This document shows positions 1 through 64,000 of a stretch of DNA of 64,000 nucleotides, one piece after another. The DNA is taken from contig OY781061.1 of assembly GCA_963676515.1 (NCBI GenBank), positions 992,001 to 1,056,000 of the forward strand, in the 5' to 3' direction. Under the pieces are notes generated by a model that worked only from the letters and a program-made list of their open reading frames with translations, was not told the origin of the DNA and searched no databases. Every line of letters begins with the position of its first letter. Position 1 is the first letter of the stretch. Origin of the DNA: G963667145 sp963676515 [NCBI: Candidatus Cloacimonadota bacterium] (GTDB lineage Bacteria > Cloacimonadota > Cloacimonadia > G963667145). A program made the translations under genes and the position numbers.

Positions 1-1
1 G

Positions 2-403
2 AAGAAGGAACTTGCTGCTGATTTAAAAAATATTTATAGGGCGACGAGCGAAGAAAATGGGCGTCTCGAGCTAGATGAATTTAGCAAAAAATGGGATAAA
101 AAATATCCATACATTGCCAAGTCTTGGGAGAAAAATTGGGAAGGATTATGCTCTTTTTTTAAGTATCCGACAGAAATCAGGAAACTCATTTATACCACGA
201 ATTCAATAGAAAATTATCATCGCAGTTTGAGGCGAATTACTAAGTCGAAATCGTCGTTTCCGAGTGAAGATTCGCTTATGAGATTGCTCTTTTTGGTTAC
301 AAAAAATGTAACTAAAAAATGGACAGGTTCTGTCAGAAATTGGGGAATGATTTATTCGCAGTTAATGATTTTTTACAAAGATCGAATGGAAAAATATGTT
401 TAG
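2..403 (+). CDS. IS256-family transposase, C-terminal part (cut by window edge)
   Basis: Only the last 133 residues are in the window; the reading frame is open from the edge to a TAG stop. The segment NSIENYHRSLRR is the conserved 'NxIExxxxxxRR' block of IS256/Mutator transposases and holds the catalytic glutamate of the DDE triad. The rest of the element lies to the left. A nearly identical fragment of about 240 bp (about six mismatches by eye) occurs on the other strand at 30976-31218. This transposase differs from the complete IS256-type enzyme at 29.4-30.6 kb. I cannot tell whether this copy is intact, because its N-terminal part is outside the window. Confidence 0.85.
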   Translation, partial: KKELAADLKNIYRATSEENGRLELDEFSKKWDKKYPYIAKSWEKNWEGLCSFFKYPTEIRKLIYTTNSIENYHRSLRRITKSKSSFPSEDSLMRLLFLVTKNVTKKWTGSVRNWGMIYSQLMIFYKDRMEKYV

Positions 404-436
404 CACGAAAATGAATTTACACAAAGAAGATTACAG
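2..436 (+). mobile_element. right end of an IS256-type insertion sequence
   Basis: The transposase C-terminus is followed by about 33 bp, and then the sequence switches abruptly to the 5' part of an ABC substrate-binding protein gene on the other strand. The motif AATTTACACA at 414-423 resembles the AATTTACACCA terminus of the complete IS256-type element at 29.35-30.67 kb, so this is probably the terminal inverted repeat. The exact end is uncertain by several bases because the other terminus and the target duplication are outside the window. Confidence 0.65.
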
Positions 437-634
437 TCCCCCACTGACATACACTTTAACATCATTTACAAGTATATCCTCTTTTTCAAACATTTTTTTT
501 GCGTCTGCATAATAAAAAGAAGTTGCATGGCTTGTGTATTCCACGGCAAAATTCAAATTATCTTTTTCTCCTTCGTATGCATTTAAAGAAAATATGAAAA
601 TAAAAAGTAATGAAAATAAAATTGATTTCTTCAC
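431..634 (-). pseudogene. truncated NitT/TauT-type ABC substrate-binding protein (5' end only)
   Basis: This reads a GTG start, a signal peptide and about 65 residues that match the N-terminus of the intact gene at 32011-32997 almost residue for residue (for example YTSHATSFYYADAKKMF). After ...KVYVSGG the reading frame runs into the insertion-sequence end and stops. The intact copy continues with ASVATAFVREQF. The permease and ATPase genes that follow the intact copy are missing here, so no working transporter can be made from this locus. Confidence 0.88.
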
Positions 635-1430
635 GACAAGCTCCTTAATTAGCTACAAACCATTATCTTGTAACACTAATAAATCTAAAATTAATTTCTT
701 AAATATCCTTTTTTCTCTTTTTATCAAAAATTCGAGAAGAACCCAGAAGGTGTCTACAAATAGAAATTAACTATTCTTTGCCGTTATTTTTAGGAAAACA
801 TATCGATGTCAAGAGGAATCTTCTGATTATAATTAATTTACCCCAAATTTTTATATACTCATACCCACACTCAGCAAATAATCTGGATCGACATAGCGAT
901 GGTAAATAGTGGAAAATTGCACGAAGTGATTGTGCCAAAAGAACTTTACACCTGCTCCGATGGTATATTTTCGCAGTGATATTTGCAAACTACTAAATTT
1001 GTGGAAAGGAATATCGGTCGAAAGCAAGAAATTTTCATCATCTATCCTCAACACAACTTGCTTGCCTTTGCGGAACTCTGCTGCCCACTCATTCTCTTTT
1101 AGCGAAGTGCAAATCAGGTAATGCTCCAGTGCGAATAAGGACATCCCAAAAGATAAAGAGTAGTCGATCTCGCTCTCACCTTCCGAGTCTTGCCAATAAG
1201 ACAAGTTATTGCCGAGTAAGAACTTACTCCAGCGACAATTCGCTCCTGCGGTGGTTTTCAATCTTTTGTAACGAGTGAAATACAAGTAGTCGCTATCCAA
1301 AGAAAAGCAATATTTATCGACCATTTTGTTTATCGACAGATGATATTCGCTCACCTTGTCATCTGCGTTGTAAAGTTTTGCCCCCGCAGAAATACACGAG
1401 TCTTGCCAAGCAGGATTGAGCAAGAAATGG
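436..1430 (-). repeat. left arm of a ~1-kb inverted repeat (partner 31215-32204)
   Basis: Read on the minus strand, this segment carries most of the outer-membrane-type gene, the 200-bp spacer and the start of the substrate-binding protein gene. It matches the plus strand at 31215-32204 with scattered point differences and short indels. The left arm keeps the whole outer-membrane-type gene but loses the rest of the ABC gene. The right arm loses the 5' end of the outer-membrane-type gene but keeps the ABC operon. Remnants of the same insertion sequence touch opposite ends of the two arms. Confidence 0.88.
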
Positions 1431-1522
1431 CGAGCAGACTCCAGATACAAACGACTATCTGCTCGCAAACCAGAAAACGACAAAGTGAAAAAAAGCAATG
1501 CCAAATATATAACTTTTTTCAT
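851..1522 (-). CDS. predicted secreted or outer-membrane beta-strand-rich protein
   Basis: The product has 223 residues. It starts with a clear signal peptide (MKKVIYLALLFFTLSFSG) and is followed by alternating aromatic and polar segments such as YCFSLDSDYLYFTRYK and HFVQFSTIYHRY, as expected for beta-barrel strands. The motif LLNPAW near the N-terminus recalls the 'NPA' block of PorV/UPF0164-like barrels, but I would not assign the family on that. I chose the ATG at 1522; a TTG two codons upstream is possible, and neither has a strong ribosome site. A 5'-truncated copy lies at 31215-31794, and a second paralogue's last codons remain at 34385-34429. Function is unknown. Confidence 0.6.
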   Translation of the reverse strand: MKKVIYLALLFFTLSFSGLRADSRLYLESARHFLLNPAWQDSCISAGAKLYNADDKVSEYHLSINKMVDKYCFSLDSDYLYFTRYKRLKTTAGANCRWSKFLLGNNLSYWQDSEGESEIDYSLSFGMSLFALEHYLICTSLKENEWAAEFRKGKQVVLRIDDENFLLSTDIPFHKFSSLQISLRKYTIGAGVKFFWHNHFVQFSTIYHRYVDPDYLLSVGMSI

Positions 1523-1665
1523 AATCAAATTTATTGAACTAAAAATCTGTTAAGCTAAAGGGGAGTGTCACTTGTCGACTCAGGAAAACATACTTTTTTG
1601 CAATTTTGGGCTGAGCGTTGACTAGTGCGAATTGCAAATGTGTTTGGCTTATGGGCAAGCATTCA
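1523..1665. other. short non-coding gap between outer-membrane-type gene and hsdR
   Basis: This is 143 bp between two leftward genes. It includes an isolated TTGACT on the plus strand near 1618. I see no convincing terminator hairpin or gene here. Confidence 0.4.
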
Positions 1666-4095
1666 TTACACTGCTTTTATATCATACAGATGCTTTTGAA
1701 ATTCTATAAACAAAGAACTTATATTCTGAACATCTCCCAGAATTTTCATTGCATCTTCCAATGATTGATATTTATTTTGAAGTAAAATTGGTAATTTTTC
1801 TTGGTCAAGTTCGCTTACGCCAGCTTCTACATACTTTGTTAGAACAAATTCGATAAATTCTTTTTGTTTGTCATTCAATAGTGAAAAAATGGTTGCACTG
1901 GCTCTTGCCGCTCTTTCTTCTCGTGTTATTGGTTTAAAATCACTATTAAATATATATTCCAAGACATCAAACAAGTCGCTTTTTTCGGCATTTATTAGTT
2001 GTTGCAGTATTTTTAATTGGTGTGAACCAAAACCTGCTTCGTCTAATTTTTGGAGCAATGTTTTTCTAGTTGTTGGGTTACCCCATATTTCTCGTAATTC
2101 TGCTTCGTCTTTGAAAAAGTTCGGTAACTCACCAAATAGATTTTCTAAAAACTCTTGAGATGAAATGGGTTTGCCCTCTGCACTCCAGAATAAATTGGCA
2201 ACCATATATTGGATCTCCCTTTCTTTTCCATCTTTGAGTTTTACTTTAATTTTTTGAGGTCGTTTTTGTGGATCATTTTCCACACTTTTCACTTCCCCTT
2301 TAGAATTTTCGTCTTCGCCTTTTGTGTTTTCTGCAGGTTCTTCTGTTTGTGGCTCTCCGTCCCATTCGGGATCTGAAAAGCGTTGATAAGCATCTACAAA
2401 ATCATAGATGGTAAAATATTCTTTACCATCAAAAAGGCGAGTACCACGACCTACAATTTGTTTAAATTCAATTATCTGATTTACAGGTCTCATTAAAATA
2501 ATATTGCGAATATTGCGTGCATCAACACCTGTTGAGAGCTTTTGTGAAGTTGTTAAAATTGTCGGGATTGTCTTTTCGTTATCCTGAAATTCTCTTAAAA
2601 ACTGTTCACCTCTTTCGCCATCATTTGCCGTAACTCGGACACAAAAATTGGGATCTGTACTGTTTTTATATTGATTTATCAAATCACGAACAAGAGCAGC
2701 ATGCTTCTGAGTAGCACAGAAAACAATCGCTTTTTCATTTTGCTTGGTTTCGTCCATAAATATTTGTACACGCTTAACTTCACGCTCTCTTATCTCAATT
2801 TTTCTATTAAAATCAAGCTCTGTGTATATTTTACCGTCTTCAATTTCACCTTCAATAATCGTATCATCGCTTGTGTACAAATAATCATCAAGCGTTGTTT
2901 TAATCCGTTTTACTTTGAACGGAGTTAAAAATCCATCGTTGATACCTTCTTTTAGCGAATAAATGTACACAGGTTCCCCAAAATATTTATATGTATCAAC
3001 ATTGTCTTTTCGTTTTGGGGTGGCGGTTAAACCCAATTGAACGGCTGGCTTAAAATATTCTAAAATGCCTCTCCAGTTTCCTTCATCATTAGCCCCACCT
3101 CTGTGGCATTCATCAATTATTATTAAATCGAAAAAATCTTTTGGGTACTGTCCAAACCTGAATGATGATGTGTCATATTCTTCGTTTGGCTCAGCATCCA
3201 TATCTGAACTTGTTTCATCATGAGATTCTGTCATAAAGGTTTGAAAAATTGTAAAAAAGATACTGCCATTTGTGGGTACTTTCCCTCTCTTCTTAATCTC
3301 TTTGGGTTTAATGCGAATCCTTGCATCTTCAGGAAAAGCAGAAAATGAATTAGATGCTTGGTCGGCTAAAATATTGCGATCTGCAAGAAACAAAATGCGT
3401 GGTCTTCTTTTAGCATAGTTGGTGGCTGAGCTTGTCGAAGTCAAGTTCCAGCGAGTTTGAAAAAGTTTCCAAGCAATCTGAAAGGCAATTGCTGTTTTTC
3501 CCGTGCCTGTTGCCAGTGTTAATAGTATACGGTCTTTGTTTTGAGCAATAGCTTCTAAGGTATTTTTAACAGCAATTTCTTGATAATATCGTAGTTGCCA
3601 AGTACCTGATTTATCTTCAAAGGGAACAGACATAAATTTCTCAAACCAATTTACACCTTTTGAAGCCCCGTTGGCTGAGGCTCTCGAATCCCCGTTGGCT
3701 GAGGCTCTCGAAGCCCAAAGTTCTTCGGGAGTTAGATAATTATCAACGAGTTTTTCCTCGCCTGTTTTCATGCAGATTTGATAAATCTCTTTCCCATTGC
3801 TCGAATAAGTATAATCTAGCTGTAATTTTTGGGCATACTGTTTTGCTTGTGCCACGCCTTCGCCAACTTCTAAATCACTACTTTTTGCCTCAACAACAGC
3901 GAGCTTAATTCCCTTGTAAACTAAAATGTAGTCGGCAATCAATGGCTTTTTCCTACCGCCACCCACTTGAATCCTGCCATCTGTAATTTTACAAACATTG
4001 CGTTCACGAAGGATTTTAGAACCTTCGGCAACGCCCCAGCCATTGGATTTTAGCTTTGGGTCGATTAATTCTGCTCTTGTTTCTGCTTCATTCAT
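1666..4095 (-). CDS. hsdR: type I restriction enzyme, R (motor/nuclease) subunit
   Basis: HsdR cleaves unmodified DNA after ATP-driven translocation by the HsdR2M2S complex. The 809-residue protein shows an N-terminal PD-(D/E)xK nuclease (D55, then E69-A-K71), a helicase core with Walker A ATGTGKT (195-201), a DECH box (328-331) and TATP (357-360), an arginine-finger-type segment VGRGTRLF, and an EcoEI-type C-terminal region. It starts at an ATG that overlaps the stop of the GxxExxY gene by 4 bp. Oddities: residues 129-144 are two copies of an octapeptide encoded by a 24-bp tandem repeat, and residues 219-225 (TSTSSAT) come from a related short DNA repeat. The frame stays open, so the subunit is probably functional. 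Confidence 0.95.
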   Translation of the reverse strand: MNEAETRAELIDPKLKSNGWGVAEGSKILRERNVCKITDGRIQVGGGRKKPLIADYILVYKGIKLAVVEAKSSDLEVGEGVAQAKQYAQKLQLDYTYSSNGKEIYQICMKTGEEKLVDNYLTPEELWASRASANGDSRASANGASKGVNWFEKFMSVPFEDKSGTWQLRYYQEIAVKNTLEAIAQNKDRILLTLATGTGKTAIAFQIAWKLFQTRWNLTSTSSATNYAKRRPRILFLADRNILADQASNSFSAFPEDARIRIKPKEIKKRGKVPTNGSIFFTIFQTFMTESHDETSSDMDAEPNEEYDTSSFRFGQYPKDFFDLIIIDECHRGGANDEGNWRGILEYFKPAVQLGLTATPKRKDNVDTYKYFGEPVYIYSLKEGINDGFLTPFKVKRIKTTLDDYLYTSDDTIIEGEIEDGKIYTELDFNRKIEIREREVKRVQIFMDETKQNEKAIVFCATQKHAALVRDLINQYKNSTDPNFCVRVTANDGERGEQFLREFQDNEKTIPTILTTSQKLSTGVDARNIRNIILMRPVNQIIEFKQIVGRGTRLFDGKEYFTIYDFVDAYQRFSDPEWDGEPQTEEPAENTKGEDENSKGEVKSVENDPQKRPQKIKVKLKDGKEREIQYMVANLFWSAEGKPISSQEFLENLFGELPNFFKDEAELREIWGNPTTRKTLLQKLDEAGFGSHQLKILQQLINAEKSDLFDVLEYIFNSDFKPITREERAARASATIFSLLNDKQKEFIEFVLTKYVEAGVSELDQEKLPILLQNKYQSLEDAMKILGDVQNISSLFIEFQKHLYDIKAV
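3419..3440 (-). repeat. short CTTCGACAAGCTCAG-type repeat inside hsdR
   Basis: On the minus strand it reads CTTCGACAAGCTCAGCCACC and adds the peptide TSTSSAT in frame, between Walker A and the next helicase strand. Related copies lie at 3666-3712 (hsdR), 5722-5741 (hsdS) and 6551-6570 (hsdM). Confidence 0.7.
3666..3712 (-). repeat. 24-bp tandem duplication inside hsdR
   Basis: Two 23-bp units (3666-3688 and 3690-3712), identical by eye, are spaced at 24 bp and so keep the reading frame, encoding two SRASANG(D/A) octapeptides. The core CTTCGAGAGCCTCAGCCAA is a diverged form of the repeat at 3419-3440. It falls in the linker between the nuclease and the helicase core, where extra residues are likely tolerated. 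Confidence 0.8.
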
Positions 4096-4514
4096 AGTCT
4101 TGTACCTTGATTAGTTTGATTCTCTTGATTACTTGATTTTTTCACTAATTTATTATTATGAACCCGTTTATGTTGCAAGCTTTTAGCTCCAAAATTTATT
4201 AACAAACCTATTTCAAGATTGTAAGCTTCAACATAATTCATAGCTTGTGCCAAATGAACATCTTCTAAATGAATTAAGGCTTTAATTTCAACCATTATTT
4301 TCTCTTCCACAAAAAAGTCAACTCTTCGAGTCCCAATATTATAGCCTTTATATTCCAATTGCATTTCATATTCACGAGAAAACTCAATCCCTTGCATTTT
4401 CATTTCAATAGCCAAAGCACGCTGATATACCACCTCCTGAAATCCATTTCCAAGATGCTTATGCACTTCCATTGCACAGCCTATAATTTTGTATGTCAAC
4501 TCTTCGTGTTTCAT
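4092..4514 (-). CDS. GxxExxY family protein (PD-(D/E)xK-like)
   Basis: The 140-residue product has the family signature G24-x-x-E27-x-x-Y30 (GNGFQEVVY) and the later RVDFFVEEKIMVEIKA block with the DxxxxxxxxxExK spacing of the PD-(D/E)xK fold. I chose the internal ATG at 4514. The longer frame from 4583 adds only residues encoded by a repeat. The gene sits between hsdS (87 bp) and hsdR (4-bp overlap) and is bracketed by 38-bp direct repeats, which also encode its last residues. The biochemical role of the family is not established; a nuclease-like role is an inference from the fold. Confidence 0.8.
   Translation of the reverse strand: MKHEELTYKIIGCAMEVHKHLGNGFQEVVYQRALAIEMKMQGIEFSREYEMQLEYKGYNIGTRRVDFFVEEKIMVEIKALIHLEDVHLAQAMNYVEAYNLEIGLLINFGAKSLQHKRVHNNKLVKKSSNQENQTNQGTRL
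4104..4141. repeat. 38-bp direct repeat, copy 1, flanking the GxxExxY gene
   Basis: It matches 4533-4570 with two differences; the shared core is TTCTTGATTACTTGATTT with small variation. It overlaps the 3' end of the GxxExxY gene, giving its tail SSNQENQTNQG. Confidence 0.8.
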
Positions 4515-4532
4515 TGTCTCTCTTTGTCTTAA

Positions 4533-4570
4533 ACCTTGATTTGTTTGATTTTCTTGATTACTTGATTTTT
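4533..4570. repeat. 38-bp direct repeat, copy 2, flanking the GxxExxY gene
   Basis: This is the second copy, upstream of the GxxExxY start in the gap after hsdS. Together with 4104-4141 it frames a unit of about 430 bp that looks inserted into the hsdS-hsdR junction. Confidence 0.8.
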
Positions 4571-4601
4571 GAAATCGTGGCAATCTAATTAATCCTTTTA
4601 A

Positions 4602-5756
4602 TCATGGTGCAGACACTGTTAATTTACCTGCAAAAGCTTTTTGCAAGATACTTTTTTTTAGCTCTACTAAATCATCTATTTTTTTCTGATAAATAGATTC
4701 TAATTTTTTGGATTCTCCTACAAGTGAGTCTAGGTTTTGAACAATAATTGATTGTTCGTGAAGGGGTGGACAGAAGAACGAATAATCAAATAGATGTTTT
4801 CTATTGACCTTTGGCATACCTGCTCTTTGAGAACCCTTAATAGCATATTCTGTGAAATGATTGGAGTACAACAAATAATAAAAGAATGATTGTGTTATTT
4901 TATCTATGAATGGTACTAAGGGGTATATATCAGCACTACACAACCCTACAAACTCACATTTTACAATTTTCATTAAATACGGACGAATCTTGCTATAAAG
5001 AACCATTGTTTCATCGAATGGGAATTTACCAGAAATAAGATTTTCCTCTTTTGCTGTTTTCAAATCGATTAATGTCCCTTTTTCAGCTTCAATATTTCCA
5101 GCACCAATATGTATTAAATCTTGATATTTCGTTTCTTTTGGGTCGATTAGCTTTGAAGTTATGGAACAAACTTCATCAAGTTTATGCTCCTCCCAATCAT
5201 CGCCTTTATTCTCAAACACCCCTTGCAAATAACTCTCAAAAAGTTCTTTGGCATTTTTAAGGTTTTGTTCGGCATTGACTTTTGCTTTGTCGATGGCTGC
5301 AAAAGCACGGTCAAGTATGGAAACTATGCGTTCTTGTTCGGGGAGTGGTAATAATGGAAATCTTTCTGATTTATAATCTTTAAAATAGATATGTGGTATT
5401 GTGCTTCCATTCCTATGTTTTTCAAAATCAATTCTATTTAGGAAATATTCTATAAAATCAATATCAAATCCATCTTTTGGTATAAGATATTGCATTGTTG
5501 CTACGATTGAAGATTTAGCAGGATGTTTAGAGACTCTACCAATTCCTGCTCCGTCTTTTATTATTCCTAAATACTCTTTATCTTGCTGAAAAAATGAAAT
5601 GTTTTTTGAAAATCCCTTTGCACTAAAAAGTGGATATTTACCGTTCTCATCTTTTACCTTATTTAATGAGATATTTGAAGAATTTTTTAGGACCGCATCT
5701 TCTAAAATTCCGTATTTCCAACCCTTCGGCAGGCTTAGTGCGTCGTCTTTTCTCAT
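4602..5756 (-). CDS. hsdS: type I restriction-modification specificity subunit
   Basis: HsdS recognises the bipartite target for HsdM and HsdR. At 384 residues it has the usual two-half design. Target-recognition domain 1 spans about 1-140 and is followed by the conserved spacer around PLPEQERIVSILDRAF. Domain 2 spans about 190-325 and is followed by the second spacer PPLHEQSIIVQNLDSL. The start ATG overlaps the hsdM stop (ATGA). Codons just after the start are contributed by a short repeat (5722-5741), giving ALSLPKGW. The target sequence cannot be read from the protein. Confidence 0.93.
   Translation of the reverse strand: MRKDDALSLPKGWKYGILEDAVLKNSSNISLNKVKDENGKYPLFSAKGFSKNISFFQQDKEYLGIIKDGAGIGRVSKHPAKSSIVATMQYLIPKDGFDIDFIEYFLNRIDFEKHRNGSTIPHIYFKDYKSERFPLLPLPEQERIVSILDRAFAAIDKAKVNAEQNLKNAKELFESYLQGVFENKGDDWEEHKLDEVCSITSKLIDPKETKYQDLIHIGAGNIEAEKGTLIDLKTAKEENLISGKFPFDETMVLYSKIRPYLMKIVKCEFVGLCSADIYPLVPFIDKITQSFFYYLLYSNHFTEYAIKGSQRAGMPKVNRKHLFDYSFFCPPLHEQSIIVQNLDSLVGESKKLESIYQKKIDDLVELKKSILQKAFAGKLTVSAP
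5722..5741 (-). repeat. short CTTCGACAGGCTCAG-type repeat at the start of hsdS
   Basis: The plus strand reads CCCTTCGGCAGGCTTAGTGC, opposite in orientation to the copies in hsdR and hsdM. It supplies codons 6-11 or so of hsdS without breaking the frame. Confidence 0.6.
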
Positions 5757-7222
5757 AGCATCTCCGAAATTGAGCTAAGAATAGCAGCACTTTCTTTATC
5801 CAATTCAGCCATGTTTTGTAGTATTTCTATTGGCTTACGCAAAGGAGCTTCTTCGGGAGTGTTAGGGTTTTTAACCGATAAATCGTAGGTGTCTTTGGCT
5901 TCGAGAACCTCAGCCATCGATACCGTCCAAGAATTTTCGCTTTCTGCTTGCGTCTTTTGTAGTTCAATAAACTCAGCGAGATCTTTTTCGTTAAGGGGAT
6001 TTGTTTTACCAAGGTTGCGGTCTAAGTTCAATTGGTAAAACCAAGTTTTTTGTGTCGGCTTTCCTTTTTCAAAAAAAAGCACTACGGTTTTTACACCTGC
6101 ACCTGTAAATGTTCCGCCTGGCAAATCTAAAACAGTGTGCAAATTACAATTGGTCAATAATTCTTTCCGCAAGGCTATAGAGGCGTTGTCAGTGTTTGAT
6201 AAAAATGTATTTTTAATTACAATACCTGCTTTCCCACCTGCTTTTAATATTTTTATAAAATGTTGCAAAAAGAGACTTGCTGTTTCTCCTGTTTTTATAG
6301 GAAAATTTTGTTGTACTTCGGCACGCTCTTTTCCACCAAAGGGAGGATTTGCCATAATAACAGTGTAACGGTCTTTTTCTTGTATATCTGCCAAACTTTC
6401 GGAAAGTGTATTGGTATGAACAATATTTGGTGCTTCTACTCCGTGTAAAATCATATTCATAATGCCAATAATGTAGGCGAGCGATTTCTTTTCTTTCCCA
6501 TAGAAAGTCTTTTTCTGTATGGTTTCTACTTCAGTTGTTGATAATCCGCCGGTGACTGAGCCAGTCGAAGTCAGATATTCAAAAGATTCAACCAAAAATC
6601 CAGCTGAACCTACTGCTCCATCATAAATTGTATCACCTATCTTAGGATTTACCACTTTTACAATGGTTCTAATTAGTGGACGAGGGGTGTAATATTCTCC
6701 ACCGTTTCGTCCTGCATTACCCATATTTTTGATTTTACTTTCGTATAGATAGCTCATCTCGTGCCTTTCGGCATTGGTTCTAAAACGCAGTTCATCAATT
6801 AAGTTTACAACTTCTCGCAAATTGTAACCACTTTGAATTCGGTTTTTTAGTTCGCTAAAAATCTCACCAACTTTGTATTCTATAGTGTCCGCACTTTCGG
6901 CATCCGTTTTAAACTTTTTCAGATAAGGAAATAATTCACCATTTACAAAATCCACAAGATCATCGCCTGTCATTGCGTTGTGGTCAATTTTCCCGTTTTC
7001 AAGTTTGGGAGCAGCCCAATTTTCCCAGCTAAATTGTGGCTCGATTATTCTTTTGTAAGTCTTGCCAGCTAAAAGACTGCCAGTTTCTTTGTCCTTTTCT
7101 AAATCATCAAGATATTTCAGAAACAACACCCAAGATGTTTGTTCTACATAGTCTAGCTCACTGCCACAGCCTGCATCTTTGTGCAGTATATCATCTATAT
7201 TCTTAAAAGTTTGTTCGAACAT
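5753..7222 (-). CDS. hsdM: type I restriction-modification DNA methyltransferase subunit
   Basis: HsdM transfers a methyl group from S-adenosylmethionine to adenine in the HsdS-defined site. In the 489-residue product I see the N-terminal HsdM helical domain (1-150), the SAM-binding motif DGAVGSAGFL (201-210) and the N6-adenine catalytic motif NPPF (292-295). Residues 217-227 (TSTGSVTGG region) are encoded by a short repeat at 6551-6570. This is the first gene of the leftward hsd operon, with hsdS overlapping its stop codon. Confidence 0.95.
   Translation of the reverse strand: MFEQTFKNIDDILHKDAGCGSELDYVEQTSWVLFLKYLDDLEKDKETGSLLAGKTYKRIIEPQFSWENWAAPKLENGKIDHNAMTGDDLVDFVNGELFPYLKKFKTDAESADTIEYKVGEIFSELKNRIQSGYNLREVVNLIDELRFRTNAERHEMSYLYESKIKNMGNAGRNGGEYYTPRPLIRTIVKVVNPKIGDTIYDGAVGSAGFLVESFEYLTSTGSVTGGLSTTEVETIQKKTFYGKEKKSLAYIIGIMNMILHGVEAPNIVHTNTLSESLADIQEKDRYTVIMANPPFGGKERAEVQQNFPIKTGETASLFLQHFIKILKAGGKAGIVIKNTFLSNTDNASIALRKELLTNCNLHTVLDLPGGTFTGAGVKTVVLFFEKGKPTQKTWFYQLNLDRNLGKTNPLNEKDLAEFIELQKTQAESENSWTVSMAEVLEAKDTYDLSVKNPNTPEEAPLRKPIEILQNMAELDKESAAILSSISEML
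6551..6570 (-). repeat. short CTTCGACTGGCTCAG-type repeat inside hsdM
   Basis: On the minus strand it reads CTTCGACTGGCTCAGTCACC and adds TSTGSVT in frame between motif I and the catalytic motif. It belongs to the same family as the inserts in hsdR and hsdS. Confidence 0.65.
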
Positions 7223-7367
7223 ACTATTCCTTTATTTTTCAATCTACAAAAATAACTCATTACGCTACACTGACAAGAAACAGCTCTTTTATTTGCCTTG
7301 TGGGTAATAATCTACCATCCCCAAAACATCTCACCGCATCGCAATTCAATTTAATCGGTTCACTCAT
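7223..7367. other. non-coding gap upstream of hsdM
   Basis: This 145-bp stretch should hold the hsd operon promoter. I see no clear -35/-10 pair and no other feature. Confidence 0.3.
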
Positions 7368-7496
7368 TTATCCAATAACTTTTGCTCCCGCAATTTCAAT
7401 TCCAGCTCCAAGTATCAACGAAAAAACAATCATCGGAATTGCTTCAATCAATCCAGCTACAAATCCGATTATTATCACTATTGAAAAATCGTTCAT
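7368..7496 (-). CDS. possible 42-residue membrane peptide
   Basis: A short frame encodes an almost wholly hydrophobic peptide (starts MNDFSIVIIIGFVAGLIEA, ends GAKVIG) with a good ribosome site GGAAGGGG upstream of its ATG and a TTGACA element further upstream (7539-7544). It could be a real small membrane protein or the 5' remnant of a longer gene. I recognise no family. Confidence 0.3.
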   Translation of the reverse strand: MNDFSIVIIIGFVAGLIEAIPMIVFSLILGAGIEIAGAKVIG

Positions 7497-7504
7497 CTTT
7501 TCCC

Positions 7505-7557
7505 CTTCCATCCCACAACCAAACCAACCGCCTTCCCCTGTCAACTCCTTTCTACTC
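7505..7557 (-). promoter_or_regulatory. repeated TTGACA-containing element (copy at 7.5 kb)
   Basis: On the minus strand TTGACAGGGGAAGGCGG is followed by GGTTTGGTTGTGG. Nearly the same run occurs at 14951-15003, and shorter matches lie at 26895 and 52554. It looks like a -35 box with a conserved downstream block, but no good -10 box is visible. Confidence 0.35.
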
Positions 7558-7574
7558 CCCAAAAATTTTCCCCA

Positions 7575-7614
7575 AAATAAAAAGCGGTCTCCCAAATTAA
7601 AGGAAGACCGCTTA
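7575..7614 (-). terminator. rho-independent terminator of the BMP ABC operon
   Basis: On the minus strand the perfect 9-bp stem AAGCGGTCT/AGACCGCTT encloses a 14-base loop and is followed by TTTATTTT. It lies about 25 bp past the stop of the substrate-binding protein gene. Confidence 0.85.
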
Positions 7615-7638
7615 AATTTATAAGATTAAAGTTAGTTT

Positions 7639-8658
7639 TTAAAGAGATTCCAAAAACTTGTTGTAATCTTCTTCCGAGGCTGGAGTCACTATGTTTCCAG
7701 CTACGATCTCTTTTTTAAGATTTTCCACTTCGCTCAAAATCTCTGCTGGAACAAGGTTACTAGTGGTAGGTGCAATGTCCACGCCACCTTCTTTGATGCC
7801 ATAGACCACCGTCTTGCCACCTTGCCATTCTCCTTTGGTGAAAGATTCGGTCACTTTATAAATAGCACTTCCCACCTTTTTCATTGAGGAGGTGATAACA
7901 TTTTCTGGCGCGAGGTCGTTTTGATCTCTATCCACTCCGATAGCCATCTTGTTTTTCTCTTTGGCTGCTTCTATCACGCCATCTCCCACTCCGCCAGCTG
8001 CATGCATCACCACATCTGCACCGTTCTTATACATTTGATTTGCAATAGCTTTGCCTTTGGCAGCGTCAGAGAAGCTAGCTGCATATTGACTCAAAATCTC
8101 AATAGATGGATCTGCATACTTAGCTCCTGCCAAAAATCCAAACTTAAAGCGATGAATCACAGGGACATCCATACCGCCTACAAATCCGATAGTTCTGGTT
8201 TTGCTCATCTTAGCGGCAATAAACCCAGTCAAAAAACTAGCTTCTTGCTCTTTGAACATCACACAGACGATGTTATCAGGCACTTCTTTGCCATAGGTAA
8301 AATCAATAATACCATACTTTTGCTCTGGATTTTGGGTAGCTACTTGCATCACGATGTCCGCCATTTTGAAACCTATCGCCCAAATAATGTCGTTTTGTGC
8401 ATCTAGCAAAGTTTCCAGATTAGATTGATAATCGGCATCTTGTTTGGACTCGATGTAACTTACATCAACTTTCAAACCTTCTTTAGCCTTTTGCAGACCT
8501 TCCCAAGCCGACTGGTTAAAAGATTGGTCGTTCACGCCTCCCACATCTGTCACCATAGCCACCTTGAACTCCGCTTTCTCTTTGGCTTTCTCTTCATTGC
8601 ATCCAAAACAGATCAACGACAAGCCAACCACTAGCAATACAAAATACACTCTTTTCAT
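7639..8658 (-). CDS. BMP-family ABC transporter substrate-binding lipoprotein
   Basis: A 339-residue lipoprotein of the BmpA/PnrA/TmpC family, whose characterised members bind purine nucleosides for import. It has a signal peptide ending in ICFGC, then FKVAMVTDVGGVNDQSFNQSAW, the family start with the ligand-contacting D-x-S-F-N segment, and later GFVGGMDVPVIHRFKFGF. An AGGAG-type site precedes the ATG. It is the last gene of a leftward operon behind an ATPase and two permeases. Nucleoside specificity is inferred from the family and the operon layout. Riboflavin-type or other ligands are known in relatives. Confidence 0.92.
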   Translation of the reverse strand: MKRVYFVLLVVGLSLICFGCNEEKAKEKAEFKVAMVTDVGGVNDQSFNQSAWEGLQKAKEGLKVDVSYIESKQDADYQSNLETLLDAQNDIIWAIGFKMADIVMQVATQNPEQKYGIIDFTYGKEVPDNIVCVMFKEQEASFLTGFIAAKMSKTRTIGFVGGMDVPVIHRFKFGFLAGAKYADPSIEILSQYAASFSDAAKGKAIANQMYKNGADVVMHAAGGVGDGVIEAAKEKNKMAIGVDRDQNDLAPENVITSSMKKVGSAIYKVTESFTKGEWQGGKTVVYGIKEGGVDIAPTTSNLVPAEILSEVENLKKEIVAGNIVTPASEEDYNKFLESL

Positions 8659-8696
8659 ACTCTCTCTCCTTTTTTTTTGAAAAACCTGACAGCTTC

Positions 8697-9638
8697 CTAA
8701 ATCTTTTGTTCCTTTTCAAAAGGAATACCATCAGCCGACGGAGCTACCGCCTTTCCTACAAAATATATCAAAATAACTATCGTAAGCACATAAGGGAGCA
8801 TACTTAGCAAATCCATGGGAAGATGTAACTGGTGGAACTGCCCCAAGAAGATGACCAACGCTTGGGCAAAGCCAAACAAGAGGCACGCCCAAAGTGCTCC
8901 AAAAGGTTTCCACTTACCAAATATCATCGCCGCCAAAGCGATGAAACCTTGCCCTGAAACCAAGGTAGGACGGAAGTTGGATACTATCGCCAGACTCAAA
9001 GAAGCACCCCCAAATCCCGCTAGCACTCCCGAAATCGTCACCGCACAGTACCTAATTTTTACAACATTTATCCCCACGGTCTGAGCAGCCACAGGATGCT
9101 CTCCGACAGCTATCAAGCGAAGTCCGATCACCGTCTTATTAAAAACATACCAAATCAAAATCACAAAAAATAAAGCTATGTAAGTCGTCGCATACATATT
9201 ATCAAAAATGTAGTAGAAAAAAGAGCTCTCGGGAAATAAACCCGACAAGACTCGAGGCATTTTGTTTGTAAGAGATATAGACGGAGTGGTCGTCGCTCCA
9301 TTAAAAAATATCCGCGAGAGGAAAAGTGCTAACCCAGGACCGATGAAATTAAGAGCTACTCCCGAAATCACTTGATTGGCAGAGAAACTAACGCAGGCTA
9401 CCGCATGAAGCAGACCCATCAATCCGCCAGCTATCCCTGCACACACAAAAGCCAGAAAAGGACTGCCAAAGTAAAATCCACAAGTGGCTCCGATAAAAGC
9501 CCCGATGACCATCATACCCTCTAGACCTAGGTTGATGACTCCTGACTTCTCGCTGACCACGCCAGCAAGAGCACTATACACCAAAGGTGTCGCATACATA
9601 AAGGTCGTTCCCAAGATTAAAGCTACATTATCTAACAT
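8697..9638 (-). CDS. ABC transporter permease (nucleoside type, second subunit)
   Basis: The 313-residue polytopic protein belongs to the BPD_transp_2 (LivH/RbsC-like) family. It carries the typical GVVSEKSGVINLGLEGMM segment near the N-terminus and GFAQALVIFLGQ near the end. The start is placed at the ATG at 9638, giving MLDNVALILG; the longer frame from 9710 lies inside the preceding permease gene. It overlaps that gene by 11 bp, which suggests coupled translation. It probably forms a heterodimer with the product of 9628-10761. Confidence 0.92.
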   Translation of the reverse strand: MLDNVALILGTTFMYATPLVYSALAGVVSEKSGVINLGLEGMMVIGAFIGATCGFYFGSPFLAFVCAGIAGGLMGLLHAVACVSFSANQVISGVALNFIGPGLALFLSRIFFNGATTTPSISLTNKMPRVLSGLFPESSFFYYIFDNMYATTYIALFFVILIWYVFNKTVIGLRLIAVGEHPVAAQTVGINVVKIRYCAVTISGVLAGFGGASLSLAIVSNFRPTLVSGQGFIALAAMIFGKWKPFGALWACLLFGFAQALVIFLGQFHQLHLPMDLLSMLPYVLTIVILIYFVGKAVAPSADGIPFEKEQKI

Positions 9639-10761
9639 TCTTTTCCCCTTTTTTCTCAAAAATTGAAAAGATAAATGGTATAATCTTGGGCATAGCCACG
9701 AAGAAGACAATGACTCCCATAACGATGTTTATTATCTCAAAAGGTGCTCCCATCAAAGGTTGGAGCTTCGTCCCTCCGTATTTGAGAGCACCAAAAAATA
9801 ACCCTGCCCATAGATTACCCACAGCACTGCAACCGCCTATGAGTGCCACGGCTATCCCATCAAAGCCATACCCTTCCATCATGGAGAGGATGCTAATATT
9901 GTGAGACACAGCCATCACCTGCAACGCTCCTGCCAAACCAGCAAGAGCACCAGAGATAAACATCGAGGTGACAAAACTTTTGTTCACATCTATTCCACCA
10001 AATCTAGCGGAGTCGGAGTTAAAGCCTACAGCTTTCAGCCGATAGCCTAGTGTGGTCTTATTCAAGATAAAGTAGACAAAAATTACTGCCAGAATAGCAA
10101 TAAATATCCCCGCATTCGTAGGAGCTCTCAGTATTCCTTTGCAAATCGGATGTCCAGAAAGCCACAAGATTCCTTCTTTACTCATCTTGAAATTATCAAA
10201 AAAAGTGATTACCGCCGAATCGAAAATAGATTTTGTCTGCTCGCTGTTGGGTTTAGCTAGCCAAGACAAACGCACAAAATAGTTTCTAAGATAAAGGGCT
10301 ATCCAGTTCATCATAATGGACGATATCACCTCGTGCACTCCATAATTCGCTTTCAAAAAACCGATTACCGCTCCAAAAATCCCTGTGATGATTATCGTCA
10401 GCAAGATAATAAAAGGAATGTGCAGATAAAAAGGCATCTGGAAAAGTGAGCCAAAAATAGCGGCAACAATAGTTCCCATAATGAATTGACCCTCAGCTCC
10501 AATATTAAACAGCCCCGTGCGAAAAGCAAAAGTAACCGAAAGTCCCGTCAAGATAATCGGTGTGGACTTAACAATTGTGTAGCTAAAGTAGCTAATCTTG
10601 CCAAAAATTCCCCACAGGATAATCCTGTAGGCTTCAAAAGGATTGTAACCAGAGATGAGAAGAACGACTCCTCCACTAACAAGCCCTATCAAAATCGAAA
10701 TAAAAGGAAACAACTTAGGATTATTTTCGACCATATTTTTAAATTTACGCAAAAAAACCAT
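9628..10761 (-). CDS. ABC transporter permease (nucleoside type, first subunit)
   Basis: The 377-residue inner-membrane protein is of the BPD_transp_2 family. The segment FAFRTGLFNIGAEGQFIMG is the hallmark of YufP/NupP-type permeases, and GCSAVGNLWAGLFFGALK is conserved near the C-terminus. It sits 3 bp after the ATPase gene and overlaps the next permease. Together the two permeases would make the membrane channel of the importer. Confidence 0.92.
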   Translation of the reverse strand: MVFLRKFKNMVENNPKLFPFISILIGLVSGGVVLLISGYNPFEAYRIILWGIFGKISYFSYTIVKSTPIILTGLSVTFAFRTGLFNIGAEGQFIMGTIVAAIFGSLFQMPFYLHIPFIILLTIIITGIFGAVIGFLKANYGVHEVISSIMMNWIALYLRNYFVRLSWLAKPNSEQTKSIFDSAVITFFDNFKMSKEGILWLSGHPICKGILRAPTNAGIFIAILAVIFVYFILNKTTLGYRLKAVGFNSDSARFGGIDVNKSFVTSMFISGALAGLAGALQVMAVSHNISILSMMEGYGFDGIAVALIGGCSAVGNLWAGLFFGALKYGGTKLQPLMGAPFEIINIVMGVIVFFVAMPKIIPFIFSIFEKKGEKNVR

Positions 10762-10764
10762 AAT

Positions 10765-12285
10765 TTAAAAGCCTCCCGACATCATCAAGCCAATTTGATT
10801 CCTGTCTGCATCTTCTGCGTCCACGATCCCCACGATTTTCCCAGCGTGGATGACAGCGATCCTATCAGAAAGTGCCAGCACTTCGTCCAACTCCAAAGAG
10901 ACCAAAAACACCGTTTTCCCATTTTTCTTATGATCTAACAAAGATTTCTGAATATACTCGATAGCACCCACATCCAATCCCCTAGTCGGCTGACAAGCGA
11001 TCAACAAATCGGGCGAGGCATCAATCTCTCTAGCTAGGATGACTTTTTGCTGATTGCCCCCAGAAAGATCCCGAGCTAACTTGTTTTCATCTGTAGGTCT
11101 CACATCAAAACTCTTGATCAATCTTTTCGCAAAACTCTTTATTTTCCCCTTTTGCAAGATAAATCTATGCGAGAAATTTTTCGAGTTGTAAATTTCCAAA
11201 ACCATATTGTTCTGCACCGAAAAATCTAAAACCAAACCATGCTTTTGCCGATCACTGGGGATATGCCCGATACCGCTTCTGTAGATTTCCTTGGGAGTAT
11301 CGCCGGTAATCCTCTTGCCTTCCTTCTCCACCTGACCGCTCTCTATCGGCTTTAGCCCCGTAATCGCCTTTACCAGCTCATCCTGACCATTGCCATCGAT
11401 GCCCGCTAAGCCCAGAATCTCGCCTTTGTAGATAGTCAAATCCAGGTGATCAACAGCCAAAAGATTCTTCTCATTCCTAACGCACAGCTTCGTGATTTTT
11501 AAAAGCTCCTCTTGAGTCTTCGGCTTTTCACCTTTGTCCACATTCAGCAAGACAGCTCTACCAACCATCAGCCTCGCCATCTCTTTTATCGAGGTGTCCG
11601 CCACACTCACGGTCTCTATCACTTTACCTTTGCGGATCACCGTGCACTTGTCAGCTAGCTCTTTAATCTCTTTGAGTTTATGGGAAATAAAAATAACGCT
11701 TTTCCCCTCTGCCGTCAGCGATTTCATAATCTTCCCCAATTCTTGGATTTCCTGAGGAGTCAAGACAGCAGTAGGCTCGTCCAAAATCAAGGTGTTAGCA
11801 TTCCGAAAAAGAGCTTTGAGGATTTCCACTTTTTGCTGCATCCCCACAGATATTTGATTGATTGTGGCGTCGGGGTCGATATTCAGTTTGTACCTTTGCG
11901 AAAGAGCCACGATTTTTTCTTTAGCTTTTTTGTAATCCAAAGCTCCATAACCTTTGGTAGTCTCCGAGCCGAGGATAATGTTCTGGATCACAGTAAAAGG
12001 CTTGACCAGCATAAAATGTTGATGCACCATACCTATTCCGTGAGCGATAGCATCGGCAGGAGAAGCGAAAACCACCTTTTTACCATCTACCAATATCGAG
12101 CCACTGGTAAGGCTGTACAAGCCATAAAGCATATTCATCAAGGTTGATTTGCCAGCACCATTCTCACCCAAGATAGCTAAGATTTCTCCTCTTCGCACCT
12201 GCAAATTTATCTTGTCATTCGCGACAAACGCACCAAACATCTTGGTGGCTTCTCGCATCTCTACGGCTATGGTTGTTTCTTTCAT
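10765..12285 (-). CDS. ABC transporter ATPase with two nucleotide-binding domains (nucleoside type)
   Basis: The 506-residue protein is of the sugar/nucleoside (RbsA/YufO) class. Domain 1 has GENGAGKSTLMN near residue 40 and a signature replaced by SVGMQQKVEI. Domain 2 has the degenerate P-loop GIDGNGQDEL and a good signature LSGGNQQKVILARE. One active and one degenerate site is usual for this class. First gene of the operon ATPase-permease-permease-lipoprotein. A TTGACA lies about 60 bp upstream (12346-12351). Confidence 0.93.
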   Translation of the reverse strand: MKETTIAVEMREATKMFGAFVANDKINLQVRRGEILAILGENGAGKSTLMNMLYGLYSLTSGSILVDGKKVVFASPADAIAHGIGMVHQHFMLVKPFTVIQNIILGSETTKGYGALDYKKAKEKIVALSQRYKLNIDPDATINQISVGMQQKVEILKALFRNANTLILDEPTAVLTPQEIQELGKIMKSLTAEGKSVIFISHKLKEIKELADKCTVIRKGKVIETVSVADTSIKEMARLMVGRAVLLNVDKGEKPKTQEELLKITKLCVRNEKNLLAVDHLDLTIYKGEILGLAGIDGNGQDELVKAITGLKPIESGQVEKEGKRITGDTPKEIYRSGIGHIPSDRQKHGLVLDFSVQNNMVLEIYNSKNFSHRFILQKGKIKSFAKRLIKSFDVRPTDENKLARDLSGGNQQKVILAREIDASPDLLIACQPTRGLDVGAIEYIQKSLLDHKKNGKTVFLVSLELDEVLALSDRIAVIHAGKIVGIVDAEDADRNQIGLMMSGGF

Positions 12286-12345
12286 ACTTTTACCTTAATC
12301 TCCAGCTTAGACTAACCTCGCTAATTTCGCAAAGACAAAAGAAGA

Positions 12346-12351
12346 TGTCAA
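12346..12351 (-). promoter_or_regulatory. possible -35 box of the BMP ABC operon
   Basis: A perfect TTGACA lies on the minus strand about 60 bp before the ATPase start. At 17-18 bp spacing the -10 position reads GAAATT or AAATTA, which is weak, so the call rests on the -35 match and position only. Confidence 0.35.
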
Positions 12352-12569
12352 GCTAAAAAAAACGCTGAAAACAAACCCCTACTTTCCCATCAGCTCTTGA
12401 ACTCTTTTGTTTTGTCTTCTATTTGCTTGACAAGTACGGCTGACGAGGGGATGGTGTGGCTTGGAGAATGTGGGTAACGAGAGATTGTGTAAGATGTAAT
12501 AATTATGACTATAAATCTATGGAACAACTATTGTCGATTACATTTTATATATTGACATACATTTGTGTG
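12352..12569. other. non-coding gap between ABC operon and O-acylation pair
   Basis: About 220 bp with no supported gene. Near 12430 a plus-strand TTGACA with downstream GGATGG recalls the repeated element at 7.5 and 15.0 kb, but the match is short. No riboswitch-like structure was recognised upstream of the transporter. Confidence 0.3.
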
Positions 12570-13400
12570 CTATTTTACAAGCTCGTTTTTGTATTTTACA
12601 GTATAATTTTCTGGATGAATCAAATGCGTCCCATCATAAAATTCGATGCTATCCAAATATATGATTTTATTAAAATAATTTTCAAATTCTTGAGCAAGAT
12701 CAGCTTTTGCAAACTCATTAGTATCAAATCTTTCAATCAATTCCCTTTTTTGAGAACTTGTTGGAGTTGGTAAAATCGTTAGTTCAAAATTATGTTTAGT
12801 TGAAAGTTCTTTTATCTTAATTAAATATTCTATCGAAATAGGTGACAAAAAAGTATAGTTAACTTCTTTAGTTGGGATAAATTTAGGAGCCCAAGTAGTA
12901 ACAAGAATATGTGGTATTTTAGTAAATTGATGATATGGTATTTTTTTTATTTGTTGTTTTACTGTCTCAGTAAATAAAGAATCATATTCTGAGCTGTAAA
13001 ATGGTTTTAAAAAATAATGGTATGTAAATACTTGATCTAAATTATTTTTAAAAGAGAAAGGAGTAAGAACCATATATGCTTTCTCTATTTTATTCCCAGT
13101 TTTTAAATAGTTGTTTAGCAATAAATATTGTCCAACTACTCCAATAGCTTGATTGCATGCCAATGAATTTATTCCATCATTATTAGTTCTATTTGAGAAA
13201 AGCTGATTGCCCACACTATCACCAATTAGCAAGATTTTGGACTTATTTTTTCTCTTGCTCTTTTCAATTGAATAGTAAATTTCATTACCTGGACAACCAA
13301 TCAAATATAATTTAGTAAATACAATAATTCCAGAAAGAATCTCAATAAAAACAACAGCTAGAAATAGAAACAGTATAGTTTTTTTAATAAATTTTTTCAT
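12570..13400 (-). CDS. SGNH-hydrolase-like membrane-anchored protein, partner of MBOAT acyltransferase
   Basis: The 276-residue protein has one N-terminal membrane segment (about 8-30) and then a periplasmic domain with the SGNH block I motif LLIGDSVGNQ (serine in GDS) and the C-terminal catalytic DGTHLIHPENY (D-x-x-H). Such proteins (AlgJ/AlgX/DltD-like in layout) take acyl groups from MBOAT partners and place them on a polymer. Its start is 6 bp after the MBOAT gene, so the two are co-transcribed. The polymer acted on is unknown. Both genes look AT-richer than the metabolic genes around them. Confidence 0.72.
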   Translation of the reverse strand: MKKFIKKTILFLFLAVVFIEILSGIIVFTKLYLIGCPGNEIYYSIEKSKRKNKSKILLIGDSVGNQLFSNRTNNDGINSLACNQAIGVVGQYLLLNNYLKTGNKIEKAYMVLTPFSFKNNLDQVFTYHYFLKPFYSSEYDSLFTETVKQQIKKIPYHQFTKIPHILVTTWAPKFIPTKEVNYTFLSPISIEYLIKIKELSTKHNFELTILPTPTSSQKRELIERFDTNEFAKADLAQEFENYFNKIIYLDSIEFYDGTHLIHPENYTVKYKNELVK

Positions 13401-13406
13401 ATTTGA

Positions 13407-14855
13407 TTAAAATTGAAAGTAAATAAAACCTTGTTTATCACCCTTAAAATAGAATATAAAAAAAACAATGGTTAAATAATAAATCCATCTCATAACTATT
13501 TTTCTTTTTAGAAAAAATTTGGCAATTGCATACTGCTCTTCTCTTCCTTTCCACTCAACTAAAACAAAAGCCGTTACCAAAATTATTGTTGTTAAAGCAC
13601 TTTTCATTCTGGTAAATTTGGGGATTGCAAATAGTGATGCTGAGAATATTTCAGAAATATAACTTAGTGCGTGTCCAATATTATTTGCCCTAAAGAATAT
13701 CCAAGCAAAAACCGTCAAACCAAATGTTAACAAAATAAATAAAAATTCTTTTATGCTAGGGAAAAAAAATCCATGAGCTACTGTTTCAATATTATTACGA
13801 TTTTTGTTGGTTAATAAAAGTGGTAAGAAGTAAATGGCATTCAAGACTCCCCAAACAATAAATGTCCAATTCGCACCATGCCAAAATCCGCTGACAATAA
13901 AAATAATGAAAGTATTACGAACTTTCATCCAAGTACTACCTCTACTTCCACCAAGGGGAATATACAGATAATCCCTAAACCAAGTTGATAAGGAAATATG
14001 CCAACGCCTCCAAAATTCTGCAATATCTCTTGAAAAGTAAGGAAAGTTAAAATTTCTCATTAAGTCAAAACCGAAAAGACGAGAAGTCCCAATTGCAATG
14101 TCTGAATAGCCAGAAAAATCTCCATAAATTTGAAAAGTAAAAAATAAAGCACCAAGAACTAATGTACTACCGTTTAAATTTGCCGAATTGTTAAATATTT
14201 GATTTGCAAATACAGCACAGTTGTCAGCAACAACCATTTTCTTAAATAAGCCCCAAAGTATTTGTCGCATACCATCAACGGCTTTTGAATATTCAAAAGT
14301 CCGCTTTTTATAAAATTGCGGCAGTAAATGAGTTGCTCGTTCAATAGGTCCAGCAACCAATTGAGGGAAGAAGCTAACAAATGCCGAAAAGGCAACAAAG
14401 TCTTTAGTTGGTTCTAATTTTCTTTTATAAACATCAATAGTATAACTCAATGTTTGAAAAGTATAAAAACTTATTCCTACTGGCAGAATAATGTTAAGTG
14501 AATTTGCTTTTATCTCAAACCCAAAGAATGAAAAAGCTGTTATAAAATTGTCTAAGAAAAAATTGTAATATTTAAAGAAACCAAGAAAACCAAAATTAAC
14601 TAAAATACTTGTCCAAAGTAAAATTTTTCTTTTGGCTTTATCTTCTTCTATTCTTAGTCTTCGACCAACAGTATAGTCAACAACGGTGCTAAAGAATATC
14701 AGCGACAAAAATCTCCAATTCCACCAACCATAAAACACATAACTTGCTATAACTATTAGAAAGTTTTGCAGTTTTATGTTGCTGTTTGTCACAAACCAAT
14801 AAAGTATAAAAACTATCGGTAAGAATATTGCAAAATCAATTGAATTAAAAAACAT
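13407..14855 (-). CDS. MBOAT family O-acyltransferase (AlgI/DltB type)
   Basis: The 482-residue, multi-spanning protein carries the MBOAT hallmarks: FWRRWHISLSTWFRDYLYIP (C-terminal half) and SGFWHGANWTFIVWG, which contains the catalytic histidine. Members such as AlgI, PatA and DltB move acyl groups (usually acetyl) across the inner membrane for attachment to alginate, peptidoglycan or teichoic acid. With the SGNH-type gene immediately downstream it forms a two-gene O-acylation module. No polymer-synthesis gene is adjacent, so the substrate cannot be named. Confidence 0.93.
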   Translation of the reverse strand: MFFNSIDFAIFLPIVFILYWFVTNSNIKLQNFLIVIASYVFYGWWNWRFLSLIFFSTVVDYTVGRRLRIEEDKAKRKILLWTSILVNFGFLGFFKYYNFFLDNFITAFSFFGFEIKANSLNIILPVGISFYTFQTLSYTIDVYKRKLEPTKDFVAFSAFVSFFPQLVAGPIERATHLLPQFYKKRTFEYSKAVDGMRQILWGLFKKMVVADNCAVFANQIFNNSANLNGSTLVLGALFFTFQIYGDFSGYSDIAIGTSRLFGFDLMRNFNFPYFSRDIAEFWRRWHISLSTWFRDYLYIPLGGSRGSTWMKVRNTFIIFIVSGFWHGANWTFIVWGVLNAIYFLPLLLTNKNRNNIETVAHGFFFPSIKEFLFILLTFGLTVFAWIFFRANNIGHALSYISEIFSASLFAIPKFTRMKSALTTIILVTAFVLVEWKGREEQYAIAKFFLKRKIVMRWIYYLTIVFFIFYFKGDKQGFIYFQF

Positions 14856-15010
14856 AAATTACATCTATCATTAATACTTAATTGTTATCATTTTGTTCTT
14901 CCCTGTGTCTTAAAATTATTCTCTCCAAACAACTCATCTCTTTATTTCTCCTTTCTCTTCCACAACCAAAACACCCGCCATCTCCTGTCAACCCCTTTTC
15001 TCTTCCAAAA
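14856..15010 (-). promoter_or_regulatory. gap containing a repeated TTGACA element (copy at 15.0 kb)
   Basis: On the minus strand TTGACAGGAGATGGCGGG followed by TGTTTTGGTTGTGG aligns with the element at 7505-7557 over about 50 bp, including GGTTGTGG. It lies upstream of the MBOAT gene and may be its promoter region. The -10 box is not evident. Confidence 0.35.
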
Positions 15011-16000
15011 TCATCCCCAGAAGAAAAGAGAAATAGCCCCCACCAGCAAGCCCAGAGCGAAGTTTATCGACTTTATGAGGAAGAAATCTTTTTTACTTTC
15101 CGCTAGCAGTGGCAACATCCCGTGTCCATCTTGCACTACTGAGTTCGCCAGCAAGATAGGGAATGGCAACATCTGTGCATAAAAAAGCGTTACAAACACG
15201 ATGTTCGGTCCCGACTCGGGCAGTATGCCCACGCTGCACGCCAGCAGCAGTAGCCACCACTTATTGGCGGTAATCCAGCTTTGCACATCCACATATTGCA
15301 CGGCGAAATGGGTCAAGAGCATAAAGCCCCATGTCCAAAGGAAAATCTTCCCCAGATGCTTGCGGACGATGTGCTTTAGGATGTGGACTTTGAGGAAATG
15401 TTTGCTGGAAAAAATAATCAGGAAAAAATGCAGACAACTCAAGCAGAGGAAAACGACTTTGAAGCTCCCATTACCACCTAAGCGAGTGAAAAAGCCCAGT
15501 GCTATCAGGAGCAAAGCCATGCACAGGAAGCAAACCTTCGCCACCGACATCTGCAGGGTAAGTATCGCCTTGTGCTCCTCCTGATGGATGTCCAGAGTGC
15601 AGCACTTGGGCGAATTGACGAAGAGCTTGTCTGTAATGAAGCCAGCGACGAGGCCCAAGCCAAAGAGCAAACAAAAGAGCCAGAGGGCAACTTGAGGCGT
15701 GAGACTAAGCAAGATGAACGCCTCATCACCGCAAGTAGCGACCATGCAAGCAACTATCGCCCCTAGACTAATGAGCCCGTGAGTATAGAGGGTCACGCAG
15801 GCAAAAGCACCCACACAACCGGGAATTACCCCCAGTAGAGCCGCGAAGAGGTAACCAAACCATTTGCTTTGGGACAACAGGCAAGCCCATTTGCCATAGG
15901 CGATGGTGTGCAGATACTCCGTGAAACTCATCATAAAGTAAACCAAGATGCAGATAGTCAGAGCGTGAAAGGTGACATCGCTCACAGCAGAGAGCCACAT
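15011..16000 (-). CDS. putative 10-TM heavy-metal exporter (ArsP_2-like)
   Basis: The 329-residue polytopic protein has GVIPGCVGAFACVTLYTHG, ATCGDEAF, GILPESGPNIVFV and NSVVQDGHGMLPLL. These paired, inverted half-motifs match the 'putative 10TM heavy-metal exporter / manganese transporter' family (PF11449 by recollection). A cysteine-histidine-rich cytoplasmic loop (KCCTLDIHQEEH) sits mid-protein and could bind metal. It starts 1 bp after the O-methyltransferase stop, as third gene of the antiporter operon. The transported ion is not established. Confidence 0.75.
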   Translation of the reverse strand: MWLSAVSDVTFHALTICILVYFMMSFTEYLHTIAYGKWACLLSQSKWFGYLFAALLGVIPGCVGAFACVTLYTHGLISLGAIVACMVATCGDEAFILLSLTPQVALWLFCLLFGLGLVAGFITDKLFVNSPKCCTLDIHQEEHKAILTLQMSVAKVCFLCMALLLIALGFFTRLGGNGSFKVVFLCLSCLHFFLIIFSSKHFLKVHILKHIVRKHLGKIFLWTWGFMLLTHFAVQYVDVQSWITANKWWLLLLACSVGILPESGPNIVFVTLFYAQMLPFPILLANSVVQDGHGMLPLLAESKKDFFLIKSINFALGLLVGAISLFFWG

Positions 16001-16001
16001 A

Positions 16002-16667
16002 TCACTTCCTCCTTATCAGTGCCAAGCCATCGGCAATCGCCAAGACGCAGTAATCGATAGCAGGATTGCTCTTTAGAGCAGCGTTGAAATCTCGCAACTT
16101 GGGAGCGGTGCGATTGTCGTCTTGCAGCACTCTGCCCGAGAGCAGCAGATTATCCACGACCAGCACGCCTCTCTCGTGCAACATCGGCAAGCACAACTCC
16201 AGATAACGCAGGTAGTTAATCTTGTCGGCATCCAAGAAAATAAAGTCGAACCTTTGCCCTTGCAACCGCATCAGGCTCTCTTCTGCTGGAGCGAGCATCT
16301 GGGTAATCTTGGAGGCAACTTTCGCCAGCACCCAGTGCTTTTGGGCAACAGGAGAGAAATCGCTTTTGTAATCCAGCGTAATGACACTGCCCTCTGGTGG
16401 CGTGTGCAGAGCCGCCAGCATTGCACTATATCCCGTGAAAGTACCGATGTCTAGGCAATTTTTGGCATGCAACAGGCGGATAAGAAATCCCAGAAAATGC
16501 GATTGCTCTACGCTAATCATGAAATGCGATTGCCGCACTCGCCTGATAGTCTCACTCCGCAGAGCTTGCAAGCGTGGATGTTCGGGCAAAGACAAGCCTT
16601 GCAAATAATCGTAAAGCTCTGTCGTAATAATTTTCCCGTCTTTGCGACTATTTTCGGAAAACTTCAT
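16002..16667 (-). CDS. class I SAM-dependent O-methyltransferase (CCoAOMT family)
   Basis: The 221-residue protein shows CLDIGTFTGYSAM (SAM-binding motif I, 71-83), an acidic residue ending the next strand (VITLDYKSD), the metal-binding segment FIFLDADKINYLRYL and VVDNLLLSGRV. This is the caffeoyl-CoA/catechol O-methyltransferase (family 3) pattern. It overlaps the 3' end of the antiporter gene by 20 bp. Bacterial homologues methylate catechol-type substrates and some modify tRNA, so the substrate is open. Confidence 0.9.
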   Translation of the reverse strand: MKFSENSRKDGKIITTELYDYLQGLSLPEHPRLQALRSETIRRVRQSHFMISVEQSHFLGFLIRLLHAKNCLDIGTFTGYSAMLAALHTPPEGSVITLDYKSDFSPVAQKHWVLAKVASKITQMLAPAEESLMRLQGQRFDFIFLDADKINYLRYLELCLPMLHERGVLVVDNLLLSGRVLQDDNRTAPKLRDFNAALKSNPAIDYCVLAIADGLALIRRK

Positions 16668-18795
16668 ACACCTTTTGCTGAGTTTTTGCCGTCAAAATCG
16701 CCCCTATATTCTCTTTCACACCCAGCACTTTCGAGAGTTCAGCCACTATTTTCAGGTGCGGTTTATAGGCGTTGTTTGGCGAGATAAATAAGATAATCAC
16801 CTTAGTCGGCTTGCCATCCAGCGACTCGAAATCTATGCCTTGCGGACAAATACCGATGGCGATGTGACTATCCAGCGTGCCAGCAGTCTTGGCGTGCGGC
16901 AGAGCCACAGAGTTGCCTATCGCTGTAGACAGAGCCTTCTCCCGCAATAAGACATCCGCCAGCACCTGCTCTGCGTCTATCTTCTGATGATGCAGACAGA
17001 TAAGATCCAGAAGTTCGCCAATCGCAGCAATCTTCGTTTTCGCTTTCAGCTCCAAGATAATGTTCCGAGGGTTCAGAAGCTCCGTGAGTTGCCGATCCTC
17101 CACCATATTGCATTTGCTCGTCACATTTATCAAATCTACGCCCAACTCTCTTGGTTTGGTGATATGTTTGAGCTCTGCCAAAATCGTGTTTATCTTCACC
17201 AAAGCCTCATAAACGATAGTCTGAGCGAAGATAGTCTGATCTTGCTCAATAGAGATGTTGATCGTATGCTCCGCCTCTGTCTCGGAGAGCTTTATCATCA
17301 ACTTGTCTCGCCTAATCTGGTAAATTATCTTTTCAGCCTTGGTTAAACTGACAAAAAAACCTTCTTCACTAAAAGTATCCAAAATATACTTCACTATCAA
17401 CTTACGAATCTGCGGATTTTCGATTTTGTAATTTATCACATTTTGCTTTTCTTTGCCTTTCTTTGGCGACCTAGTTCCCTCTTTTTTTATTTTCAAGACT
17501 TTGTCCAAAATCAAAGGCGGAAAAATAGTCGAAACCAGCACCAGCATAATTGCAGCGGAAAAAATTTGCTCATCGATGATGCCTCCAGCCAAACCAAAAC
17601 CAGCCATAATCATAATGACCTCGCCACGAGGAGACATCCCCAGCCCTACTCTCAGCGAGCCCACAAAATTGAACCCTGCAAAATATGAAAAAATCCCACA
17701 ACCGACAACTTTCGCCAAAATAGCCACCAGCGAATAAATAAGACCGAAAATTAAAAATCCAGGTCTCGTAAACACCGTAACATCAACCATCATTCCCATT
17801 ACGGTGAAAAAAATCGGCACAAAGAAAATTTCCAAAGGTTCTAGTGAGTCCAGCAAAACATAAGCAATATCGGTTTTGGACAAGCTAAGCCCTGCCACAT
17901 AAGCTCCTATTATCATCGCCAGTCCTGTCTTCTCAAAAATTCCCGCTATCATAAATGCGATGCTCAAAGCGATAATGCTAAAGACAAAGGGTGATTGAAA
18001 ATGCTTGAGAAACTTGGAGATGCGATGAGCAAAGAAAAGACCAGCTCCCGTAAAAATCGCCCAGATTCCGATAGTTTTGCCAGCTATCTTGAGCATAAAA
18101 TAAACATTCGGCTGCTCGCTTTCCACCACTCCCACTACTATCGCCAGCAAAATAATCGCCAGAATATCGTCTATCACTGCAGCAGAGAGGATGCTCACAC
18201 CTTCGGGGGAATGCATTTTCTTCTTGTCGGACAATATCCTCGCCGTGATGCCCACAGAAGTAGCTGTGGTCATCGTCCCCATAAATAGTGCCGACGGATG
18301 CCAAAAATCTACGCAAAACATAACCTGCACCAAAAAATTCCCTGCAAAGAAGGAGATCAGCACACCGCCCACACCGACGATAAAGCCACTGGTGAAATAG
18401 CGAAGCAAGAGGTCTAAGTCCGTCTTTAGCCCCGCGATGAAAAGCAAGATAATCGAGGCAATCGTGGCAAATCCGTAAAGCTCTGGCGTGATGTGGATAG
18501 TGGAGTTTACGAATTTAGGAAAAAGTCCGTGCTCAAAACCTGGCAAAGCGATGCTTCCCAAAAGATAAGGTCCCAAAATGATTCCGCAAAATATCTCGCC
18601 CAACACAGACGGCAAACCAAACTTCTCGAACAAAGAGCCAGAAAGTTTGGCACAGATGATAATCACCCCGACCTGCATCACCAGCTGAGTAACATAGTGA
18701 CTCAAGTCTTGCAGATTTATCTGTCTTTCGACAGCAGCAAAAATTTGCGAACCCAAAAAAGTCAAAATTGAAAGTAAAAACAATTTTTTATTCAT
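16648..18795 (-). CDS. CPA2-type cation:proton antiporter fused to a PTS EIIA-like domain
   Basis: This 715-residue protein has an N-terminal signal-like segment, then about 12 membrane segments of the Na+/H+ exchanger (CPA2) fold. Two of these contain the IDD pair (AAVIDDILAIILL) and the SPRGEV motif (GLGMSPRGEVIMIMAG). A charged linker leads to a C-terminal domain with ALPHAK, the EIIA (fructose/mannitol type) active-site histidine, about H634. The EIIA part presumably regulates transport by phosphorylation or metabolite state, but no PTS gene is nearby. A paralogue with the same design is at 45031-47187. First gene of a leftward operon with the methyltransferase and metal exporter. Confidence 0.9.
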   Translation of the reverse strand: MNKKLFLLSILTFLGSQIFAAVERQINLQDLSHYVTQLVMQVGVIIICAKLSGSLFEKFGLPSVLGEIFCGIILGPYLLGSIALPGFEHGLFPKFVNSTIHITPELYGFATIASIILLFIAGLKTDLDLLLRYFTSGFIVGVGGVLISFFAGNFLVQVMFCVDFWHPSALFMGTMTTATSVGITARILSDKKKMHSPEGVSILSAAVIDDILAIILLAIVVGVVESEQPNVYFMLKIAGKTIGIWAIFTGAGLFFAHRISKFLKHFQSPFVFSIIALSIAFMIAGIFEKTGLAMIIGAYVAGLSLSKTDIAYVLLDSLEPLEIFFVPIFFTVMGMMVDVTVFTRPGFLIFGLIYSLVAILAKVVGCGIFSYFAGFNFVGSLRVGLGMSPRGEVIMIMAGFGLAGGIIDEQIFSAAIMLVLVSTIFPPLILDKVLKIKKEGTRSPKKGKEKQNVINYKIENPQIRKLIVKYILDTFSEEGFFVSLTKAEKIIYQIRRDKLMIKLSETEAEHTINISIEQDQTIFAQTIVYEALVKINTILAELKHITKPRELGVDLINVTSKCNMVEDRQLTELLNPRNIILELKAKTKIAAIGELLDLICLHHQKIDAEQVLADVLLREKALSTAIGNSVALPHAKTAGTLDSHIAIGICPQGIDFESLDGKPTKVIILFISPNNAYKPHLKIVAELSKVLGVKENIGAILTAKTQQKVYEVFRK

Positions 18796-18973
18796 ATCCT
18801 AAAACCAATCCTTTTTAAATCTTTCTTTTGAAACCGTGTAATTCAATTTTCCTTGCTCATTGTAGCAAGACAATTTTTATTTATTGCTAAAAAAACTCTT
18901 GTCAATTTGAGAAGATTCTCCTCCGCTAGTTTTATTGAAGTTTGCGAACAATAATAATTTTAAGGATATTGCG
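18796..18973. other. divergent intergenic region between antiporter and dtd
   Basis: This 178-bp gap separates divergent genes and must hold both promoters. A TTGTCA near 18900 faces dtd. I see no good -10 partner. Confidence 0.3.
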
Positions 18974-19417
18974 ATGAGAGTTTTGGTGCAAAAAGTGAAA
19001 TTTGCCAAAGTCAGTGTGGGCAAAGAGACAACAGGCGAAATAGACAAAGGGCTTTTGCTTTTTTTGGGAGTCGGTCAAGAAGATGTGGGCGATTATCCCG
19101 CAAAGATAAAATGGCTTGTCGAAAAAATAGTCAAATTGAGAATATTTACCGACCAACAAGGCAAGCTCAACCTCAGTGCACTAGATGTGCAAGCCGCGGT
19201 GCTTTTGGTCTCACAGTTCACGCTCTACGCCGACTGCCAGAGAGGCAATCGCCCCAGCTTTACCAATGCAGCTCCTCCAGCAAATGCCGAAAAAATCTAC
19301 CACCTCTTCGGGCAAAAACTAAAAGAGTATCTTCCCACGGAGTTCGGCAGATTTGGTGCGAAAATGGAAGTGGAACTGCTCAACGACGGTCCTGTAACCA
19401 TCTGGCTAGAAAGGTAG
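18974..19417 (+). CDS. dtd: D-aminoacyl-tRNA deacylase
   Basis: Dtd hydrolyses D-amino acids (and glycine mischarged on tRNA-Ala) from tRNA. The 147-residue product is full length and carries both active-site motifs: SQFTLYADCQRGNRPSF (family SQFTLYAD...RPSF) and the C-terminal NDGPVTIWLE with the cross-subunit GP dipeptide. I chose MRVLVQKV, the usual start; the frame is open 13 codons further upstream. Thymidine phosphorylase follows 26 bp downstream. Confidence 0.96.
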   Translation: MRVLVQKVKFAKVSVGKETTGEIDKGLLLFLGVGQEDVGDYPAKIKWLVEKIVKLRIFTDQQGKLNLSALDVQAAVLLVSQFTLYADCQRGNRPSFTNAAPPANAEKIYHLFGQKLKEYLPTEFGRFGAKMEVELLNDGPVTIWLER

Positions 19418-19443
19418 AACTATTAAAAAAGGGAGCAGTATTT

Positions 19444-20739
19444 ATGTATAATCCTGTAGAAATTATCATCAAAAAGCGTTCTGGGCAAGCACTGAGCGAA
19501 CCTGAGCTAAAATTTATGGTGGAAAGCTACCTCGCAAAAAGCGTCCCCGATTATCAAATGTCCGCCTTTCTTATGGCGATATTTTTCGCTGGAATGAACG
19601 ACGACGAGACATACCTCTTGACCAAAACCTATATCAACTCGGGAACAAGACTAAATTTCGACTACGACACCGTGGACAAACACTCCACGGGAGGTGTCGG
19701 CGACAAAGTATCGCTCGTGCTCGCTCCTGTGATAGCAGCCTGCGGAGGCAAAATCCCGATGCTCTCTGGAAGAGGTCTGGGACATACGGGTGGCACTCTG
19801 GACAAGCTCGAATCCATCCCAGGATTTACCACCGCCCTCAGCGAAGCTCGCTTCCGACAAACCATCGACAGCTGTGGCTTCTCTATCGCCAGCCAGTCCA
19901 AAGATATGGTGCCAGCAGACAAACAGATCTACGCCCTTCGCGATGTCAGTGGCACTGTGGAATCGTTCCCGCTAATCACCGCCAGCATCATGTCCAAGAA
20001 AATTGCCGAAGGTGCTAAAAACCTCGTCATCGACCTCAAAGTCGGCTCAGGTGCTTTTATGAAAAACCTAAAAGACGCCCGTGAGCTAGGCAGAAACTTA
20101 AAGAAAGTCGGCGAAACTTTTGGACAAAAAGTGAAAATCGTCTACACCAATATGAACAGCCCCATCGGGCATTACATCGGCAACGCCCTCGAGATAAAAG
20201 AGTGCATCGAGTATCTGCAAGGCAAGCCATTCCCCGATCTGCACATCATCAATAAGACCCTCGCCGTGCAAATGCTCACCATGTGCAAACTGGCGGAATG
20301 CGAAAAAACAGCGGGAAAGATGGTCGAGGAAGTGCTGGCAAACGGGAAAGCGTTGGCGTGCTTCAGGCAATTCATAAAATTACAAGACGGCAACGAAAAG
20401 GTCGTAGACGATGTTAGTTTGCTCCCTAAAGCAGAGATTGAACTGCCCATCGTCTCTTGCGAAAGCGGCTACATCCAAGCGATCGACTCGCAAGCTATCG
20501 GCTACGCCCTCATAGATTTGCAAGCTGGAAGGAAAAAACTAACCGACCAGCTCAATCACGCCACAGGGGCAAAGTTGACCGTAAAAATAGGCGACAAAAT
20601 CGAAAAGAACCAACCGCTGGGAATTGTGTTTTGTGCGAACGAAAAGCAAGGAAAAGAGGTTTGCCAAAAGATAGTGCAATCTCTGCAAATCTCTGCCAAA
20701 AAACCAGCCACAGAAAGCCTAATTTTGGGCATCGAATAA
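19444..20739 (+). CDS. deoA: thymidine / pyrimidine-nucleoside phosphorylase
   Basis: It converts thymidine (and perhaps uridine) plus phosphate to the base and (deoxy)ribose-1-phosphate. The 431-residue protein has KHSTGGVGDK (79-88, phosphate binding) and the family signature SGRGLGHTGGTLDK (108-121). Its three-domain length is typical. A GGGAG ribosome site precedes the ATG. It may serve the catabolism of nucleosides brought in by the BMP importer at 7.6-12.3 kb, though the genes are not adjacent. DeoA and Pdp cannot be told apart by eye. Confidence 0.95.
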   Translation: MYNPVEIIIKKRSGQALSEPELKFMVESYLAKSVPDYQMSAFLMAIFFAGMNDDETYLLTKTYINSGTRLNFDYDTVDKHSTGGVGDKVSLVLAPVIAACGGKIPMLSGRGLGHTGGTLDKLESIPGFTTALSEARFRQTIDSCGFSIASQSKDMVPADKQIYALRDVSGTVESFPLITASIMSKKIAEGAKNLVIDLKVGSGAFMKNLKDARELGRNLKKVGETFGQKVKIVYTNMNSPIGHYIGNALEIKECIEYLQGKPFPDLHIINKTLAVQMLTMCKLAECEKTAGKMVEEVLANGKALACFRQFIKLQDGNEKVVDDVSLLPKAEIELPIVSCESGYIQAIDSQAIGYALIDLQAGRKKLTDQLNHATGAKLTVKIGDKIEKNQPLGIVFCANEKQGKEVCQKIVQSLQISAKKPATESLILGIE

Positions 20740-20754
20740 AACAAGAGGTTTGCA

Positions 20755-21552
20755 ATGAATCCCTACAAAATATCTGTAATCCAATTTCAGCCGAAATTTT
20801 TGCAAGTAGAAGAAAATCTGAAAAAAATCGAGAACCTCTGCTCTAATCTTACAACAGACCTCTTTGTCTTGCCAGAGCTAGCCACCTGTGGCTACGCTTT
20901 CGCTAGCCCAGAGGAGCTCCTCCAAGTAGCAGAGGACGGTCAAGCAGGCGTCAGTGCCAGATTTTTTACACGACTCTCTGCTCAGCTAGACGCCTCCATC
21001 GTCTATGGTTTCCCCGAGCTAAAAGGTGGCAAAGTCTACAACTCTGCACGCCTAGTCAACCCCGACGGCAGTAGCTATATCTACCAAAAGATACACCTTT
21101 TTGGAGCAGAAAAACTGTGGTTCACCCCCGGTAAAACTGGTTTGATGGTGGTAAAAGCCAAGAAAGGTGTCAAACTGGGCTTGATGATTTGCTTCGACTG
21201 GTTCTTCCCAGAAGTCGCCCGCACTCTGGCATTGCAAGGAGCACAGATCCTTTGCCAAGTCGCCAATCTGGTGTTACCGTGGTGTCAGCAGGCGATGCTC
21301 ACCCGCAGCCTAGAAAATCGCTGCATCAGCATCACAGCCAATCGAGTCGGCACAGAAAGGAACCAGGAGTATCATTACCGCTTCACAGGTGGCTCGCAGG
21401 TGGTAAGCCACACAGGGCAGAGGCTAGGGCAACTCGGAGAAGGCGAAGAGGGCATCCTCAGCGTGAGTGTCGATTTGGACGAGCCAACCCCTTGGCTGAA
21501 CGAGCACAACCATATTTTCTCCGATAGAAAGCCAGAATTCTACTTCAAGTAA
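20755..21552 (+). CDS. carbon-nitrogen hydrolase (nitrilase superfamily)
   Basis: The 265-residue protein carries the full catalytic triad: E41 in FVLPELATCGY, K112 in YQKIHLFG and C146 in MICFDWFFPE. It therefore cleaves a C-N bond in an amide, amidine or carbamoyl compound; the branch cannot be decided by eye. It sits 15 bp after deoA and is probably in the same transcript. Confidence 0.9.
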   Translation: MNPYKISVIQFQPKFLQVEENLKKIENLCSNLTTDLFVLPELATCGYAFASPEELLQVAEDGQAGVSARFFTRLSAQLDASIVYGFPELKGGKVYNSARLVNPDGSSYIYQKIHLFGAEKLWFTPGKTGLMVVKAKKGVKLGLMICFDWFFPEVARTLALQGAQILCQVANLVLPWCQQAMLTRSLENRCISITANRVGTERNQEYHYRFTGGSQVVSHTGQRLGQLGEGEEGILSVSVDLDEPTPWLNEHNHIFSDRKPEFYFK

Positions 21553-21646
21553 CGACAAGCAAAATTTTTGCTTCAACTAAAAAAACTATTGACTCACAAA
21601 CCTAAATAATAATAAAAACAAAACTGCTAAAAATTAAGGGGGAATT

Positions 21647-21958
21647 ATGAAAAACCTAATCAAATTACTTTTTTTACTCTTGCTGTCTTTCACTCTTTTT
21701 GGATGCATCGTTGATGAAGAAGAATGCGAAATATTAATTGTAAACAATTCTGGTTACGAAATCACCAGCGTTGCTGTGGACTACGGGGAAAATGTTCTTA
21801 GCTCTAATATTGCCAATGGCGAGACACGCTCTATCGGAGACTACGATGAATCGGAACACTATATCGACATCCAAACTACTTCCACAGACCCTGACGACTT
21901 TTATTCCAGAACCATAGACTGCTCGGGAGCTGGGAAATACGCTGTTTCTGTAAACTAA
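21647..21958 (+). CDS. small lipoprotein of unknown function
   Basis: The 103-residue protein has a signal peptide and lipobox LFGC (cysteine 20), then an acidic N-terminus (VDEEECE) and a compact beta-rich domain starting ILIVNNSGYEITSVAVDY. A strong GGGGGA ribosome site precedes the ATG, and a terminator follows, so it is expressed on its own. No family recognised. Confidence 0.8.
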   Translation: MKNLIKLLFLLLLSFTLFGCIVDEEECEILIVNNSGYEITSVAVDYGENVLSSNIANGETRSIGDYDESEHYIDIQTTSTDPDDFYSRTIDCSGAGKYAVSVN

Positions 21959-21971
21959 AACTTTTCCAAAG

Positions 21972-22003
21972 AAAAAGCCCTTCTTTTCTGAGGGGCTTTT
22001 TTT
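21972..22003 (+). terminator. rho-independent terminator after the small lipoprotein gene
   Basis: AAAAAGCCC and GGGGCTTTTTTT form a GC-containing stem around a short loop and end in a T-run, 13 bp after the stop codon. Confidence 0.85.
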
Positions 22004-22068
22004 GTATCAATAAAACCAGTTGACAATCTTTTTAGCTATTCATAACTGTGACCAAATTTGTCAAAGTT

Positions 22069-23826
22069 ATGTTAAAAAACACAAATAAAATCGCTTTTAT
22101 CCTTATTTTTGCTCTTTGTTTTTTGCAGATTCTATCTGCGGAAGAGATGGAAGAAGAGACCTACGAAACAGATGAGCACACCTCATTACTTTTTTATGAA
22201 ATCTTACCTTTGGATGCCCGCTATGCGACGGAAAAAGACTGGAAAAACTTTTACTTCCTTGACGAAGAGCAAATCAAAAAACTTTACTCTACCTCTATCA
22301 AAAAAAAATCTGACCTCCAAAAAATCGGCTTAGATTCGCTCACCAGTGAGAGATTGCTGTCTTATCTCACATTCCAGTCTGGCTCTATATATCTGCTCTC
22401 ACGCTTGGTAGATCAGCAAAAATATCACAACAAGCACAAGCATCTTCATCACAGCCAAAAGCTCTTTTGCAATTACAAAAACTCTCGCCTCGGATTTCTC
22501 ATGCAAAAAGACGCTGGCGAAAGCGACCAAATGGATTACAAAAACTGGTTCTTCCAGCAAACAAACCTCTCCTATCTGTCCAACCTGATATTGGGCTCGT
22601 ACAAGATGCGGCTAGGACAAGGGATAATCTTCGGCAATCGCCTCTCGCAAACCATCTCTTCCCTCTCCACACGCTCTCCCATCGCCACAGCCAGCCACAT
22701 CTCCCCTTACGCCTCTTTCACCGAGCAATGGTATCTGCACGGAGGCACCCTTACCGCACAGCTGGGCTCACTGCAAATCTCGCCATACTACAGCCAAAGC
22801 GAGTTAGATGTAAATCTGAAGAGCGACTCCATCAGCTCGATCGACGAATCGGGAATCCACCTAGAGAGCTCGCCCACGACCAACCTACAGGCACAAGGCG
22901 TGTATTCTGCGTGGCTTAGCGACAATCTACAATTAGGATACAACAGGGCAGAGTTCAAGTTTGACCGTCCCTTTTTGGACGCAAGCCAATCGCAATCTTA
23001 CCAAGTGCACTCATTCGACTTCCGCTACCAGCCTGGCTACGCGTCGTTTTTCGGCGAGATTGCCCAAGCAGACCAAAAAACTGGGCAAGTTTATGGATTA
23101 AAAATCAAGCACGACGACCTGCATCAAACCCTAATCTACCGCAACTTTGCAAAAAATCTCCCCACATACTTGGGCAAACCTATCACCCAGACAAACTCGT
23201 TCGACAACCAAAAAGGGCTGTACTACGGGGCTTTATGGCTTCCCTTACAAAATTTCAAATTCAACTTTTACCTCGATATTTGGCAAACGCCCCAAACTTC
23301 GTCCGAAGCCGAGATGCCACTTAGCGGACAAGAAATGCTTTTTTGGGGAAGATATTCCACTGCAAAACAACATTTTAGCCTGCAATACAAAATCCAGAAA
23401 AAAGAGCAACTCCTAAGCTCGGACGAAATCGGCGACCAAAAAGTTTGTGACTACAAAGTAGACTATCATCTAAATCTAGGAAAATTCTTCAGAATCAAAA
23501 CCCGCTACAACTACCGCACTTACGAAGAGAGTCAGCACAAATCAGGCTATCTAACCTACGCCGAACTCGGCTTTCGCCACACAATCTTCTCAGTCATCAC
23601 AAGAGCCGCCTACTACAAGGCAAACACGCCCGTGTATATGTATCAGCAAGGCGTGGACGGCACAATGCTCACCTCAGCTTTCAGCGGCGAAGACCTTTTC
23701 TACTATTTCTTGGCAAACAGCAAAATCCTGCCAAACACAAAACTGCAACTAAAATACTCCAACTACCATCAGAAAAGAGACCGCCAAGAGGTCACAGCCC
23801 AAATTCTACTCAGCAAAAAATTCTAA
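22069..23826 (+). CDS. outer-membrane beta-barrel protein with N-terminal helical (HhH-like) region
   Basis: The 585-residue protein has a signal peptide (MLKNTNKIAFILIFALCFLQ), then a segment of about 100 residues with two helix-hairpin-like turns (LDEEQIKKLYSTSIKKKSDL and LTSERLLSYL), then about 450 residues of alternating aromatic strands ending in LLSKKF, a C-terminal phenylalanine typical of barrels assembled by BAM. The layout resembles large barrels with ComEA-like HhH leaders found in the FCB group. A GTG seven codons upstream is an alternative start. TTGACA lies at 22020. Function unknown. Confidence 0.7.
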   Translation: MLKNTNKIAFILIFALCFLQILSAEEMEEETYETDEHTSLLFYEILPLDARYATEKDWKNFYFLDEEQIKKLYSTSIKKKSDLQKIGLDSLTSERLLSYLTFQSGSIYLLSRLVDQQKYHNKHKHLHHSQKLFCNYKNSRLGFLMQKDAGESDQMDYKNWFFQQTNLSYLSNLILGSYKMRLGQGIIFGNRLSQTISSLSTRSPIATASHISPYASFTEQWYLHGGTLTAQLGSLQISPYYSQSELDVNLKSDSISSIDESGIHLESSPTTNLQAQGVYSAWLSDNLQLGYNRAEFKFDRPFLDASQSQSYQVHSFDFRYQPGYASFFGEIAQADQKTGQVYGLKIKHDDLHQTLIYRNFAKNLPTYLGKPITQTNSFDNQKGLYYGALWLPLQNFKFNFYLDIWQTPQTSSEAEMPLSGQEMLFWGRYSTAKQHFSLQYKIQKKEQLLSSDEIGDQKVCDYKVDYHLNLGKFFRIKTRYNYRTYEESQHKSGYLTYAELGFRHTIFSVITRAAYYKANTPVYMYQQGVDGTMLTSAFSGEDLFYYFLANSKILPNTKLQLKYSNYHQKRDRQEVTAQILLSKKF

Positions 23827-24080
23827 TCGTCCTTTAACCCTAAATCAGCAACAACTTCTGCTATATTTCCAAAACTCATTTTTTCTTTTTTCAGCGATAT
23901 ATCTCTTTATTGTATAGTAAGATAAGAAAACAAAAAAAATAAAGTCCTTTACAGATTTCTCTCAAATAATCCTTTGGTATTATCTTTTGATAAATCAATC
24001 GATAATAAAATTCTTTCAATTTGCAATGCATTCTAAAAATTTTCGCTAAAATACTGTAAAATAGAAAGATGAGGGAAAAA
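23827..24080. other. AT-rich intergenic region upstream of mltA-like gene
   Basis: About 250 bp of very AT-rich sequence with no frame or hairpin I can support. It presumably contains the promoter for the transglycosylase gene. Confidence 0.35.
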
Positions 24081-25277
24081 ATGAAAATCAGTTTTAAATT
24101 TTGTCTAATCGTTGCTTTTTTATTCTCATTCGTTTTAGCTTCTGCTGGAACACTAAAGAAAATCGACTACTCACAATCGCCTCTATTTGAAGACGATTTG
24201 GATTATCAAAATTTAAAAGCTGGCATCTCCCAAAGTTTAACTTATTTGGAAAGAGTCCCTAGCGACCGCCAATTTCGCTTCGGAGAAGACAGCTACACCG
24301 CTGAGCAAATGAAAGCCTCTCTCAAGCTCTTTGTCGATTACCTCCACGGCAATCCTCAGCCCAAGCAAATGAACAGCTTCATCAGCACCTTTTACAATGT
24401 CTATGTCTCCACTGGGCAAAGCGGCAACGAAGATGTCCTCTTCACCGCTTACTGCCAGCCGATGATCAAAGGTAGCCTCACTAAAACCGCAGAATTTTGC
24501 GTGCCTATCTGCTCCAAACCTCTTGACCTTGTCCAAAAAAAAATCGACGGACAGTGGAAATCGGGTCGTTACGATGCAGACGGCAATTTCGTGCCTTACT
24601 ACACAAGAGCCGAGATAAATTCGCTGAAGATATTAGAAAAAAAAGCCACGCCCATCGCTTGGGTCAGCTCCAAGCTGGACAGACTTTACCTAGAAATAGA
24701 AGGCTGCGGCGACCTCTTATTGCCCGATGGCAACTCTCTGCACCTGCAATACCAAACCAAAAACGGACACAGCTACGGTAGCATCGGCAAATATATGATG
24801 CGAGTCAAGAACTTGCCTGCCAACCAAGTGGGCATTTTGCACCTAAAAAAATACTTCGCCAAACATCCTGAAGAGTTGCAGGCGACTCTCAACATCAACA
24901 AGAGTTTCGTGTTTTTCACTCGCGGCAATGGCAAATCTATGGGATGCCTAAATGTCCCTATCACTCCGGGCAGGACTATCGCCACAGACCGCTCTGTATT
25001 CCCCTCGGCAGCTTTAGGATTTATCCAGAGCAAAAAGCCCGTGGTGGATGGACAAAACAGAGTTAAAGGGTGGAAAAACTTTGGAAGGTTCGTCCTCAAT
25101 CAAGACACTGGCGGAGCGATAAGAGGAGCTGGACGCGGAGACATCTACTTCGGTGGCGGAACATACGCCGAAATAGCCGCCAACACCCTCAAGCATAGCG
25201 GCAAAATGTACTTTATGGTTTTGAAACCCAGCATCGACCTAGCTAGCTACACAGGCGAGATGTTGGTGCAAAACTAG
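24081..25277 (+). CDS. mltA: membrane-bound lytic murein transglycosylase A homologue
   Basis: It cleaves the MurNAc-GlcNAc bond in peptidoglycan with formation of 1,6-anhydro-MurNAc. The 398-residue product has a signal peptide and an MltA domain (FTAYCQPMIKG, YYTRAEI, IEGCGDLLLPDG). The C-terminal 3D domain reads QDTGGAIRGAGRGDIYFGGG with the catalytic-type aspartates. A plain signal peptidase I site replaces the lipobox seen in E. coli MltA, so the enzyme is probably soluble in the periplasm. The second ATG is preferred because GAGGGA lies at the right distance. Confidence 0.9.
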   Translation: MKISFKFCLIVAFLFSFVLASAGTLKKIDYSQSPLFEDDLDYQNLKAGISQSLTYLERVPSDRQFRFGEDSYTAEQMKASLKLFVDYLHGNPQPKQMNSFISTFYNVYVSTGQSGNEDVLFTAYCQPMIKGSLTKTAEFCVPICSKPLDLVQKKIDGQWKSGRYDADGNFVPYYTRAEINSLKILEKKATPIAWVSSKLDRLYLEIEGCGDLLLPDGNSLHLQYQTKNGHSYGSIGKYMMRVKNLPANQVGILHLKKYFAKHPEELQATLNINKSFVFFTRGNGKSMGCLNVPITPGRTIATDRSVFPSAALGFIQSKKPVVDGQNRVKGWKNFGRFVLNQDTGGAIRGAGRGDIYFGGGTYAEIAANTLKHSGKMYFMVLKPSIDLASYTGEMLVQN

Positions 25278-25314
25278 CCACAAACCTTTTCACTCATCAG
25301 CTAGCCGCAAAAAC

Positions 25315-26151
25315 TCAACCGTTCTCTTTTCCCATATGGAACTTATTTTGCATCGTCTGGAAAAAAGTCTTTTTCCCCAGTTTGACAAACTCCACTTTTT
25401 GGCTAGATTTGGTCAAAACGACACTGTCACCATCTTGCAGATACATCAAGTTCGTTCCGTCCAACTGCAAGGTTGACTCTTCACCCACCGCTTTCACGCG
25501 GAACTCGAACCTATCTTCGGCAAAGAACACCATCGGACGCACAGTCAGCAGATGCGGATTGATCGCATTTATCACCACCGAATCCATCGTCGGATTGAGA
25601 ATAGGACCACCTACAGAGAGATTGTAGCCCGTCGTCCCCGTGGGCGTTGCCATCAGCACGCCATCCGCTCTAGCCTGATAAACAAAGTCACCGTTGTTAA
25701 AAACCTCGAACTCGATGAGCTTGGCGTTGTGAGCACGATAAATCACCGCATCGTTCAGCACTTGCCGATGAGCCATCTCTTGCCCAGTACGCATCACCCG
25801 CACATCCAGCACCATCCTTTTTTGCACTCGATACTCTCCTCGCACCAATGACGACAACGCTTCTGCAACATCTGCCAGCATTATCTCCGACAAGAACCCT
25901 AACCTACCCATGTTGATCCCCAATATCGGCAGCCGAAGCTGCAACGCCAACTGACTAGCATAGAGGATAGTGCCATCACCGCCGAAAACCAGCAAGAAGT
26001 CTATATCCTCGCTACTCTTGCGAATAAAATCGGGATAGATAGCCAAATCTTCCAGTCGCACGAACTCGTGTTTCCCTTGCAAATCTGCCAGCACCTGCAC
26101 CACTTTATCTATAAACTTACTTTGCTTATTTATCACCACCGCAAACTTCAT
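25315..26151 (-). CDS. nadK: NAD kinase
   Basis: It phosphorylates NAD to NADP. The 278-residue protein has the GGDGT motif (57-61), LNDAVIYR (the NE/D motif) and the long nucleotide-binding block around MATPTGTTGYNLSVGGP, all diagnostic. Length is normal. It is monocistronic by its surroundings: convergent with the mltA-like gene (37 bp apart) and with a 1-kb gene-free region upstream. Confidence 0.97.
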   Translation of the reverse strand: MKFAVVINKQSKFIDKVVQVLADLQGKHEFVRLEDLAIYPDFIRKSSEDIDFLLVFGGDGTILYASQLALQLRLPILGINMGRLGFLSEIMLADVAEALSSLVRGEYRVQKRMVLDVRVMRTGQEMAHRQVLNDAVIYRAHNAKLIEFEVFNNGDFVYQARADGVLMATPTGTTGYNLSVGGPILNPTMDSVVINAINPHLLTVRPMVFFAEDRFEFRVKAVGEESTLQLDGTNLMYLQDGDSVVLTKSSQKVEFVKLGKKTFFQTMQNKFHMGKENG

Positions 26152-26350
26152 CTTAAATCCTCTCTAAATTTAGCTGTAATAAAACCGTTTCATTCAAACC
26201 GCCTCTAATCCAGACGACACTCAAACGGTGTCAAGAGTTTTGTAGGCTTCGCCGACAATTAACTTTAGCTCCAAACGGAGTGTCTTACTCTAACTTACCC
26301 TCTTACCAGAGAGGATCTTCATCTTTTCATTAGCTTCGCCTTCGGCGGGA

Positions 26351-26388
26351 CTCTATCTTTTCTTTGAACGCTCAAAGATAAGATAGAG
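26351..26388. repeat. 17-bp inverted repeat (long hairpin)
   Basis: Arms 26351-26367 and 26372-26388 pair with one mismatch around the 4-base loop ACGC. The stem is long and AT-rich, and no T-run follows, so it is not a standard terminator on either strand. Confidence 0.7.
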
Positions 26389-26714
26389 AAGAAAAGAAAA
26401 CCGCTCCGCTCCAAGTCACAAGAGAACTGGCGATGTTCTCAAGAGTTCCTCTGGTGAAGAGACCTCCTGTATTCTTGCTTTAGATAAGCTACTTGCTTGT
26501 ATTGACTCTAGCGTTTACTAGCAAAGCTATTTAATCTCTTGCTCTGCCCGTGGAGCGGAGAAAGTCCCCGACCCAACTAGCAAGTGAGAAACCGCCACCT
26601 TGACAGCACCTCAAGCACAGCTCCAGCTAAAAATCATATTTTGTGACGGCCACTTTTGTAGTGAGCAGAGAGATACCATCCTGCCTTTATCCCTTTTTCG
26701 CATCGTTTCAAGAA

Positions 26715-26873
26715 TGGATTCCTGCTTTCGCAGGAATGAGGGCTGGTGCTAATATATCCAAGTGGTGCGTAACAATTAAGGTTGGTGTTAATAAATGGTA
26801 AGTGGTGTGTAACAATTAAGGTTGGTGGTGCTTCCTTGCCTTTCTCCCTCATCCTCGCGAAAGCAGGGATCCA
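26715..26873. repeat. MITE-like unit with 28-bp inverted ends
   Basis: The ends 26715-26742 and 26846-26873 are inverted copies of each other (24 of 28 positions). The left end is itself palindromic (ATTCCTGC...GCAGGAAT). The interior holds two 27-bp direct copies of AAGTGGTG(C/T)GTAACAATTAAGGTTGGTG at 26760 and 26800. No coding capacity. It looks like a REP doublet or small non-autonomous element. Confidence 0.6.
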
Positions 26874-26894
26874 GAGGTAGGAGTGGAAAAGGAG

Positions 26895-26900
26895 TTGACA
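26895..26900 (+). promoter_or_regulatory. TTGACA element with downstream ATGGCAGGG
   Basis: GTTGACAAGAAATGGCAGGG resembles the minus-strand copies at 14986 and 7539 and the one before tuf. It could drive the three-gene cassette at 27159, but it lies about 260 bp upstream and the -10 box is unclear. Confidence 0.3.
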
Positions 26901-27158
26901 AGAAATGGCAGGGTTTTTATTAGAGACAAATTATTTGAAGATTAAATGGATATTTTAAAAAAAATGGAACAAGAACTAATCGCTTTAGGTTATTCTAAAT
27001 GAAAAACAAACGAATGTTTTATTCGTATATTATACCTAATTTGCATTCTATACGACATACTGCGTATAGTAGGTTGTTGTGTTTAATTTCGGTTCTTCAA
27101 ACATTCTTTAAGAGTATTAATTTAAATTTGTTTGATTTATAATTATAATGGTTTATAA

Positions 27159-27929
27159 ATGAATGACGAAAGTATAGAAATTATAAAAATAGAAGATTTT
27201 GAATACTATAAAGATGAATATAACTCATATCATAGAGTTCTTAGTAAAGAAGATTATACTAATATTATTTCTTTTTATCAAAGTCATTTATATCTAGATG
27301 GAGAATTTGAAGCCGAAGATTTAATTGAAAAATTAACAGAAAAACAGCTTGAAAGGAAATTCCAAAATGATATTAAAAGATCTCAAAGAATATTTGAGAT
27401 CTTAAGAGTCTGGGGACTAGTGCCTCAGGAAAATGCCAGAATATTAGATATTGGTTGCGGTTATGGTATTTTTCTTGATCAATGGATAAGAAAGGGTTTG
27501 GGTTGTGGGTCTGGAATTGAAATTTCAAATCTATCCAAAAAACTTTCTCAAAAATTAAATCCGAATCTTCAAATTGAAATTGTTGATGTTAATTCAATAG
27601 AAAATATTGTTATAAGCAAAGATGTTTCTTTTGTTTTTGCTTTTGATATTCTTGAGCATCTTTTTAATGTTGAGGAATCTTTAAATATTCTCTCAACTAA
27701 AACGAAGAAAGGGGTGGTGGTGGTTGCAGAATTGCCCATTATTCATTCTAATTTTGATAGAAAGAGATTAGAGAAATATAAATACTTATATCCAACGAGA
27801 CATGTTCATTTATACACTCGTGAAGCGGTCAAAACCCTTTTTGTCAAAGCAGGTTTTAAAATTATTAATAGCTTACTGATAAAAGATAATTCTAAATTAT
27901 TAATAGCAGTTAAAAAATGCAAGAATTAG
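27159..27929 (+). CDS. class I SAM-dependent methyltransferase
   Basis: The 256-residue protein has ILDIGCGYGIFLDQW (motif I, about 99-113), GSGIEISNLS (motif II) and VFAFDILEHLFNVEESL, the 'HxLEH' region of Methyltransf_23/11 small-molecule methylases. The N-terminal 90 residues are acidic and not recognised. The gene is AT-rich and lacks a visible ribosome site. It overlaps the next gene by 13 bp, and that one overlaps a third, forming a compact unit. Substrate unknown; sugar or lipid-linked substrates are common for this subfamily. Confidence 0.85.
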   Translation: MNDESIEIIKIEDFEYYKDEYNSYHRVLSKEDYTNIISFYQSHLYLDGEFEAEDLIEKLTEKQLERKFQNDIKRSQRIFEILRVWGLVPQENARILDIGCGYGIFLDQWIRKGLGCGSGIEISNLSKKLSQKLNPNLQIEIVDVNSIENIVISKDVSFVFAFDILEHLFNVEESLNILSTKTKKGVVVVAELPIIHSNFDRKRLEKYKYLYPTRHVHLYTREAVKTLFVKAGFKIINSLLIKDNSKLLIAVKKCKN

Positions 27930-28564
27930 CTAAACTACTAGGGAAATCAATAACAAGGTATATCTTGCCTGGTATGGTGTTTTATCTTTTAATTGTATTT
28001 TTTCCTATTGAATTATTATTCTCTGATATAGATCTGAAAGTAACTGAAACGGGAAGCATCTTGTCTTTAATGTTGGTTGTAGGGTATCTTTTAGATGCAA
28101 TCGGAGCATACCGTTATACGCTATGCTTCAAATCTTATAATGAAGAGAAAATAAATTTAACAAATGAATTGAAGAGTCTTTCAAATTTGAAATTCAATTC
28201 AGATGATCCAGATAAGTTTATAGCTCAAATATGGTATGAAAAAAATGAGTCATATAATAGAATAATTGAAGAACGAAGTGAGTGGGTTATGATATTGATT
28301 TCATCATCTATTTTACTTCTAGCAGTTCCTGAATATGTTATTTTTTGTTTTTTTAGCAATAAAATTTCATGTTTTGAGTTAATACCAATCTGCTTTTTAT
28401 CTTTTATGTTATCCTACTTATCTGCAAAAACGGGTATCAAAAGAATGAAGGCACATAATCAAAAAATGATTTATTGTTTTACTGAACTTAATAAAACAAG
28501 ACAACTTATTAAAATGAAGGAACATTTAAATTTTTCTAATGAAAGAAATTATATCATATATTGA
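27917..28564 (+). CDS. unknown membrane protein, middle gene of three-gene cassette
   Basis: The 215-residue protein has four predicted membrane segments in two pairs (about 12-35 and 45-65; 117-145 and 150-170), split by a charged helical region (about 70-115, rich in N, E and K). It overlaps the genes on both sides. I recognise no family. Confidence 0.65.
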   Translation: MQELAKLLGKSITRYILPGMVFYLLIVFFPIELLFSDIDLKVTETGSILSLMLVVGYLLDAIGAYRYTLCFKSYNEEKINLTNELKSLSNLKFNSDDPDKFIAQIWYEKNESYNRIIEERSEWVMILISSSILLLAVPEYVIFCFFSNKISCFELIPICFLSFMLSYLSAKTGIKRMKAHNQKMIYCFTELNKTRQLIKMKEHLNFSNERNYIIY

Positions 28565-29177
28565 CTTCACCGAATTAAGAAATTGGCTAGTATTAATTTT
28601 AGCTTTAATCGGTGGAACAATAACAATCAAAACTTATATTTCCTCTATTAAACAAAGTAAACTTGACAATACTTATAAAACTCTCGACTATCTAAGAAGA
28701 CATATTACAGATAATCAAATTCAAACTTTCATCACCCTTTTTCAAGCAAATAACCCTTTAGGAGTTCCTAAAAATGAATTTCATTTTGCTGATGGACGAT
28801 TTGACACAATAGAAAATATGTTTTCTGAAGGTGGTTGTGGTAATGGTGACATACATAATATGATTGAAGTCTTCAATTTAGTTTCAAAGAAATTAAGCAA
28901 AGGAATTTTAAATGAGGATTTGATTTGGTATGAATATGGACAGATTATGTCTACTTGCTACGAATGGACAAAATATTTAGACAACAATATGGAAAAGATG
29001 TTCATTAAAGAAAGACAAGAAGGTGTGAGTGACAAAGAGTATAAAGAAATGATCAAATTTTGGAAATCTCAGTATAAAGGAATGGATAAGCTTTATATTG
29101 ATTCTCATAAATATATTGAAAAGCACACTAAAAATAGATTAGATTTACCTATCAAACATTACACATATATAGAATAA
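28539..29177 (+). CDS. unknown protein with one N-terminal membrane anchor
   Basis: The 212-residue protein has one membrane segment (WLVLILALIGGTITI, about 15-30) followed by a long, mostly helical cytoplasmic part with aromatic and acidic residues. The layout is like DUF4760-type anchored helical proteins, but I cannot assign it. It overlaps the preceding gene by 26 bp. Overlapping membrane and anchored-helical genes beside a methyltransferase between repeats and an IS element suggest an accessory cassette. Confidence 0.6.
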   Translation: MKEIISYIDFTELRNWLVLILALIGGTITIKTYISSIKQSKLDNTYKTLDYLRRHITDNQIQTFITLFQANNPLGVPKNEFHFADGRFDTIENMFSEGGCGNGDIHNMIEVFNLVSKKLSKGILNEDLIWYEYGQIMSTCYEWTKYLDNNMEKMFIKERQEGVSDKEYKEMIKFWKSQYKGMDKLYIDSHKYIEKHTKNRLDLPIKHYTYIE

Positions 29178-29353
29178 AAACTGCATACAACAAGCTAGCA
29201 TAGATAATGTGGCGGTTCAGTTGTTACACGATCTTTAGCAGTTTCTAACAGCACGCCAAATCAGAGATTTGACAGAGTATGAATTGAAAAGTTCACAGTA
29301 AAATCTATGATGTTGCTCCGAGGCTATCTTGAAAGGAGGTAACGTCTCAAAGT

Positions 29354-30667
29354 TGGTGTAAATTTAGAAAATGAAAATGGTCACTTTCGTTCTTATGTTC
29401 TAAATAAAAAGAACAAGGAGACAAAAATGACCAAAACAAGCAATAATAAATTGAAAGAGCTTACCCAACTTGTCAAGCAAGAAACGGGGAATAATTTAGC
29501 AGAATTATTAAAAATAGCTGTAAATCAAACCGTTCAGGCAGAATTAGATCGGCATTTGAATGCTAAAAAATATGAAAGAAACGAGGCGAGAACGACTTAT
29601 AGAAGTGGCACTAGAAAAAGGGGACTTAAAACAAGTATTGGTAATCTGGAGATTGATTTTCCGAAAGTTAGGAGTGGTTCGTTTACATCTTCCGTTATGG
29701 AAAGATATCAAAGGGTCGATAGAGCGATGATAAGTACCATTCAGAACGCTTATATTAATGGAGTCTCAACTAGGAAAATGCATAGATTGTTTGAAAAAAT
29801 GGGTATTAAAAATCTTGATAAAAGTACGGTTAGTCGCTATATCCAGCCAATTCAACACGAGGTAAATAAATGGAAATCTCGCAAATTGCTTTCAAAATAT
29901 ATTTATATTTGGGTTGATGCTATCCATAGCAAAGTGCGTGAAGATGGGCAAGTAAAGCCACAAACGATTATGACTGCGATAGGGTTAAGGGAAGATGGTA
30001 GACGAGAAATTTTGGGATTTGTAATGGGAAATAGAGAGGCTAAAACCACTTGGAAAGAGTTTTTTATGAATTTAAAAAACAGAGGACTGAAAGAAACAGA
30101 GCTTTGGATAAGGGATGATCACGATGGACTCAAGGCTGCTTTAAATGAGTGTTTCCCTTGCCAAACTCAACAAAGGTGCATAGTTCATTGGCAAAGAAAT
30201 CTTTTGGATAAAGTCTCCAAAAAAGATTTGTCTTGGCTGGTTCCTTTGAGTAGCAACTTTGTTAAATCAACCACACTGGAAGAGTTTAAATATCATAAAG
30301 AAAAGCTGTTAGAGGCTGTAGAATCTAAAGGGAAAATGCAGTTGTTTGATTGGCTTGAAGAAAGTTTGCCAGAGGTGAGCAATTTTATAAGTTTATCGGG
30401 GAAACATTGGTCAAAAATTAAAAGTACGAATCCGATTGAAAGGCTAAATGAAGAGATTAGAAGAAGGGAAAAAAGCATTAGAATTTTTCCAAATCAAGCG
30501 AGCTGCAATCTTTTGATTGGGGCAATTTTGATTCAACAAAATGAGGATTGGACTGAAGGTAAAATCTATCTAAATGTCGAAAAAGAAAAAAAACAGAACC
30601 TGCTTATTAAATTGAAGATAGCAGAGAATTTTTAGTAATAATTTAGAGCATGAGAGAATTTACACCA
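29354..30667 (+). mobile_element. IS256-family insertion sequence (complete)
   Basis: One transposase gene is bracketed by 11-bp inverted ends: TGGTGTAAATT at 29354-29364 and its complement AATTTACACCA at 30657-30667. Total length of about 1.3 kb is normal for the family. I could not find a convincing target duplication. Similar but imperfect 25-bp sequences (CTTGAAAGGAG...AAAG) lie on both outer sides. Confidence 0.8.
29427..30635 (+). CDS. IS256-family transposase (full length)
   Basis: The 402-residue Mutator-type transposase has the usual order: N-terminal DNA-binding region, first aspartate in YIWVDAIHSK, second in LWIRDDHDGLKAAL and glutamate in NPIERLNEEIRRR. The C-x2-H-like segment RCIVHWQRN is also typical. 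An AAGGAG site precedes the ATG. The frame is intact, so the element may be active. Confidence 0.96.
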   Translation: MTKTSNNKLKELTQLVKQETGNNLAELLKIAVNQTVQAELDRHLNAKKYERNEARTTYRSGTRKRGLKTSIGNLEIDFPKVRSGSFTSSVMERYQRVDRAMISTIQNAYINGVSTRKMHRLFEKMGIKNLDKSTVSRYIQPIQHEVNKWKSRKLLSKYIYIWVDAIHSKVREDGQVKPQTIMTAIGLREDGRREILGFVMGNREAKTTWKEFFMNLKNRGLKETELWIRDDHDGLKAALNECFPCQTQQRCIVHWQRNLLDKVSKKDLSWLVPLSSNFVKSTTLEEFKYHKEKLLEAVESKGKMQLFDWLEESLPEVSNFISLSGKHWSKIKSTNPIERLNEEIRRREKSIRIFPNQASCNLLIGAILIQQNEDWTEGKIYLNVEKEKKQNLLIKLKIAENF

Positions 30668-30802
30668 CAAATGGGACTTGACTTGAAAGGAGTTAGCTTT
30701 CTAAAGCCACACTATCCATCTAGCAATCGTTGTGCGACATAGCAACAAAATTAATATCGCCATCCATGGCGATTAAAGGCAAAAGCAAAAGAATTAAAGA
30801 AT

Positions 30803-30895
30803 ATGATTTTATTTGTATTGTATCGCAACTTAATAAAAGATAAAGGCGAAGTTTTTGAAGTAATAGACATTTCCTGGACAGAGAGTATTATATGA
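30803..30895 (+). pseudogene. possible 3' remnant of an unidentified gene
   Basis: A 30-codon frame ends IKDKGEVFEVIDISWTESII and its TGA overlaps the ATG of the truncated DUF1697 gene (ATGA), as in an operon. The peptide looks like a real C-terminus rather than random sequence, but upstream sequence is non-coding, so only the tail would be left. Family not recognised. Confidence 0.35.
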
Positions 30896-30975
30896 AAAGA
30901 TATATTGCCTTATTGAGGGGAATCAATGTAAGTGGAAAAAATAAGATATCCATGTCTGAATTAAAGAAGGAGTTT
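30892..30975 (+). pseudogene. 5' remnant of a DUF1697-family gene
   Basis: The first 28 codons read MKRYIALLRGINVSGKNKIS then MSELKKEF, the characteristic start of DUF1697 proteins (ALLRGINVxGxxxIxMxEL). The frame then runs straight into an insertion-sequence fragment on the opposite strand. The remaining ~150 residues of the gene are absent from the window. Confidence 0.8.
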
Positions 30976-31218
30976 ACAGAACCTGTCCATTTTTTAGTTA
31001 CATTTTTTGTAACCAAAAAGAGCAATCTTATTAGCGAATCTTCACTCGGGAACGACGATTTCGACTTAGTAATTCGCCTCAAACTGCGATGATAATTTTC
31101 TATTGAATTCGTGGTATAAATGAGTTTCCTGATTTCTGCTGGATACTTAAAAAAAGAGCATAATCCTTCCCAATTTTTCTCCCAAGACTTGGCAATGTAG
31201 GGATATTTTTTATCCCAT
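30976..31218 (-). mobile_element. internal fragment of an IS256-type transposase gene
   Basis: On the minus strand it encodes KWDKKYPYIAKSWEKNWEG through VTKNVTKKWTGSV, nearly identical to the transposase end at 1-403. Both termini of the insertion sequence are missing: one side joins a DUF1697 remnant and the other joins the outer-membrane-type gene fragment. It is therefore a recombination scar rather than a clean insertion. Confidence 0.85.
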
Positions 31219-31794
31219 TTCTTGCTCAATCCTGCTTTGCAAGACTCGTGTATTTCTGCGGGGGCAAAATTTTACAACGCCGACGACAAGGTGAGCGAGT
31301 ATCATCTGTCGATAAACAAAATGGTCGATAAATATTGCTTCTCTTTGGATAGCGACTACTTGTATTTCACTCGTTACAAAAAATTGAAAACCACCGCAGG
31401 AGCGAATTGTCGCTGGAGTAGGTTCTTACTCGGCAATAACTTGTCTTATTGGCAAGATTCGGAAGGTGAAAGCGAGATTGACGACAGTTTTTCTTTGGGG
31501 ATGTCCTTATTCACTCTGGAGCATTACCTGATTTGCACTTCGCTAAAAGAGAATGAGTGGGCAGCAGAGTTCCGCAAAGGCAAGCAAGTTGTGTTGAGGA
31601 TAGATGATGAAAATTTCTTGCTTTCGACCGATATTTTTTTCCACAAATTTAGTAGCTTGCAAATATCACTGCGAAAATCTACCATCGGAGTAGGTGTAAA
31701 GTTCTTTTGGCACCATCGCTTCGTGCAATTTTCCACAGTTTACCATCGTTATGTCGATCCAGACTATTTGCTGAGTGTGGGTATGAGTATATAA
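31215..31794 (+). pseudogene. 5'-truncated copy of the outer-membrane-type gene
   Basis: This is the second copy of the gene at 851-1522. It lacks the signal peptide and first ~35 residues, starting within ...FLLNPA(W/L)QDSC, with 12 or so substitutions afterwards. Without a signal sequence the product could not be exported. A Met codon at 31222 (TTG) is a track artefact, not a likely start. Confidence 0.8.
31751..31781 (+). repeat. 31-bp direct repeat, left copy, flanking the ABC operon
   Basis: It is identical to 34385-34415 and lies within the last codons of the outer-membrane-type gene (VDPDYLLSVG). A third copy with one mismatch is on the minus strand at 864-894 in the left inverted arm. 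Confidence 0.9.
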
Positions 31795-31838
31795 AAATTT
31801 GGGGTAAATTAATTATAATCAGAAGATTACTCTTGACA

Positions 31839-31869
31839 TCGATATGTTTTCCTAAAAATAACGGCAAAG
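31839..31869 (+). promoter_or_regulatory. possible promoter of the NitT/TauT-type ABC operon
   Basis: TTGACA followed after 17 bp by AAATAA lies in the spacer before the substrate-binding protein gene. The corresponding position is retained in the left repeat arm. The -10 match is weak. Confidence 0.35.
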
Positions 31870-32010
31870 AATAGTTAATTTCTATTTGTAGGCACCTTTT
31901 GGGTTCTTCTTGAATTTTTAATAAAAAGAGAAAAAAGGATGTTTAAGAAATTAATTTTAGATTTATTAGTGTTACAAGATAATGGTTTGTAGCTAATTAA
32001 GGAGTTTGTC

Positions 32011-32997
32011 GTGAAGAAATCAATTTTATTTTCATTACTTTTTATTTTCATATTTTCTTTAAATGCATACGAAGGAGAAAAAGATAATTTGAATTTTGCC
32101 GTGGAATACACAAGCCATGCAACTTCTTTTTATTATGCAGACGCAAAAAAAATGTTTGAAAAAGAGGATATACTTGTAAATGATGTTAAAGTGTATGTTA
32201 GTGGGGCATCAGTAGCTACTGCTTTTGTAAGAGAACAGTTTGATGTGGCTTATATGTGTCTTGTTCCTGCTATCGTTACATATGCAAATGGCAAAGTGCC
32301 GATCAAAATTATTGCTGGGACACACCTAGATGGCTATGGAATAGTTGCTAATCACAAAAAAATCAAAAGTCTTAAAGATTTAGATAAAAAGGGTGTAAAA
32401 ATTGGTGTGGGTCCGAAAGGCACAGTAACAAGCTTTATTCAAGAGATTGTTATAGAAAAAGCGAAGTTAGATTCTAAAAAAGCAAGAAGAAATTTTGTAA
32501 CAATGAACTCTTCAAAACAGATTATGGCTCTCAAAGCGGGGTTGGTGGATGCGGTTGTGTTGCCAGAGCATTTTGTTTCATTGGCTGCAAGTTTAGAGGG
32601 GATGGAAATTCTTGTAAAAAGTTGTGAACTATGGAAAGATTTACAAGGAAGTGTAATTGTAGTTTCAGAAAAACTTTTCAAAGAAAGACCTGAAATAGTC
32701 CAAAAAATCAAAAAAGTGAATAAAGAAGCTATCAAACAAATCAATGAAAATAATGATGAGGCATCAGTAATTGTTGCCCAAAATTTGAATATTTATCAAG
32801 ATAAAATTAAATACCAGACAAAATCCTCAAATATTGACTTAACAGTTACACCGCAAATTGCAAAAAGTTCTATAGAAAATCTTAAATTAACGAGTGAAAT
32901 ATCAATAAAAGCGGTGCAAGAAGTTATTGATAAAATGGTTCAATATGGTTTCATTCGAAGTTCTTTTGATGCTCGAGAAATTTTAGTATTTGAGTAG
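32011..32997 (+). CDS. NitT/TauT-type ABC substrate-binding protein
   Basis: The 328-residue periplasmic protein of the NMT1/SsuA/ThiY class has a signal peptide (ends SLNAYEG), NFAVEYTSHATSFYYADAKK as first ligand-side segment, and DVAYMCLVPAIVTYANG and IGVGPKGTVTSFIQEIV in the hinge lobes. Start is GTG with AAGGAG upstream. Substrates of the class include thiamine precursors, sulfonates, nitrate and aromatic acids, and no riboswitch is seen to choose among them. A truncated duplicate lies at 431-634. Confidence 0.9.
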   Translation: MKKSILFSLLFIFIFSLNAYEGEKDNLNFAVEYTSHATSFYYADAKKMFEKEDILVNDVKVYVSGASVATAFVREQFDVAYMCLVPAIVTYANGKVPIKIIAGTHLDGYGIVANHKKIKSLKDLDKKGVKIGVGPKGTVTSFIQEIVIEKAKLDSKKARRNFVTMNSSKQIMALKAGLVDAVVLPEHFVSLAASLEGMEILVKSCELWKDLQGSVIVVSEKLFKERPEIVQKIKKVNKEAIKQINENNDEASVIVAQNLNIYQDKIKYQTKSSNIDLTVTPQIAKSSIENLKLTSEISIKAVQEVIDKMVQYGFIRSSFDAREILVFE

Positions 32998-33004
32998 GAA
33001 GTAA

Positions 33005-33751
33005 ATGAATAAATTTATTAGCATTTTATTTAAAAATAGCCCTATTCTTATTTTTCTACTGATTTGGGAGTGTGCAGGCAGAGTTGATCAATCCCCTCTT
33101 TTGCCTTCATTTTCGATGGTTATTGTGGAGTTTTATAATCTTTTAGAGTCTGGATTTCTTGTTGAAAACCTCGCTCATTCATTTATAAGGGTTTTGGTAG
33201 GATATCTTTCTGGTGGTCTTTTTGGGATTATGGTTGGGATTTTCATGGGGATGAATAAGGCTATAGAAGAAGCATTAAAACCTTTAATTAGTATGTTGCT
33301 TTCAATCCCAACACTCGGTTGGTTACCTCTTATGATGCTTTGGGTTGGGATTAACGAGGCATTACCCATTATATTGATTTTTATTTGTGCTTTTTTCCCA
33401 GTGGCTTATGCAACACTTTTGGGAATCAAGGAGACTCCAAAAGAGTTCATTAATAGTGCTAAAGCACTGGGTGCCTCCAATTTCTATATCTTAATAAAAA
33501 TCATTTTGCCTTTGGCATTACCTTCTATTTTTACAGGACTTAGGTTGGAGGCTGGAATGGTTTGGAAAACTGTTTTGGCTGCTGAAATGTTTGCTATACC
33601 TACTGGTATTGGTGCTATGATGATTAACGCAGAATCTCTCATAAGAGTAGATGTCATTATGGTAACATTATTAGTTTTGGGATTTATGAGCTTTGGGTTT
33701 GAAAAGGCAATTTATGCACTAGAGAAATTTCTTACAAACAAGTGGAGGTAA
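33005..33751 (+). CDS. NitT/TauT-type ABC transporter permease
   Basis: The 248-residue inner-membrane protein is of the SsuC/TauC/ThiX family with about six membrane segments. The cytoplasmic EAA loop INSAKALGASNFYILIKIIL contacts the ATPase. LLSIPTLGWLPLMMLWVG is also typical. It lies 7 bp after the binding-protein gene. Confidence 0.93.
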   Translation: MNKFISILFKNSPILIFLLIWECAGRVDQSPLLPSFSMVIVEFYNLLESGFLVENLAHSFIRVLVGYLSGGLFGIMVGIFMGMNKAIEEALKPLISMLLSIPTLGWLPLMMLWVGINEALPIILIFICAFFPVAYATLLGIKETPKEFINSAKALGASNFYILIKIILPLALPSIFTGLRLEAGMVWKTVLAAEMFAIPTGIGAMMINAESLIRVDVIMVTLLVLGFMSFGFEKAIYALEKFLTNKWR

Positions 33752-33752
33752 A

Positions 33753-34382
33753 ATGGGATATATCAAACTGCAAAATATTTTTACTGATTTTTGTCTGCAA
33801 AACATCAATTTAAATATTAAAAATGGAGACTTTGTAGTTATTCAAGGTCATTCAGGTGCTGGCAAGAGTACGGTTTTAAATGCTTTGGCAGGATTTGTAG
33901 AATATGAAGGGGATATCTATTTGGATGGGAAATGCCTAAATGATGTCCCAATCCAAAAACGAGGAGTAGGATATTTGCATCAGGCAATTCATCTTTTTCC
34001 TAATTTAAGTGTTTTTGAAAATATTTCATTTGGTCTCAAAGCACAAAAAACGGGGAAAAAGATTGTTGTTAAAGAAGTAAACTCTATTATGCAAAGGCTT
34101 CAAATATCTCATTTGCTTCAAAGATACCCCAAAAATTTAAGTGGAGGAGAGAAGCAAAGAGTGGGAATAGCACGGTCAATTATAACAAAGCCCAAAGTTT
34201 TGCTTTTAGACGAACCGCTTTCTAGTCTTGATGAAGTGACAGCACGGGGTATCCGTAAAGAGTTAAAATCACTTGCTAAAGCATATAATTTGACTGTAAT
34301 ATATGTGACTCACAATTTGGTGGATGCTGAAGAACTTGCTGATAAAATTGTTTATATAAACAAAGGTAAAATTTTACAATGA
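33753..34382 (+). CDS. NitT/TauT-type ABC transporter ATPase
   Basis: The 209-residue ATPase has Walker A GHSGAGKSTVLN, Q-loop region YLHQAIHLFPNL, signature LSGGEKQRVGIARS and Walker B VLLLDEPLSSLD. It is slightly short at the C-terminus for the SsuB/TauB family, which usually has about 230-260 residues. Its TGA is followed after only 2 bp by the 31-bp direct repeat, so the end of the gene coincides with a recombination junction and some native C-terminal codons may be lost. Confidence 0.92.
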   Translation: MGYIKLQNIFTDFCLQNINLNIKNGDFVVIQGHSGAGKSTVLNALAGFVEYEGDIYLDGKCLNDVPIQKRGVGYLHQAIHLFPNLSVFENISFGLKAQKTGKKIVVKEVNSIMQRLQISHLLQRYPKNLSGGEKQRVGIARSIITKPKVLLLDEPLSSLDEVTARGIRKELKSLAKAYNLTVIYVTHNLVDAEELADKIVYINKGKILQ

Positions 34383-34384
34383 CG

Positions 34385-34415
34385 ATGTCGATCCAGACTA
34401 TTTGCTGAGTGTGGG
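34385..34415 (+). repeat. 31-bp direct repeat, right copy, flanking the ABC operon
   Basis: Identical to 31751-31781. In the plus frame it continues as DVDPDYLLSVGAEL and a TAG at 34427-34429, that is, the last codons of a paralogue of the outer-membrane-type gene with a different C-terminus (GAEL instead of GMSI). On the minus strand it encodes the end of ogt. Confidence 0.9.
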
Positions 34416-34895
34416 AGCAGAATTGTAGGTGTCTGTTTCTAGCTGGAGCAGTTTTTCTTTCATCGCCAGTCCCAGATTAAATCCGACCAGTTTTTTATTT
34501 GCTCCGATTACTCTGTGGCATGGTATCACCAAAGGCAAGGGATTGAGTTTCAAAGCCAGACCAACAGCTCTTGCTGCCTTGGGATTTTCGATATTTTGGG
34601 CGATTTGTCCGTAGGTGGTTACTTCTCCAAAAGGTATTTTTTGCGTCTCAGCCCAAACTTTCTTTTTAAATTCGCTACCGACTAAATGGATGGGTAGATT
34701 GAAATCTTTTCTTTTCTCGCTGAGATACTCCAAGATTTGCTCTTGGGCACGAGTCAAAATTTCCGCTTGGGGTAAGTAGCTAGAGTCAAAAGGAAGATAC
34801 TCTTTGCCGATGTAGACTTTTACTAGACCTTCGCGGCTTGCTAGCAGTGTAACTTTGCCCAAAATAGAGTCAAACCCTTTATAGAAAAATTGCAT
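34398..34895 (-). CDS. ogt: methylated-DNA-protein-cysteine S-methyltransferase
   Basis: It removes methyl groups from O6-methylguanine by irreversible transfer to its own cysteine. The 165-residue protein has the active-site motif PCHRVI with C126, the helix-turn-helix segment PFGEVTTYGQIAQ and the ANKKLVGF(N)LG end of the domain. The last 11 or so residues (TYNSAPTLSK) are encoded by the complement of an outer-membrane-gene remnant, so the native tail may have been replaced or the two genes were always convergently overlapping. Confidence 0.93.
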   Translation of the reverse strand: MQFFYKGFDSILGKVTLLASREGLVKVYIGKEYLPFDSSYLPQAEILTRAQEQILEYLSEKRKDFNLPIHLVGSEFKKKVWAETQKIPFGEVTTYGQIAQNIENPKAARAVGLALKLNPLPLVIPCHRVIGANKKLVGFNLGLAMKEKLLQLETDTYNSAPTLSK

Positions 34896-34927
34896 ACTTG
34901 AGCCTTTTTTTATTGTTATTGCTTTAT

Positions 34928-34959
34928 AAAAAAAATGGTCACGACCTTAGCCGTGACCA
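34928..34959 (-). terminator. orphan terminator hairpin upstream of ogt
   Basis: On the minus strand TGGTCACG and CGTGACCA form a perfect 8-bp stem with an 8-base loop, followed by eight T. It precedes ogt and no leftward gene lies before it, so it would end a short leader or an independent small RNA. Confidence 0.65.
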
Positions 34960-35130
34960 CCAATTCCGGAGAAGAATTTCACCCCTAATGGTAAAAGGAG
35001 TGTTTTTTTACTAACCACTAAAATACTAGAAGAGGTTTATGGTGAAATCCTGCAAGTTTTTTTATTCTTTTTGTTTATTAAGAAAAATAAGGTGTTGACA
35101 TCAAAAAAGAAGTTAATAAAGTAAAGAGAA
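34928..35130 (-). ncRNA. candidate small structured RNA or attenuated leader (speculative)
   Basis: A minus-strand TTTACA with TAAAAT 16 bp downstream (about 35130-35157) could start a transcript that ends at the orphan terminator. In between, ATTTCACC and GGTGAAAT (34976-34983 and 35041-35048) can close a stem around smaller pairings. I could not match it to 6S, SRP, tmRNA or a known riboswitch. The opposite strand would fold too, so direction rests on the T-run alone. Confidence 0.3.
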
Positions 35131-35234
35131 TATTTTACTCTAAAATTTGCTTTTGTAAAAATGTTTGACGATTATCAATAGGGTAAAAATCTTTGAACGA
35201 TTAAGAGAAATAAACAAAAAAACAGGAGATAACA

Positions 35235-38200
35235 ATGAGTGATCATATGCGTAGGATACCAATGGGTAAACTTGTTAAATGGGTTTTTGACGAGTACGAA
35301 CAAAATGGAAGTATCTTTTCGGTATCGAAAGAAAAATTTTTCCAAAAGAAAAATGAAGATTTTGCGGAGGTGTTTGGAGAGAAAATCTCCACAATAGTAG
35401 GACCAGCGGCAGGACCTCATTCTCAACTTTCTCAAAACATCATCGCCTCTTATTTGGCTGGAGCTAGATTTTTCGAGATCAAGACTGTGCAAATTTTGGA
35501 CAAGCTGGAGTTAGGCAAGCCTTGTATCGAGTCTGCGGACGAGGGCTACAATACAGAATGGTCTACAGAGCTTGCTATCGGTCGTTGGAGTCAAGAAAAG
35601 CAAGAGAGAGAAATCGGCGAGGCTAACGCCTTTGACGAGTATGTGAAAGCGTGGTTTATCTTGCATATTTTGGATAAGAAGCTGGGTCTTTCCAGCAAAT
35701 CTAACGGTCGTTTTGTTTTTAATATGTCTGTTGGTTACAACTTGGAAGGTATCTTGAATCCTAAGGTGGATCAATTTGTCGAAGGGTTGAAAGATGCTTC
35801 GGCACAACCGATTTTTGCTGAGTGCCAAAAGGCTTTGAAGGCTGCTAAGATTGAGGGAATCGACGACGCTTTTGTAGACGCTATCCCAGCTCAAATCTGC
35901 CAAGGCATCACTTTGTCAACCATGCACGGCTGTCCTCCAGACGAGATAGAGAAAATTGTGAAGTACCTTTTGGAAACGAAGAAGCTCAATGTTTTTGCTA
36001 AGCTCAATCCAACTCTTTTGGGTTCTGATTTCTTGCAAGAAACTTGGGAAAAATTAGGTTTCGACATCTTGCAAAAGCAATCTTTTTTCGATAACGATTT
36101 GAAAATGGAGCAAGCTATCCCCATGATAGAAAGGCTGATTGCCTTTGCTAAAGAGCAAGGTAAAGAGTTCGGTGTGAAGCTCTCGAATACGCTGCAATCT
36201 GTGAACCGCAAAGGTATCTTGCCGGGCGATGAGATGTATATGTCTGGTAGAGCTTTGTATCCGCTTACTGTCAATCTGGCTGCCAAGTTGGCAAAGCATT
36301 TCAAGGGAGATTTGAAGATTTCTTACTCTGGTGGAGCTGATGCATTTAATATCGAGAAGATAGCTGCTTGCGGAATAAGACCGATTACTTTGGCTACCAA
36401 CTTGCTCAAACCAGGTGGATATGACAGATTTAATCAACTAGCGAGCATTGTAGAACCGCTGCTACCAAATAGTGGCTATGGCAAGGTAGATGTGGACGCT
36501 CTGCAAAAATTGGCTGCGAGTGTGTTTGAAGATGTCAATCACAAAAAAGAGAAACATCCTATGAACGCACGCAAGATTGACGAGCCTCTGCCGATGGTGG
36601 ATTGCTTCGTAGATCCTTGTAGCGTGCAATGTCCTATCGGGCAAGATATTCCCGACTATCTGGATGCTGTGGCTCATGGTGAGTATGTGAAGGCTTTGCA
36701 AATCATCACCGCCAAGAATCCTCTGCCGTTCATCACGGGAACGATTTGTCCGCACACTTGTATGGACAAATGCACGAGGATGGAGTATGACCAATCTGTT
36801 GCTATCAGAGAGATGAAGCTGCTGGCTGCTGAGAAAGGTTTTGCTGGATTGCAGTTGGAAAAAGGTGAAGCTAAAGGCGTGAAAATTGCTGTGATAGGTG
36901 CTGGACCTGCTGGAATCGCTTCTTCTTATTTCTTGGCTCGCGAAGGTTTTGCAGTAGAAGTTTTTGAGAAGACTGACAAAGCTGGTGGAACTGTGGCTAA
37001 TGTGATTCCTGATTTTAGAATCTCCAGAGAGAGCATCGCCAAAGATGTTAGCTTGGCTGAGAAATTGGGTGTTAAGTTTAATTACAATTGCCAAGATTTT
37101 GATGTGGAGAAGCTCAAAGAAGATGGCTACAAGTATGTAGTGCTGGCTATCGGTGCAGGCAAACACACTTTCGTCGATTTGCAAGGTGGCAAGAGCCTGA
37201 ATGCGATTAACTTCTTGAGCGATTTTGTCGCTGGTAAGGCGAAGGTTGGCAAAAAAGTTGCTGTAATCGGTGGTGGTAACACTGCGATGGATGCTGCCCG
37301 TGCAGCGAAAAGATTGGCGGACGATGTTTATATCATCTATCGTCGTACCATCGAGCAAATGCCTGCAGACTTGGAAGAGCTAGAGCTTGCCCAAGAAGAT
37401 GGCGTAGTTTTCAAAAACCTGCTGTCTCCTGTTAGCTATGATGGCAAGAAGTTCAAATGCGAAGTGATGGCTTTGGGTGCGAAAGATTCTTCTGGCAGAG
37501 CAAGACCTGTGGGAACTGGAAAATTTGTTGAGATCGCTGTGGATACAGTAATTTCAAGCATTGGCGATAAAGTGGACTGGGGCTTTTTGAACTCCAAAGG
37601 TGTGAATAAAATTGTAAGTGAGCACTCTTTGGAGACAGATTTGCGTAATGTTTACATCGCTGGTGATGTGCAAAACGGACCTGCTACAGTCGTGGAAGCT
37701 ATTGCCGACGCTACTAAGGTTGCCAAATCCATTATGTTCAAAGAGGGCGTAGAAGGATTTGAAGATAGATTCTGGGTGGACGACATTGAGGTGGACGAAG
37801 AAGCTCTCAGAGCGAAAAAAGCTGTGTTGCTTGCTCCTGCCAAAGGTGAGAAAGAGGCTGAGCGTTGTCTGGGATGTGACACGGTGTGTAACATCTGTTC
37901 TTCTGTTTGCCCTAATAGAGCTAATGTCCAAATCAGAGTGGATGGTCTGGAGAAAGTGAACCAAGTGGTGCATATCGATGGGATGTGTAACGAGTGTGGT
38001 AACTGTGGATTTTTCTGCCCTTACATCGGCGAACCATACAAAGAGAAGTTTACGCTTTTCTGGACAGAGAGAGATTTCTGCGACAACCAAAACAACGGTT
38101 TTGTGCTGACTGAGGCTGGAGACACTCCTAAGTTCAAGGTAAAAGTGTGGGGTGAGGTGCTTTGCGTGGACTTCGACAAAGATGGTTGTCCTGACACCGC

Positions 38201-38270
38201 TTTGCCAGAAGGTCTTGCCGAGATTATCTGGGCTTGCTACACAGAGCATAAATATTTGTTTGCTTACTAA
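35235..38270 (+). CDS. ygfK: YgfK-type iron-sulfur flavoprotein (putative selenate reductase subunit)
   Basis: The 1011-residue multi-domain protein has an N-terminal dihydroorotate-dehydrogenase-like barrel (to about 440), then a cysteine cluster DPCSVQCPIGQDIPDYL (about 460) as in the glutamate synthase small subunit. Next come an FAD site VIGAGPAGIASS (about 553) and an NAD(P)H site VIGGGNTAMDAA (about 677). Two C-terminal ferredoxin-type clusters close the protein (CLGCDTVCNICSSVCP near 877 and CNECGNCGFFCP near 917). YgfK works near molybdenum hydroxylases and SsnA in E. coli. Here no molybdenum enzyme is adjacent, so its electron partner is unknown. AGGAG precedes the ATG. Confidence 0.92.
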   Translation: MSDHMRRIPMGKLVKWVFDEYEQNGSIFSVSKEKFFQKKNEDFAEVFGEKISTIVGPAAGPHSQLSQNIIASYLAGARFFEIKTVQILDKLELGKPCIESADEGYNTEWSTELAIGRWSQEKQEREIGEANAFDEYVKAWFILHILDKKLGLSSKSNGRFVFNMSVGYNLEGILNPKVDQFVEGLKDASAQPIFAECQKALKAAKIEGIDDAFVDAIPAQICQGITLSTMHGCPPDEIEKIVKYLLETKKLNVFAKLNPTLLGSDFLQETWEKLGFDILQKQSFFDNDLKMEQAIPMIERLIAFAKEQGKEFGVKLSNTLQSVNRKGILPGDEMYMSGRALYPLTVNLAAKLAKHFKGDLKISYSGGADAFNIEKIAACGIRPITLATNLLKPGGYDRFNQLASIVEPLLPNSGYGKVDVDALQKLAASVFEDVNHKKEKHPMNARKIDEPLPMVDCFVDPCSVQCPIGQDIPDYLDAVAHGEYVKALQIITAKNPLPFITGTICPHTCMDKCTRMEYDQSVAIREMKLLAAEKGFAGLQLEKGEAKGVKIAVIGAGPAGIASSYFLAREGFAVEVFEKTDKAGGTVANVIPDFRISRESIAKDVSLAEKLGVKFNYNCQDFDVEKLKEDGYKYVVLAIGAGKHTFVDLQGGKSLNAINFLSDFVAGKAKVGKKVAVIGGGNTAMDAARAAKRLADDVYIIYRRTIEQMPADLEELELAQEDGVVFKNLLSPVSYDGKKFKCEVMALGAKDSSGRARPVGTGKFVEIAVDTVISSIGDKVDWGFLNSKGVNKIVSEHSLETDLRNVYIAGDVQNGPATVVEAIADATKVAKSIMFKEGVEGFEDRFWVDDIEVDEEALRAKKAVLLAPAKGEKEAERCLGCDTVCNICSSVCPNRANVQIRVDGLEKVNQVVHIDGMCNECGNCGFFCPYIGEPYKEKFTLFWTERDFCDNQNNGFVLTEAGDTPKFKVKVWGEVLCVDFDKDGCPDTALPEGLAEIIWACYTEHKYLFAY

Positions 38271-38287
38271 TCGATTTTCAATTTACA

Positions 38288-38319
38288 GGCGGAAGAGTTT
38301 TTTCTCTTTCGCCTTTTTT
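38288..38319 (+). terminator. rho-independent terminator after ygfK
   Basis: GGCGGAAGAG pairs with CTCTTTCGCC (one G-T wobble) and is followed by TTTTTT. This separates ygfK from the aldolase-deaminase pair downstream. Confidence 0.88.
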
Positions 38320-38417
38320 GTTTGACTAAGTGGTCTGATTTGAGAATGGTGGTCTGAAGCTTCTTTATGATGCTGGCAAGATTAATTATCTGAGAAAAAA
38401 ACGAATAAGAGGAAACA

Positions 38418-39065
38418 ATGTCCAATAAATACAAGAAAATGATAGTAGATGCAGGTAGGAAGATGATGGCAGAAGGGTTGACTGTCGGCACTTGGGGGAA
38501 TATCTCCGTGCAAGACCCCGATAGTGGGCTTATTTACATCAAACCCAGCGGGATGGACTACAACAAGATAGAGCAGAGCGATGTGGTGGTGATGAATAGT
38601 GATGCCCAAGTCGTGGAGGGCAATAGGAAGCCATCTATAGAGTACAATTTTCACATCGGCATCTTGAACGCCAGACCAGATGTGTTGGCGGTAGTGCACA
38701 CTCATCCTGTTTACTCCAGCGTGTTTGGAGTGTTAGGACAGCAGATACCAGCTGTCTGCGAAGATTTTGCCCAGATCGTGGGCGATAAGGTGATTTGTTG
38801 CCAGTACGCTCTACCTGGCACGCAAGAGCTGGCGAGGTGCGTGATCGCTGGTTTGGCAGATCGTGGAGCGGTGCTGATCCCCAATCACGGAGCGGTGTGT
38901 GTAGGAGAGAGCTTGGCAGACGCTTTCAAAAAAAGTTTCGTGCTGGAGAAGTCGGCAAAAATTTATTATATGGCGAAATCTCTCGGGAAGCCTAGAATTA
39001 TTTCCGATGAGGACATTAAAAGTATGCAAGAGTTTGTCAAAAATAGTTACGGACAAGGGAAATGA
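38418..39065 (+). CDS. class II aldolase (fuculose-1-phosphate aldolase family)
   Basis: The 215-residue protein has the zinc ligands H94 and H96 (VVHTHPVYS) and H157 (IPNHGAV), the catalytic-type glutamate in KPSIEYNFH (E75) and the phosphate-binding GTWGNIS and KPSGMDY segments. FucA-like enzymes of this size include aldolases that split 5-deoxyribulose-1-phosphate or methylthioribulose-1-phosphate into dihydroxyacetone phosphate and an aldehyde. The 4-bp overlap with an MTA/SAH-type deaminase gene makes that role plausible here; this is inference. Confidence 0.88.
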   Translation: MSNKYKKMIVDAGRKMMAEGLTVGTWGNISVQDPDSGLIYIKPSGMDYNKIEQSDVVVMNSDAQVVEGNRKPSIEYNFHIGILNARPDVLAVVHTHPVYSSVFGVLGQQIPAVCEDFAQIVGDKVICCQYALPGTQELARCVIAGLADRGAVLIPNHGAVCVGESLADAFKKSFVLEKSAKIYYMAKSLGKPRIISDEDIKSMQEFVKNSYGQGK

Positions 39066-40357
39066 AAACTTTAATCAAGAACTTGAAAATTTTGAGCATA
39101 AAATCTTTGGAAGTGATTGATGGCGATATTGGCATAGAGGGGCAGAAGATAGCTTTCGTGGGGAAAGCCACAGCTGGCTTTGAGTCAGATGAAGTGGTGG
39201 ACGGACAAGGGAAGCTGGCGATGCCGGGACTGGTGAATGCTCACACGCATATAGCCATGAGCCTGATGCGTGGCTATGCCGACGATTTGGCTTTTTGGCC
39301 GTGGCTCCACGATAAGATTTTGCCTTTGGAAGAGAATTTGGACGGTGAGATGGTTTACTGGGGCAGTCGTCTGTCTTGTGCAGAGATGATAGCTTCGGGG
39401 ACGACCTGCTTTGCCGATATGTATTTTTTTATGGATGATGTGGCCAAAGCCGTGCAAGATAGCGGGTTGCGGGCTTCGCTGTGCCGAGGTTTAACTTGGT
39501 TTAGTTCGGCGGACGACTTTAAGCTGGAAGAGGCGAAGAAGTTTACACAAAAATGGCAAGGAGCCGCTGGCGGCAAGATTACCACGATGTTGGGACCGCA
39601 CGCACCTTACACCTGTTCCACCGATTTTTTGTGCAAAGTCAGGGAATTGCAGACAGAGATTGATGTTCCGATTCATATTCATCTCTCCGAGAGCTTGGAC
39701 GAGATGGAGAAAGCGAGAGAGTCTTGGGGCAAGACACCTATCGAATATGTAGCCGACCTAGGGCTTTTGGACGGCAGGGCGATGGCGGCACACTGTGTGC
39801 AGGCTACGGACGCTGACATAGCTATTTTGGCAAAGAAGAACACTTTTGTGGTTCACAACCCGGGAAGCAATATGAAACTCGCCAACGGACTCGCTCCGGT
39901 GCAGAGGATGCTGGATGCTGGTGTAGGAGTGGCTTTGGGCACAGACGGAGCTGCGAGTAATAACAACCAGAATATGTTTGAAGAGATGCACTTGGCAGCG
40001 TTGATAGGCAAGGCAGCTACGGGCGATCCAGAAGCTTTGCCTGCGAGCACGGTATTGCAGATGGCAACCATAGAAGGAGCTAAGGCTCTCGGGTTGCAAG
40101 AGAGCATCGGCACTCTGGAGGTAGGCAAGCAAGCGGACATTATTCTAGTCGATTTGGACAAACCGCATCTGTATCCTCAGCACGATTTGGTGTCGCTTTT
40201 GGTTTATAGTGCACAAGCCTCTGATGTCAGCGATGTGTGGGTAGCAGGTCGCAGATTGTATGCAGACAGACATTTTACAGCTTTGGATTTCGGACAGATA
40301 AAGGCGAAGATTGCAAAAGCTTTGCCTAAATTTTTGCATAATAGGCAGAAAAAATAG
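39062..40357 (+). CDS. mtaD: 5'-methylthioadenosine / S-adenosylhomocysteine deaminase-type amidohydrolase
   Basis: The 431-residue metal-dependent deaminase keeps the whole MtaD (TM0936-like) pattern. H61 and H63 lie in VNAHTHIAMSLMRG. MYFFMD, GPHAPYTCS, H205 and H207 in HIHLSES, and H244 in AAHCV follow. Next is HNPGSNMKLANGLAPVQRML, then D295 in GTDGAASNN. Relatives deaminate MTA, SAH, adenosine or 5'-deoxyadenosine. It overlaps the aldolase gene by ATGA. SsnA, the E. coli neighbour of ygfK, is in the same superfamily, but the motifs here fit MtaD better. Confidence 0.93.
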   Translation: MKTLIKNLKILSIKSLEVIDGDIGIEGQKIAFVGKATAGFESDEVVDGQGKLAMPGLVNAHTHIAMSLMRGYADDLAFWPWLHDKILPLEENLDGEMVYWGSRLSCAEMIASGTTCFADMYFFMDDVAKAVQDSGLRASLCRGLTWFSSADDFKLEEAKKFTQKWQGAAGGKITTMLGPHAPYTCSTDFLCKVRELQTEIDVPIHIHLSESLDEMEKARESWGKTPIEYVADLGLLDGRAMAAHCVQATDADIAILAKKNTFVVHNPGSNMKLANGLAPVQRMLDAGVGVALGTDGAASNNNQNMFEEMHLAALIGKAATGDPEALPASTVLQMATIEGAKALGLQESIGTLEVGKQADIILVDLDKPHLYPQHDLVSLLVYSAQASDVSDVWVAGRRLYADRHFTALDFGQIKAKIAKALPKFLHNRQKK

Positions 40358-40414
40358 TTGCCAAGATGGTGACTTATTTATAGTAACAAAAAATATGGAT
40401 AAGAGGAAGTTAAG

Positions 40415-41176
40415 TTGAATATATTGATTTCTAATGACGATGGCTACGATGCTCTGGGGATTCAGACTTTGATTTCTCGCTTGGAATGTGACGGGCATCA
40501 TCTTTTTGTGGCAGCCCCTGCTACCCAGCAGAGTGCGAAGTCTCACAGTATCACTTTGTATGACACCTTGCAGTGCAAGCGGGTGAAAGAGAATCATTAC
40601 AAGATAAGCGGAACGCCCGCAGATTGTGTGTTGATAGCCGAGAAGTTGCTTTTCAAAGAGGAGAAGATCGATTTGGTGATTTCTGGGATAAATAGAGGTC
40701 AGAATGTCGGGGAAGATATTTACTATTCTGGGACTGTAGCCGCTGCTAGAGAAGGCTCTTTCCAAGGATATAAGGCGATAGCGATTTCGCAGATGGGGTT
40801 TGATGCCACAGATTTTGATTTGGCTGCGGAGTTTATCGCTCAGGCGATAAATAACGGCTTGGCGGATTTCATCTTGGAGAAAGAATTTTTGAATATAAAT
40901 GTTCCCGATATATCCAGAGAGCAGTTGCAGGGTGTAGCTGTTACTTGCCTTGGGCATCGTGAGTTTGTTGGTTTTAGTCGGGGCAAAGAGCTAGAAGAAG
41001 GCGTGATAGAGTTTAAGTTTGGGCTAGAAGATATTGTGTATCAGCACGATGCTGGCTCGGATATTGAGGCGGTGCATGAGCAGAAAATATCCATAACTCC
41101 TATTTTTGCAAATTTTGCCAACCAGTGTTCTATGGATAAATTGCGAGAATGGAGATTTTTAGGAGAGTTTAACTAA
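40415..41176 (+). CDS. surE: 5'/3'-nucleotidase SurE
   Basis: It dephosphorylates nucleoside 5'- and 3'-monophosphates. The 253-residue protein starts at TTG with AAGAGGAAG upstream and carries ILISNDDGYDALG (metal-binding D8-D9), the phosphate-site serine region APATQQSAKSHSIT, and SGINRGQNVGEDIYYSGTVAAAREG. All are diagnostic. Its stop overlaps the start of the ABC exporter gene by one base (TAATG). Confidence 0.95.
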   Translation: MNILISNDDGYDALGIQTLISRLECDGHHLFVAAPATQQSAKSHSITLYDTLQCKRVKENHYKISGTPADCVLIAEKLLFKEEKIDLVISGINRGQNVGEDIYYSGTVAAAREGSFQGYKAIAISQMGFDATDFDLAAEFIAQAINNGLADFILEKEFLNINVPDISREQLQGVAVTCLGHREFVGFSRGKELEEGVIEFKFGLEDIVYQHDAGSDIEAVHEQKISITPIFANFANQCSMDKLREWRFLGEFN

Positions 41177-43065
41177 TGAATAATGTGAAAAGATTGTACA
41201 AGATTTCTTTGCGGCACTGGCCATATTTGTTGCTGGGACTTGGATTTATGCTCGGTTTCTCGTTGTTTTCGGCAGCTTCGATCACTTTTATCAAGCCAGT
41301 ATTGGATTTCATCTTCGTCCGTACTCCGGGGAGCGTGAACAGTTTCGTTGATTTTTCTTCCTTTATGCAAGCTATAACTTTCAGCCTAGATCGCTTGCCA
41401 CCCGTGAGTCAGTGGTTTTCTGGTGGGGAAGTTTTTAAACCTTTTTTGCAAACGATAGAAGGGATATTGATGACGACTGAGCCGTTTTTGCTCTTAATGG
41501 TTGTCGGAGGTATCGCTGTTTCTGCTATTTTGATTAAAAATGTATTTTATTACGGCGACAAGGTTTGCTTCGGGAAGTTGAAATTTTTGACGGTAAAAGA
41601 TGTTCGCGACCATATGTTCTCCAGCTATATGAAACAATCGCTTTTGTTCTTTTCTAATAACAAAGTGGGCGACTCGATGGTGCGTATGGTCAACGATGTG
41701 GATATCATTAGCACTTTGTACATTACATCTTTGGTGGAGATAGTGCGGAACGGTATTACCGTCTTGGCATTTTTACTTTTGGCATTGAGCATCAACGCAG
41801 AGCTTCTTTTGATCAGTATGGTTGTGTTGCCGCTGTTACCCTTTATAATTGGGTTGGTAGGTAAGAAGATAAAGAAATATTCCCAACGAATCCAAGCGAA
41901 GTTTTCCGACCTTTTTTCCCATGTGGAAGAGGTGCTGGCAAATGTGTGGATCGTGAAAGCTTTTTGTAAAGAAGAGGCGGAAAAGAAAACTTTCAACGAC
42001 ATCAACGCCGCACACCTAAAGTTTGAGCTAAAATCTTTGATGTACAAAACCATCAACACTCCTTTATCAGAGGTAAACTCGATTATTACGATTATTATTA
42101 TCTTGCTTTTGGGTGGAGCGGAAGTGCTGGATGGCACGAGCTCTTTCTCCTTTGGAGATTTCATGGTGTTTTTGGCTGCGGTGGCTTCTATGTTGCATCC
42201 AGTGAAGGTGATGAGTAAATGCTACGCTGAGCTGAAAAAAGCGAATGTTTCTTTGGAGAGAGTTTCCACCATTTTGGATTTGAAGACGGGAGTGGTAGAA
42301 CAAAAGAACGCTAAAAAGGTGACCCAGTTTAAAGAAAAAATTGAGATTAAAGGTTTGTGCTTTGCTTATGCTCAAGCAGAGGTGAATGTGCTTGATGATA
42401 TAAATCTGGCGGTCAACAAGGGCGAAACCGTAGCTTTCGTGGGAGTCTCTGGCAGTGGTAAGACGACCTTGGTCAATCTTTTGCCAAGATTCTACGACTA
42501 TGTGGAGGGGCAGATTTTGATAGATGGCGTCTCGAGCAAAGAGTTTACACTGCGTTCGTTGCGTTCGTTGTTTGGGATAGTTACACAAAGCTCGATCCTT
42601 TTTACAGATACGATTTACAATAACATCGCTTATGGACATCCCCAGAAAGCGAATGAGGCGGAAGTGGAAAATGCGGCTAAAGTTGCTTTTGCACACGATT
42701 TTATCGAGAAATTTCCTAACGGTTATCAGCAGCAGTTAACTTCCAAGGGAGCGAATCTGTCGGGTGGACAAAAGCAAAGAATTTGTATAGCCAGAGCCGT
42801 GGTAGCAGATCCACCGATTTTGATATTTGATGAGGCAACTTCGGCTTTGGACACCATTGCCGAGAAAAATGTCCAGACAGCTATAGACAGGGTAACGGCG
42901 GATAGAACAGTGTTTGTGATCGCTCATCGCTTGTCCACGGTGCTCTCAGCTGACAAGATAGTGGTGATGGAGCAAGGCAGGATAGTGGGGCTAGGCAAGC
43001 ATAGTCAGCTTTTGCAATCTTGCCAGCAGTACCAAAATCTTTATAATTTGCAGTTCAAAGATTGA
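41176..43065 (+). CDS. MsbA-like ABC exporter (fused membrane and ATPase domains)
   Basis: The 629-residue half-transporter has a membrane domain (1 to about 330, six segments) and an ATPase domain with GVSGSGKTTLVN (about 421), signature LSGGQKQRICIARA (about 528), Walker B ILIFDEATSALD and the H-loop VIAHRLST. It is closest in design to lipid A and lipid exporters, and MsbA function is plausible in a Gram-negative cell. It lies in a tight run with surE, acylphosphatase and the NlpD-like gene. Confidence 0.93.
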   Translation: MNNVKRLYKISLRHWPYLLLGLGFMLGFSLFSAASITFIKPVLDFIFVRTPGSVNSFVDFSSFMQAITFSLDRLPPVSQWFSGGEVFKPFLQTIEGILMTTEPFLLLMVVGGIAVSAILIKNVFYYGDKVCFGKLKFLTVKDVRDHMFSSYMKQSLLFFSNNKVGDSMVRMVNDVDIISTLYITSLVEIVRNGITVLAFLLLALSINAELLLISMVVLPLLPFIIGLVGKKIKKYSQRIQAKFSDLFSHVEEVLANVWIVKAFCKEEAEKKTFNDINAAHLKFELKSLMYKTINTPLSEVNSIITIIIILLLGGAEVLDGTSSFSFGDFMVFLAAVASMLHPVKVMSKCYAELKKANVSLERVSTILDLKTGVVEQKNAKKVTQFKEKIEIKGLCFAYAQAEVNVLDDINLAVNKGETVAFVGVSGSGKTTLVNLLPRFYDYVEGQILIDGVSSKEFTLRSLRSLFGIVTQSSILFTDTIYNNIAYGHPQKANEAEVENAAKVAFAHDFIEKFPNGYQQQLTSKGANLSGGQKQRICIARAVVADPPILIFDEATSALDTIAEKNVQTAIDRVTADRTVFVIAHRLSTVLSADKIVVMEQGRIVGLGKHSQLLQSCQQYQNLYNLQFKD

Positions 43066-43066
43066 T

Positions 43067-43342
43067 ATGAGTAGTTATCTGTACACTATCGCAGGCAGAG
43101 TACAAAAAGTGGGATTTCGGAAGTTTGTTTATAAAAAAGCTCTAGCTTTAGGCTTAGATGGTTATACTAAAAACTTGCCAAACGGTCAGGTAGAAGTGTT
43201 GGCTAGCTTTTGCTCTTTGGGGGAGCAAGATTTGTTTGAGCAAGTGCTACACAAAGGACCTGTTTTCTCTAAAGTTAAAGAAGTAAGAAAAAAAGAGGTA
43301 GGAAACTATGCTAAAAAAGGTTTTGATATTTTGCTCGTTTAG
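43067..43342 (+). CDS. acyP: acylphosphatase
   Basis: The 91-residue enzyme hydrolyses acyl phosphates. The signature GRVQKVGFRKFVYKKA holds the catalytic arginine R18, and GYTKNLPNGQVEV holds the catalytic asparagine N36. It begins one base after the exporter stop and overlaps the following gene by 35 bp. Confidence 0.95.
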   Translation: MSSYLYTIAGRVQKVGFRKFVYKKALALGLDGYTKNLPNGQVEVLASFCSLGEQDLFEQVLHKGPVFSKVKEVRKKEVGNYAKKGFDILLV

Positions 43343-44489
43343 TTTACTGATAGTCGCTTGCACACCGAATATAAAATACAATTTAGATTCTAGTAAGTTA
43401 GGACCAGTTGCTAGCACACAGGGTGGCAATGTCATAACTTCTAAAAAGTCGATGAGTAACCCTCTTTATGTTACGCCATCTGAAGATTACCATATCGTCA
43501 AAAGGGGAGACAATCTTTTTCAAATCAGCAAAGCTAGTGGGATTCCACTTAATAAATTGAAATTGTATAACAACTTAGTGGAAGACGATATTTTCTTAGG
43601 GCAAAAAATATATCTCAAGCCTAATATGACGGTATTCCCTAAGTACATTACCAGAGTTGATATCCCCGAGCAGAAGTATCACACCGTAGCTTCTGGGCAA
43701 ATTTTGGCGGATATTTCGCATATGTACGGGGTTTTTGTTTTAGATTTGGTCGATTTCAATGGTTTGTCTAGTTTGGAGATCAAGCAGGGAGAAAAGATTT
43801 GGTTGGTGGATGGAAAGATGGAATCGGGCTTGTCTGGGAAAAAAATAACAGTTAACACGCCTCGACGGAAAGAAGTGAAATATGGGAAGATAGAATCGGA
43901 ATCTAACTTGCCTGAAAAAAAAGTAATCGCTAGCACGCCTCGACGGATAAAAGTAAAAGCTGTGCCTAAGTCAAATAAATTAAATAGAGCCGTTAAGCTC
44001 CCAACTACTGCTAAAGGAGGCAAGGTCATTCTTGCCCAAAAATCTGCTATTTCTACTCCCAAGAGGGTGAAAAGTTCTATTGGTAAAACTATCTCTCAGG
44101 CGAAACCGCAACATACGGGGCTTGAATTTCCTGTGAAAGGTGGGCGGATTATTTCTAATTTTGGTACGCAAGGGTTTACGATAAACAAAGGGGTAAACAT
44201 TGCTGGGGAAGATGGCGAGCCAGTGAAAGCAGTTTTGGCAGGAAAAGTTATATTTGCTGGTGAACAAAGAGGTTATGGGAATGTAATCGTGCTGGAACAT
44301 GATAAATTTGTGATGACGGTGTACGCTCACAATAAGGCGAACTTGGTACGCAGTGGTGATACGGTGACAGCTAGTCAGCCGATAGCTAAGTTAGGGCAAT
44401 CTGGCAGAGTCGATACTCCTCAGTTGCATTTTGAGTACAGAGTAAAAGGCAAAGCTGTAGATCCGCGAAAGGTGCTTTCCCAAATATAG
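43308..44489 (+). CDS. NlpD/EnvC-like lipoprotein with LysM and degenerate M23 domain
   Basis: The 393-residue lipoprotein (lipobox LIVAC) has two LysM-type repeats (HIVKRGDNLFQISKASGIPL near 62 and a second near 125), a basic, proline-threonine-rich linker with repeated 'STPRR' units, and a C-terminal M23 domain from about 267. The first zinc motif HxxxD is lost (FTINKGVNIAGEDG), as in NlpD, while the QLHFEYR motif remains. It therefore more likely activates a cell-wall amidase at division than cuts peptidoglycan itself. A GGTAGGA site precedes the ATG inside the acylphosphatase gene. Confidence 0.88.
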   Translation: MLKKVLIFCSFSLLIVACTPNIKYNLDSSKLGPVASTQGGNVITSKKSMSNPLYVTPSEDYHIVKRGDNLFQISKASGIPLNKLKLYNNLVEDDIFLGQKIYLKPNMTVFPKYITRVDIPEQKYHTVASGQILADISHMYGVFVLDLVDFNGLSSLEIKQGEKIWLVDGKMESGLSGKKITVNTPRRKEVKYGKIESESNLPEKKVIASTPRRIKVKAVPKSNKLNRAVKLPTTAKGGKVILAQKSAISTPKRVKSSIGKTISQAKPQHTGLEFPVKGGRIISNFGTQGFTINKGVNIAGEDGEPVKAVLAGKVIFAGEQRGYGNVIVLEHDKFVMTVYAHNKANLVRSGDTVTASQPIAKLGQSGRVDTPQLHFEYRVKGKAVDPRKVLSQI

Positions 44490-44496
44490 GGAAAGC
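44474..44496. terminator. hairpin at the end of the NlpD-like gene
   Basis: GCTTTCCC and GGGAAAGC form a perfect 8-bp stem that overlaps the stop codon. The T-run after it is poor, so termination is only possible. Confidence 0.4.
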
Positions 44497-44636
44497 AAAG
44501 TTGTTTGGATATTGTCGTATAAATTCGATTTACTGATTTATAACAACATAAAAGAAAAGGCTTTGTTGGAACATATAGATAGAGTTGGTGTTAGGTTTAG
44601 TAGGAATGTCTGAGGGTAAATTTTAAGAATTTTAAA

Positions 44637-44713
44637 TGGTGCGCCAGTCAGGATTCGAACCTGAGACCTACGGCTTAGAAGGCCGTTGCTCTATCCAGCT
44701 GAGCTACTGGCGC
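44637..44713 (-). tRNA. tRNA-Arg (anticodon TCT)
   Basis: The minus strand folds into a full cloverleaf: acceptor GCGCCAG with CTGGCGC, D-arm AGCTCAGCTGGATAGAGC, anticodon loop CTTCTAA and T-arm GGTTCGAATCC. The CCA end is encoded. Last of three tRNA genes in a leftward cluster. Confidence 0.95.
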
Positions 44714-44723
44714 ACTAACAAAA

Positions 44724-44800
44724 TGGTAGCGACACAGGGACTCGAACCCCGGACACCCGGATTATGATTCCGGTGCTCTAACCAACTGAGCTATGTCGCC
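44724..44800 (-). tRNA. tRNA-Met (anticodon CAT; elongator, or Ile2)
   Basis: The cloverleaf has D-arm AGCTCAGTTGGTTAGAGC, anticodon loop ATCATAA and T-arm GGTTCGAGTCC, with an encoded CCA. The acceptor stem ends in a G1-U72 wobble pair. The CAT anticodon may be read as Met or, if lysidine-modified, as Ile. Its adjacency to tRNA-fMet and its sequence favour elongator Met. Confidence 0.88.
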
Positions 44801-44811
44801 GGACAAAAAAA

Positions 44812-44888
<77 letters not shown>

Positions 44889-44921
44889 ACAACAATACAA
44901 GGCTCTAATCTGAGTGTTTGG

Positions 44922-44927
44922 TGTCAA
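44922..44927 (-). promoter_or_regulatory. probable -35 box of the tRNA cluster
   Basis: GGTTGACACC on the minus strand lies about 33 bp before the first tRNA. This is the right distance for a stable-RNA promoter, though no clear TATAAT follows. Confidence 0.4.
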
Positions 44928-45030
44928 CCCTAAAAGATGTTTTTTTATTAAATAATGACAATCCCATTGACGAGAATTATCGGGGAAGGATTTGGAGACT
45001 ATTAGTAATAGGTTTTTTAAGAGGAAAGTT

Positions 45031-47187
45031 ATGAAAAAGTTCTCATTAGTTTTAGGTTTGTTGGCTAGTTTTAGCTTGCTTTGTGCAGGCGAAGAGGGTG
45101 CGATACATGCCGCGACGATGTTAGTTTTCCAGCTGGGAATTATTATTTTTGCGGCGAAGTTATTTGGTGATCTATTCAGGAAAATCGGTTTGCCTCCTGT
45201 CTTGGGGGAGATCGTAGCCGGTATCGCTATTGGTCCTTATGTTTTGGGTTCTTTGGGGTTTTGGAGTTTTCCTTTAGGGCTTTTCCCTTTGGGTGATGGG
45301 GTTCTGCCTATTTCACCTACGCTTTATTCTATCTCCACTTTGGCTTCGATTATTCTCTTATTTTGTGCTGGGCTGGAAACAGATTTGGATATGATCATGA
45401 GGTTTGGTGGAGGCTCTGTACGAAAGCTTTTCGGTAAGCTGTCTTTATTTGTCGCTTTTGATGTAGCTTTTTCTTTTGGTTTAGCAGTGCTTGTGGGGAT
45501 GTGGTATCTGCACAAAGGCTTTATGGATCCGTATTGCTTGTTCTTGGGCGTGTTGTCCACGGCGACCTCTATAGGTGCCACGGCGAGGATAATCTCTGAG
45601 AAGAAGAAGTTGGGCTCGCCAGAAGGAGTGACGATATTGTCTATCGCTGTGCTGGACGACATCTCGGGGATAATAATTTTTGCTGTGGTCTTGGGCGTGA
45701 TAGGCTCTCTGGATAGCGGTATGGCGATGAATTGGGGAAAAGTGGCGTGGATAGGCGGCAAAGCCGTTGCTGTCTGGGTTTTTATAACGATTTTGGGTTT
45801 GAGCTTTGCACATCGAATTTCAAAAACTTTGAAATTTTTTAAGAATAAATATGTTTTTACGACTTTGGCTTTTGGTTTGGCTCTATTGGTAGCGGGAGTG
45901 TTCGAAAAAGCGGGACTAGCGATGATAATAGGTGCTTATGTCACGGGGCTTTCCTTGTCGAAGACGGACATCAGTTACACTGTCTTGGAGAGCATGGAGC
46001 TGTTGAAGGTGATGTTTGTGCCGATTTTCTTTGTGGTAGTGGGCATGATGGTCGATGTGAGAGTGTTTGCCGATAGTGCTATCCTAGAGCTGGGTTTGGT
46101 CTTCTCGCTGGTGGCTGTGGCAGCTAAAGTGTTGGGATGCGGTCTGCCTGCTTTGTGCGTGGGGTTCAACCCTCTGGGTGCTGCTCGCATAGGTTTGGGG
46201 ATGGTGCCCAGAGGAGAGGTGACGACCATCGTCGCAGGCATAGGTCTTGCTGGTGGGTTCATCTCCAACGAAATTTTTGGTTGTGCGATTATTTTGGTGC
46301 TACTCAGCACGGCGATAGCGTCTCCAGCGATTGGATTGTTGTTTGGCAATAAGAAACAAGGGATGAAAGAAGGCTCGATGTCTGCTAACACAAAAGTTGT
46401 TGAGTTCAAGTTTGAGAGTCAGCAGTTTACGGGATTTTTGGCAAACCTGACTATCTCTTTTTTTAAAGGAGAAGGATTTTTTGTGCATACGCTTTGGTTG
46501 GAGAATAAGATTTTTTACATTCGGAAAGATCAGATCAACATTAAGCTGGAGCTGATGCCCAAGAAGATAAAGATTGAAACTCAAAGAGAGAATATCGACT
46601 TTGCCAAAGCTCTGATTAATGAGGCTCTGACTCAGCTGGTGGAGGAGATGATGGCTCTGAAAGATGAGGTGAGCAGCCAGAGCAAGAATCTGCGACCTTC
46701 GTTGCAAAACAAGAAAATTGTTATCAACGAAAAGAGTAAAATTAGGCTGAAAGATTTTGTTTGTCGTCAAGCGATTATTTTGGATTTGCAGGGCGAAAAT
46801 GTTACTCAGATAATTACGGAAATGATCCAAAAGCTCTTTGATGCTGGGCGGATAAAGAACCAAGAAGCAGCTTTGCAGGCGGTTTTGGCTAGAGAGGCGA
46901 CAGCTTCTACGGCGTTGGGCAACTATTCTTGCTTTCCGCATGCCAAGACAGATGCTATCGAGCACGGTGTCGTGTCTCTAGGGATTAGCACAAGGGAGAT
47001 AGAGGCTGGCTCGATGGACAAGAAGCCGACGAAGATTTTTATTCTGATATTGTCTTCTAATAAAGAAGGCTCTCCTCACATCCAGTTGATGACTCAGCTG
47101 GCTCAAAAGGTGGACTCTCTAGCGAAATCGGCAGATATTTTGGCGATGAAGGATGAGCAAAAAATCTACGACTATTTCGTGAAATGA
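45031..47187 (+). CDS. CPA2-type cation:proton antiporter fused to a PTS EIIA-like domain (second copy)
   Basis: The 718-residue paralogue of the protein at 16648-18795 has a signal-like start, an antiporter domain with AVLDDISGIIIFA and GLGMVPRGEVTTIVAG, a charged middle part and a C-terminal EIIA-like domain with CFPHAKTD (about H637). The DD pair becomes LDD and the SPRGE block becomes VPRGE, so ion choice may differ from copy one. GAGGAAAG precedes the chosen ATG; an upstream ATG at 44992 has no site. An Smr gene overlaps its stop. Confidence 0.9.
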   Translation: MKKFSLVLGLLASFSLLCAGEEGAIHAATMLVFQLGIIIFAAKLFGDLFRKIGLPPVLGEIVAGIAIGPYVLGSLGFWSFPLGLFPLGDGVLPISPTLYSISTLASIILLFCAGLETDLDMIMRFGGGSVRKLFGKLSLFVAFDVAFSFGLAVLVGMWYLHKGFMDPYCLFLGVLSTATSIGATARIISEKKKLGSPEGVTILSIAVLDDISGIIIFAVVLGVIGSLDSGMAMNWGKVAWIGGKAVAVWVFITILGLSFAHRISKTLKFFKNKYVFTTLAFGLALLVAGVFEKAGLAMIIGAYVTGLSLSKTDISYTVLESMELLKVMFVPIFFVVVGMMVDVRVFADSAILELGLVFSLVAVAAKVLGCGLPALCVGFNPLGAARIGLGMVPRGEVTTIVAGIGLAGGFISNEIFGCAIILVLLSTAIASPAIGLLFGNKKQGMKEGSMSANTKVVEFKFESQQFTGFLANLTISFFKGEGFFVHTLWLENKIFYIRKDQINIKLELMPKKIKIETQRENIDFAKALINEALTQLVEEMMALKDEVSSQSKNLRPSLQNKKIVINEKSKIRLKDFVCRQAIILDLQGENVTQIITEMIQKLFDAGRIKNQEAALQAVLAREATASTALGNYSCFPHAKTDAIEHGVVSLGISTREIEAGSMDKKPTKIFILILSSNKEGSPHIQLMTQLAQKVDSLAKSADILAMKDEQKIYDYFVK

Positions 47188-47633
47188 TAGAGGTAGATTT
47201 GCACGGTCTGAGTGTCACGGAATCTTTGGCAACTTTGGTGGCAAAATATAACGCCTTAGTGCCTTCTGCTCATAAGGAGCTTTTGCTAGTGCACGGCTAT
47301 GGCTCTAGCGGCAAGGGTGGAGTCTTGAAGAGTCAGATACGCAACTTTTTGCAAGAAGCTGGCGTTAGATTTTGCACAGAGCAGGACGGATTTAGTTGCA
47401 ATAGAGGACAAACTCTGGTGCTGCTAGGTGCTTCAGCGTTGTCTGCTGGGCAAGGTTTAGAGGGCAAAATGTTGGAATTTTGTTCACCTGCCAAAACCAA
47501 AGAGAAGATTTTTTCTAAGTTTCACAAAAGCGGAGTAAAGGTTGTGCAAGAAGCTTTTTCTGCTTTGGTGAAAAAAAGCTTGCTGAAAGAAAGTTGGAAA
47601 GGCAAACATAAAGTTTATGAGAGAAGTTGCTAA
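47184..47633 (+). CDS. Smr-domain protein
   Basis: The 149-residue protein starts directly with the Smr motif VDLHGLSVTES and has the second motif LLVHGYGSSGKGGVLK. Free-standing Smr domains are linked to nucleic-acid nicking, for example at stalled ribosomes or recombination intermediates. The C-terminal 50 residues are basic and unfamiliar. It overlaps the antiporter stop by ATGA. Confidence 0.85.
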   Translation: MIEVDLHGLSVTESLATLVAKYNALVPSAHKELLLVHGYGSSGKGGVLKSQIRNFLQEAGVRFCTEQDGFSCNRGQTLVLLGASALSAGQGLEGKMLEFCSPAKTKEKIFSKFHKSGVKVVQEAFSALVKKSLLKESWKGKHKVYERSC

Positions 47634-47756
47634 ATAGGAGTTGTAAAAATTCTGGAAAGACGAAGATTGGGGATTGAGTTTAGGAAAAGGTACTGGATGA
47701 GATTTGGTGGTCAAAACGATTTTGCATTATTTAAAGAAAAAATAGGAATAGAAAAT

Positions 47757-48731
47757 ATGACAGTAAAAGAAGCAATATTGAAAAGTTTAGAAGATATAGA
47801 TAGGTTGACAAATTATAATGAAATATATGAGCATATTGTCAAAAACAACTTATATGATTTTGCGAAAAGTAAAACACCTGCTTTAACTATTTCAGGACAA
47901 TTGACTTCTTTTATTCAAAAAGGAGACAAAAGAGTTAAGCGAATAAAAAATTCTAATGGTTCTTTTTCTTATTACCTTTCAAAAAAGGAAGAAGAAATAA
48001 ATTTAAACGAAATAATAGAAAATGTCCCGACTTCAAAAATTACGGCGAAACCTAAGGATTTTAAAGAGCGTGATTTGCATAAATTGTTTAGCAGTTATTT
48101 GAAAAATAATAATATCTATGCTAAAACAATTTTTCATGAAAAATCATCGAATAGTAAAGATAATTACCAAAAATGGATACACCCAGATATGGTTGGGATA
48201 AAGTTTCTGAATTTGAAAAATAAATCAAGTCAGTCATTATTGAAAATGATTAATAAGGCTGATGCTTTTGAGTTAGTTTCTTATGAATTGAAGAGAGAAA
48301 TAAAATCAGATTATGAGTTAAAGAAAACTTATTTTCAAGCTGTTTCTAATTCAAGTTGGGCTAATTATGGTTATTTGGTTGCCTTTGAAATAAATAGCAG
48401 TTTGAACGAAGAAATGGAAAGATTAAATCAATCTTTTGGAATAGGGATTATCGAATTGAAAGCTAATCCTTATGAAAGTGAAGTTCTTTTTCCAGCAAAA
48501 AATAAGGAATTGGATTTTAAAACAATTGATAAGTTGTGTGAAATAAATGTTGATTTCGAGAAATTCATTCTGCAAACTGATAGTATTTTGAGTGCACCAG
48601 ATGAATATTTGCAAGGAACTCAAAAAGAGTTTGAAAAATTCTGTGATAGTTATTTCAAGACAGACAGTGAAATAGAAAAATATTGTGACGAGAAACATAT
48701 ACCAATCGATAATGAGAATAATGAGGTTTAA
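47757..48731 (+). CDS. HrgA-like protein: HARE winged helix plus PD-(D/E)xK nuclease-like domain
   Basis: The 324-residue protein has an N-terminal HARE-type winged helix (MTVKEAILKSLEDIDRLTNY ... ISGQLTSFIQKGDKRVKRI, 1-75) and a nuclease-like core with D144 (HPDMVGIKF) and E177-x-K179 (SYELKREI), plus a conserved AVSNSSWANYGYLVA block. This is the design of COG2958/HrgA proteins, found in place of restriction enzymes in some genomes. AT-rich compared with its neighbours, and no methyltransferase is adjacent. I chose the ATG where homology begins. Confidence 0.78.
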   Translation: MTVKEAILKSLEDIDRLTNYNEIYEHIVKNNLYDFAKSKTPALTISGQLTSFIQKGDKRVKRIKNSNGSFSYYLSKKEEEINLNEIIENVPTSKITAKPKDFKERDLHKLFSSYLKNNNIYAKTIFHEKSSNSKDNYQKWIHPDMVGIKFLNLKNKSSQSLLKMINKADAFELVSYELKREIKSDYELKKTYFQAVSNSSWANYGYLVAFEINSSLNEEMERLNQSFGIGIIELKANPYESEVLFPAKNKELDFKTIDKLCEINVDFEKFILQTDSILSAPDEYLQGTQKEFEKFCDSYFKTDSEIEKYCDEKHIPIDNENNEV

Positions 48732-48736
48732 ATAAT

Positions 48737-48816
48737 AAAGCCACTAATTAAGAAAATCGCTAAAAACTTTAATAAGAAAGCCACTAATAAAGAAATTTGC
48801 AAAAAACTTAAATAAG
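48737..48816 (+). repeat. two 40-bp tandem repeats after the HrgA-like gene
   Basis: Copies 48737-48776 and 48777-48816 both run AAAGCCACTAAT...AATAAG with a few differences. They fill the gap before the zinc-ribbon gene and do not form a terminator. Confidence 0.75.
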
Positions 48817-48891
48817 GCTTGATATGATTTGCCAGAAATATGAGATGCAAAACAGATGAAGAAATTTGTATTTTGAGCTCAAGGAGAGATA

Positions 48892-49734
48892 ATGTTGAAT
48901 GATATTTTTATTTCCAAGGAATTGTTTAATTGTCCTTTGTGTAAAGGTGAAGGGGTGAGATACCAAGTTGTAGCGGTGATTCCTTTCCATAAATCTAAAG
49001 ATGAGCAAGAGAGGATGCTGTTTGTTAAATGCTCTGGATGTGAAAAGATTAGTGCTTATGTGTTGGATGAGGGTCAAGGCGACTTTACTATTAGCTGGGA
49101 GTCTGGGCAGTCTCATGCTAAGTCTAAAGTGGGGGAATATTCGGTTTTTGCTGATTACAAAATTTTTGCTAACTCTAGGGCAAATCAAAACGATTTCTCG
49201 CTCGTGAGTCAGATGGAGAATGTTTATGTGAAAGAGAAAATTTCTGACTCGTTTTATGAAAATGAGAATATTCCAAAACAGTACAAAAAGCTTTTTAGTA
49301 ATGCTAAGATTTGTAAAGACAACAAGATGAGTATAGGAGTTGCTATTTATTTGCGAAGGCTGATGCAGCAACTGTTTACAGATGAAAAGATTTTGAAGTT
49401 TATGGGTGGCAAGCTTGATTACATGGGTTCTATCAAAAGTTTTAGAATCAAATATCCTGGCATTGATCTTAAGCTGGTAAATTCGATATTTGCTTCTTAC
49501 AAGTTGTTGAGTGATTTTTTGCAGAAAAGTGTAATTTCTGATTTTGAAGAAAAAGAACTAGAGCTTTATTTTAGTGTTGTAAATTTATTGTTTGAAGAGA
49601 TTCTTTCCCAAAAGGAAAAAGAGGAAAAACACCTAGAGCTACAAAGTAAACTGGGGAAAATGATGAAAGCAGGGGGAAAGAAAGAAGTAGGGACACAAAA
49701 CGATTGCATCCCTACACCTGAAAAAAAATCTTAA
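48892..49734 (+). CDS. zinc-ribbon protein of unknown function (DUF4145-like)
   Basis: The 280-residue protein has an N-terminal zinc ribbon (C14-P-L-C17 and C47-S-G-C50) followed by a helical domain with ICKDNKMSIGVAIYLRRLM, which resembles the core of DUF4145-type proteins often seen beside restriction and defence genes. The C-terminal tail is a charged helix. Its stop codon overlaps that of the convergent ACT gene. Assignment to DUF4145 is tentative. Confidence 0.6.
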   Translation: MLNDIFISKELFNCPLCKGEGVRYQVVAVIPFHKSKDEQERMLFVKCSGCEKISAYVLDEGQGDFTISWESGQSHAKSKVGEYSVFADYKIFANSRANQNDFSLVSQMENVYVKEKISDSFYENENIPKQYKKLFSNAKICKDNKMSIGVAIYLRRLMQQLFTDEKILKFMGGKLDYMGSIKSFRIKYPGIDLKLVNSIFASYKLLSDFLQKSVISDFEEKELELYFSVVNLLFEEILSQKEKEEKHLELQSKLGKMMKAGGKKEVGTQNDCIPTPEKKS

Positions 49735-50162
49735 ACAAACATCGAAATATTATCAACACCGCTGATGCCTGCGGATTCTAGCTTTTCGATAGCTTTGTCG
49801 GGATTATCGAAGCGAAAAATAAGAGCGGCACTGCCAGTGGAAGTGTTGCCCGCAAATCCGTACATATACTCGATGTTGATGTTTGCATCTTTTGCAATTT
49901 CTAGAATTTTTGCCAAGCCACCCGGTTTATGGGGAACTTCGATAGCTACAACTTCTGTCACATTGACGATGTGTCCCTCTTTTTCCAGAATAGCTTTTGC
50001 CTCTAGGGGATGAGCGACAATCAGACGCAATATCCCGAAATCTTTGGTGTCCGCAAGCGAAAGCGTGGTAATGTTGATGTTGTGCTTCTCCATATCTGCA
50101 CATATTCTATCCAAATGACCTGGTTTGTTTTCGATAAACAAAGATAATTGTTTGATTTTCAT
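49731..50162 (-). CDS. tandem ACT-domain protein
   Basis: The 143-residue protein is made of two ACT domains (IENKPGHLDRICADMEKHNI and VPHKPGGLAKILEIAKDANI). ACT pairs bind small ligands such as amino acids. The gene lies 15 bp after paaK, a very common pairing in anaerobes, and probably regulates or senses aryl-acid metabolism; that is inferred from neighbourhood. Confidence 0.9.
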   Translation of the reverse strand: MKIKQLSLFIENKPGHLDRICADMEKHNINITTLSLADTKDFGILRLIVAHPLEAKAILEKEGHIVNVTEVVAIEVPHKPGGLAKILEIAKDANINIEYMYGFAGNTSTGSAALIFRFDNPDKAIEKLESAGISGVDNISMFV

Positions 50163-50177
50163 AATTATTTCCTTCAG

Positions 50178-51506
50178 CTATTTTCTTAAATCGATCACGC
50201 GTTTTGCTTTGCCTTGACTTCGCTCGATACTCTTCGGCTCTACAAGTGTAACTTTTACGGTTACTCCGGCAATACTTTTGATGGAATGAGCTATTTTTAT
50301 TTTGAGCGTTTCCACAGCGGAAATTGTGTCGCCAAATTGTTCCGACTTAACTTCAACCTTGACTTCCATACAATCGAGATCGTGCTCGCGGGAGAGGTAG
50401 ATCATATAATGTGGTAGCGTGCCTTCCACACTCAGGAGTGCGGCTTCGATCTGCGATGGGAAGACATTTACGCCACGAATAATCATCATATCGTCGCTTC
50501 TGGTGTTGATTTTCTCGATTCTCCTTATTGTCCTTCCGCAAGTACATTTTTCGGTCATAATCTTGGTAATATCACGAGTCCGATAACGAATCATGGGGAT
50601 AGCTTGTTTGGTGAGCGTAGTCAAGACCAGCTCGCCTGTAGTGCCATCTGGCAGCACTTCACCTGTATCGGGGTCGATAATCTCGGGATAAAAGTGATCT
50701 TCAAAAATATGCAGACCGTCTTGAGCCGAGCACTCTATTCCCACTCCTGGACCGACGATTTCGGAAAGTCCGTAGATGTCGTATGCCTTGATGCCTGCTT
50801 CTGCCTCGATCCTTGCTCTCATCTCAAATGTCCATGGCTCAGCACCAAAGATGCCCACTCTGAGCGGCAGATCCTTGATACTAATGTCCATCTCGTGTGC
50901 GACCTCGATGATGTGCAGGAAATAGCTAGGAGTCACGGTGATGACCGTAGAGCCAAAGTCTTTCATCAGCATAATCTGTTTGTTGGTATTTCCCCCAGAG
51001 ATAGGGATGACCGTGGCTCCGAGTGTTTCAGCCCCGCAGTGCACGCCCAGACCTCCTGTGAATAAGCCGTAGCCGTAGGCATTCTGCAAAATGTCTTCAC
51101 TGGAAACTCCGCAGGCTGACAGTGAGCGAACCATAACATTGTTCCACACTTTCATATCTTCTTCGGTGTAAGCGACCACGATCGGCTTGCCTGTCGTCCC
51201 GCTGGAGGCATGCAGACGCACGATGTCATTCATCGGCACAGCGAAGAGTCCGTAGGGATAAGTGTCTCGCAGGTCGCTCTTGACTGTAAACGGAAGTCTG
51301 GCGATGTCGGAAAGCTCTCGAATGTCTGCTGGCTTGATTCCCAGCTCGTCCAGTCTGGTTCTAAAGAGTTGCACATTCTCATAGCAATGTCTGACAACCC
51401 CTTGAAGCCTATAAAGTTGCAGAGCTCTCATCTGCGGCATCGGGATAAAATCGGGTGCACTGACCGGATTCATCGGACTGTTTTTGTCATTCCAAAATGT
51501 ACTCAT
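50178..51506 (-). CDS. paaK: phenylacetate-CoA ligase
   Basis: It activates phenylacetate (or a related aryl acid) with ATP and CoA. The 442-residue enzyme has the AMP-binding loop SSGTTGKP (101-108), [21 protein letters not shown] and a C-terminal lid with [28 protein letters not shown] precedes the ATG. The cluster lacks the oxygen-dependent paaABCDE genes, so it probably serves anaerobic indole- or aryl-acid metabolism paired with oxidoreductases elsewhere. Confidence 0.95.
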
Positions 51507-51604
51507 AATGGTATCTCCTTTAAATTGTTACACTCTTTTCAGAGTCAAAAGCGTTGATTTTTTTAGGCTGTGCAATATTTTTTCTTATTTATGCTAAAAT
51601 TTAA

Positions 51605-52381
51605 TTATCTAATATTGAAACCGTTGTCCACAAACAAAGTTTGCCCAGTGATGCCCGCAGAAAGCTCGGACAGCAGAAACATTGCAGCTGAGGCGACATC
51701 TTCGGTGTTGACAGGTTTTTGCAGCGGTGTCTTCTCAGCAAATTCTTTGAGCATCTGACGGAAACCACCCACACCTGAGGCTGCTCGAGTGAGGATCGGT
51801 CCGGGAGAGACGATGTTCACTCTGATGTTGTCTCTGCCCAAATCGCTTGCCATGTAGCGAGCGGAGCACTCCAGAGCGGCTTTGGCGACACCCATCACAT
51901 TGTAGTTGGGCACGACTCGCTCAGAGCCTAGATAGCTAAGACAGATAGCCGAGGCGGACTCTGCAGCCTTCATATAGGGTGCTAGATTGCGAAGGATAGC
52001 CGCGAAAGAGTAGGCACTTATCTCCATACTCTTCAGGAAATTATGGCGAGACACATTGTAGAAATCTCCTTGCAAGTCCTCTAAGCTCGGTCCTCCAGCG
52101 ATGGAATGGACGACAAAATCCAGTTTGCCAGCAAAATTTTCTTCGATTTTTTTGTTGAGAGCGGTAAAATCGTCGTCGGCACAAACATCTAATTTGCAAG
52201 TGAATACGGCGTCATTTTTGGCGAAAAGGGAAAGAGCTTTTTTGCTTGATTCTTCGTCTTGATAAGTGTAGCCGATGTTAGCTCCCTCTTCCAGAAGTTT
52301 TTTGGCGATTTGCCACGCGATACTTTTATTGTTAGCAACTCCCAAAATGACACCATTTTTTCCTTGCATAATTTTTGGCAT
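51605..52381 (-). CDS. fabI: enoyl-[acyl-carrier-protein] reductase (NADH), FabI
   Basis: It performs the last reduction of fatty-acid elongation. The 258-residue SDR protein has ILGVANNKSIAWQIAKKL (nucleotide loop), VHSIAG, and the FabI catalytic Y-x6-K in NYNVMGVAKAALE preceded by the structural tyrosine SYLGSERVVPNY. It ends DNGFNIR. Length is normal, and AAGGAG precedes the ATG. Divergent from tuf. Confidence 0.95.
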   Translation of the reverse strand: MPKIMQGKNGVILGVANNKSIAWQIAKKLLEEGANIGYTYQDEESSKKALSLFAKNDAVFTCKLDVCADDDFTALNKKIEENFAGKLDFVVHSIAGGPSLEDLQGDFYNVSRHNFLKSMEISAYSFAAILRNLAPYMKAAESASAICLSYLGSERVVPNYNVMGVAKAALECSARYMASDLGRDNIRVNIVSPGPILTRAASGVGGFRQMLKEFAEKTPLQKPVNTEDVASAAMFLLSELSAGITGQTLFVDNGFNIR

Positions 52382-52662
52382 TACAATCTCCTTAATTAAT
52401 TGATTTTAAACATCGTATCCAAAAATAGTTTTTTGTTATAGCTTTCAATATTTTTTTGTAATTATTTGTTTTTCATACTTTAAACTCTTTTTTGATTTTA
52501 TGCAAGGAAGAAGATAGTTGTGGGCAATTACTTTGCAGAGGTAGAAAAAATGGTTGACACTAAAGGTGGCAGCTAATTTTTGGATTTTCATAGAATTAAA
52601 TAAAAAGTAAGTCCTATGGCTATCGCCAGAGAAAAAAGGACTTTTGATCTTTAGGAGGAACA
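52382..52662. promoter_or_regulatory. divergent promoter region between fabI and tuf
   Basis: This 281-bp AT-rich gap contains a clear TTGACA at 52554-52559 on the tuf strand, followed by a GGTGGCAGCTAATTTTTGG block that echoes the elements at 7.5, 15.0 and 26.9 kb. No standard -10 follows at 17 bp. This promoter probably drives tuf and the ribosomal operon. Confidence 0.5.
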
Positions 52663-53847
52663 ATGGCAAAGGAAAAATTTGTCAGAAGCAAACCGCATGT
52701 AAATGTAGGGACCATCGGTCATGTTGACCATGGTAAAACTACTCTTACAGCCGCAATCACTAAGGTGCTTGCATCGAAAGGACAAGCCGAATATTCAGAT
52801 TTTGGCTCAATAGACAACGCTCCCGAGGAGAGAGAAAGAGGTATTACTATCTCGACAGCTCATGTGGAGTACGAATCCGCTGCTAGGCATTATGCCCATG
52901 TGGATTGTCCAGGTCACGCCGATTATGTGAAGAACATGATCACTGGTGCGGCACAAATGGACGGAGCTATCCTCGTGGTATCTGCTGCCGACGGACCTAT
53001 GCCCCAAACTCGTGAGCATATCCTTTTGGCTTACCAAGTAGGCGTGCCAGCGATGGTGGTTTTCCTTAATAAATGCGATCTTGTAGATGATGAGGAGCTT
53101 TTGGAGCTTGTGGAGATGGAAGTTAGAGAACTTTTGTCTTCTTACAAATTTCCAGGTGACGACATCCCATTCGTACAAGGGTCTGCACTCAAAGCACTAG
53201 AGGGCGACGCCGAGGGTGTAGCTGCGATTGAGAAGTTGATCGACACTTTGGATACTTACATTCCAGAGCCTGCTCGTGAGATTGATAAACCTTTCTTGTT
53301 GCCTGTGGAAGATGTGTTCTCTATCTCTGGTCGTGGTACAGTGGCTACTGGTCGTGTCGAGGCTGGAAGGCTCAAGATAAACGACAAGTTGGAGCGTGTG
53401 GGTATCAAAGACACCATCGAGGTTATTTGTACTGGTGTGGAGATGTTCCGTAAGATTTTGGACAGTGCTGAGGCTGGCGACAATGTCGGTGTCTTGCTGC
53501 GTGGTATCAAGAAAGAAGAGATCGAAAGAGGCATGGTGTTGGCTGCTCCTAAGAGCATCACTCCGCATACCAAGTTCGTCGGTGAAATCTATGTGCTCAA
53601 GGCTGATGAGGGCGGAAGGCACAAGCCTTTCTTCTCTGGTTATCGTCCACAGTTCTATTTCAGGACTACAGATGTTACAGGGACATTGACTTTGCCTGAG
53701 GGTGTAGAGATGGTGATGCCAGGTGACAATGTGAAAATCAAGGGTGAACTGATCGTGCCTATCGCTATGGACAAAGGTCTGAGATTCGCTATCCGTGAGG
53801 GTGGTAGAACTATTGGTGCTGGCGTGATTGCCGAGATCGAAGCGTAA
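52663..53847 (+). CDS. tuf: translation elongation factor Tu
   Basis: EF-Tu delivers aminoacyl-tRNA to the ribosome. The 394-residue protein has GHVDHGKT (19-26), DCPGH (about 81-85), NKCD (about 136-139) and the full three-domain length. RERGITIS carries the switch I segment. AGGAGGAAC precedes the ATG. It leads the S10-spc operon, while fusA, rpsG and rpsL are not just upstream, so the str operon is split in this genome. Confidence 0.98.
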
Positions 53848-53873
53848 ACAATTGATATTTAAGGTTTAAATAA

Positions 53874-54182
53874 ATGAAAACTAATAGAATTAGAATTAAG
53901 ATGAAAGCTTATGATCACAGATTGCTAGATGCTTCTGTGGGCGAGCTGGTAAATAGCGTAGCTAGTACCGGAGCCAAGGTGGTAGGACCTGTCCCATTGC
54001 CGACGGAGAAGACTGTCTATACAGTGCTTCGTTCGCCCCATGTGAATAAAAAGTCGCAAGAGCAATTTCAGATGCTTGTTCATAAGAGAGTAATTGACAT
54101 TGAAAATCCTACTTCCAGTACCACTAGCGCTTTGAAAAAGATTAGCTTGCCGTCGGGTGTACATGTAGAGGTTAAGGCGTAA
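53874..54182 (+). CDS. rpsJ: 30S ribosomal protein S10
   Basis: The 102-residue protein sits in the 30S head and doubles as NusE in transcription antitermination. RIRIKMKAYDHRLLD and the loop VGPVPLPTEKTVYTVLRSPH are the usual S10 pattern. First gene of the S10 series, 26 bp after tuf. Confidence 0.97.
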   Translation: MKTNRIRIKMKAYDHRLLDASVGELVNSVASTGAKVVGPVPLPTEKTVYTVLRSPHVNKKSQEQFQMLVHKRVIDIENPTSSTTSALKKISLPSGVHVEVKA

Positions 54183-54192
54183 GGAGATATAG

Positions 54193-54807
54193 ATGTTAGG
54201 AATTGTAGGAAAAAAAATCGGAATGAGTCAAATTTTTGATGCTAATGCAAGAGTAGTGCCAGTGACTGTGATACAGGCTGGACCTTGCAAGGTTATCCAA
54301 AAGAAGACCGAAGCTGTAGATGGTTATGCCGCTGTACAAGTTGGTTTTGACCCAAGGAGCTCGAAAAATGTTTCTAAGGCTTTGCAAGGACACTGCAAAG
54401 GCACTTGCTATAAAGTGCTCAGAGAGTTCAGGTTAGAGTCTGAGGCAGATTTGGAAGGCTTGGAAGAGTTGTCTGTAGATATGTTTCAGGTGAGTGAAGT
54501 TGTAGATGTAGTGGGTACTAGCAAAGGTCATGGATTTACAGGTGTAATGAAAAGATACAACTTTAGCGGTATGAAAGCTAGTCACGGTGTGCACGAAAAC
54601 TATCGTGGACCTGGTTCTATCGGACAATGTGCGACACCTTCTCGCGTGTTCAAAGGTAAAAAACTTCCCGGACATCATGGAAATACCAGAAATACTGTGA
54701 AAAACTTGGAGATTGTGAAGATTGATAAAGAGAAGAATTTGCTTTTTATCAAAGGTGCGATTCCTGGTCATAGAAACAGTACTGTTCTGTTGAAAAAGTT
54801 GGGATAG
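54193..54807 (+). CDS. rplC: 50S ribosomal protein L3
   Basis: Early-assembly protein near the peptidyl-transferase centre, 204 residues. GIVGKKIGMSQIF at the start and SIGQCATPSRVFKGKKLPGH, the extended loop reaching the catalytic centre, identify it. GGAGATAT precedes the ATG; 10 bp after rpsJ. Confidence 0.97.
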   Translation: MLGIVGKKIGMSQIFDANARVVPVTVIQAGPCKVIQKKTEAVDGYAAVQVGFDPRSSKNVSKALQGHCKGTCYKVLREFRLESEADLEGLEELSVDMFQVSEVVDVVGTSKGHGFTGVMKRYNFSGMKASHGVHENYRGPGSIGQCATPSRVFKGKKLPGHHGNTRNTVKNLEIVKIDKEKNLLFIKGAIPGHRNSTVLLKKLG

Positions 54808-54821
54808 GAGATTTTTAGAAA

Positions 54822-55451
54822 ATGGAAATAAAGAAATATAAGTTGGATGGCTCTGAGAACGGCGTGGTTTCTTTGCCAGATGAACTTTTTGCTAAAGAGT
54901 GTGCGGGTGCTGACATAGTGATTTATGAGGTGGTGAAAGCTTACCTTGCGAATCAAAGACAAGGTACCTCTAGCGTGAAGAGTAGATCTGAGGTGAAAGG
55001 TAGTGGTAAAAAGCTATTTCGCCAAAAAGGAACTGGTAACGCTCGTCCAGGAGACATCAAGACTCCGATTAGGCGTGGTGGTGGTAGAGCTTTTGGTCCT
55101 AAACCAAGAGATTGGACTATTAAATTGCCGAAGAAGTTGAAGAGATTGGCTCTAAAGATTGCTTTGAGTGATTTGGTGAAAAAAGAAGGGTTGAAAGTAA
55201 TTGAAGATTTGAAATTCACTACTCCTTCTACCAAAGAGGCGAAGATTATCGTAAATAGCATAGGCAACGGTAGAAAGAAGTTGGTGATTTTTGATAGCAG
55301 CGACTCTGCGTTGGTCAAATCTTTTGCTAACATCGAAGATGTGTCTACAGATAGAGCAGACACTCTTTATGCTTACCAAGTGTTGAATGCGGACAATATC
55401 CTAATTACGGAAAGCGGTCTGAAGAAAGTTATAGAGGTGTTTGGATCATGA
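54822..55451 (+). CDS. rplD: 50S ribosomal protein L4
   Basis: The 209-residue protein lines the exit tunnel with its long loop (KGSGKKLFRQKGTGNARPGD) and in many bacteria also autoregulates the S10 operon. I did not find an S10-leader structure, so regulation is unproven here. Its stop overlaps the rplW start by ATGA. Confidence 0.96.
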   Translation: MEIKKYKLDGSENGVVSLPDELFAKECAGADIVIYEVVKAYLANQRQGTSSVKSRSEVKGSGKKLFRQKGTGNARPGDIKTPIRRGGGRAFGPKPRDWTIKLPKKLKRLALKIALSDLVKKEGLKVIEDLKFTTPSTKEAKIIVNSIGNGRKKLVIFDSSDSALVKSFANIEDVSTDRADTLYAYQVLNADNILITESGLKKVIEVFGS

Positions 55452-55750
55452 GAAAATCAGATAGACAAATAATTATTGCTCCTCATATTACTGAGAAATC
55501 TTCGGAGATGATGGCGAAAAATCCAAAAGGCGAAAAGTCTTATGTTTTCAAGGTTAGTAGAGAAGCCAACAAGATTGAGATAAAGAAAGCGTTGGAGAAG
55601 ATCTTTTCTGTGAAAGTGAAAAATGTGAACACAATTTGCCAACGCGGAAAAGTAAAAACTATGGGTAAATTTTCTGGAAAGAGAGCCGATTGGAAAAAAG
55701 CAATTGTTACTTTGTGCTCGGGCGAGTCTTTCCCGGAATTTGAAGTTTAG
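55448..55750 (+). CDS. rplW: 50S ribosomal protein L23
   Basis: The 100-residue protein at the tunnel exit is the docking site for trigger factor and SRP. The APHITEKSSEMMAKN start and the basic loop KVKTMGKFSGKRADWKKA are typical. Confidence 0.96.
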   Translation: MRKSDRQIIIAPHITEKSSEMMAKNPKGEKSYVFKVSREANKIEIKKALEKIFSVKVKNVNTICQRGKVKTMGKFSGKRADWKKAIVTLCSGESFPEFEV

Positions 55751-55764
55751 AGGGTTTTTAAATT

Positions 55765-56604
55765 ATGGGTATTAGAAAATACAAACCGACTACACCTACG
55801 CTAAGGTTCAAAACGGGCTATACATTTGATGAGATAACAACCTCTACTCCAGAAAAGAGCTTGTTGGCACCGTTACCTAAGAGGGCTGGTCGTAACAATC
55901 AGGGTCGCATTTCGATGAGAAGGAAAGGCGGCGGACACAAAAGAAAGTATCGGATTATCGATTTTAAAAGAAATAAAAGAGATGTGAATGCTGTGGTGGC
56001 GAGTGTGGAGTACGATCCAAATAGAACTGCCAGAATTTGCCTTTTGCATTATGTAGATGGTGAAAAGCGTTATATCATAGCTCCTTTGGGTATAGAGGTT
56101 GGTCACAAGATTATGGCGGGAGATGCTGCTCCGATCGTGATTGGCAACGCTTTGCCACTAAAAAGTATCCCTCTGGGAACTCTCGTGCACAATGTAGAGT
56201 TCACTCCTGGAAGAGGTGGTCAGTTGGCTCGCTCTGCTGGATCTTATGTGCAAGTGGTAGCGAAAGATGCTGGCTACATTCATCTGAAGATGCCTTCTGG
56301 TGATGTTCACTTGGTGCGTGAGAATTGCTATGCTACCGTGGGGCAAGTGGGCAATGTAGAACGCAACACCTTGAAGTTGGGTAAAGCTGGTAGAAGCAGA
56401 TGGTTAGGCAGAAGACCGAAAGTGCGTGGTGTGGCGATGAACCCTGTAGATCACCCAATGGGTGGTGGTGAGGCTAAAACCTCTGGTGGTGGACATCCAA
56501 GGTCTCCTTGGGGAGTGCTAGCCAAGGGTGGCAAGACGCGTAAGAAGAAAAAGTATTCTGATAAGTTTATCGTAAAAGCTAAAAAGAGAAGAGGTAGGAA
56601 ATAA
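55765..56604 (+). CDS. rplB: 50S ribosomal protein L2
   Basis: The 279-residue RNA-binding protein is needed for subunit joining and peptidyl transfer. The C-terminal block [18 protein letters not shown], which approaches the active site, is intact. The stop and the rpsS start share one base (TAATG). Confidence 0.97.
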
Positions 56605-56867
56605 TGGCTCGCTCAGTAAAAAAAGGACCTTTTGTGGATGACCACTTGGTAAAAAAAGTAGAGAAGATGGAAAAAGAGGGCAAGAAGTCGGTTATTAAAA
56701 CTTGGTCAAGAAGATCTACTATTGTTCCAGATTTCATCGGCTACACTTTTGCTGTACACAACGGCAAAAAGTTTATCCCTGTGTTTGTCTCGGAAGATTT
56801 GGTTGGGCACAAGTTTGGTGAGTTTTCTCATACTCGGACTTTTAGAGCACACACAAATAGAGGTTAA
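56604..56867 (+). CDS. rpsS: 30S ribosomal protein S19
   Basis: The 87-residue protein of the 30S head. [14 protein letters not shown] and [15 protein letters not shown] match the conserved ends of the family. Confidence 0.97.
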
Positions 56868-56872
56868 TTACT

Positions 56873-57223
56873 ATGGAATATAAAGCTGTATTAAAAGATT
56901 ATAAAGGTTCTGCTCGTAAAGCTCGCTTGGTGATAGATTTGGTAAGAGGTAAGTCTGTGACGATGGCACAGAAGATCTTGTTCTTGTCGAAGCAAAAAGT
57001 GGCTAAACAGATGTATAAACTCCTGAACTCTGCTGTGGCTAACGCCAAAGATTTGACAGAGGGCGTGAACGAAGGCGACTTGGTGGTTTATAAGGCGTTT
57101 GCCAACGAGGGACGCACCGCCAAAAGGTTTAGACCAAGAGCCCAAGGCAGAGCTACGCAGATTTTGAAAAGGACTTGCCATATCTCTTTGTTTTTGAAAG
57201 ATATGAGCCAGGAAGGAGAATAG
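56873..57223 (+). CDS. rplV: 50S ribosomal protein L22
   Basis: The 116-residue protein's beta hairpin forms the tunnel constriction with L4. SARKARLVIDLVRGKSV and the loop KRFRPRAQGRATQILKRTCH are diagnostic. One base separates it from rpsC. Confidence 0.97.
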   Translation: MEYKAVLKDYKGSARKARLVIDLVRGKSVTMAQKILFLSKQKVAKQMYKLLNSAVANAKDLTEGVNEGDLVVYKAFANEGRTAKRFRPRAQGRATQILKRTCHISLFLKDMSQEGE

Positions 57224-57224
57224 A

Positions 57225-57872
57225 ATGGGACAAAAAGTTAATCCAATAGGTCTGAGACTGGGAATAAACAAGGAGTCTGATTCTGTTTGGTTTGCCACAG
57301 GTAAAGAGTATATTGCTAATTTGCAAGAAGACTTGAAAGTAAAAAGATACTTGAAGCATAGACTAGTGACGGCAATGGTGTCTAAGATTAAGATTTATCG
57401 TAAGAGCTCTCAGCTCACGGTGGACATCTATACCGCCAGACCCGGTCAAGTGATTGGCAAGAAGGGTGCAGAGATAGATCTTTTGCGTAAAGAGCTTTCT
57501 TTGCTCTTGAATAAGAAAAGAGATAAAAATCTTTCTGTCTTCGTGAATGTGAACGAAATCAAGAAGATGTGGTGCGATGCCAAATTGGTGGGTCAAGAGA
57601 TCGCAAGGCAGTTGCAAAATAGAGTTTCTTTTCGTAGAGTGATGAAATTTGCTATCAGAAATGCCAAGAGAGATGGAGCAAAGGGAATCAAGATCCAATG
57701 CTCAGGAAGATTGGGTGGTGCCGAGATGGCTAGGACCGAAAGGTACAACGAAGGCTCAACTCCATTGCATACTTTCAGGGCTGACATCGACTATGCCTTA
57801 GTCGAGGCTAATACCACTTATGGTATTATTGGCATTAAGGTTTGGATATACAAAGGCGATATCCTCAATTAA
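57225..57872 (+). CDS. rpsC: 30S ribosomal protein S3
   Basis: The 215-residue protein sits at the mRNA entry site, with helicase-like activity. GQKVNPIGLRLGI at the start, the KH-domain loop RPGQVIGKKGAEID and the C-terminal GIIGIKVWIYKGD are intact. The C-terminal tail is short, as in many non-proteobacteria. Confidence 0.97.
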   Translation: MGQKVNPIGLRLGINKESDSVWFATGKEYIANLQEDLKVKRYLKHRLVTAMVSKIKIYRKSSQLTVDIYTARPGQVIGKKGAEIDLLRKELSLLLNKKRDKNLSVFVNVNEIKKMWCDAKLVGQEIARQLQNRVSFRRVMKFAIRNAKRDGAKGIKIQCSGRLGGAEMARTERYNEGSTPLHTFRADIDYALVEANTTYGIIGIKVWIYKGDILN

Positions 57873-57888
57873 TTAAGGAGTTAAGGTA

Positions 57889-58308
57889 ATGTTAGCACCG
57901 AAGAGAACTAAGTTTAGAAAGCAACAAAGGGGCAGGATGAAAGGTCTTGCTCATAGAGGAAGCGAAGTCAGTTTTGGCAATTTTGGTTTGCTTGCTCAAA
58001 GTTGTGGTTGGATCAACTCTCGTCAAATTGAGGCGGTTCGTGTTGTATTGACCAGAACGCTAAAAAGGACAGGTAAGGTACATATTCGCATTTTTCCAGA
58101 CAAACCTTTTACACAAAAACCAGCTGAGACACGGATGGGTAAGGGTAAAGGTGAGCCAGAATATTGGGTAGCAGTGGTTAAGCCTGGTAGAGTTTTGTTT
58201 GAGTTGGAGATAGATGATGCGGATCTAGCTAGAGAGGCTATCTCTAAAGCTGGCAAGAAGTTGCCTATCAGGACTGAGATGATCTACAGAGGAGAAGTGA
58301 GAATATGA
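57889..58308 (+). CDS. rplP: 50S ribosomal protein L16
   Basis: The 139-residue protein contacts A-site t[19 protein letters not shown] at the start and [18 protein letters not shown] are the family blocks. It overlaps rpmC by ATGA. Confidence 0.97.
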
Positions 58309-58511
58309 AAATTGCAGATATTCGTCAAATGAATGATGCCGAGTTGCAAGAAAATTTGGACAAGTTGGAAGTGAAGCTTTTTGATCTCAGGTTTGCTCAA
58401 GCTATGGGTAAACTGGAAACACCGTCTGCTTTCAAATTTGCCAGAAAGAGCATCGCGAAGATAAAGACTGTGGTAAACGAAAGAGCTAAGGCTGAGGTAG
58501 TAAATGTATAG
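58305..58511 (+). CDS. rpmC: 50S ribosomal protein L29
   Basis: The 68-residue two-helix protein lies beside the tunnel exit. [20 protein letters not shown] is the conserved turn. It overlaps rpsQ by 8 bp. Confidence 0.95.
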
Positions 58512-58755
58512 TAGAAGACTTGTAAGGATAGGCAAGGTGGTCTCCGACAAGATGGAAAAGACTATCGTCGTGGAGATTGAGAGAAAGTTTGCTCACCCTT
58601 TGTATAAAAAAATGGTAAGAAGACATAAAAAAGTGAAAGCCCATGATCAAAACAATGTTTGTAAAATGGGTGATGTTGTGATGATTAAAGAATCCAAACC
58701 TTTGAGCAAGACCAAAAAATGGGTCTTGGAAAAAGTGTTGGCAGAGAGTAAATAA
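58504..58755 (+). CDS. rpsQ: 30S ribosomal protein S17
   Basis: The 83-residue OB-fold protein is an early binder of 16S r[23 protein letters not shown] and [16 protein letters not shown] identify it. It ends the S10 block. Confidence 0.96.
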
Positions 58756-58767
58756 GGACGATTTGTT

Positions 58768-59136
58768 ATGATACAAATGCAAACTAAATTGGTGGTGGCT
58801 GATAATTCTGGGGCAAAGCTGGCTCAGTGCATTAAAGTGTTGGGTGGATCCAAGAGGAGATATGCAACCGTTGGTGATATTATCGTAGTGGCTGTCAAGA
58901 AAGCTCTGCCTGGTGGTAGAGTAAAGAAAAAAGCTGTGGCTAAAGGGCTGATCGTAAGAACTAAAAAAGCTGTGAGAAGAGTAGATGGTTCTTATATTAG
59001 ATTTTCCGATAATGCTGTGGTGATAGTCAACGATGCGGGAGAGCCAATAGGAACTCGTGTTTTTGGACCTGTGTCTAGAGAGCTTAGAGAGTTTGGTTAT
59101 TCCAAGATTATGTCTCTGGCTCCAGAAGTGGTGTAG
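58768..59136 (+). CDS. rplN: 50S ribosomal protein L14
   Basis: The 122-residue protein at the subunit interface; RsfS binds it to block joining. [17 protein letters not shown] is the near-universal start and [16 protein letters not shown] is conserved. It opens the spc block. Confidence 0.98.
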
Positions 59137-59150
59137 GGGGAAAGTTGGAT

Positions 59151-59486
59151 ATGGAAAAGAAAGTCAGATTGAAAAAAGACGATTTTGTGGTGGTAATCTC
59201 TGGATCTTCTAAAGGTAAGCAAGGCAAGATATTGGCTGTAGACCGCAAAAAAGGTAGAGTTATTGTGGAGAAGGTGAACATGAAAAAAAAGCATGTTAGA
59301 CCTGACCAGAACAATCCACAAGGTGGTATTATCGAGATAGAAGGTCCAATGGATGCTTCTAATGTGATGTTGTACAACGCAAAACTCAAAAGTGTTACAA
59401 AGCCTGTTTACAAAAAAATGGGTGATAAAAGAACCAGAGTTTGTAAAAAATCTGGGGAAGAGTTATTATCGAGGGACAGTAAATGA
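59151..59486 (+). CDS. rplX: 50S ribosomal protein L24
   Basis: The 111-residue assembly initiator of the 50S. The KOW motif ([19 protein letters not shown]) is at the N-terminus, followed by [20 protein letters not shown] chose the ATG; a TTG two codons upstream is closer to GGGGG but gives no homologous residues. It overlaps rplE by ATGA. Confidence 0.95.
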
Positions 59487-60019
59487 ACAGATTGCAAGAT
59501 AAATATTTGAAAGATGTGTTGCCTTCGCTGAAAAAAGATTACCAGAATGTTTGTCAGGTGCCTAAACTTGAGAAGGTTGTGGTGAATATGGGAGTGGGCG
59601 AAGCTACTCAAAACAAAGCTCTTCTGGATGGTGCGGTCAGAGATATGGCACTTATCACCGGAAGAAAGCCGATGGTTACCAAGGCGAAAAAGTCTATCTC
59701 TAACTTTAAACTTAGAGAAGGAATGCCGATTGGTTGTAAAGTTACTTTGCGTGGCGATGCTATGTATGAGTTTGTGGATAAGCTGATTTCGATTGTGCTT
59801 CCGAAACTTAAAGACTTTAGAGGTATACCTGCTAAATCTTTTGACGGAAGAGGTAATTATGCTTTGGGATTGCAAGAGCAAGTTATTTTCCCAGAGATTG
59901 ATTATGACAAAGTGGACAGCGTAAGAGGCTTGAGCATAGTGGTATGTACGACCTCTGGAACGAACGAAGGTGCTTTTAAGCTGCTGAGCGGTTTGGGCTT
60001 TCCGTTCAAGAAAAATTAG
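59483..60019 (+). CDS. rplE: 50S ribosomal protein L5
   Basis: The 178-residue protein of the 5S rRNA complex touches P-site t[38 protein letters not shown] and [14 protein letters not shown] are all present. Confidence 0.97.
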
Positions 60020-60028
60020 GGAGTTATT

Positions 60029-60214
60029 ATGGCTAAAAAATCGATGGTTGTAAAACAAAAAAGAGCTCAAAAGTTCAAGGTAAGAGAGTATAGTCGCTGT
60101 TTGCAATGCGGTAGACCAAGAGGTTATATCAGAGATTTCGGATTGTGTAGGCTTTGTTTTAGGAAATTGGCGTCCAACGGGGAAATTCCTGGTGTGACAA
60201 AAGCCAGTTGGTAA
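60029..60214 (+). CDS. rpsN: 30S ribosomal protein S14, zinc-binding (type Z)
   Basis: The 61-residue short form keeps both CxxC pairs ([20 protein letters not shown]), so it binds zinc. Organisms with this form sometimes also carry a zinc-free paralogue under Zur control; none is in the window. Confidence 0.97.
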
Positions 60215-60234
60215 TATATTAAGGAGATTTAAGA

Positions 60235-60648
60235 ATGAGTGTGTCAGATCCTATTGCTAATGCGTTGACGAAGATTAGGAATGCTTATCGTGCGAATCAC
60301 AAGGCTGTCTTTGTTGATCATTGCAAACTTGTAGAAGGTATTGTGAAACTGCTCGACCAAGAGAATTTCGTAGAGTCTTACGAATTATTGGACAGAGATT
60401 TATCTCAAAAAAGAGTAAGAAAACAGGTTTCTTTGGTACTCAAATATACTAAAGATGATGTGCCTGTGTTGCAAGATATCCAAAGAGTAAGTACCCCCGG
60501 TATGAGGGTTTATGTAACTGCAAAAAATTTACCGACTGTTTATAACAACTTGGGTTGTGCTATTATATCTACATCTAATGGTGTAATGGTAGATAGAGAC
60601 GCCAAAGCGAAGAATGTTGGCGGTGAATATGTTTGTAAAGTTTGGTAG
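60235..60648 (+). CDS. rpsH: 30S ribosomal protein S8
   Basis: The 137-residue protein binds the 16S central domain and in E. coli represses the spc operon. DPIANALTKIRNAYRA at the start, STPGMRVYV, and the GGEYVCKVW end are typical. Confidence 0.97.
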   Translation: MSVSDPIANALTKIRNAYRANHKAVFVDHCKLVEGIVKLLDQENFVESYELLDRDLSQKRVRKQVSLVLKYTKDDVPVLQDIQRVSTPGMRVYVTAKNLPTVYNNLGCAIISTSNGVMVDRDAKAKNVGGEYVCKVW

Positions 60649-60661
60649 GAGGAAATAAAAG

Positions 60662-61219
60662 ATGTCTAGAATAGGTGACCTGCCAATAAATATTCCAGAA
60701 AAAGTAGAAGTTTTGATTAACGGTAAAGATGTAGTCGCAAAAGGTCCTTTGGGTCAGAGCGAATTTACCCTTTTGTCTGGTGTAGATGTAAAGAATAACG
60801 ACGGTGTTTTGGTGGTAACTAGAGAGAGCGATTCTTTCAGAGCTATCCACGGGATGACCAGAGCACTTTTGAATAATATGGTAATCGGAGTGAGCAGTGG
60901 CTTTAGCAAAACTTTGCAGTTCATCGGAACTGGATTTAATGCTAAGATGCAAGGCAAGTGGCTCAGATGTAATCTTGGGTTTTCTCACGAGGTGATCGTG
61001 GAGGTGCCAAGCCATCTGAAAGCAGAAGCTATAGTTCCAAAAACCAAACAATCTCTGTCGGTGAATGTCGAGGTAGTTATCTCGGGGATTAATAAAGAAG
61101 AGGTTGGTAAATTTGCTGATCAAGTTCGTAAAATTAAGCCACCTGAAAATTACAAAGGTAAAGGCGTACGCTACAAAGGCGAGATTGTGAAGATTAAACA
61201 AGGCAAAAAAGCCGATTAA
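60662..61219 (+). CDS. rplF: 50S ribosomal protein L6
   Basis: The 185-residue protein lies near the factor-binding site. SRIGDLPINIPEKVEV at the start and the C-terminal RKIKPPENYKGKGVRYKGE are conserved. AGGAGG precedes the ATG. Confidence 0.97.
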   Translation: MSRIGDLPINIPEKVEVLINGKDVVAKGPLGQSEFTLLSGVDVKNNDGVLVVTRESDSFRAIHGMTRALLNNMVIGVSSGFSKTLQFIGTGFNAKMQGKWLRCNLGFSHEVIVEVPSHLKAEAIVPKTKQSLSVNVEVVISGINKEEVGKFADQVRKIKPPENYKGKGVRYKGEIVKIKQGKKAD

Positions 61220-61236
61220 GGATTGAGGAGCAAAAA

Positions 61237-61608
61237 ATGAGAAAGAAATTATCTAAATGTTATCGAAAGTTTGCCTCAAGAGTTAGACGGAAAAAATCTT
61301 ATATCCAAAAAGTTCAAGGGACTTCCGATAGACCTAGATTGGTTATCTACAGATCTTTGACAAATATCTATGCTCAGATGGTAGATGATGAGAACGGGAA
61401 AACTTTGGTTTCTAGTTCTACTTTGGAAAAAGATGCTAAGTTTACTGGCAACAAATGCGAGAAAAGTTTTCAAGTTGGCAAAGCTTTGGGCGAGAAAGCT
61501 AAAGCTGCCAAAATAAAAGCTGCTTGTGTAGATAGAAATGGTTATAAGTATCATGGTCGTGTGAAAGCTGTGGTGGAAGGCGTACGAGACGCTGGTTTGA
61601 TGCTATAA
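61237..61608 (+). CDS. rplR: 50S ribosomal protein L18
   Basis: The 123-residue 5S rRNA binder. RPRLVIYRSLTNIYAQMVDD and the C-terminal DRNGYKYHGRVKAVVEGVRD are diagnostic. Confidence 0.97.
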   Translation: MRKKLSKCYRKFASRVRRKKSYIQKVQGTSDRPRLVIYRSLTNIYAQMVDDENGKTLVSSSTLEKDAKFTGNKCEKSFQVGKALGEKAKAAKIKAACVDRNGYKYHGRVKAVVEGVRDAGLML

Positions 61609-61617
61609 GGAGTTACT

Positions 61618-62139
61618 TTGAGAAAGCAAAAGAACGAAAGACAGATCAAGAGCGGATTTGAAGTTGAAAAAATAGTATCTACTGCCAGAGTTGCCAAAGT
61701 GGTAAAAGGTGGTAGGAACTTCAGCTTTAGTGCTGCTATGGTCGTAGGTGATAAAAACGGAAAACTTGGGTTTGCCAGCGGGAAAGCTAATGAGATTACG
61801 GACGCTATCCGCAAGGCAAAAGACAACGCTGCGGCTGCTATGTTTAGCGTGCCACTGGTAAAAGGGACTATCCCTCACGAGATTATCGGCAAATTTAAAG
61901 CGAGCAAGGTGATGCTCAAGCCTGCCTCAGATGGTACAGGTATTATCGCTGGTGGACCTGCTCGTGCAGTATTAGAGGCAGCTGGTGTGCGAAATATTTT
62001 GACCAAATCTTTAGGATCTAACACCGCAGTAAATGTGGCAAAAGCTACTATTGATGGATTAAAGAAGCTCAGAACTATCCAAGATGTCTTGAGATTGCGT
62101 GGCAAAACTTTGCACGAGCTTGTCAAGGGGAGTGAATAA
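61618..62139 (+). CDS. rpsE: 30S ribosomal protein S5
   Basis: The 173-residue decoding-fidelity protein starts at TTG with AAGGAG just upstream (61608-61613). [20 protein letters not shown] and [20 protein letters not shown] mark the two domains. The stop shares one base with the rpmD start. Confidence 0.97.
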
Positions 62140-62321
62140 TGGCTAAAAAATTGAAAGTAACTCAGGTTAAAAGCACTATTGGCAGAACCGACAAGGTGAA
62201 AGGTACTATCAAGGCTTTGGGTCTTGGTAGAATTAGTCGTAGTAAAGTACACGAAGATAACGCCGTGATTCGCGGAATGATTAATAAAATCGGTTATCTT
62301 TTGAAGGTTGAAGAAGTTTAA
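62139..62321 (+). CDS. rpmD: 50S ribosomal protein L30
   Basis: The 60-residue protein reads KVTQVKSTIGRTDKVKGTIK, then LGLGRISR and a conserved RGMINKIGYLLKVEE end. Some bacterial groups lack L30, so its presence here is a mild taxonomic clue. Confidence 0.96.
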   Translation: MAKKLKVTQVKSTIGRTDKVKGTIKALGLGRISRSKVHEDNAVIRGMINKIGYLLKVEEV

Positions 62322-62335
62322 ATAGGGGTGGAAAG

Positions 62336-62773
62336 ATGAATTTATCTGATCTCAGCAAACCTGCTTTGAAAAATAAGAAAAGAAGAGGTAAAGGAAGAGC
62401 TTCTGGACTTGGCAAGACAGGCGGTAGAGGTTATAATGGTCAAAAATCAAGAAGTGGTGGAAACATCCCAGCTTGGTTTGAAGGTGGCCAAATGCCTTTG
62501 CAACGAAGGTTGCCAAAAAGAGGTTTTACCAGTATTAATAAAAAAGAGTATAGGATAGTAAACTTAGGGTCTTTGTTGGCTTTGGAGCTGTCCGACATCA
62601 GTGTAGAGCTGATGGAAGAAAAGGGAATTATTCCCAAGAAGTTGTTGCCTGTCAAGGTTTTGGCTGCTGGCGTGGATGAGATGAAAGAGGCTCTAAATGT
62701 AGAAGCCAATAAATTTTCAAAAAATGCTAAAAAGTTGATAGAATCTTGTGGTGGTAGCGTAAAGGAGATTTAA
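62336..62773 (+). CDS. rplO: 50S ribosomal protein L15
   Basis: The 145-residue late-assembly protein. KRRGKGRASGLGKTGGRGYN and the GGQMPLQRRLPKRGF block are the family hallmarks. AAGGAG at its end serves secY. Confidence 0.97.
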   Translation: MNLSDLSKPALKNKKRRGKGRASGLGKTGGRGYNGQKSRSGGNIPAWFEGGQMPLQRRLPKRGFTSINKKEYRIVNLGSLLALELSDISVELMEEKGIIPKKLLPVKVLAAGVDEMKEALNVEANKFSKNAKKLIESCGGSVKEI

Positions 62774-62774
62774 A

Positions 62775-64000
62775 TTGCTTAAAAATCTACTAAATGTTTT
62801 CAAGATTGCTGAGCTGAAAAACAAAGTCCTTTTTACTGCTTTTATCCTAGTACTTTATAGGCTAGGTGGTTATATCCCTGTACCGGGGATAGACACGACT
62901 GCTTTGGGAGAGTTTTTTGCTACTTCGGGCGGAGAGGGTACCTTATTTGGTATGTTCGATATGTTCGTGGGTGGTAACTTCCAAAGGGCTTCTATTTTTG
63001 CTCTGGGAATTATGCCTTACATCACAGCGTCTATCGTGATGCAACTTTTGGGTGGCGTTTTCCCTTTCTTTGAAAAGCTCAAGCACGAAGGAGCCGAAGG
63101 GCAACGAAAGATAACGCAGTACACTAGATACGGAACCCTAATCGTGGGAGTCTTTAACTCTATCGGTATCACAGTTTTTTTGCAAAACTTGTACACTTCT
63201 GCGGGTAAAGCCGTGGTGCCCAATGGTGGACTGATGTTCACTATTGCTGCTGTGACTACTCTTTTGACAGGAACGATGATCATAATGTGGTTGGGTGAAA
63301 GGATCACGGACAGAGGTATCGGCAATGGGATTTCGCTTATAATCTTCGCTGGCATCGTGGTTAGGTATCCGATAGGCTTTTACAATATGGGCAGGATGAT
63401 CTATGCTGGCTCTATGCCGACTAGCAATGTGGTGATTATTTTAGCGACTATCGTGATCGTGACGGGCTTGGTGGTCTATGTAACTCAAGCGGAGAGGAAA
63501 CTCCCTGTGCAGTACGCCAAGAGGATAGTTGGTCGTAAAATCTACGGTGGGCAGTCTTCGCACATCCCGCTGAAGGTGAATACGGCTGGTGTGATTCCGA
63601 TAATTTTTGCTCAAGCGGTAATTATGTTTCCCAAGACTATAGCGGCTTTTTTCAAAGAGAGCGTTTTTATGAACGCTGTCTCCAAAGCTTTTTCGCCTGG
63701 GGCATACACCTATACGATAATTTATGTTCTCTTGATTGTGTTTTTTGCTTATTTCTACACCGCTATCGTCCTCAATCCTATAGAGATGGCAAACAACATG
63801 AAAAAGTTTGGTGGATTTATTCCCGGTAAAAAGCCCGGGAGAAACACTGCCGAGTATTTGAATAGCGTTATCGCGAGGATCACTTTGCCAGGGGCGGTAT
63901 TTTTTGCGATGATAGCTGTGATACCGCAATACCTGATCAACTATACTAACTCGCCGATCTATTTTGGTGGTACTAGTCTGATTATCGTGGTAGGAGTGGC
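62775..64000 (+). CDS. secY: preprotein translocase subunit SecY (3' end cut by window edge)
   Basis: SecY is the channel of the Sec translocon. Translation from a TTG one base after rplO, behind AAGGAG, gives 408 residues without a stop. I see TM1 with YRLGGYIPVPGID, the plug region, GIMPYITASIVMQLL, GERITDRGIGNGISLIIF, and the cytoplasmic loop QAERKLPVQYAKR that docks ribosomes and SecA. Expected full length is about 430-440, so only the last membrane segment and tail are missing. Confidence 0.96.
   Translation, partial: MLKNLLNVFKIAELKNKVLFTAFILVLYRLGGYIPVPGIDTTALGEFFATSGGEGTLFGMFDMFVGGNFQRASIFALGIMPYITASIVMQLLGGVFPFFEKLKHEGAEGQRKITQYTRYGTLIVGVFNSIGITVFLQNLYTSAGKAVVPNGGLMFTIAAVTTLLTGTMIIMWLGERITDRGIGNGISLIIFAGIVVRYPIGFYNMGRMIYAGSMPTSNVVIILATIVIVTGLVVYVTQAERKLPVQYAKRIVGRKIYGGQSSHIPLKVNTAGVIPIIFAQAVIMFPKTIAAFFKESVFMNAVSKAFSPGAYTYTIIYVLLIVFFAYFYTAIVLNPIEMANNMKKFGGFIPGKKPGRNTAEYLNSVIARITLPGAVFFAMIAVIPQYLINYTNSPIYFGGTSLIIVVGV

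What the first reader, a model, noticed from the sequence alone, without database searches (positions are those of the whole stretch)
31751..34415. ABC operon framed by a 31-bp perfect direct repeat at the 3' end of a gene
The repeat is the tail of an outer-membrane-type gene. After the ATPase stop the same 31 bp recurs and continues with a different ending (GAEL rather than GMSI) from a paralogue. The layout resembles site-specific insertion that restores a gene's 3' end, or a crossover within two paralogues that brought in the whole operon. No integrase is inside the unit, so recombination between paralogues is more likely.
Basis: partly seen in the sequence, partly recalled or inferred. Interest (0 to 1): 0.6.

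Follow-up and report, generated by a model that had tools for sequence, protein, structure and literature searches.

The report
Transporter operon beside a collapsed gene copy
A three-gene transporter operon sits between a broken copy and a tiny leftover of the same surface-protein-like gene, most likely the scar of ordinary DNA rearrangement between gene copies and not the mark of a new mobile element.

Summary
The 31-bp perfect direct repeat (31751-31781 and 34385-34415) is real and is the longest exact direct repeat in the window. (1) A second copy of the left unit lies in the same window, inverted, at 439-1430: OMP-type gene with the GMSI tail, spacer, and first 196 bp of the operon, 96.3% identical. 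(2) The right side holds more OMP-like sequence than 31 bp. The last 15 coding bases of the ATPase match the 5' part of the left OMP-type gene at 14 of 15, the only such place in the window on either strand. So the right flank reads best as a second, direct OMP copy, internally deleted down to the tail that ogt overlaps. (3) The ATPase stops where five of five relatives read on.

Best reading: the operon, with the GMSI copy, was recombined into a resident OMP-type gene ending in GAEL next to ogt. Microhomology joined the operon's end to OMP sequence, and the surplus copy then collapsed. Site-specific insertion is not supported: no recombinase lies inside, and the boundary cuts a cargo gene. 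No close relative was reached, so the empty site was not seen and the order of steps is inferred. Interest is modest.

The parts
31215..31794 (+). Left OMP-type gene fragment (5' end lost), ends VDPDYLLSVGMSI
   Evidence: ORF 31222-31794; 31215-32206 is 96.3% identical, no gaps, to the reverse strand of 439-1430, where the gene is full length; no Pfam or NCBIfam match for this fragment, no Pfam match for the full-length copy
31751..31781 (+). Left copy of the 31-bp repeat
31795..32010 (+). Spacer upstream of the operon
   Evidence: 31782-32010 has GC 0.253; shared with the inverted copy; no Rfam match up to E 1 in 31600-32200
32011..32997 (+). Substrate-binding protein of an NMT1/SsuA-type ABC importer
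   Evidence: PF13379 4.4e-19; TIGR01728 2.8e-29, below that family's cut-off
33005..33751 (+). Permease
   Evidence: PF00528 7.1e-27; best NCBIfam SaoP and TauC, below cut-off
33753..34382 (+). ATPase, 209 aa, without the C-terminal tail of its relatives
   Evidence: PF00005 3.4e-35; best NCBIfam WtpC, below cut-off; five of five relatives read on past the aligned end
34365..34384 (+). OMP-like stretch at the ATPase end: 34365-34379 matches OMP 31263-31277 at 14 of 15
   Evidence: (D12)
34385..34415 (+). Right copy of the 31-bp repeat
34385..34428 (+). Tail of the second OMP copy, VDPDYLLSVGAEL
   Evidence: same frame as the OMP gene; tblastn of the full paralogue finds it weakly (34375-34425, E 0.051)
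34398..34895 (-). ogt; its stop and last five codons lie in the right repeat copy
   Evidence: PF01035 3e-32; 12 residues after the conserved LE; in 10 of the 14 relatives looked at the alignment ends at that place and 2-15 residues follow, in the other four it runs on
30976..31230 (-). IS256-type transposase fragment abutting the left OMP gene
   Evidence: 96.9% to 79-333; ORF 30888-31229 hits NF033543 at 1.5e-23
30892..30978 (+). 5' fragment of a DUF1697 gene, cut at the IS256 fragment
   Evidence: 29 residues, PF08002 1.9e-11
439..1430 (-). Inverted second copy: OMP-type gene with GMSI tail, spacer, first 196 bp of the binding-protein gene
   Evidence: 37 mismatches in 992
851..1528 (-). 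Full-length OMP-type paralogue, 225 aa
1..438 (+). IS256-type element breaking the second copy of the binding-protein gene; runs off the window
   Evidence: 79-333 is 96.9% identical to the fragment at 30976-31230; break seen

Best explanation
The layout is a rearrangement scar, not a mobile element. A unit made of an OMP-type gene (tail GMSI) plus a three-gene ABC importer operon was recombined into a second OMP-type gene (tail GAEL) that overlapped ogt. The donor DNA was a circle or tandem copy in which the 3' end of the ATPase gene had been joined to the 5' part of the OMP gene through about 15 bp of microhomology. Crossing over within the OMP genes left OMP - operon - OMP - ogt. The second OMP copy had no start and decayed by an internal deletion. 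Its last codons stayed because ogt's 3' end overlaps them. The 31-bp repeat is what remains of the two direct OMP copies. Shown: the repeat, the inverted paralogous copy, the OMP-like stretch at the ATPase end, the short ATPase and the ogt overlap. Inferred: the circle or tandem intermediate, the crossover, the deletion and their order.
For: Second copy of OMP, GMSI tail and operon start at 439-1430, 96.3%. The last 15 coding bases of the ATPase match the left OMP gene at 14 of 15 (18 of 21 over 34365-34385; next best site in that gene 12 of 21). This is the only other such place in the window on both strands; none of the other 2570 operon 15-mers exceeds 13 of 15 with that gene on the same strand, and 0 of 2000 shuffled OMP sequences reach 14. 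The OMP reading frame is kept across the remnant (VKFYNDD, then VDPDYLLSVGAEL). The ATPase lacks a C-terminal tail present in five of five relatives. GC is 0.423 in 31215-31781, 0.328 in 31782-34384, 0.424 in 34385-34900. The two copies differ more at silent sites in the OMP gene (11 of 103.8) than in the binding-protein gene (1 of 37.0), as a mosaic would. Mismatch density is 28 of 536 before and 9 of 456 from the repeat on, Fisher p 0.007; split at the ORF end instead, p 0.016.
Against: No relative with an intact OMP(GAEL)-ogt locus and no operon was seen. The best statistical change point in mismatch density lies at 31941, not at the repeat, and is weak (42 of 2000 permutations reach it). 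The match of the ATPase end is poorer with the full-length paralogue (16 of 21). The right remnant can also be read in register with the OMP tail as a plain divergent paralogue: YNDDVDPDYLLSVGAEL fits the tail at 11 of 17 residues (26.2 bits), better than its fit to the OMP 5' end (18.1 bits, E 0.24). That would make the 15-bp match a coincidence. The rest of the second operon copy lies outside the window.
Confidence: 0.45

Rival explanations
1. One-step insertion by template switching. Foreign operon DNA was copied into the tail of a single OMP gene, and the copying strand returned to the gene upstream of where it had left, at the 15-bp microhomology. That duplicated the target. MSI is only read-through into the insert and GAEL is the native tail. 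The OMP-operon unit was duplicated elsewhere later.
For: Same microhomology at the return point; low GC of the insert, 0.328 against 0.42 on both sides; after the shared Gly the left gene has three codons and a stop, as read-through could give; needs only one OMP locus.
Against: A later duplication should leave similar silent divergence in OMP gene and operon, but it is 0.106 against 0.027, on few sites. The low GC right of the stop is also normal for a spacer (34900-35234 has 0.287).
Confidence: 0.25
2. The right flank is simply the tail of a divergent paralogue. A single non-homologous join of the shortened ATPase gene to that tail made the junction, and the 31 bp are identical because paralogues are.
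For: 43 bp around the repeat are 88% identical in register; YNDDVDPDYLLSVGAEL aligns to YHRYVDPDYLLSVGMSI; the two larger copies of the gene differ at 28 of 536 sites before the repeat.
Against: It leaves the unique 14-of-15 match of the ATPase end to the OMP 5' region as chance.
Confidence: 0.15
3. Site-specific integration of an element at an att site in the 3' end of a gene, with 31 bp as the core, the integrase acting from elsewhere.
For: Perfect direct repeats bound a 2.6-kb unit of other base composition at a gene's 3' end.
Against: No recombinase between the repeats; the ATPase is short at the right boundary. In three of the four fetched stretches around the operon's relatives no exact direct repeat of 18 bp or more occurs; in the fourth, L097, 83 repeated 18-mers occur, the ten printed being near 2759-2831, away from the operon, and the others not looked at.
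Confidence: 0.05
4. Assembly error: reads of two OMP loci were joined at the shared 31 bp.
For: The repeat is as short as assembly words often are (recalled); further copies of the OMP gene and of an IS256-type fragment exist here.
Against: A wrong switch at the repeat cannot place the 31 bp next to the ATPase end; that junction must exist in some molecule (inference).
Confidence: 0.07

Closest known systems
Ectopic recombination between paralogous genes, with microhomology-mediated joins (homology-facilitated illegitimate recombination is one described form; only passages of PMC6382021 seen)
   Same: Short homologies at the joins; a paralogue in the same genome; no recombinase needed inside
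   Different: The mechanism here is read only from the scar; the host's recombination genes were not looked for
Integrative elements inserted in the 3' end of a gene (genomic islands; recalled)
   Same: Direct repeats at both ends, cargo genes between, 3' end of a gene as the site
   Different: No integrase, a cargo gene short at the boundary, and the target's last residues changed
IS256-family insertion sequences
   Same: IS256-type sequence borders both copies of the unit on one side
   Different: None seen at the right end of the operon in copy 2; 31 bp is not an IS256 target duplication (8-9 bp, recalled)
NMT1/SsuA-type ABC importers
   Different: The ATPase is shorter at its end than in its relatives

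Membership tests
Site-specific integrative element at a gene's 3' end | Direct repeats (att) at both ends | tested here: met
   31-bp exact repeat
Site-specific integrative element at a gene's 3' end | Recombinase gene inside the element | tested here: not met
   The three ORFs on the operon strand are binding protein, permease and ATPase; one further ORF of at least 80 aa, 32439-32744 on the minus strand within the binding-protein gene, was not scanned
Site-specific integrative element at a gene's 3' end | Target gene's 3' end restored | tested here: not met
   Left gene ends GMSI, right tail GAEL; the left gene also lacks its 5' end
Site-specific integrative element at a gene's 3' end | Boundaries outside the cargo genes | tested here: not met
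   ATPase short at the right boundary against five of five relatives
Site-specific integrative element at a gene's 3' end | Circular or excised form | not testable with these tools
   Needs DNA or reads
IS256 composite transposon | An IS256 copy at each end of the unit | tested here: not met
   Fragment only at the left (30976-31230); the next two genes on the right are ogt and ygfK and the window's self-comparison shows no copy of it there
Recombination between paralogues | A paralogue carrying the same tail and operon start | tested here: met
   439-1430, 96.3%
Recombination between paralogues | Mosaic divergence on the two sides of the crossover | tested here: inconclusive
   p 0.007 for a split at the repeat, but the best change point is at 31941, 42 of 2000 permutations
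Recombination between paralogues | Intact recipient locus in a relative | not testable with these tools
   No own genome and no close relative among the loci returned
NMT1/SsuA-type ABC importer | Binding protein, permease and ATPase in one operon | tested here: met
   same order in five of the six loci with the binding protein, permease alone in the sixth

The most novel reading that the evidence does not exclude
The two repeat systems are still active. The direct OMP repeat lets the operon be lost or amplified, and the inverted 992-bp copies flip about 30 kb, exchanging OMP gene ends and operon state between two loci, so cells would switch a surface protein and a transporter together.
Probability: 0.05. 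Interest if true: 0.5.

Novelty: new member of a known kind. Interest (0 to 1): 0.25.

Why it matters
It suggests how a transporter operon can settle beside an overlapping gene pair without a mobile element and leave a repeat that looks like an attachment site. Such scars can be mistaken for integration sites when only the repeat is examined.

Tried and rejected
Own genome: not held. Close relatives: one genome-contig scan with the ygfK protein gave 80 loci, best identity 53%. Viral contigs: the OMP paralogue, a 23-base repeat pattern, the binding protein and the IS256 transposase found no relative. Phylum: rplB was at most 64% identical in 61 and 41 genomes sampled from the phyla of two fetched loci (59 of 61 and 41 of 41 matched), so the host probably lies outside both. 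I guessed Cloacimonadota from memory and could not test it. In the four stretches fetched around the operon's relatives the OMP paralogue has no match at E<=1 and ogt only two weak ones (E 0.016 and 0.37). Riboswitch upstream of the operon: none in Rfam up to E 1. Promoter and terminator scan: about as many sites as in shuffles (16 against 13.0, 3 against 2.8). Linkage of the operon to ygfK: no binding-protein match in the DNA held for 80 ygfK loci, one weak permease match, ATPase matches of at most 40% in 16 loci. Replication origin as the cause of the skew flip: the 13 DnaA-box matches (8.9 expected; box consensus recalled) form no cluster at 26-31 kb, though two lie in the left OMP gene at 31637 and 31729; not decisive. 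Papers: listing only; listing, then passages of PMC6382021; listing, then abstract and section list of PMC12863080; listing only. No search was made for this junction in print.

The count of Ogt relatives and the number of differing tail residues were also put right.

Full report
What is there. The window holds an exact 31-bp direct repeat at 31751-31781 and 34385-34415. It is the longest exact direct repeat found; 20 Markov sequences of the same length reached 15-19 bp. Between the copies lie a substrate-binding protein, a permease and an ATPase of the NMT1/SsuA type. The left copy is the end of an OMP-type ORF ending GMSI. The right copy starts two bases past the ATPase stop and ends GAEL; the Gly is common, the last three residues differ. 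The ogt gene on the other strand ends inside the right copy, so that ogt and the GAEL tail overlap by 31 bp (34398-34428).

The left gene is broken too. It lacks its 5' end at about 31215 and abuts a fragment of an IS256-type transposase gene (30976-31230), which in turn cuts a DUF1697 gene after 29 codons. The IS256 fragment and the OMP gene share CCATTT[T/C]TTGCT at their join.

A second copy of the unit is in the window. Positions 439-1430, reversed, match 31215-32206 with 37 mismatches in 992 and no gap. There the OMP-type gene is full length (851-1528, 225 aa), has the same GMSI tail and spacer, and is followed by the first 196 bp of the same binding-protein gene, which an IS256-type element then breaks at 438. 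So each locus keeps one part readable: the OMP gene at 851-1528 and the operon at 32011-34382.

The right junction holds more OMP-like sequence than 31 bp. The last 15 coding bases of the ATPase, GGTAAAATTTTACAA, match the left OMP gene near its 5' end (31263-31277) at 14 of 15. Over 34365-34385 the match is 18 of 21 with this copy and 16 of 21 with the full-length paralogue; the next best site has 12 in either. No other place in the window, on either strand, reaches 14 of 15. Of the other 2570 operon 15-mers none exceeds 13 with the left OMP gene, and 0 of 2000 shuffled OMP sequences reach 14. Read in the OMP frame, the stretch gives VKFYNDD followed by VDPDYLLSVGAEL, against AKFYNADD at the OMP 5' end and VDPDYLLSVGMSI at its 3' end. 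I take this as a second OMP copy in direct orientation with its middle deleted. The rival reading, a plain divergent tail (YNDD against YHRY), is also open, and as a peptide the remnant fits the tail better than the 5' end (26.2 against 18.1 bits).

The ATPase is short. Relatives of the binding protein were found in 6 of 299 genomes of the phylum of locus L067 (not named by the tool; I take it for Bacillota) and in 0 of 296 of the phylum of an Ignavibacteriales locus, both at E<=1e-20 (the tool notes that the empty answer had no positive control). The permease lies next to the binding protein in all six, the ATPase in five; in the sixth none was found in 13.5 kb. In all five the ATPase reads on past the point where the window's stops, one of them (L093) being matched in two pieces. 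The three complete ORFs go on for 39, 16 and 140 residues. Ogt is not unusual: it has 12 residues after the conserved LE; in 10 of 14 relatives the alignment ends there and 2-15 residues follow, in the other four it runs on.

How it most likely arose. The operon end was joined to OMP sequence by microhomology, giving OMP - operon - OMP. This was recombined into a resident OMP gene ending GAEL beside ogt, and the surplus copy shrank to the part that ogt overlaps. In support of two different OMP genes, silent divergence between the copies is higher in the OMP gene (11 of 103.8 sites) than in the binding-protein gene (1 of 37.0), and mismatches are 28 of 536 before the repeat and 9 of 456 from it on (Fisher p 0.007). 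Against a neat crossover at the repeat, the best change point lies at 31941 and is weak (42 of 2000 permutations). A one-step template-switch insertion is the main rival.

Site-specific insertion fails three of the four features that could be tested: no recombinase seen inside, a cargo gene short at the boundary, and a target end that is changed and not restored. A composite IS256 transposon fails for lack of a right-hand copy.

What the operon may do. Ten neighbours from three fetched stretches were scanned. Molybdenum-cofactor genes (YqeC, a MobA-like transferase, XdhC, MoCF_biosynth) lie near the operon in L099, DUF364 metal-chelation genes in L098 and L099, and a helix-turn-helix plus PBP_like gene in L097. 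The ATPase's best NCBIfam match is the tungstate protein WtpC, below cut-off. Import of a molybdenum- or tungsten-related substrate is a guess.

Limits. The window's own genome is not held. The empty site was therefore not seen, and the time order of the steps is inferred.

Noticed in passing
window 7639-26151 against 34398-57872: Third-position GC skew on the + strand is negative in 14 of 15 genes of the left block and positive in 17 of 17 of the right block, whatever the gene strand (mending). Of the other 12 genes examined, the three at 1666-7222 are slightly positive (0.06-0.08), the four at 27159-30635 are positive but for one, the two OMP copies are near zero and the three operon genes positive. 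The flip lies inside the span of the two inverted 992-bp copies, so an inversion between them is possible; a replication origin is the alternative, and the positive genes inside the span speak against a simple inversion unless they came later.
   Followed up: partly
window 29427-30635: A complete IS256-family transposase gene that gave no DNA match to the fragments at 79-333 and 30976-31230.
   Followed up: no
window 12570-14855, 27159-29177, 47667-49734: Genes of low GC (0.26-0.35), below most other genes examined; possibly acquired.
   Followed up: no
window 1666-7222: A type I restriction-like gene set directly upstream of the full-length OMP-type gene (named from reading, not tested against families).
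   Followed up: no
window 3666-3712, 4097-4570, 26735-26827, 48727-48816: Short tandem or near repeats.
   Followed up: no
L099 1077-10033 and L098 3493-9225: Relatives of the ABC operon near molybdenum-cofactor genes (L099) and DUF364 genes (both).
   Followed up: partly
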